Virus record (IMG/VR): IMGVR_UViG_3300030451_002325
Coordinates: 1 to 26,055 of that record
Direction: 5' to 3' (one strand)
DNA length: 26,055 bases
Origin: a virus
The notes beneath the pieces are model-generated. The model did not search any database and had not been told where the DNA came from. It saw nothing but the letters and a program-made list of their open reading frames with translations. A program made the position numbers and the translations under genes. This document shows, in pieces, positions 1-26,055 of this stretch. Numbering within the stretch: position 1 is the first letter of the stretch; each line of letters starts with the position of its first letter.

Positions 1-675
1 ACGGAAGCTGCAGATATAGTAGTAAGTCAAAACAAAAAAGTAGCAAAGCAAATAGGGATTAAACCTGCTGCTAGATGTACAACCGTAAAGCCTGCTGGGA
101 CGACATCTCTGGCACTTGGAACTTCATCTGGTATTCATGCATGGCATAATGATTATTATATCCGTAGAGTTAGAGTTGGTAAAAACGAAAGTATGTATAA
201 ATACTTAGTTAAAAATCATCCTGACTTAATTGAAGATGAATATTTTAGACCTCATGATACTGCTGTAATTAGTATACCGCAAAAAGCACCTGATGGTTCT
301 ATACTTAGAACTGAGTCACCATTTGACCTACTTGAACGTATAAAAAAAGTGGCAACTGAGTGGGTACAACCAGGTCATAAACGTGGTAGTAATACTCATA
401 ATGTTTCAGCTACTGTTAGTTTAAAACCAGATGAGTGGAATAAAGCAGGTAAATGGATGTGGGACAATAGGGAGTATTATAATGGGCTATCTGTCCTACC
501 ATATGATGGCGGTACTTATACTCAAGCACCATTTGAAGATATAGATAAATCTAAATATGAAACTATGATGAAGAGTTTAACTGATGTTAATCTTACTAAT
601 ATAGTAGAAGTTGAAGATGAAACTGATCTAGCAGGTGAATTAGCTTGCGCAGGTGGAGCATGTGAAATAGTATGA
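1..675 (+). CDS. nrdJ: Class II (adenosylcobalamin-dependent) ribonucleotide reductase, C-terminal part
   Basis: Partial gene: the frame is open from base 1, so the 5' part, including the thiyl-radical cysteine region, lies outside the window. The visible 224 residues make the C-terminal third of an enzyme that reduces ribonucleotides to deoxynucleotides using cobalamin. Visible signatures are the phosphate-binding segment KPAGTTS (residues 30-36), followed by GTSSGIH and YYIRRVRV, typical of the class II reductase barrel. The C-terminal redox tail ends CAGGACEIV, with cysteines at 216 and 221 and three residues after the second. This is the spacing of the C731/C736 pair known from the Lactobacillus leichmannii monomeric enzyme, which thioredoxin reduces. 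The gene probably feeds phage DNA synthesis. Its stop overlaps the next start (ATGA). Whether it reduces di- or triphosphates cannot be decided here; the monomeric triphosphate type is favoured by the tail. Confidence 0.9.
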   Translation, partial: TEAADIVVSQNKKVAKQIGIKPAARCTTVKPAGTTSLALGTSSGIHAWHNDYYIRRVRVGKNESMYKYLVKNHPDLIEDEYFRPHDTAVISIPQKAPDGSILRTESPFDLLERIKKVATEWVQPGHKRGSNTHNVSATVSLKPDEWNKAGKWMWDNREYYNGLSVLPYDGGTYTQAPFEDIDKSKYETMMKSLTDVNLTNIVEVEDETDLAGELACAGGACEIV

Positions 676-929
676 TAGAATCATTTGTATATGGTTTATT
701 AGCTACAGGGATTATGTTAGCTATAAACAAAGTTGTTATAACTATATTCTTAAAATCAAAACAGTCAGGTATAGGTTTAATATATGGTAGTATGGCTGCT
801 AAGTTATTATTTTTAAGTGTATTTACTTTAGTTATAGAAGAAGACTTACAAAAACCAATTATATATTGTTCTATAATTTTAATAGGTATAATATACTCTA
901 ATCTAAACACAATACTAAAATTAAAATGA
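672..929 (+). CDS. Small three-helix membrane protein, function unknown
   Basis: 85 residues, not recognised. The sequence is strongly hydrophobic, with three likely transmembrane segments at about residues 5-27, 38-56 and 62-81. Charged residues lie in the loops (K28, K30, then EED and K near 57-61) and the C-terminus is basic (LKLK). The start codon overlaps the reductase stop (ATGA), implying translation by coupling to the upstream gene. There is no proper ribosome binding site; a GGAG about 15 bases upstream belongs to the reductase tail codons and is too far away. The next gene overlaps its stop in the same way. It could be an inner-membrane accessory or superinfection/lysis-related protein, but nothing in the sequence decides this. 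Confidence 0.75.
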   Translation: MIESFVYGLLATGIMLAINKVVITIFLKSKQSGIGLIYGSMAAKLLFLSVFTLVIEEDLQKPIIYCSIILIGIIYSNLNTILKLK

Positions 930-1081
930 AACGATTAGCAATAATAGGAGGCATTGGCATGATGACTATGTCAGGTGCTAATATGATGTGGCATGGCCAA
1001 CAATTTGGTAACAACGCCAATACAGTTGCAATAGCAAGTGGAGCATTTATTTGTTCAATTGGAATTAGTTTAAAAATATAG
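926..1081 (+). CDS. 51-residue methionine-rich membrane peptide, function unknown
   Basis: A short gene starting with an ATG that overlaps the previous stop (ATGA). It encodes 51 residues, beginning MKRLAIIGG and ending SIGISLKI. Two hydrophobic stretches (about residues 4-16 and 33-49) flank a polar loop with a tryptophan and a histidine. Methionines are frequent in the first half (positions 1, 12, 13, 15, 20 and 21). The N-terminal MKR followed by a hydrophobic run could also be a signal-like anchor. Support comes from the overlap geometry and the membrane-like composition; no family is recognised. It ends two bases before the start of a 12-residue cysteine-rich peptide. Confidence 0.6.
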   Translation: MKRLAIIGGIGMMTMSGANMMWHGQQFGNNANTVAIASGAFICSIGISLKI

Positions 1082-1083
1082 TT

Positions 1084-1122
1084 ATGTGTCCATTATGTGG
1101 AGGTCTCTGCGGAGGCTGCTAA
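1084..1122 (+). CDS. 12-residue cysteine-rich micropeptide (four Cys)
   Basis: An ATG two bases after the preceding stop opens a 12-codon frame, MCPLCGGLCGGC, ended by TAA four bases before the terminator hairpin. A third of the residues are cysteine, arranged C-x2-C-x3-C-x2-C, a spacing suited to binding a metal ion or iron-sulphur cluster, or to disulphide exchange. The first pair, CPLC, has the form of a glutaredoxin CPxC site, and CGGC echoes the CAGGAC tail of the reductase in the same operon. No ribosome binding site is visible, but the position favours reinitiation after the 51-residue gene. It is the last frame in the operon. It may be chance: 12 codons is too short for statistical support. 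Confidence 0.4.
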   Translation: MCPLCGGLCGGC

Positions 1123-1125
1123 ATA

Positions 1126-1157
1126 AAAAGGGGACCTCGTTTGAGATCCCCTTTTTT
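1126..1157. terminator. Bidirectional rho-independent terminator between converging operons
   Basis: Stem AAAAGGGGACCTC (1126-1138), loop GTTT (1139-1142), returning arm GAGATCCCC then TTTT. There are 13 positions with a single C/A mismatch. A run of six T follows on the plus strand and a run of five A precedes it (1125-1129), so it has a U-tract on both strands. It sits four bases after the micropeptide stop and 43 bases after the stop of the 2416-residue minus-strand gene, so it can end both operons. The 1158-1200 remainder holds no gene. Confidence 0.93.
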
Positions 1158-1200
1158 GGTTACAGGAACTTTGGGTATGGTGCCCAGTTTTTTTTGTTCC

Positions 1201-4200
1201 TCAATAATTTCTAGATCTACCACCTCTATTTCTTCTATTAGAAGATCTATATCCACTTCTTTTTCTAGACTTCTTTTTAGTTTTCTTTTTCTTTGGCGGT
1301 TTTATTTGCCATTCAGGCCAACCTAACAACATTGCTATACTTTCCCACGTCTCAGTATCTTCAGCTAATGCAGCGTCAATATTATTTACTTTGTTGTAAA
1401 CTCTATCAACAGGTAAATTAGTAGTGGCTGATATTACTTTACCTGCAGCTTCATAAGCTGGATTGTCTAAAGCAAAACCTTTTTCATATATTTCTTCTCT
1501 ACGTTTCTTACTATCAAACATCCAAGCAGCTTGTCTAAGTCTAGATATTTTACTACTAATAGGTGGTGAAAATTGTAATAACTTATATATTGAATCTACA
1601 TATTCAGGTCTAGGTCTATCTGATCTTTCATATAAATCCATTAAAAAGTTTTTTGCTACAGATACTGCAGAACCACCTATACCTAAACCTCTAAGTAAAG
1701 AATCAGCCATACCGTTAGCAACTTTTGTATATGTTTTTTCTTTATCTTCGTCTTTTTCTTCATCATCACCAAAACCTAGCATTTGTATACCGGCTTGAAG
1801 TGCGTTGAATATTAAGTTTTGTACGGCTGTGTAATATATTATTTTACTAATGTTACTTTTTCTATCACCTCTACCTGCTACTAAATCTTGATAAGCTCTT
1901 TTAGTTAACCTACCATACTGCATAGGTGTATTAGCAAAAGCTAATAATAATCTACCTAAAGAACTAGCTTGTTGTTGTGATATTTTATCTGGTCTACTAG
2001 ACTGTTGTGACTCTTCAGCTAATTCTCTAAAATCTTGAAAGGCTTGTGCCTCAGCTTCTGTTTGAGTCATACCTTCAGATACGTAGGTATTTATCCTGTT
2101 TCTATAAAACGTAGCACCACCTGAAGCAATAGCAAAACTATCAGCTATCTGCGTGGGTAAAAATCCTTTTTTAAGTATATAGTTAAGTACAGCTCTTGCT
2201 TTATTTTTAGATGTCTTAGCAGCATCAGCTATTTCACTTTCTGATATATTAATTCTAAGTCCGTTACGTCTGTCAACTAAAAAATCAGAGTTCATTAACT
2301 TTTTAAAATCAGACCAATATTGTTTTTGATTAGCAAAAGCTTTACCAGCAGCATATATGTTATTATCATTCCAGTTAATAAAGTTTATTGAAGATATTAA
2401 TTGTAACACAGCTGATCTAGTATTAAAGAACATTATAGCACCAACAGAACCGTTTATCCAGTTTAATAATCTATCGCTAATTCTATTGCTACCTTGTATT
2501 CTATTTTTACCAGTTTTCATTCTGGTTAACATGTTTTCTAGAGCTTCTCTATACTTACTACCGTAAGCAGCTTCTAACTTATTTAAGTTTTCTTTACTAA
2601 ATATAGCATCTACATTTTCTTGCCATTGTTGTAAATACTTAGGTCTTTTAACTGTATTTAATCCTTCAATTAGATCTGTAGTAATAGTTCCAGCTAACCA
2701 ACTATCAGCAGGAGCAGGATAACCATCTTCTTTATTTATTTTAATTAATTCTTCAGCAAAAGTTTTTAGCTTTTCATTTCCTTCTACTATTTTGTTAGCA
2801 TCTGCTAAATCTCTTTTAGATATTCCTGGTATATCCATACCTTGTTTATTCCATATATACATACGAACTACTTGTTCGTTTGTAAAACCATCAAAAGCTT
2901 CTTTTTGTAAATCTTTAGGTACGTCTAGATTTTTCTTTAAAGCCTCAAAGTCTGCCATTAATTGTACTCTTGCAGCTGCTAAACTATCCATTGCTTTAGA
3001 AAAAGGATTAAATAAATTTTCTTTAAAAAACTTCATTTGAGCATCTCCAATTTTACCTTTGCCAAGCAACGGATATATCAAACCTAGCATATCTTCAGCA
3101 GAATAAGGGATCCAAAATTTACCTTTACCTTTTGAAGCTCCTATTTGTTTTGCTCTAGCTTCTGAATAAGTTTTTTCAGCACCTATACCTTTAGTTTCTT
3201 CTATTATCTTATTAAAGTCTTCACTTAAACTTTTACTAAATTTAGGTCTTGCTTGTTGCACTTTAGATTTAACATCTAATACTGACATTGCTTTTTTAAC
3301 TGCCGCTACATTTTGCATAGCGTCGTCTGCGAAATAAAAATCATTATATCCTTCAGCTGCTTTACCAACTAGCCATTGTGCTTTAGCTTTACCTGTAGAA
3401 TTACCTAATCCTATTATATTTTGTTTTTTGAACTCAACACCTTGTGATTTTAAAAACTCATATATAGCTTGTTGAGCTTCTGGAGCTCTAGCAGTTAATA
3501 CAAATAAATCTTCATTACCTCTAGCTGCTTTTATTTTTTTAGCTATATCTAATAATGGCCCAGGTTTACCTTTAGTAACTTTATTAAACTCTGAAAAATC
3601 AAACTTATAACCTTGATCTAGTAGCTCTTTACCTTGACTAGCAAATTCTTCAGCATTTAATTTACCTTTTGTCCCATCAGGAGCTGTATATAGAATATCT
3701 GATTTAGTATAAGCAAGTGTGTCATCAAAATCAAATACTCTAATTTTTTTAACAGGCTGATCTAAAGAGTTAGCTAAATCTAAAGCTTTATCTGTTTTAC
3801 TAAATTGTCTAAGCATATCATCATTAGTCATATCTTTATCAGCTATGACTTGACTATCGTTTGCTTCTTGCTTGTTAGCTTTTATAGCTGCTTGCTCGTC
3901 TTGATAAGCTTGTTTTAAATCCTTACCTTTAACTGATTTTTTAAACGAAGTAACATTACCTTCTTTATCGAACTGAGGAGTATAAACAGTCATTTCAAAA
4001 GGAAACTTACCATAAGTAGTTGGATTATAATATCTATCAAACCTACTTGTAGAATTTTGAGGTATACTAGATTTATATCTTATATTAATAGCATCATCCA
4101 TTAATTCAGGTATAACACTAGTACTAGAATCTTTAAACTTTTGTTTTAACTCAGCTTCTGTAATATCGCCATTAACAAATTGAGCCATGTAGTTTTGCAT

Positions 4201-7200
4201 AACTTTTACAGGTGGGTTATGCTCATACGTATAGTCTGAAGGATTTTTACTTTCACTTAATGCTATACTATCTATAGCGTAAGCAGATCTAAGTATTGCT
4301 GTCATATCTCCAACAGATGCAGCAAAAAACATACCAAGATCGTTTATTGTTATATCAGCTTCAGTTCCTTTGTTTTCTTTATACCATTTTAATTGTCTTA
4401 TAATAGCATTTTGATTACCAGTAGCATCATTATAACTCAAGAGTAAACTTTCATTACTTAATTTACCATCTTTTAAAAATTCTTCTAAGTATTTCTTTTT
4501 AGCAGCTGTAGATTGTGGAGCTCTTTTTGTTACTATTTTTTTACCATCATAAACAAGTTTATTGTTAACAAGCTTTAATTTATTTTCTGTATCAAAAGGC
4601 TTTAATAAAACATTAAAAAACTCTGTTTTATTAGTAAATAAACCAAATCTTAAATCAGATCCTCTACCAGATTTTTTACCTTCAACTAATTTCCATATTC
4701 CATCAACTTGTTTCCACGTGTGATTAGGTAGTCCACCTATTTTAGCTGCGGAAGTAAAAGTTTGTTCAAAGTGCTGTACAACATATTGAAAAAACTCAGC
4801 ATCATTATTAAACTCTTGTTGTAAGTCTCCAAAATACTCACTCATTAAACTTAAATAACCTAATATTTGATCTTCTTTTCTAAAGTTTATACCTTCTTTA
4901 CTTATACCTAAGTTTTCTTTTATTGAATCTACATCTGTTTGTTCATCAAAAGATCTATGTAAATATTCGTTAAGTTGAAATTTATCAGGTTTTTTAGCAT
5001 CGTAAAGTGTTTTAGGTGCTTGATCAATTATGTCTTTCCAAGAATTTACTATTTCGTCTCTTAATTTAAGAGGTTTTGTACCTTTTTTATCATATAAGAA
5101 AGTATCATAAGCTAGTCTAAAAGCAGTGTCAACGGTCATACCTTTAGTAGATAGCAACTCTATAAACATTGGAAGACTAGCTAAATACGTCGCTTTCTGG
5201 TCTTCATTTAATTTGTTAAAAGTTTTACCTAAATTTTCTGCGGCAAATAATTTTTCTTTTTTGCTTTTACTAAACAGTTGAGGTGGTATTCCATCTCTAA
5301 GAGTTCTTAATGATTCTATTGCTTCACCATCTTGTATTAATTGTTCTCTAATTTCTTGACTAGATATTACTTGATCAAAGTTTCTTACAAAACCTTTTAG
5401 TATATCACTTACGCCACCTTTACTAGCTACAACTTTTTGATTCCAGTTAGCTTGATCTTTACCTATTATACCAAATGCTTCTTTAAATTCAACATCTGAT
5501 ATGTTAGGTTTTTTAATTTGCACTTTTAAACCTGGACCTGTTTTAGCTCTTACACTACGTTTATTATAAAATTTTTCTAATAATTTATTTACAACACCCG
5601 TAGCTTTAAATTCAGAAGTATAACCCTCAAGTAAAGAACTTTTAGCTGTGTCTATGTTAGAGTTAATAAACTTTTGTATAGCTAGCATTTCTGGTTTATT
5701 AAGATCAGCATTTTTACTTATCTTTCTAAATATAGATTTACCTAGTTTTTCATCTCTACCTATCATCATAGATACTTCTTCAAGAGCTGTACCTTTTAAT
5801 TGTTTTATATTTTTATTTTTTAATGACTTAGCTTTTGATCTAATAGATTTAACAACTTTATCTACGTCGTAAACTTTAGGTATTTTTTCTCTAACCTTTA
5901 CACCTTTTCTTTCGTCTTGTCTTATTTCTCTTTCAGTTCTAGTGTCTCTCGATGTCTCTTCTTCAGCTGCTATTTGTCTAGTGTCTTCTGTTATTCTAGT
6001 TGTTTGATCTTCAACAGACTTTACACCTAGTCTGCTTGCCAATGAATTAAGCCTTTGCATACCAGTGTTAGCCATGTATCTATCAAACTCAGCTTTTTCT
6101 GGATCAAACTTTTCTGCTATACCTGCTAGTTCACTTTTAGCACTATCTATATAAGATCTTCTAGTAAGCCCAGCTTCTTCTCTAACATTTTGTGGTATAC
6201 CACTAAAAAACTTAGCAGCTGCTCTATTAGCAACCTTATCTATCATTGTTTGTACCTGCGCATCTTCAACACCTGGTACTTCTACCTTTTGAGTTCTAGA
6301 TAATTTTCTATCAGAAACTTCTGCTTCTTCTACGCCTAATTCAGATATAGCTTCACTAAGCTTGCCTTCTTTAATACTTTTATTATACTCTCTTAAAAAA
6401 TTATATACATCTCTACCTGTATCAAACTTTATTTTAGAAAAACCTGCTTTACGTAATATAGGAGTAAAAAAGTCTTTTAACTTAGTAAATATATTTTCAT
6501 TATAAGCTATTTCATTTTTAGCTATAGCATCAGAAAATAAAGTTAATGCTTCATCGGGATTTTTTGTTAAGTAATCATCTGAGTATAATCTATTACCTTT
6601 TTCATCTACTGCTTGCAACTTACTATCAAGAACACTTAACTGTTCATCATTTAATTGATTCCTAAAATCTTGTACTAGCTTAGAAGCGTCTTTACCTTTT
6701 AAAGCTTTGTTAAGTATACCATGTAATAATTCATGACTACCGACAGATACAGCACCTGTTTCTTGAGCAACTTCTTTATTTATATATATAGTGTTTCCTT
6801 GTATAAAACCATCTGACTCTGCGGCTTCTTCACCAAATCTATCTTTAAATTCTTTTTTAGATTTTATTGCTTCTGTTTTTAAACCAAACTTTTTACCTTC
6901 TGACTTTGCAAACTTAACACTTTCTTCTACTTGAGCTTTTCTATCTTTGCCAACTATTTCAGATAATCTAGTATCTATTTCTTCAACTCTTTTTTGTTTG
7001 TCTAATGTTAAGCTTTTTTCATTAACTGATTTTATTTCACCATCTAAAACTTCTTTTTCTTTTAATAATGAAACAACCTCAACTTCAGATTCACCTTTTA
7101 AATTTGCTCTTTTAGTTTTATTAGTAGCTGACTGTGTAGATCTAAAATTCTTTTTAATAGCTTCACCTTGTTCAGGTGTTAATTTAGCAGCTTTAACTTG

Positions 7201-8451
7201 AGTATCTACCTGCTCATCTAGTATTTTAGTAGAATTTTTAATTTGAGATATATTTAAATCAGCTTGAGTTACTTCTGTAGATGGATCAAAAGCTTCAACT
7301 AAATTATTATATTCAGTATTTTTTAGTTGGTTGTTGATTTTTACTCTATCAATATTAGTATTAATATTTAAAATTTGATTAGCCATAGATACAGGAGCAC
7401 TGCCTAAACCAGCAAAAGCTTCAAAACCTATTTCAGCCACGTCCATTTCTTGACCAGCAACAGCTCTACCAGCTACTTCACCTAAGCCACCTCCAGCTAT
7501 TTCTATAGCGCCAGCAGTTCCGGCAGCTACTGCAGGTGCAGCTCTAAATCCTGCTGATGCTATTTTACCACCAACACCTTTTGCTAGTCCCATAGTAGCA
7601 GCTTCAACAGCTCCTATAGCTAAGCCTCTTCCACCTGCTTTTCTTCTTAGTTCACTTAGCTTTTCTTCATTATTTAGTATAGCTCTAACATTTTCAGCAG
7701 TTAAATCACCGCCTACTTCTTCTTGCAGTAACTCAGCAAAAGTTAATCCAGTTTCCATAGCTGTCATACTACCAGTCATCAAACCTGTCACAGCGCCTGG
7801 AATAGCACCTACACCAAATGCAGTCAACCCAACACCAGCTCCAACACCAGCGGCAGCACTACCAGCTAACGCTACTTGTTCAGAAGTTCTAAAAGAATTA
7901 ACTTGACTAGATATAGAACTAACTAACATAGAAGATAATGTAGATGGATTCATCGCAGCGCCTTTTATAAAGCCCCACCAGCCTCCTCCTTCTTCTTCAT
8001 ATATTTTATTAAAAGCCTTCATTTCGTCAGACTCCATATCTTTTTTAGCTAAATTTTTATTAGCTTCTACAAATTTCAGAACCTCTTCATCAGTTGCTTC
8101 GTTGCCTTCATAAAATAAATCTAAACTAGGATCAACAGTTTTAGCTTGTTCAACGCCTTGAGTCCAAGCTCTAGCTATATCTCCAAAAAAATCTGTGACT
8201 GCGTTTTTACCAAAAGTTCTTTCTAGTGCTGTATCTTTTTCACCTGTTTCTTTTACTTCAGGTATTTCAAATAAATCACTTTTCATAATTTTTATTTCAG
8301 GCATGTCATAATATTCTGACATACTTTCTCTAAAATTAGATAAGTTATTATCATCTTGCAAGTCTTTTACAAACACGTCAAATTCAGGCATATCAAAATA
8401 CGGTAAAGCATTATCATATAGCCTTTGTAGAGTTTCTGTTTTTGGCTCCAT
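1201..8451 (-). CDS. Giant virion/ejection protein with metallopeptidase motif and HAD phosphatase domain (T7 gp16 position)
   Basis: 2416 residues, last gene of the virion block, starting at an ATG that overlaps the previous stop (TAATG). Visible parts, in order: two related acidic-helix motifs, YFDMPEFDVFVKDL and YYDMPEIKIMKSDL (18-60); a glycine/alanine-rich hydrophobic region (about 163-232 and 272-356) that could insert into membranes; a charged coiled region (about 365-520); a zinc-metallopeptidase motif HELLH (573-577) with E634 as a possible third ligand; a charged stretch (about 815-870); an EHNPP segment (1410); a HAD phosphatase domain (about 1568-1725) with DFDDT (1574-1578), LTAR (1652-1655), a lysine near GKAKAQ, and YFADD (1706-1710); a long helical C-terminal region (about 1995-2375); GWPEW; and a Lys/Arg-rich tail (about 2380-2416). 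Such multidomain proteins are known as phage large polyvalent or ejected internal proteins. Size and position match T7 gp16, but no lytic transglycosylase motif was recognised. Targets of the enzymes are unknown. Confidence 0.85.
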   Translation of the reverse strand: MEPKTETLQRLYDNALPYFDMPEFDVFVKDLQDDNNLSNFRESMSEYYDMPEIKIMKSDLFEIPEVKETGEKDTALERTFGKNAVTDFFGDIARAWTQGVEQAKTVDPSLDLFYEGNEATDEEVLKFVEANKNLAKKDMESDEMKAFNKIYEEEGGGWWGFIKGAAMNPSTLSSMLVSSISSQVNSFRTSEQVALAGSAAAGVGAGVGLTAFGVGAIPGAVTGLMTGSMTAMETGLTFAELLQEEVGGDLTAENVRAILNNEEKLSELRRKAGGRGLAIGAVEAATMGLAKGVGGKIASAGFRAAPAVAAGTAGAIEIAGGGLGEVAGRAVAGQEMDVAEIGFEAFAGLGSAPVSMANQILNINTNIDRVKINNQLKNTEYNNLVEAFDPSTEVTQADLNISQIKNSTKILDEQVDTQVKAAKLTPEQGEAIKKNFRSTQSATNKTKRANLKGESEVEVVSLLKEKEVLDGEIKSVNEKSLTLDKQKRVEEIDTRLSEIVGKDRKAQVEESVKFAKSEGKKFGLKTEAIKSKKEFKDRFGEEAAESDGFIQGNTIYINKEVAQETGAVSVGSHELLHGILNKALKGKDASKLVQDFRNQLNDEQLSVLDSKLQAVDEKGNRLYSDDYLTKNPDEALTLFSDAIAKNEIAYNENIFTKLKDFFTPILRKAGFSKIKFDTGRDVYNFLREYNKSIKEGKLSEAISELGVEEAEVSDRKLSRTQKVEVPGVEDAQVQTMIDKVANRAAAKFFSGIPQNVREEAGLTRRSYIDSAKSELAGIAEKFDPEKAEFDRYMANTGMQRLNSLASRLGVKSVEDQTTRITEDTRQIAAEEETSRDTRTEREIRQDERKGVKVREKIPKVYDVDKVVKSIRSKAKSLKNKNIKQLKGTALEEVSMMIGRDEKLGKSIFRKISKNADLNKPEMLAIQKFINSNIDTAKSSLLEGYTSEFKATGVVNKLLEKFYNKRSVRAKTGPGLKVQIKKPNISDVEFKEAFGIIGKDQANWNQKVVASKGGVSDILKGFVRNFDQVISSQEIREQLIQDGEAIESLRTLRDGIPPQLFSKSKKEKLFAAENLGKTFNKLNEDQKATYLASLPMFIELLSTKGMTVDTAFRLAYDTFLYDKKGTKPLKLRDEIVNSWKDIIDQAPKTLYDAKKPDKFQLNEYLHRSFDEQTDVDSIKENLGISKEGINFRKEDQILGYLSLMSEYFGDLQQEFNNDAEFFQYVVQHFEQTFTSAAKIGGLPNHTWKQVDGIWKLVEGKKSGRGSDLRFGLFTNKTEFFNVLLKPFDTENKLKLVNNKLVYDGKKIVTKRAPQSTAAKKKYLEEFLKDGKLSNESLLLSYNDATGNQNAIIRQLKWYKENKGTEADITINDLGMFFAASVGDMTAILRSAYAIDSIALSESKNPSDYTYEHNPPVKVMQNYMAQFVNGDITEAELKQKFKDSSTSVIPELMDDAINIRYKSSIPQNSTSRFDRYYNPTTYGKFPFEMTVYTPQFDKEGNVTSFKKSVKGKDLKQAYQDEQAAIKANKQEANDSQVIADKDMTNDDMLRQFSKTDKALDLANSLDQPVKKIRVFDFDDTLAYTKSDILYTAPDGTKGKLNAEEFASQGKELLDQGYKFDFSEFNKVTKGKPGPLLDIAKKIKAARGNEDLFVLTARAPEAQQAIYEFLKSQGVEFKKQNIIGLGNSTGKAKAQWLVGKAAEGYNDFYFADDAMQNVAAVKKAMSVLDVKSKVQQARPKFSKSLSEDFNKIIEETKGIGAEKTYSEARAKQIGASKGKGKFWIPYSAEDMLGLIYPLLGKGKIGDAQMKFFKENLFNPFSKAMDSLAAARVQLMADFEALKKNLDVPKDLQKEAFDGFTNEQVVRMYIWNKQGMDIPGISKRDLADANKIVEGNEKLKTFAEELIKINKEDGYPAPADSWLAGTITTDLIEGLNTVKRPKYLQQWQENVDAIFSKENLNKLEAAYGSKYREALENMLTRMKTGKNRIQGSNRISDRLLNWINGSVGAIMFFNTRSAVLQLISSINFINWNDNNIYAAGKAFANQKQYWSDFKKLMNSDFLVDRRNGLRINISESEIADAAKTSKNKARAVLNYILKKGFLPTQIADSFAIASGGATFYRNRINTYVSEGMTQTEAEAQAFQDFRELAEESQQSSRPDKISQQQASSLGRLLLAFANTPMQYGRLTKRAYQDLVAGRGDRKSNISKIIYYTAVQNLIFNALQAGIQMLGFGDDEEKDEDKEKTYTKVANGMADSLLRGLGIGGSAVSVAKNFLMDLYERSDRPRPEYVDSIYKLLQFSPPISSKISRLRQAAWMFDSKKRREEIYEKGFALDNPAYEAAGKVISATTNLPVDRVYNKVNNIDAALAEDTETWESIAMLLGWPEWQIKPPKKKKTKKKSRKRSGYRSSNRRNRGGRSRNY

Positions 8452-9992
8452 TAATAAGGTTTTCTTTTAGTAGCTTTAGCAGGTTCAGTATTAGCTTGTT
8501 GTTGCTTTTGTTTTGTTGGGTATTTCTTTTTTAATTGCTCTATAGCAGCATCGTTTAATCCTTTGCCTATGGCAAATATTTCCACAACGTCTTCAGGAGT
8601 AGAAGTTTCTTTGTATACATTAGGATTTATATTTCCTTCTTCATCTACTATATAATATATTCTATCATCTTTTAATAAATCAGCATCTTTAAAATCTTCG
8701 TCTTCAGCTAAAATTTGCGCTTTAGTTTTATAGTCTTTTAAACCACCACTATAAAACTCATATCTGTTTATTATTTCTTGTGGCTTACCAACATACTGAT
8801 CAGCTTCTATTGTCATAGCTTGATAATCGTCTCCATAAGTTGCTATTTGCTCTTTAGTTTCTAGTCTTAACACATTTTCTTTTTTAGTACTAGAAGCTTG
8901 AGATGTAGGAGGTTGATACTTTCTTCTACCAATTATAGTTTCTATACCATCAGCAGCTGCATTGTCTTCTAAAGCTTTATTAGCTAGAAATAAAGCAGCT
9001 TCATCTCTTTGTTTTTGAGTTTCAGCTTTTATTTGCTCTGCTGTAGCGTTAGGTGGAAATACCATCCAGTCAGTATCTTTGTTCATCATATCAGCCCAAA
9101 CACTTTTCATACGTTCCTCATCATCTAGTATACCTTTAAACTGATTAGACTTAACCATTGATTGAGCAGCTTTTTGTCTTTGCTCTGTAGTCATTGATTT
9201 TGTAGTAACCTCTTGATCGCCTACTATCTTAGTATTAAATGTAACTAAGTCAGCATTGTCTTTACCTCCTGGTTTTACAGTATTATCATAAACAGCTTTA
9301 AGTGACTCAGATAAATCAGGCACTGTTTGAAAATACTCAATACCACTATTTTCTAACTGTAATAACTCATTAACATTTACCATAGCAGCTTCTTTACCAT
9401 CTCCTGCAGGTCTAAATAAAACTAACTCACCATTATTATCAACTAAGTTTATATTGCCACCTTGTTGTAATTCTAATAAAACCTCTTGTTGAGCAGTAGG
9501 TACTCTAGAACTTATAGCGCCAGGTTGTCCAGGTGGTATTTTTAAAGCTTCGGCTAATCTTTTAGTTTGTGCCATGATAGGTACAACAGCATCTCTAAAT
9601 TGTGTAACTTGATTATTTAAATAAGACAAAGCTCTATTACCCTCCATCTGAGATACAGTACCATCTTTAATACCTTGTTTTATTTTAAAATATTTTTCAG
9701 TTTGAGCATCAAAGAAGTTGTTCATATTTTGATCAAAGGTACCATAGCCAGTTTCTTTTATGCCTGCTACTTTATCAAATCTAGCTAGCTGCTCTTTATT
9801 TTGTTCCGCAAATAGTCTTTCTTGTTTAGCTCTTTCCATTTTATTCTTAGCGACTATGCTAGCTACCATTTGATCCATTTCTTGAGCTATGTCAGGAGCT
9901 CTATTTATATAGTTATCAAATTGTTGATTAACTATTAACTGTGGATTTTCATACGCTCCACCTCTTCTTCTTCTTTGATATTTAACTGCCAT
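8451..9992 (-). CDS. Internal virion protein, T7 gp15 position
   Basis: 513 residues, mostly helical and polar, without signal peptide or membrane segment. The N-terminus is very basic (KYQRRRRGG, residues 4-12), then a long glutamine-, glutamate- and lysine-rich helical stretch (about 20-160) and a mixed domain (about 170-500). The C-terminus is again basic (KATKRKPY). It lies between a gp14-like protein and the giant ejected protein and overlaps the latter's start by one base. In T7 this is the place of gp15, part of the channel that carries DNA across the cell envelope. The assignment rests on order, size and helical composition; no sequence motif proves it. The ATG start is preceded only by AT-rich sequence. 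Confidence 0.65.
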   Translation of the reverse strand: MAVKYQRRRRGGAYENPQLIVNQQFDNYINRAPDIAQEMDQMVASIVAKNKMERAKQERLFAEQNKEQLARFDKVAGIKETGYGTFDQNMNNFFDAQTEKYFKIKQGIKDGTVSQMEGNRALSYLNNQVTQFRDAVVPIMAQTKRLAEALKIPPGQPGAISSRVPTAQQEVLLELQQGGNINLVDNNGELVLFRPAGDGKEAAMVNVNELLQLENSGIEYFQTVPDLSESLKAVYDNTVKPGGKDNADLVTFNTKIVGDQEVTTKSMTTEQRQKAAQSMVKSNQFKGILDDEERMKSVWADMMNKDTDWMVFPPNATAEQIKAETQKQRDEAALFLANKALEDNAAADGIETIIGRRKYQPPTSQASSTKKENVLRLETKEQIATYGDDYQAMTIEADQYVGKPQEIINRYEFYSGGLKDYKTKAQILAEDEDFKDADLLKDDRIYYIVDEEGNINPNVYKETSTPEDVVEIFAIGKGLNDAAIEQLKKKYPTKQKQQQANTEPAKATKRKPY

Positions 9993-10002
9993 AATCTATA
10001 TT

Positions 10003-10668
10003 TTATACAAATAATTTACCAGCATTAGCACCTGTGTTACCTTGTAATCCTCCAACTAAACTACCAGCTAAACCACCTACAGCACCTACCATTTGTTGAT
10101 TAGCAGCTACTTTAGCATTTTGAGCTTGCTGTGATAATATATTAGCATTGTCTTGCTCTACTTGTAATCTATTTAACTTAGCAACATCTCTATCTTCTTG
10201 AGCTTGGAATTTAAAAGCTTCACCTGATGCTTTTAGTTGAGCAACTTGATTAGCTCCTTCAGCTCTAGCTTCGTTATTAGCTTGTTCTTGTTTCTGTATA
10301 TCAGCAGATATACCACGCTTAGATTCTAAAGCAGCTCTTGCCAAAGCAGTTGCGCCACCTGATCCGCCACCAGTTTGCATAATAGTATCTAAAGTATTAG
10401 CTAAAGCAATATCAGCCTCTTCAGCTTGAAATCTTGAAGCTTGTGTAGCAACTCCAATATTTTCAAACTCATTAGCCATGTTTTCATATGGATTAATAAC
10501 TTCTTGTCTGTTCTTTTCAAGTTCTTCTAAAGCTAGTTTTTTATCTTTAGCAATTTTATCTTGTTTCTTCTGTTGTTCTTTAGCTTGGTTTTTCTGCATT
10601 TGAGCACTAACTAACTTAGTAGTTGCCGCTACACCTGCTGCTATTGCTAAACTTGTTGCTACTGCCAT
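10003..10668 (-). CDS. Internal virion protein, T7 gp14-like
   Basis: 221 residues. A hydrophobic alanine/valine-rich segment near the N-terminus (about 2-21) and a glycine-rich hydrophobic segment near the C-terminus (about 193-208) flank a long, alanine-, glutamine- and charge-rich alpha-helical middle (about 22-190). A glycine-rich break, GGGSGG, lies near 100. This plan (short hydrophobic end plus helical, Q/A-rich body) is what is known for gp14-type core proteins of T7-like phages, which are ejected and span the outer membrane. The ATG start is one base after the stop region of the GNAT-like gene, with only AT-rich leader. Its downstream partners are the gp15- and gp16-position genes. 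Similarity is by architecture and order. Confidence 0.75.
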   Translation of the reverse strand: MAVATSLAIAAGVAATTKLVSAQMQKNQAKEQQKKQDKIAKDKKLALEELEKNRQEVINPYENMANEFENIGVATQASRFQAEEADIALANTLDTIMQTGGGSGGATALARAALESKRGISADIQKQEQANNEARAEGANQVAQLKASGEAFKFQAQEDRDVAKLNRLQVEQDNANILSQQAQNAKVAANQQMVGAVGGLAGSLVGGLQGNTGANAGKLFV

Positions 10669-10669
10669 A

Positions 10670-11071
10670 TTATAATACTTTTGTTAATTCATATGAGGGC
10701 TTTTTATCCTTATTCCACCCTAGTTTTTCATGTGTTTCAATTAATCCTTTATGTTGCATTACTGCAAATAAATATTTATATTCAAGTGATTTAACAAGAT
10801 TTTCAGCACCTGTTATAAGAAGCTCTATAGCTTGTTTTCTGTCAGCTTCTCTGTATTTAGGATTAGATACTATCCATTCCAATAAAGCTGTCTTAGAATT
10901 AGTTAAATAGATAAATCCAGCTACTATAGGCTTATTATTTTTTTCAACTATTAAACCACCTTTACCATTTTCTGGTAAAAAATCTTTTATTGGAGCTTGC
11001 CATTTAGGCCAATTACTCCACCAAGATACTAATGTATCCCAGTCTTTATCTGTAAGTCTACGTATATTCAA
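10670..11071 (-). CDS. GNAT-fold acetyltransferase-like protein, T7 gp13-like
   Basis: 133 residues, proposed to start at TTG (11071), since no ATG or GTG occurs near the N-terminus; the first internal ATG would delete most of the fold. From TTG the protein begins MNIRRLTDKDW, the usual first strand of GNAT proteins. GGLIVEKNNKPIVAGFIYLTN resembles the central beta-hairpin, and the ALLEWIVSNPKYR segment followed by a helix resembles the acetyl-CoA-binding strand and loop. A classical Q/RxxGxG/A loop is not obvious, so catalysis is doubtful. T7 gp13 has this fold, is needed for correct virion cores, and lies just before gp14, as here. The frame is the same as that of the preceding gene, whose stop (TAA) is only two codons upstream, so a stop read-through fusion is a possible alternative. 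Confidence 0.7.
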   Translation of the reverse strand: MNIRRLTDKDWDTLVSWWSNWPKWQAPIKDFLPENGKGGLIVEKNNKPIVAGFIYLTNSKTALLEWIVSNPKYREADRKQAIELLITGAENLVKSLEYKYLFAVMQHKGLIETHEKLGWNKDKKPSYELTKVL

Positions 11072-11077
11072 TTTAAT

Positions 11078-12871
11078 TTAATTAGACGATGTTACTTGAT
11101 TAGTGAAAGCTGCAAATATTTGTTTTTGCCCACCTGCATCAGTGCTAGTGTCTGTAGATAATTTAACTGTAGCTACATAACCTTTAATACCACTTACTGG
11201 ATAACCACCATAAGCATCAGGACCAAATACAACTTCACCAGCTCTAGCTACATTATTACTTTTGAGATTAGCTACGTATTTACCTTCTTTTAAATGGAAA
11301 CCAGCTCTAAATATGGGCTCTGTTAATGCCGCAGGATATTCATTTCCCTGGCTATCGTAAGCACCTTCATAGTAACTATTTACTATTACACTACTATCAT
11401 TATAATTTACATATGATGGATTAGCTGTATTAGGATTAACATAGTTGCTAGGCACCTCTTGTAATCCTTGTAAGTCAGATATAAAACTTTCAGCTTGCCA
11501 ACCATTGCTACCTTCATAACCAATAGTTAAAAAGTTTTTATTAATGTTTGGTGTAGGATTAAATACAAAAGTTATTGATGATTTTGAAGATGTGCCATAA
11601 AATGTATTTCTATTATTACCGCCACCTTCAAAATAGTGTTGGTATATTTCACCTGAGTTAGTTGAGAAAAAAGTATTTTTTAAACTAAACATTTCACCTG
11701 GTCTATATGTATAAAAAGTAGGCCAACCTAAAACACTTTCATCAAAAGCTAAAGTATGATAATCACTTTGGGATTCTTGTTGTAAAGATACAGTATAGTT
11801 TCTATCATATATGTCCCAAGCACCTTGTATTTTATCTTTTATATAAGTTCTAAAAGTAATAACAGTTCCATTAGTTATAGGATTATTAGTGTTGTCATTA
11901 TAGTGACTTGTTAAATAAACATAGTCAGCTTCTACAGCTGTAACATATATTGGATATTCAACACCAGCTACTATTAAAGCAGCACCTGTAGGTATACCGC
12001 TAGACAAAGTAGTTAATCTAACCCACTTAGGATCAGGTAAACTACCGCTTGGTGTAGAAAACTGTCCATTAGAAGTCTTAACAAAATCAACAGGTTGTTG
12101 TAGTTCGCTAATATTTTTTAATTGATCTCTAAAAAAATTAGACATACCATACTCAGATATTTCTGTCATACCATCATACGATAATCTCATTATAGAACCT
12201 CTATCTTTATCAGCAAAATATTTTCTAAATCCGTATACAGCAAATGATTCTGGATTTTTACTAATACCAAATTCACCTTTATATGGAGTTAATTGACCTA
12301 TAACAACACCTTGAGGTAACGTTTGTGTACCACCTTCAGAAGTATACAAAGTATCTTTATCAATCAAAGCTCTATTTACTTTATCTTCTTGAAATACTAT
12401 TAAGTTAGTATCTTCAGCATAAAGTTTTTGAACACTACCCTGGTGAGGATCAACAGCTCTAGTTATTGCTTCACCCACAGAAAACACGTTAGTATCATTT
12501 AACCCAGTTCTAGAATTATAAACACCTGAATATATTAAAGCATTTGGTCTATATTCTTGAGAGTTATTATCTTCTTTTAAATAAGCTTTTGCGCCATAAT
12601 CAGTAGAAACATTGTTAAACCCACCTTGATACCTTGCTTCTTCTATAAACCAGTTTTCTACTTCATCGTAATTACTATTTTCACTATCACCTGCTCCAGA
12701 AGGAAATTGTGGAAAATTAGTTGGATTCCAAGGTAGACCAGGAAAATTAGAGCCATAACCTCCTCTACTTGGGTCAGGTTGACCTGCTGTTGGATTAGGC
12801 AAGCTACCTACATATATTGTCTTTTTTAACCAAAAAGAGTTGTAATATTTAACATTTAATCTATATCCCAT
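11078..12871 (-). CDS. Tail nozzle/stabilisation protein, second part (P22 gp10-like)
   Basis: 597 residues, beta-rich, no membrane segments. After a proline/glycine-rich N-terminus (about 25-60) comes a conserved-looking block: FIEEARYQGGFN, ALIYSGVYNSRTGLN, ITRAVDPHQGSVQKLYAED, LIVFQEDKVNRALIDKD, and GEFGISKNPESFAVYG with YFADKDRGSIMRLS. From memory these belong to the P22 gp10-like (tail stabilisation or nozzle) proteins of crAss-like and marine podoviruses, in which beta-propeller blades form the lower part of the short tail. It starts two bases after the stop of the 1156-residue gene (TAA TA ATG). Together the two seem to supply segments that I recall within one longer chain. The C-terminal third is beta-rich and unrecognised. 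It may include a contact to tail fibres. Confidence 0.7.
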   Translation of the reverse strand: MGYRLNVKYYNSFWLKKTIYVGSLPNPTAGQPDPSRGGYGSNFPGLPWNPTNFPQFPSGAGDSENSNYDEVENWFIEEARYQGGFNNVSTDYGAKAYLKEDNNSQEYRPNALIYSGVYNSRTGLNDTNVFSVGEAITRAVDPHQGSVQKLYAEDTNLIVFQEDKVNRALIDKDTLYTSEGGTQTLPQGVVIGQLTPYKGEFGISKNPESFAVYGFRKYFADKDRGSIMRLSYDGMTEISEYGMSNFFRDQLKNISELQQPVDFVKTSNGQFSTPSGSLPDPKWVRLTTLSSGIPTGAALIVAGVEYPIYVTAVEADYVYLTSHYNDNTNNPITNGTVITFRTYIKDKIQGAWDIYDRNYTVSLQQESQSDYHTLAFDESVLGWPTFYTYRPGEMFSLKNTFFSTNSGEIYQHYFEGGGNNRNTFYGTSSKSSITFVFNPTPNINKNFLTIGYEGSNGWQAESFISDLQGLQEVPSNYVNPNTANPSYVNYNDSSVIVNSYYEGAYDSQGNEYPAALTEPIFRAGFHLKEGKYVANLKSNNVARAGEVVFGPDAYGGYPVSGIKGYVATVKLSTDTSTDAGGQKQIFAAFTNQVTSSN

Positions 12872-12873
12872 TA

Positions 12874-15800
12874 TTATTGTATTTGAAAATATGCAGAATA
12901 AAATGTTTTAATACCTATAGGATTAGCATCAACAGCATAAACTTTTAATAAATATATACCTACACCTGGAGCTCCTGTATCATCATTTCTACTACCATAG
13001 TATTGCAAATCATTTAAACTTGAAGTAACTTTTATAGTAGTTATTGGCGTTACTGTAGACAGTTGAAATATAACTCTAGAAGCTACAGATCCGTCTTGAA
13101 CTAATACAGTTTCTTCTGTGTTAACGTTTCCTACAGTACTTCCACTACCATTAACTATATCAGTAAACATATTAAAACTACCTAATGATGATCCTGGTTG
13201 AGGATTACTAGCAGAAGGATTAAAAGTAAATATAGGAAATGGATTATCAATAGCTCCTTGTTGACCTGATGGAAAACCACTTTCACCTGGATATAAATAT
13301 GCTTTTGTACCAACACCATTTGTAGGTATAGTAAAAGTAGGTGCAACATTACTTAATAACATCTCGTGATTAGATATGTTTACAGCGCCGCTCGAGTTGG
13401 TTGATGTTATTTTAAAATTAAAAGTTCTAAAATTAGCATCAGAACCATAATAAACACTGGCATCTGTAGGATTGTATCTAACTCTATAGGAGGGAGCAGC
13501 TGGACTTTCTTCTAGTTGAAACATATTTACCACAGCGTTATTACCATTAGTTACTTCCATAGTAGCTGTAGCACCTGCTATAGCACTACCAGTATCATCA
13601 ATTATATCAAAAGTATCTGAAACCCAAGCGCTTATACTTGGAGTTAAAGACTCTAGCATGTTAAAATTAGGCTCGCTTATACCTACAGGTAAACCTGCTG
13701 TGCCGTTTGCTATTTCATTATTTAAATCAGATATTAAACCCGCAGAACTACTTTCCCAAAATATATCTATTTTAGATACTACAGGATCTGTTTCAAAAAC
13801 ATTTAATTCTTTTGAAAAAGTGTTTTGTTCTTGAGCAATAGGAGAAAAACCTACTAAAAAATTAGTAGCTAATTGTGCTACAAAAGGATTAGTAGATGCC
13901 TCTAAATATAAAGGATCTACATAGTCTGTCCCATCATTAGGATAAGAAGATGTGCTAACATTTGCGTCATTTCTATCTGCAGTCCATTTACCTAAATCAT
14001 TAAAAGATATTATAGAAGTAACAGTAAATTCATTTAATTCTCTTATTTGAGAAGAGCTAGAACTAGATAATGTTGGTTTATAAGCTGTAGCGTTACTAGC
14101 ACTTATTATATATCTAGTAACTACTCTAGGGTAAAGTAAAGTTTCACTACCATATATTTCTTCTGTTGGCCCAACATCTGCTAATTCTTTTGGAACTTTA
14201 TTTATATTATCGCCATATAAAACTATATTTGTAGTAGTGTTAGCTCTTTGGTATGTAGGTAAATTACCTGCACCAGTTTTAGCATTAAAAGTTATTTTAC
14301 CTGAACATGCTCCTGGAACATAAACATTGTAGTATTCTTGTTCTTTTTGTTGTACAACTATTTTATAGCTATAATACCCTAATGGATTATTTACTGAAAA
14401 AGTACCTGGGTAAGTACTTGTTTTATTTACTGGAATTGTATTATTAAACAATATATTTAAATTATTACCTGGCCAATTTAAAGTACTACTTAAATTTTCA
14501 TATGGAGCGTATATAGAAGACGACTCTCCAATAGCTACAGAAGAACTAGGTTTTCTTAATATAACATTAGATGATCTACCATATCTATCGACTAGTACCA
14601 CTCCAACTTTGTAAGATCTATTTTGCTTTAAAGTATGATTAGGATATTCTTTTTGGTCAAATACAGTAGAACTATTATCAGGCTTATCTGTAACACTTAT
14701 ATCAAACTGTAAAAAATCAGGCGACTCATTTTTTTCTATAAAGTTACCGTATATAACTCTATTACCACTAACAGCTTGTGCTAAAGCTCTTATAGGTACT
14801 TTATCATGAACTCTAGTAGCATCTGCATCTGGTAAAACTTTAAATGGTTTTTCAGATTTGTAATCGTATTCATAGAATTTATCTGTCATACCGGATCCAA
14901 AACCATTAACGTCATTTACATCTATTTCATCTACAACTTTAATAGCTAAACCATCAGACTCTTTTAATAAAATTTGTATAGTTTCTACTTTAAAAAACTT
15001 TTTAAAAGTCTGTCTTTGAGACTGGACGCCAGTTACTAAGTTAGGCATAGGTACTCTTAACTTAATTGAAGTAACTTGGTTTTCCATTATTTTATTAACA
15101 CCACTTTCAGCTATATCTTTTTCATCTCTTTTCATTAAGTTAGGCCCACTAGCTTGGTAAGGACTATCTAGTATATATCCAAATTGTTTTGGGACAAAAG
15201 CATGTTGAGTAAACGGTGCCATTAATGAGTATTCACCATCATCATATTTAAATCTATAACTGAATCTTATAAATTTATCTCTCAAATACTCTTTATCACC
15301 AGAATAACTAGCGTTATATAAAGGATTTTGTCTTTCAAATTGTAAAACATCACCTGCAACAAAAGGGTACCTAGTAGGCACAGGTGGACCACTAGTACCT
15401 CCTTTATATGTAACAGCAGCTTCTAAAGCAGCGGTGTAAGATTGAGCAGCTGTATTATTAGAGTCAATAGGATATTTATAAGTAAAAGTAGCAGGTGCAT
15501 TACTAGTAAAACTTGTCATTAAAAAATAACCTAACTCAGGAAAATTTAAATTTTTAAATCTAACAGTGTTATTTAAAGAAGCAGCAAGTTGAGGTATATT
15601 AGCGTTACATATAACTTGACCAGGCGTACCAGCTGAGCTAAATATACCTGTTGAATTAGCGGGTAAATATTCACTTGTTTCATCTATTAAACCAGAAATC
15701 CAAGCTCCACCTACTTTATGTATAAAATTTATAGGTTCTACAGGTGAAAATTTAGCTACTGATATATGATCTTCAGTCGTGTAATAAGGCTCAGGACTAG

Positions 15801-16344
15801 TAGCAGAAGCTCCTATTGCTGTTTGTACATTTATTTTCCTAGGTTGATTTCTATTATCAGTAAAAAACAACAAATCCTCTATCATATCTACACCAAGTAT
15901 AGGATGAGTTTTAGAAAAATTTAAAAATGAACCTTCAACTAATTTGTCAAATTTTGGTACGTTACCGTTAGATGCTGTAGGTCCTTCTATATAAGCTATA
16001 ACACATACAGCACTTGTTTCTGTTCTACCAGAAGCAGTGTCTACATCACCTACAGCTCTAGCATCTAGTTGAGTTGGCGAACCATCAGAGTGATTAGTAG
16101 CAAATATAAATATTCTATCTCTGTCAGTATCAACATACTTACCTATTATTTCTACACCTGTGCCAAAATTAAAGTTAGAATATAAATTGTTACCTATAAT
16201 ATTTTCAACAACGCCTTCGTCAGGACCTTCACTTTTGTTAACAGATATATTTCTTCCATCTCTGTATTCACCAGGAGGTAAAAGTCTTTCATCTAAGTCT
16301 TTATTCATTTTAGACTTGACGAATACATTTCTTACTTCTGCCAT
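12874..16344 (-). CDS. Tail nozzle/stabilisation protein, first part (P22 gp10-like), with Ig-like C-terminal region
   Basis: 1156 residues. The N-terminus carries MNKDLDERLLPPGEYRDGRN followed by VENIIGN, a hallmark I associate with P22 gp10-like nozzle proteins of short-tailed phages. Further landmarks are LFFTDNRNQPRKINVQ (about 165), SYKVGVVLVDRYGRSSNVIL (about 580), VLYGDNINKVPKEL (about 710) and LNVFETDPVVSKIDIFWESS (about 845). After about residue 880 the chain becomes Ser/Thr/Asn-rich and beta-rich, with Ig- or cadherin-like strand patterns up to the end. No membrane segment or signal peptide. It begins one base after the ring-protein stop and ends two bases before its partner gene. 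Likely role: extension of the tail tube below the ring protein. The C-terminal region may be exposed on the virion surface. Confidence 0.75.
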   Translation of the reverse strand: MAEVRNVFVKSKMNKDLDERLLPPGEYRDGRNISVNKSEGPDEGVVENIIGNNLYSNFNFGTGVEIIGKYVDTDRDRIFIFATNHSDGSPTQLDARAVGDVDTASGRTETSAVCVIAYIEGPTASNGNVPKFDKLVEGSFLNFSKTHPILGVDMIEDLLFFTDNRNQPRKINVQTAIGASATSPEPYYTTEDHISVAKFSPVEPINFIHKVGGAWISGLIDETSEYLPANSTGIFSSAGTPGQVICNANIPQLAASLNNTVRFKNLNFPELGYFLMTSFTSNAPATFTYKYPIDSNNTAAQSYTAALEAAVTYKGGTSGPPVPTRYPFVAGDVLQFERQNPLYNASYSGDKEYLRDKFIRFSYRFKYDDGEYSLMAPFTQHAFVPKQFGYILDSPYQASGPNLMKRDEKDIAESGVNKIMENQVTSIKLRVPMPNLVTGVQSQRQTFKKFFKVETIQILLKESDGLAIKVVDEIDVNDVNGFGSGMTDKFYEYDYKSEKPFKVLPDADATRVHDKVPIRALAQAVSGNRVIYGNFIEKNESPDFLQFDISVTDKPDNSSTVFDQKEYPNHTLKQNRSYKVGVVLVDRYGRSSNVILRKPSSSVAIGESSSIYAPYENLSSTLNWPGNNLNILFNNTIPVNKTSTYPGTFSVNNPLGYYSYKIVVQQKEQEYYNVYVPGACSGKITFNAKTGAGNLPTYQRANTTTNIVLYGDNINKVPKELADVGPTEEIYGSETLLYPRVVTRYIISASNATAYKPTLSSSSSSQIRELNEFTVTSIISFNDLGKWTADRNDANVSTSSYPNDGTDYVDPLYLEASTNPFVAQLATNFLVGFSPIAQEQNTFSKELNVFETDPVVSKIDIFWESSSAGLISDLNNEIANGTAGLPVGISEPNFNMLESLTPSISAWVSDTFDIIDDTGSAIAGATATMEVTNGNNAVVNMFQLEESPAAPSYRVRYNPTDASVYYGSDANFRTFNFKITSTNSSGAVNISNHEMLLSNVAPTFTIPTNGVGTKAYLYPGESGFPSGQQGAIDNPFPIFTFNPSASNPQPGSSLGSFNMFTDIVNGSGSTVGNVNTEETVLVQDGSVASRVIFQLSTVTPITTIKVTSSLNDLQYYGSRNDDTGAPGVGIYLLKVYAVDANPIGIKTFYSAYFQIQ

Positions 16345-16345
16345 A

Positions 16346-17533
16346 TTAATGCTTTATCCATTTAGATTTGCCTCGCATAGTTTGTATCATTTCACCTAGT
16401 TTCATATTGCTTAAACGTATTTTAGCATTTCTAAGTTGAGCTGACCTGTCTCTTTTAAATCTTTGTACTACATATTCTGGTACACCTGATCTACCAGCTA
16501 GTATTGAATAAGCTATATGCATATACATAGCTTCTTCTGCCATTTTAGGTAGTTTTGTGTCAAGATCTGATGCTAAGCCATCTGATATATATTCTAATAT
16601 TATAAGTCTATCTTTTAAATCACTAGAAAAAGATATTAAATTCTTTCTTTTATCTATATTAAACCAGCCATTACTTTGTGAAGTAACTGGATCTAATCCA
16701 TATCTTCTACCATAAGTTTCTTTTCTCCAACTAAAATTATAAACATTAGCATTATAATAATACTCTTGATATGCTCCGTTTATTAAACGATCGTTGGCAT
16801 CTTTCCATCTTGTCCTAGTTATAGATTGATCCGCTTCTGTATTTTCTCCATACTTATCTTGAATAAAAGTGCCATCATTATTTTGCAAAGGCACTGACGT
16901 TGGATCAGTAGTTAAGTTATTAGCTGGATATATAGGATGAAGTACGCCTAATTCATCTACAAAAGACATCCTAACATAATTAACATAATCTTGAGGTATT
17001 ATTACAGACATGCTAGCAGGTAAGTCTAGTTCCATAGCTTTTATACTATTTAAAGTGTCGTAGCTAAATTCTTGTAAACCTCTTTTAGCGTGGAATATAA
17101 CATCAGTTCTTTTTACCATTGGTATTAATTTACCAACTCCAGTATACGCTATCAAAAAATTATTTACTATGTCATTAAGTTTTATGTATTCATAACTTCC
17201 ATAATTATTCCAAAGAGTTGTAGCTTTTAAACCTATTCTAAACAAGGTATTAGCTGTAGCTGGAACAGCTGGATTTACAGTTATAGTTTGAGTATTGTAA
17301 GGTGGAGTAGTAGTATTATTATTTACAACAGATACTATATTTCCTGCATAATCGTTAAATGTATTTCCACCATCTGTACTTACTTTTAAATCAAAATTAG
17401 CTGGTGCTGTAGGTGATTCTACTTGTAATTTAACTTCAAATGTAGAAGTAAATACCGTCTGAGGCGCGGCAGTAACAGCTACTATCTTTTCACCAGCGTA
17501 ATATTCTTCGTTTGTTTGATTAATTAAGCTCAT
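16346..17533 (-). CDS. Tail ring / tubular protein (P22 gp4 / T7 gp11-like adaptor)
   Basis: 395 residues. The core from about residue 111 onwards holds YGSYEYIKLNDIVNNFL, then VKRTDVIFHAKRGLQEFSYD (140-160) and SVIIPQDYVNYVRMSFVDE, and ends with a helical region (KMAEEAMYMHIAYSILAGR) and a basic C-terminus (RGKSKWIKH). This is the pattern of the adaptor proteins that form the first ring under the portal in podoviruses. Residues about 13-108 form a separate threonine-, asparagine- and valine-rich beta region that looks like an added domain. It starts three bases after the stop of the 245-residue gene and is followed after one base by the nozzle gene, so the three tail genes are co-translated from one message. 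Confidence 0.75.
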   Translation of the reverse strand: MSLINQTNEEYYAGEKIVAVTAAPQTVFTSTFEVKLQVESPTAPANFDLKVSTDGGNTFNDYAGNIVSVVNNNTTTPPYNTQTITVNPAVPATANTLFRIGLKATTLWNNYGSYEYIKLNDIVNNFLIAYTGVGKLIPMVKRTDVIFHAKRGLQEFSYDTLNSIKAMELDLPASMSVIIPQDYVNYVRMSFVDELGVLHPIYPANNLTTDPTSVPLQNNDGTFIQDKYGENTEADQSITRTRWKDANDRLINGAYQEYYYNANVYNFSWRKETYGRRYGLDPVTSQSNGWFNIDKRKNLISFSSDLKDRLIILEYISDGLASDLDTKLPKMAEEAMYMHIAYSILAGRSGVPEYVVQRFKRDRSAQLRNAKIRLSNMKLGEMIQTMRGKSKWIKH

Positions 17534-17536
17534 TTA

Positions 17537-18274
17537 TTATTGTTTTTGATTAGCCCTATCAGCTTGTAATTGACCAGCTGCAGCTTGAACTATTTGAGGA
17601 TCTCTTATGACTATACCAGCATATAACAATATGGCTAATACTACTTCTGTAAATTCAGAGTTATGTAATTCAAAGTCAACAGTAGGTGGAGTATTAGAGT
17701 TGTATATAAATTGACCTAAGTTACCTACTGTATAAGCCCAGTTGATGTCTTCTGGAACTTTAATATGTTGAACAGCTACGTTTGCTGTACCAGCAGCTGC
17801 TTTTGTATTTATTATTTCTGGATATACTTGTATTTTATTTTCTTCTAATAAGTATATAGGAAATTGTTCACTAGGAGTGACTAGTGGTGACATTCTTAAA
17901 TTATAAAATTCACCTCTATCTACTCTTTGCATTTCAATTGGTAATCTATTTGAATCTTCATAAGTTACAGATCCTATTATATGAGTACCAGTTGGTAATG
18001 AAAATACTTGCGGTGGTCCAGCAGCATAAGTAGCATTGGCATCACGCTTAAATATATTCATTTTTTCGTTTAAGTTCAACAGTCTATTACCATAGTCTAT
18101 ATCACTCTGAGGCATTCTAGCGTATTGATTTAGGTCTTCAAAATATTTTTCAAATATTTCTCTTTGTACTTGACTACCTATTTTATTAAATTCTTCAGGT
18201 GTCATATAACCTCTTTGTTCTTTATTTAAAATAAGTAATACTGTTTTATATACTTTATTTACGCTTATTGCCAT
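17537..18274 (-). CDS. Conserved tail/connector protein
   Basis: 245 residues starting at ATG 18274 (MAISVNKVYKTVLLILNKEQ). The frame stays open 17 codons further upstream, to 18325, but that stretch is the terminator hairpin and its poly-T, so the internal ATG is chosen. The N-terminal half is helical (GYMTPEEFNKIGSQVQREIF, then FEDLNQYARMP), the middle is beta-rich (FSLPTGTHIIGSVTYE; IQVYPEI) and the C-terminus is helical and Q/A-rich. From memory, similar proteins occur in marine and crAss-like podoviruses next to the ring protein, so a head-tail connector role is likely; its exact position in the virion is not known to me. Its start lies about 11 bases after a terminator, so it depends on read-through or on a promoter not seen. 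Confidence 0.65.
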   Translation of the reverse strand: MAISVNKVYKTVLLILNKEQRGYMTPEEFNKIGSQVQREIFEKYFEDLNQYARMPQSDIDYGNRLLNLNEKMNIFKRDANATYAAGPPQVFSLPTGTHIIGSVTYEDSNRLPIEMQRVDRGEFYNLRMSPLVTPSEQFPIYLLEENKIQVYPEIINTKAAAGTANVAVQHIKVPEDINWAYTVGNLGQFIYNSNTPPTVDFELHNSEFTEVVLAILLYAGIVIRDPQIVQAAAGQLQADRANQKQ

Positions 18275-18284
18275 TTTTAATATT

Positions 18285-18313
18285 TTAAAAAAAGGGTGGC
18301 GTAAACCACCCTT
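18285..18313 (-). terminator. Rho-independent terminator after the 261-residue gene
   Basis: On the minus strand: stem AAGGGTGG, loop TTTACG, stem CCACCCTT, followed by a T run. On the plus strand the arms are 18292-18299 and 18306-18313, perfectly paired over 8 bp. It begins 16 bases after the stop of the 261-residue gene and ends just before the ATG of the 245-residue tail gene, so it probably lowers expression of the tail and ejection genes. Confidence 0.9.
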
Positions 18314-18328
18314 AATTATAATCACTTG

Positions 18329-19114
18329 TTATTTAAGTTTTTTCTCTATAGATCTGTAAACTTCAACACCTTCATCAGTTTTAAACCACGCAGCCATAGC
18401 TGAATATGGGTTTTCATCAAAAGGTACATTCATTAATTTTCTATCAGTGTTAGCCCACATAAATGTTCTTTGATCTTGTGATAAACTTAATATGCCTAAT
18501 TCAGTAGCATTTATAGCAAAGTTTCTTAACATCACATTTTCATCATTGGCTAAATCAATAAATAGCTTAGGATTTTTTCTAGCAAATACTAAACCATCTC
18601 TTTTTAATTCTTTAGTACTTAAAGAAGTAACTGAAGATCCTTTTTCAACTCTTAATATAGCTTCAAGTTGATCTATATCCATTTCTCTAGCAGCAGTCAT
18701 TGCCTCTAATTCTATTTCTAAATCTTCATATTCGTCTACAGCTTCTGCAACTGCATCAAACTCTTTAAAAATAACATTATTATGAGGATGATGTGCTAAA
18801 AACTCTTGTAAATTTCTTTTTTCTTTTGGAACAAATAAATGACCAGTATCAAAAACAATATGTTTTAAAGTTACTTGTCCTTCTTGTTCATCTACAAAAA
18901 TAGACTTTTGATTAGTAGCATATCTTAATTCTCTTTCATAACCTTTCTCTTTGTCAAACCAAACTAATGGATAACGAACAGAGTGTTTACTAGGTATCGT
19001 ATGAGTTAAAGGTGTTTTACTACCTACTAAATAATAATTTCTATCTTTGTATTCCCAAGTGTCTTTTTTAACCTCTTGCTTGGGAGCAGGTTTTTTCTTT
19101 GTCTTTGTTTCCAT
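18329..19114 (-). CDS. Conserved virion-module protein, function unknown
   Basis: 261 residues, soluble. A lysine-rich, disordered N-terminus (about 1-20) is followed by a beta-rich domain (about 20-100: YYLVGSKTPLTHTIPSKHSV, then ELRYATNQKSIFVDEQEGQV), an acidic helical middle (about 110-160: FDAVAEAVDEYEDLEIELEA) and a C-terminal helical part ending FKTDEGVEVYRSIEKKLK. From memory, similar proteins sit in this part of the virion block in marine and crAss-like podoviruses, but I know of no proven role. The beta domain that contacts something and the helical tail would fit a head-completion or assembly factor. It stands alone between two terminators, so its expression is set apart from both the capsid and the tail genes. 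An ATATT-repeat leader directly precedes its ATG. Confidence 0.7.
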   Translation of the reverse strand: METKTKKKPAPKQEVKKDTWEYKDRNYYLVGSKTPLTHTIPSKHSVRYPLVWFDKEKGYERELRYATNQKSIFVDEQEGQVTLKHIVFDTGHLFVPKEKRNLQEFLAHHPHNNVIFKEFDAVAEAVDEYEDLEIELEAMTAAREMDIDQLEAILRVEKGSSVTSLSTKELKRDGLVFARKNPKLFIDLANDENVMLRNFAINATELGILSLSQDQRTFMWANTDRKLMNVPFDENPYSAMAAWFKTDEGVEVYRSIEKKLK

Positions 19115-19132
19115 AATATAATATAATATAAT
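19115..19132 (-). promoter_or_regulatory. ATATT pentamer-repeat leader before the 261-residue gene
   Basis: On the minus strand three ATATT units run straight into the start codon (ATATT x3 then ATG). The same 14-base sequence TATTATATTATATT also abuts the scaffold start. It follows the terminator at 19137-19164 with almost no space, so it may act as an unstructured translation-initiation leader or overlap a TATAAT-like promoter. The role is inferred. Confidence 0.35.
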
Positions 19133-19136
19133 AATT

Positions 19137-19164
19137 AAAAAAGACCCCGCCGAAGCGGGATCTT
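19137..19164 (-). terminator. Rho-independent terminator after the capsid / 83-residue genes
   Basis: On the minus strand: stem AAGATCCCGC, TTCG tetraloop, stem GCGGGGTCTT, then TTTT. Ten positions are paired with one T/G wobble; the C(TTCG)G loop is the extra-stable type. It starts 15 bases after the stop of the 83-residue gene. It is the most GC-rich element in a very AT-rich region and is expected to stop much of the capsid transcript. Confidence 0.93.
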
Positions 19165-19178
19165 GTTATTGTTTGCTA

Positions 19179-19430
19179 TTAAGCTACAGCAGGACTTGAA
19201 GCTGTCGCAGTTGCGGCAGTTATAATTGGTCCTTGTTGATTAGCTTGATAAGCTTCTAAAGCGGCTTTAACACCCGCTACATCAGCAGCTACAGTTCCAG
19301 AAGCAGTAGTTATAGTTAAATGCTTACCGTCAGGGTAATGAAGTCTAACTTTGTCAGTGCTTTCTTGCTCTACATAAGCTACATTGTCAGCTGAAACGGG
19401 TCCTATTCCGTTTATTTTGATATATCCCAT
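19179..19430 (-). CDS. Small head-associated protein downstream of the capsid gene
   Basis: 83 residues. An N-terminal beta-rich part (MGYIKINGIGPVSADNVAYV, then VRLHYPDGKHLTITTASG, about 1-46) is followed by a short helix (VAGVKAALEAYQAN) and an alanine/threonine-rich C-terminus. No family is firmly recognised. Its size, its position 31 bases after the capsid gene on the same transcript, and the terminator right after it fit a stoichiometric capsid-associated or decoration protein. That role is inferred from context only. The leader before the ATG is AT-rich with no Shine-Dalgarno site. Confidence 0.6.
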   Translation of the reverse strand: MGYIKINGIGPVSADNVAYVEQESTDKVRLHYPDGKHLTITTASGTVAADVAGVKAALEAYQANQQGPIITAATATASSPAVA

Positions 19431-19461
19431 AATTTCTATTCTTTAAAATGTTAAACAATAA

Positions 19462-20931
19462 TTAAGCTCCTTTAAATAACACGAAGTTATTAGCAGCTTG
19501 AGTAACTAAACATCTTTCAGATAAGAAATTAACTCTCATTGTATCTAAATCAGTAGTATAAGCACCACCAACAGATCCAGTGATCCATGTTTTATATCTT
19601 CTATCTTCAGTTTCAGAAGCTCTATATCTTACGTGTAAGAAAGGACGTCTGATATTAACACCCATCATTTGGTCATATACTGTAGTAGTTCCAGCAGGAA
19701 TTAATACACCATCGATTTCTTTATCTAAACCTCTTGTTGTAGCGTCATTTAAGTATTTCCAGTCAGTTTTATAGAAGTCATAAGAACCTCTTCTAAATCC
19801 TGAAAATCCAAAGTTAAGTGCCATTTCTTCTTCGTTGTCAAAAAGACCATAAGAAGCAGAAGCAGTAGAAGCATAACCTCCACCTGCCATAGCAGCAATC
19901 ATATCGTCAAAATCAAGAGCAGTAGATCTTGATAAGAATAACATGTTTTCTTCAATTGCACCTTGCTTATCTAATTGCTTAAGGATTTCATCAAAATCTC
20001 CTAATGCACCAGCTCCAGGAGCAGCAGCACCAGCAAATCCAGAATAAATATTACCTCTTGCTTCAATAGCAGCAAATAAACCTTGTGTACCTTTTATAGC
20101 TTGTGCACTACCAGGAGTAAAAGCAGCAGGGAAATTAGCAGCGTTAGCATTAATTTCACTTTCAACCATTGCCATCTCTAAGTAATCATCAAATCTTAAT
20201 CTAGTTTCAGATTCAGCTTTTAAGTACCACATGTACCCTGAAGTACCTGCTTCGGTAGCAACTTCTATCCAACCAATTTGAGCAGTATCAGATCCACTTA
20301 TTTCGAAATTATCTTTCATAATAATTGGACTGTTCTCAAAAGTTGTAGGAACAGGAGTAATAGCACCTTGCATTCCGTCACTTCCTTTTGGAAATTCAGA
20401 ACCATATACAAATAAGCTACACTGACTACCAGTAATAGCAGCAGCTAAAGCAGCTCCTTCATAAGCATGACACTTTAATGTATAACCATCAGTAGTATTA
20501 TTATCCGTATTAGAAACAACTAAAGCTTTAAGTGTTACTAATCCAGTAGCATCAGAAATTAAAATTGTATTACCAACTCTAATACCTGAACTAGCAGGAT
20601 TATTACCTTTAGTAATAGTTACTCTAAAGTTTGGAAAATTATGACCACCAAGAGCTACAGCACAATTGTCATAAGCTACGTGTAATCTATTTTGTTCAGT
20701 CCAAATAACTTGGTCTGATGTCATAGGCATTTCAGCGCCTACCATTCTTAAGAATCCTGATAACGTCCTGTTACCATATCTTTCTACTTCCTGCTCATAA
20801 AGCTCAGGTAAGTATTGTTGAGTCCAAGTCGAAAAGTTAGCATCGTGGAAGTCAATAAAATTGTCTTGAACGATTTGCTTTTTCGGCATTGGAACGATTG
20901 AGGCTGGAAAAGCCCCGCCAGATAAACTCAT
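19462..20931 (-). CDS. Major capsid protein, HK97 fold likely
   Basis: 489 residues. The N-terminal region (FHDANFSTWTQQYLPELYEQ, 28-47) is followed by RYGNRTLSGFLRMVGAEMPM and IWTEQ. The C-terminal block RRPFLHVRYRASETEDRRYK, then GSVGGAYTTDLDTMRVNFLSER and AANNFVLFKGA, matches what I recall for capsid proteins of crAss-like and marine Bacteroidota podoviruses. The middle is alanine- and glycine-rich with beta strands, as expected for the A and P domains. Position directly after the scaffold gene supports this. There is no obvious N-terminal cleaved delta domain, so the separate upstream scaffold probably serves instead. Starts at ATG (MSLSGGAFPAS). Expected to be the most abundant virion protein; a strong terminator follows one small gene later. 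Confidence 0.88.
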   Translation of the reverse strand: MSLSGGAFPASIVPMPKKQIVQDNFIDFHDANFSTWTQQYLPELYEQEVERYGNRTLSGFLRMVGAEMPMTSDQVIWTEQNRLHVAYDNCAVALGGHNFPNFRVTITKGNNPASSGIRVGNTILISDATGLVTLKALVVSNTDNNTTDGYTLKCHAYEGAALAAAITGSQCSLFVYGSEFPKGSDGMQGAITPVPTTFENSPIIMKDNFEISGSDTAQIGWIEVATEAGTSGYMWYLKAESETRLRFDDYLEMAMVESEINANAANFPAAFTPGSAQAIKGTQGLFAAIEARGNIYSGFAGAAAPGAGALGDFDEILKQLDKQGAIEENMLFLSRSTALDFDDMIAAMAGGGYASTASASYGLFDNEEEMALNFGFSGFRRGSYDFYKTDWKYLNDATTRGLDKEIDGVLIPAGTTTVYDQMMGVNIRRPFLHVRYRASETEDRRYKTWITGSVGGAYTTDLDTMRVNFLSERCLVTQAANNFVLFKGA

Positions 20932-20936
20932 CTTTA

Positions 20937-22157
20937 TTATTTATTTAGTTTTATTTTTCGTTGTATTTTTAACTTAGAACTATCAACACCAGAAATTGCT
21001 TTTACTTTAAAACCACCAATTGATATATCACCTTCAGACGCTGGCGTCCTTGATGTTAAATTAATGTTTTTAGATTTTGCATTTATATCTTTAACAGCAT
21101 CGGCTTTGCCTTGCTCATAAAAATGATTTGCAATAGTATCTGCATGTTCTGCTGCATAAATAGCTTTATGATAACCAACGTGATCTTTTACACTTCCATC
21201 TTCGTTTAAGAACTTCTTAACAAAATGAGTGAGGTTCGATTGGCTTTTTGCAACTTCAAGAGGATTAGAAACTCCATATCTAAAACGTTTATCTCCTAAA
21301 TTAAATTCAAAACCTTTGAAATCATTAGAAAACATTTTATCAGTTTGTTGCTGAAACACTTGATGTTGTTTATTAGCTATGTCTTGCTCTTTGTTGTATC
21401 TATTGAAAAAGTCCATTGCTTTCTGTTGCTCTTGAGTTACGCCGGGTCTCAACTTGATTTCGTCGTAATATTTACTCTTTGTTTGCTCCAGAAAATTACG
21501 AGCTTTAGCAATTTCTTCTTTGTAAGCAAGCTTTTTCTTTTTTATAGCTCGCTCTTCATCCACTTCTTCATCCCAGGAAAAATTATCATCTAATATAAAA
21601 TCAACTTCTTCTCTGTTAAGATGTGGCTTAGTTTGTTTATAATATTCTCTTAGTAAAACGTCTTCGTCAACATTTGAATAGTCAGCATTTAATCTTACAT
21701 AGTCTTCAACAGTTCCACCTGTTTCTTCCATGAAGCTAACAAGTTTTTCTATGTTTTCTGGTAATTTTCTACTTGTTTCAACTTGTTCTTTTACTGCTTC
21801 TAGTTCTTGTGTTACTTCTTTTGTTTCTTCTTTTGTTTCTTCTTTTACTTCTTCTTCAGTAATTTCAGATATAGGACTTTTTTCTTCTACACTCTCTTCG
21901 GCAGGTTTTTCTTCTTCGTGTGTTTCTCCCACTTCTTGCAGTCCCACGACTTGTTCTTCTTTCTTCTCATCAGACTGTAACACAACTTTCGTTGTTTCTG
22001 GCTCTTGAACGGCATCTTCTTCTTTTTTAGTTAAGTCTAGTTTTACTACTTCAGGCGTTTTTTCACCTATTTTTCTAGGTCTACCTGGTTTCTTTTTTAC
22101 TTTTAAACCTTCCTTTTTTTCGTCTACAGGTAGGTCTATTTTTTCTTTTTTTGACAT
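20937..22157 (-). CDS. Scaffolding protein with N-terminal AT-hook motif
   Basis: 406 residues between portal and capsid genes, the usual scaffold position. The first 140 residues are almost wholly charged (Lys, Glu, Thr, Val) with short repeats (KEET) and are likely disordered. Then comes a helical, coiled-coil-rich centre (about 140-330), a region with FKGFEFNLGDKRFRYGVSN, and a basic C-terminus (KLKIQRKIKLNK), as known scaffolds use to bind the capsid protein. An AT-hook-type core KKPGRPRK (22-29) is unusual for a scaffold and suggests binding to AT-rich DNA. The start codon is preceded by the ATATT-repeat leader. The sequence itself is not one I can match to a named family, so the role is from order and composition. 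Confidence 0.75.
   Translation of the reverse strand: MSKKEKIDLPVDEKKEGLKVKKKPGRPRKIGEKTPEVVKLDLTKKEEDAVQEPETTKVVLQSDEKKEEQVVGLQEVGETHEEEKPAEESVEEKSPISEITEEEVKEETKEETKEVTQELEAVKEQVETSRKLPENIEKLVSFMEETGGTVEDYVRLNADYSNVDEDVLLREYYKQTKPHLNREEVDFILDDNFSWDEEVDEERAIKKKKLAYKEEIAKARNFLEQTKSKYYDEIKLRPGVTQEQQKAMDFFNRYNKEQDIANKQHQVFQQQTDKMFSNDFKGFEFNLGDKRFRYGVSNPLEVAKSQSNLTHFVKKFLNEDGSVKDHVGYHKAIYAAEHADTIANHFYEQGKADAVKDINAKSKNINLTSRTPASEGDISIGGFKVKAISGVDSSKLKIQRKIKLNK
21814..21849 (-). repeat. Three tandem 12-bp repeats inside the scaffold gene
   Basis: Three units of the form TCTTCTTTTGTT on the plus strand (21814-21825, 21826-21837 and 21838-21849), the outer two with two differences or fewer. They encode the KEET / KEVT repeats of the acidic, disordered N-terminal region. 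Length changes here would stay in frame. Confidence 0.7.
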
Positions 22158-22175
22158 AATATAATATAATAGTTA
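22158..22175 (-). promoter_or_regulatory. ATATT pentamer-repeat leader before the scaffold gene
   Basis: On the minus strand AACTATTATATTATATT leads directly into the scaffold ATG, sharing the 14 bases nearest the start with the leader of the 261-residue gene. No terminator lies between portal and scaffold. It is probably an unstructured AT-rich initiation leader, possibly a promoter -10 region; the function is inferred. Confidence 0.35.
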
Positions 22176-22183
22176 ATAAAAAA

Positions 22184-24595
22184 TTATTGTGGAGCAAATT
22201 GCTCTAATCCAAATCCACCTAAGTTGTCATTACCAGCGGATTCAAAGTTTGTTGGTAATAAATCGTTTTTCTTTTGATCTATCATTTGGCTCTGTTGAGT
22301 ACCAATTATCTTAGCTCGTTTATCTTTACGGTCTTCAATAAAAGTTTCTTTTTGTCTTTCAGCTTCACCTTTTGCTTTTGTTAATTGCATGTTAAAATCA
22401 AACTCAATTTGCATTAACTGTCTTTTTATTTCGGCTTCTCTTTCCATACGCTGTATTTCAAACTGAGATTTACCTTGCTCAATTTGTAATGTCGTTTGTG
22501 CTAAAGCTTCTTGTTTTTGTACTTCTGCCATAGCAGTTCTTTCTGCGGTTTCTGCTTGTGCTTGACCTTGAGCTGCTATATTAGCTTGTTGAGCTTCTTG
22601 ATCTTGTTTTTGTTTTTGTTTTCTTCTTTGTTTTAACAATTGATTAGCAAGTTTTAAATTGTTAACCTGTCTAATGTCAATAGCATCTTCTAGATATATT
22701 TGTCCAGCTTGTAAAGCTACTTGTATGTTTTGTTCTAATTGAGCTTTTTCTTCTTCGTCAGGAACTAAATCTAAAAATACGCCAAAATCATAAAGATGTA
22801 AATTAAATATATCTTCAAGAGTTCCTACATTATAAGCACTTATACTAGATTTTAATGCTTCTCTTGTTAAGTCAAACTCAAGGCAGTCAGCAACTCTTAA
22901 TGCTATGTTTTCACATGTTTTAAGACTCAAATAAAGACTAGCTTGTACAATATGTCTAGTTGCAGTATTAGAGTTTGCTATGGCTAATTTTTGTAAACCT
23001 ACTAATGAATCACTAGATGGAGTACTACCATCTCTAGCTTCATTAAGTCCGGTTACGTCTCTAATCATTTTTAAATAATATTCATAAGTCTGTATAAGAC
23101 CTTGAATTTTACCCATACCATTAGAACTAGAAAGTTCTTGTATAGGAACTTTACCTGGATTAGCACCACCATCTTGAGTCATTGATCTACCAATAATACT
23201 ACCAGTTTGAAAATACATGTTTAATGCTTCTTGTGGATTATAACTAGTTCCATTGCCTAAATCTACCTCAGCTAAACCATCTGCATCTAAAAATACACCA
23301 TCAGGGACAACTCTTGACATTACTTGTTGCAGCTTCAAATGTGTTAATTGTATCATATCAGCAAATCCAGTAACTCTACTCACTAAACTTTCAATACGAC
23401 CTTTGTACATTCTAGGCGCGCATATATTATAGTTCATATTTACCTTAACTATATTAGAAGTTGGTCTTGTCATATTCTCTGCCATCTTCCACTCAAGTAA
23501 GTTTTCGTGTCCTAATATTTTAGCGCCAGAATATAAAACTTCAATAGATCTAGAAACTCTATTAAAATTATCATTTGCTGGTGGATCAAAAGTATCTGGT
23601 TTTTCTAAAGCTTTTTCTAATCCTGTAGCTGTTTGTTTTATTTTAAAAACTTGATCACTATATGTTTTATATTCAAAATATAATATATACACGCTATTGT
23701 TATCATCTCTACCCTGCCAATTAAACATGTAGTCACTATTGCCTGGATATTTTTCAATACGCTCTAATTCATCAGGAGTTAAATTAGGATATTCTCTTTT
23801 TAAATCAGCTAAACTAATTCTTTTAACTTCACCTACATACCAAATATCTTCAAAGTTTGGATCTTCTGTATAAGAATATACTAATCTAGCAGGATCAACA
23901 TAATCTACCGTAATACCTTCTGCTTTATTAAAGCTAGTTTTTGTACATCCAATACCTAGTATAACTAAGTCTTCATTAACTCTTCTTCTAGTTAATTCAT
24001 ACCTGTTCCTGTCTAAAGTGTTATTTATTAATTCTTCTTCTGCTATTTCTACAGATTGTTTATAATCTAACTGCATGTGAAGTTCTAACTCTTCTTGATT
24101 TTGAGGTAAATCTTCTGGATTTTCTGTAGAATATAAGTTTAAACCTAGTACTTGTTGAACATTGTTTAAATATTCTTGAGTTTCTATATCTCTTAATATT
24201 CTATTAGCATATTCTGTTCTTGACTTTAATGATTCTGGATCTTGAGCATAAGCTTTTATCTCGTAAAGCTTTTCAGACATACCATTAACTACAATATCTA
24301 CAAACTTAGGTATAACAGGTACAGGTTTCCAGTCTAAGTTTAAATAGCTTAAGTCACCATTTATAGCTAACTCATCCTTATATTTTTGAACAGCTTGCTC
24401 ACCTCTGGCATATAATCTTAAGTTTCTAAAATTATTGAAGTTAGTAGAGTATCTATTACCCATGCCAGTTCTAGTTCCACTAAACCACTCTCCTTCTATA
24501 GCTTTGCCGACCTGCATGCCATAGTCATAGCTAGCTTTTACTTCGTCAGAAACAACTTGATCTGGGAAAATACTATTACTATCAGTTACAACCAT
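22184..24595 (-). CDS. Portal protein
   Basis: 803 residues, the expected size for the larger portal proteins of podoviruses. It lies directly between terminase and scaffold. Near the N-terminus LSYLNLDWKPVPVIPKFVDI followed by VVNGM (about 82-107) matches what I recall of portals of crAss-like and marine podoviruses. Other landmarks are LGIGCTKTSFNKAEGITVDY then VDPARLVYSY (about 215-240), the RDVTGLNEARDGSTPSSDSL stretch (about 515-535), and a long Gln/Glu/Lys-rich helical C-terminus (about 630-770) consistent with the portal barrel and crown. The portal is a ring of subunits at one capsid vertex through which terminase packs DNA. The ATG follows the terminase stop without a gap (TAAATG), so the two are probably translationally coupled. 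Confidence 0.88.
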   Translation of the reverse strand: MVVTDSNSIFPDQVVSDEVKASYDYGMQVGKAIEGEWFSGTRTGMGNRYSTNFNNFRNLRLYARGEQAVQKYKDELAINGDLSYLNLDWKPVPVIPKFVDIVVNGMSEKLYEIKAYAQDPESLKSRTEYANRILRDIETQEYLNNVQQVLGLNLYSTENPEDLPQNQEELELHMQLDYKQSVEIAEEELINNTLDRNRYELTRRRVNEDLVILGIGCTKTSFNKAEGITVDYVDPARLVYSYTEDPNFEDIWYVGEVKRISLADLKREYPNLTPDELERIEKYPGNSDYMFNWQGRDDNNSVYILYFEYKTYSDQVFKIKQTATGLEKALEKPDTFDPPANDNFNRVSRSIEVLYSGAKILGHENLLEWKMAENMTRPTSNIVKVNMNYNICAPRMYKGRIESLVSRVTGFADMIQLTHLKLQQVMSRVVPDGVFLDADGLAEVDLGNGTSYNPQEALNMYFQTGSIIGRSMTQDGGANPGKVPIQELSSSNGMGKIQGLIQTYEYYLKMIRDVTGLNEARDGSTPSSDSLVGLQKLAIANSNTATRHIVQASLYLSLKTCENIALRVADCLEFDLTREALKSSISAYNVGTLEDIFNLHLYDFGVFLDLVPDEEEKAQLEQNIQVALQAGQIYLEDAIDIRQVNNLKLANQLLKQRRKQKQKQDQEAQQANIAAQGQAQAETAERTAMAEVQKQEALAQTTLQIEQGKSQFEIQRMEREAEIKRQLMQIEFDFNMQLTKAKGEAERQKETFIEDRKDKRAKIIGTQQSQMIDQKKNDLLPTNFESAGNDNLGGFGLEQFAPQ

Positions 24596-26055
24596 TTATT
24601 TAATTATTTGTGAAAAAATTCCTTCGTTATTATATCTTTTAATACCTAAATTAATATTTTTTATACTTCTTTGAGCTACAGGTTTATACAAATTTTTATT
24701 ACAAGCCATTATAGCTAATCCAGAACTTATAGAAGCATCATGCTTTGTTCTGTTGTTTATGTTAAATTTAGCCCAATCTTCTAATGTTTTTTGAAAATAC
24801 ATGTCACCATAAACACCTTCTTTTTGGCCTACGTAATTTTCAATATAACTTTCTATAGCGGCTGCATGCGCTTGTTTAATGTCTTCGCTAGAGTTTGGTA
24901 TACCACCTATTTCTTTTTCTGTGCTAGAAAGTTTATTCCAAATTTTATCAGGACGATTCATAGAAAACCCTCTATAACCTCTTCGTTTTAAATAATATAA
25001 AAACCTAGGTTTATTGTTTTCAGCAAGTATTGGCATGCCATAAAATACTAAAGCCATTAATATTTCTTCAAAAAATATTTCAGCTGTTTGTGGTCTAGCT
25101 ATATATTCTAAAAAGAAATGGTTAGGTGGCGCATCTTCCATAGAAAACTTTGTTAAACCGTGTAACGCTCCATTAGAACCTTTACCATCTACAGTACCTG
25201 ATATATCGTAGCTATCTAAACCAAATGCTCCAATATGTTCATTTCCTGGGTATTTAATACCATTTTTTAATATTACATTATTTTGAATATTACTAGATGG
25301 CACCCAAGAAACTAAAAATCTACCGCTGTTATTGGGTATAAACAACACAGAAGTATCTTTAACACCATTACTCCATTGAAAACCACCTCTAGTAACACTT
25401 GCAACGTTATTAAGCTCTTCGTTATAATCTATTTGTTCGTATATTTTTGTTAAATTAAATAAACTATCTTTTGTTTCATCTCTAAATGCGTGAGCTTCTG
25501 TTCTTGGAAACTGTCTGTAGTATTCATTTAAACTATCGCTATCGTTTTTTAAACCCTCAACTTCGTTTTCCCAGTGTTCAATAACTCCTGTTGTAATTGA
25601 TCCACCATCAACTCCTTTGACTGGAGTTTCGCTTCCAATGAATACAGGTAATCCATAAGTATCGATGAATCCCTCATAGTTCCATTCCATAGGAATGAAC
25701 AAGCTATAGAGCCCAGAAGCTGTTTGTCCGTTTCTATTTCTTTTAGTAACGTCACTATTGTAGTAAAGTTTTTTGAAGTTGTCTCCACCTTTATCTAAAG
25801 CATTTGATGTTGAGCCCATCATACATTTACCTACAACCCTTGATCCTAGACGCAATGTAGTTTTTGTAACTCTCCAGTTATTTAATATATTATCAGGTCT
25901 TTCCCATTTACCACTTTCATCGTGAGCTAATAATTTTAGCTTTTCACCATCGTATGAGTTATCACCAGTATTTTTCCAGTCAATAGTTGTATCTAATCCT
26001 TCTAGTTCTAATTCTTTAATATTTTCCTGGAGCTTTCTACGAGTAAGCTTCGAGG
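24596..26055 (-). CDS. terL: Terminase large subunit, 5' end outside the window
   Basis: The frame is open through the right edge on the minus strand (485 residues visible), so the Walker A part is missing. A TTG at 25855 is only an internal leucine codon. Visible ATPase parts: a Walker B-like LLAHDE (residues 41-46 of the visible part, with D45 and E46), the segment WRVTKTTLRLGSR, and a coupling motif GSTSNA (80-85). The nuclease half has the three acidic positions of the RNase H-like fold: D280 in FGLDSYDISG, E345 in ILAENNK, and D439 in KHDASISSGLAIM. The enzyme cuts concatemeric DNA and drives it into the head through the portal, encoded next. Motif set and position make the assignment firm. 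Confidence 0.92.
   Translation of the reverse strand, partial: SKLTRRKLQENIKELELEGLDTTIDWKNTGDNSYDGEKLKLLAHDESGKWERPDNILNNWRVTKTTLRLGSRVVGKCMMGSTSNALDKGGDNFKKLYYNSDVTKRNRNGQTASGLYSLFIPMEWNYEGFIDTYGLPVFIGSETPVKGVDGGSITTGVIEHWENEVEGLKNDSDSLNEYYRQFPRTEAHAFRDETKDSLFNLTKIYEQIDYNEELNNVASVTRGGFQWSNGVKDTSVLFIPNNSGRFLVSWVPSSNIQNNVILKNGIKYPGNEHIGAFGLDSYDISGTVDGKGSNGALHGLTKFSMEDAPPNHFFLEYIARPQTAEIFFEEILMALVFYGMPILAENNKPRFLYYLKRRGYRGFSMNRPDKIWNKLSSTEKEIGGIPNSSEDIKQAHAAAIESYIENYVGQKEGVYGDMYFQKTLEDWAKFNINNRTKHDASISSGLAIMACNKNLYKPVAQRSIKNINLGIKRYNNEGIFSQIIK

Follow-up and report, generated by a model that had tools for sequence, protein, structure and literature searches.

The DNA analysed here, called the window below, is a 26,055-base virus record that probably represents a fragment, and one gene takes up 27.8% of it. 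The question raised by this locus is what so large a protein carries, and whether it acts from within the virus particle or as an ordinary product of the infected cell. A first-pass annotation, which put the gene at more than a quarter of the window, had read its product as an ejected protein that combines a membrane-crossing device with cargo enzymes. The gene, referred to here as the giant, is a single uninterrupted frame of 2416 codons (8451..1201, minus strand), and its ATG overlaps the stop codon of the preceding 513-aa gene as TAATG. Several disparate domains are joined in the one large polypeptide: a HAD domain, a domain with a peptidase motif, and helical modules. The giant and its neighbours are as follows.

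24596-26053, minus: terminase (TerL), matching phrog_6681 at 1e-110
22184-24595, minus: portal, matching P22_portal and phrog_6547
19462-20931, minus: capsid, from a weak Crass_capsid match
11078..16344, minus: crass-type muzzle protein in two ORFs (12874-16344 and 11078-12871), Pfam crAss_MUZ_C at 1.2e-9
10670..11071, minus: 133-aa acetyltransferase-like protein between muzzle and ejection genes, from position, neighbour annotation and reading of the sequence
10003..10668, minus: 221-aa probable ejection protein, homologous to phi38:1 gp99 (annotated as structural) and elemo gp20
8451..9992, minus: 513-aa probable cargo/ejection protein, from position only, which is that of crAss001 gp46 and T7 gp15
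1201..8451, minus: giant late gene, 2416 aa, 270 kDa, pI 8.6

The minus-strand order is terminase, portal, an acidic 406-aa protein, capsid, ring-like structural proteins, the split muzzle, the 133-aa, 221-aa and 513-aa proteins and the giant, which closes the late module and lies among virion genes. The plus-strand ORFs at 1-929, one of which weakly matches ribonucleotide reductase, are convergent with it. The 133-aa ORF occupies the same place as the 'N-terminal acetyltransferase' (GNAT) CDS of MW202828 and as T7 gp13. The muzzle is one gene in elemo, phi38:1 and MW202828 and is split in the window and in Panino. Named phages with related portals have Flavobacterium, Cellulophaga, Maribacter and Tenacibaculum as hosts, which makes a Bacteroidota host likely; the window comes from a marine phage that probably infects such a host.

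Along the giant itself, the following features were placed.

8227..8451, minus: acidic N-terminus with two YDMPE-type repeats, residues 1-75, from sequence
7432..7974, minus: Gly/Ala-rich helical region, weakly hydrophobic, residues 160-340, from composition and HMM
6886..7017, minus: long predicted helix, residues 479-522, from the AlphaFold2 model
6352..6894, minus: predicted zincin-like metallopeptidase domain, residues 520-700, from motif, alignment and AlphaFold2, with HELLH at 6721-6735
6295..6306, minus: junction motif KLSR, residues 716-719, at the end of the peptidase module, from the motif scan
5266..5277, minus: junction motif variant LFSK, residues 1059-1062, from the motif scan
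4210..4224, minus: EHNPP segment, residues 1410-1414, in an alpha/beta region, from sequence and model
3796..3807, minus: junction motif QFSK, residues 1549-1552, just before the HAD domain, from the motif scan
3247..3759, minus: HAD phosphatase domain, residues 1565-1735, from motifs, Pfam, PHROG and model, with DFDDT at 3718-3732
3667..3681, minus: HAD site at which relatives carry a nested P-loop kinase, about residues 1591-1595, kinase absent here, from profile and tree
3232..3243, minus: junction motif KFSK, residues 1737-1740, at the HAD/C-terminal border, from the motif scan
1312..3246, minus: conserved all-helical C-terminal module, residues 1736-2380 (~650 residues), the shared part of the family, from the relatives' alignment and the model
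1204..1311, minus: Lys/Arg-rich C-terminal tail, residues 2381-2416, pI 12, from sequence

All of the elements listed in the first-pass annotation are present and in the order it gave, from two acidic repeats (LPYFDMPEFDVFVKDL and SEYYDMPEIKIMKSDL, both within the first 60 residues) through a coiled region, here the helix at 479-522, and the EHNPP segment at 1410 to a helical region and basic tail. Residues 1-160 have a net charge of -20, and the acidic N-terminus is kept in close relatives only. The proposed membrane segments held up in part: the Gly/Ala-rich region is there (31-40% G+A across residues 160-340), but its highest 19-residue hydropathy (KD19) is just 1.65, so that it is only marginal as a membrane segment, a weakly hydrophobic helical region and not a classic transmembrane helix. 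The corresponding peak has a median of 1.45 in 159 dereplicated relatives. Residues 68-439 match phrog_32588 (8.6e-62), and the N-terminal region is homologous to the giant of MW202828 (HMM, E=7.7e-22). Searches of named phages by tblastn with the whole giant and with its N-terminal part gave no match, nor did Foldseek return a useful one for the N-terminal 1000 residues. AlphaFold2 models were made in two pieces, residues 61-1060 (mean pLDDT 79) and 1365-2416 (pLDDT 74). Small Pfam matches to DUF6861 and TusA were sub-threshold and were set aside.

The metallopeptidase motif is borne out by conservation. H573, E574 and H577 of the HELLH sequence and the downstream E634 are invariant in 61 aligned sequences, and HExxH is kept in 151 of the 159 representatives. 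In the AlphaFold2 model, strands at 525-529, 548-552 and 554-558 are followed by the HELLH helix (570-583) and by a helix at 633-644 that carries E634, a topology that matches the one given for the zincin-like MPTases of polyvalent proteins: three strands, the HEXXH helix and a following Glu helix (Iyer et al. 2017, PMC5512222). The same domain is found in the elemo giant (HMM E=1.4e-8). A Foldseek search of the PDB with the model of residues 61-1060 returned no zincin, so the assignment of a zincin fold rests on motif and topology; a PDB sequence search with the peptidase profile gave chance matches only. With its motif, third ligand and predicted topology, the giant likely carries a zinc peptidase.

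What this peptidase might cut is suggested by a short motif, [KRQM][FLY]S[KR]. KLSR, QFSK and KFSK sit at the BLAST module borders 720, 1545 and 1736, which had been drawn before the motif was spotted. The 159 representatives contain it 380 times, where local shuffles give 130, while the other ORFs at the same loci are only mildly enriched (138 vs 110 expected). FSK is found in 141 distinct contexts where ~72 are expected; other orders of F, S and K are near expectation, except KFS, which overlaps the motif. It is dense in the 60 residues preceding the HAD strand and directly past the HAD end, and a scan of the first 150 residues of HAD found none. BLAST breakpoints away from the C-terminal border number 422, and 10.4% of them have the motif within 15 residues, compared with 2.5% at random and 0-1.9% for six control motifs; these counts are not a clean probability because breakpoints and HAD flanks partly share ancestry and are not all independent. 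The sequence KFSKS is encoded by 23 different DNA strings, an indication that it is kept as protein and an argument against a scar at the DNA level. The idea that the motif marks all large proteins at this position was rejected, as it is essentially absent from the MW202828, Panino and elemo giants. We consider it a candidate processing or linker signal at module junctions, and found no junction signal described for polyvalent proteins in the open-access literature.

Cleavage of the giant by its own peptidase at [KR]FSK-type junctions is a tentative reading, one that we put forward without holding it probable. An alternative, with a probability somewhat short of even, makes the peptidase an effector that cuts host proteins and not the giant, and the FSK-type motif a flexible linker or recombination scar. 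It is compatible with ejection and competes with processing only; both peptidase roles are allowed by Iyer et al., and the N4 vRNAP, with its MPTase, is packaged uncut (PMC5512222). A mere linker or scar is harder to reconcile with a motif that clusters at module borders well above random and control levels, that avoids the beginning of HAD and that is only mildly enriched in neighbouring ORFs, and a scar in particular with the variety of KFSKS codons.

The second enzyme stands on firmer ground. The HAD motifs DFDDT (1574-1578; DxDDT), LTAR, K and DD, which make up the full set I-IV, are all invariant in 64 aligned sequences, and the domain scores above the Pfam cut-off for DUF2608, a HAD-clan family. 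It has a weak profile match to the PHROG polynucleotide kinase family phrog_415 (1.5e-6), and mammalian PNKP is the best match to it, but a weak one (E=0.21). In the model of residues 1365-2416 the HAD domain is alpha/beta, and its best meaningful PDB matches in Foldseek are class C acid phosphatases (prob 0.94 but E=0.76), the closest fold being the e(P4) acid phosphatase of H. influenzae, solved with NMN and AMP. The complete motifs support a phosphatase. Of the cargo enzymes claimed earlier, this one stands on its full motif set, and the peptidase is likely, with no zincin among its Foldseek matches.

In some relatives the HAD domain is interrupted by ~200 residues. This was first seen in five relatives, whose inserts match AAA_33 (3e-11) and Zeta_toxin (1e-9). 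When a profile of the insert was searched, 17 ORFs matched; in 16 of these the kinase sits at one HAD position (after profile position 47, window residue ~1591), and in the remaining one it lies elsewhere. The window giant has HAD alone and no 5'-kinase domain; three kinase-bearing members lie inside its own 19-member HAD clade. The HAD tree requires 6 label changes for the kinase, 4 of them forced by well supported branches; the nested kinase has been gained or lost 4-6 times on this tree. Among PDB sequences, 4gp7-type chains match the insert best (E 1e-4; deposited as 'Metallophosphoesterase'), followed by shikimate kinase, PezT and zeta toxin, and T4 PNK; 4gp7 is the kinase domain of C. 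thermocellum Pnkp. Like the T4 and C. thermocellum Pnkp enzymes, some of the window's relatives have a phosphatase and a P-loop kinase on one chain; the two are in tandem there, whereas the kinase is nested within HAD in the relatives and missing from the window copy. Carriers of the nested Pnkp/zeta-like kinase include L012:13232-14404, L010:13811-15148, L109, L227, L258, L134, L157 and L280. In L099|3953-12034 the same kinase lies outside HAD, at residues 793-981, and L127, L073 and L193 carry different inserts, 65-128 aa long, at the HAD site of the nested kinase.

That a kinase recurs within the phosphatase hints at a single substrate class common to both, such as nucleic-acid ends, and the pairing in relatives points to a nucleic-acid-end or nucleotide substrate. 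A rival on the substrate only is that the HAD domain is a nucleotidase acting on small nucleotides or signalling molecules and not on RNA or DNA ends. This has perhaps one chance in three or slightly better: a reasonable possibility that we do not favour, to which the NMN and AMP complexes of e(P4) and the want of a T4-type RNA ligase in most relatives lend weight, and against which stand the match to the PHROG polynucleotide kinase family and the polynucleotide kinases among the best PDB matches of the nested kinase. Of 31 long contigs of relatives, nearly all lack a T4-type RNA ligase, although the PF09511 control matched nowhere and that half of the search is uninformative. With ligase families nearly absent, complete tRNA repair is not supported, and a tRNA-repair reading with a phage RNA ligase was rejected.

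The C-terminal module is the constant part of the family, while peptidase, HAD and other upstream modules come and go. A pattern scan found it encoded by at least 588 viral contigs; genome collections yielded just 11 contigs with it, all from MAGs and not one from an isolate. In a set of 232 complete ORFs that include the module, the distance from stop to stop has a median of 2704 aa, and where relatives have enough upstream flank the muzzle is kept in 90/117 and the 221-aa gene in 84/117. The basic tail is strongly so in 118 of 159 relatives. The BFVD structural neighbours of the C-terminal half are first uncultured giants (E down to 1e-64) and next numerous proteins whose names read ART-PolyVal or large polyvalent protein associated (LPD), at ~1e-8 to 1e-5 with 800-1100 columns aligned. 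The Panino giant, which occupies the same genomic place, has an LPD38 match (E 1.8e-5); the Pfam LPD families gave no match to the window giant, and HHalign gives a weak profile link between its C-terminal module and LPD38 (E 0.018-0.084). A PDB sequence search with the C-terminal profile yielded chance matches only. We read the module as a probable divergent polyvalent C-terminal domain. Two giants in named records are probably misnamed: that of PP540027 (28228-33717), labelled 'tRNA methyltransferase', which has an LPD38 match, and that of MW202828 (741-12320), labelled 'reticulocyte binding/rhoptry protein'.

The giant resembles the LPD38-bearing phage type of polyvalent protein (Iyer et al. 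2017, PMC5512222) in its very large size, its several enzymes, its zincin-like MPTase with HEXXH and a downstream Glu helix, its place among virion genes and its predicted helical C-terminus, and differs in that LPD38 was not detected in it above cut-off. The main text of that paper mentions a solo zeta-toxin-like kinase and neither a HAD phosphatase nor a nested kinase ('phosphatase' and 'haloacid' each have 0 occurrences). In open-access publications we found nothing on the nested kinase/HAD arrangement or the junction motif. Polyvalent ejected proteins are a known class and are predicted to be common; the phosphatase with a recurrently nested kinase and the junction motif may be new. The first-pass annotation had recognised neither this class nor the modular family, the nested kinase of relatives or the junction motif.

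Known virion proteins occupy the same place in other phages. In crAss001 the muzzle gp44 is followed by the cargo proteins gp45 (C1), gp46 (C2) and gp47, and gp45, gp46 and gp47 (262 kDa) were found in virions by mass spectrometry (PMC10172136). Besides its position after muzzle, C1 and C2, gp47 shares with the giant a near-equal size and HExxH, but it has no detectable sequence homology to it, is annotated as an RNAP subunit and lacks HAD; a 60-residue BLAST match between the giant's C-terminus and gp47 was rejected as homology, being unsupported by hhalign (E 0.25-0.35). The HEAFH of gp47 (L289:26120-33145) lies at residue 2157. Cellulophaga phi18:3 gp123 (1935 aa) and phi38:1 gp101 are likewise the last genes of the corresponding module, the former annotated as structural from experimental MS/MS on virions and the latter by similarity. 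Neither has reliable sequence homology to the giant; the muzzle and small cargo genes, tested with phi38:1, are homologous to the window's. The window's homology to these systems lies in its muzzle and 221-aa protein and in two parts of the giant, the N-terminal region and the peptidase domain; the MW202828 and elemo giants, which match these two parts respectively, sit at the same genomic place. T7 has the same gene order, with nozzle and proteins of 138, 196, 747 and 1318 aa (gp16); the pattern common to both is nozzle, ~135 aa, ~200 aa, 500-750 aa and then the giant. The comparison with gp16 made earlier holds for position and not for sequence: T7 gp13-16 have no sequence or profile match in the window, and the gp16 transglycosylase domain was not found in the giant. 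A membrane-crossing device is no more than suggested, given the lack of a strong transmembrane helix and of gp16 homology, and the crassvirus model assigns channel formation to the smaller C1/C2 proteins.

From these analogies, the gene order and the TAATG coupling to the preceding probable cargo gene, we think it quite probable that the giant is a polyvalent-type cargo protein, packed in the virion and injected with the DNA; its ejection at infection is likely. It could instead be purely structural, a gp16-like channel protein in which peptidase and HAD are relics or structural spacers. The C-terminal block is indeed the part most widely kept in relatives, and the positional counterparts phi38:1 gp101 and phi19:3 gp129 lack HExxH and HAD motifs; yet every alignment of the domains shows invariant catalytic residues, and a P-loop kinase has repeatedly been placed in HAD with the HAD motifs still intact, which makes this reading improbable. 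That the giant is an early cytoplasmic enzyme merely adjoining structural genes is very improbable indeed, given its strand, its place at the end of the late module, its start overlapping the previous stop, its convergence with the plus-strand genes and the mass spectrometry of its counterparts crAss001 gp47 and phi18:3 gp123.

As virion cargo, the giant would be made late, with capsid and tail proteins, packaged alongside the two smaller ejection proteins and pushed out by way of portal and muzzle, either before the DNA or together with it. Its acidic N-terminal and Gly/Ala-rich parts, together with the conserved helical block at the C-terminus, would form a chassis for packaging and ejection, and the middle an exchangeable payload of zinc peptidase and HAD phosphatase, to which some relatives add the nested Pnkp-like kinase. 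The peptidase would probably act within the cell or the capsid, most simply by freeing modules through cuts at [KR]FSK-type junctions. The fullest version, an injected polyprotein whose in-chain zinc peptidase frees swappable effector modules at [KRQM][FLY]S[KR], among them the phosphatase with its recurrently inserted kinase, is speculative and, taken whole, rather unlikely. Were it true, the phage would deliver from the virion an enzyme for end-healing or for nucleotides, active ahead of all phage gene expression.

The giant belongs to a very large, uncultured family with a strongly variable cargo payload. This family provides a candidate junction signal that nature has replicated many times, as well as a phosphatase/kinase pair whose delivery by the particle is probable, and it makes self-processing by an in-chain metallopeptidase, a long-standing proposal, directly testable by mass spectrometry.
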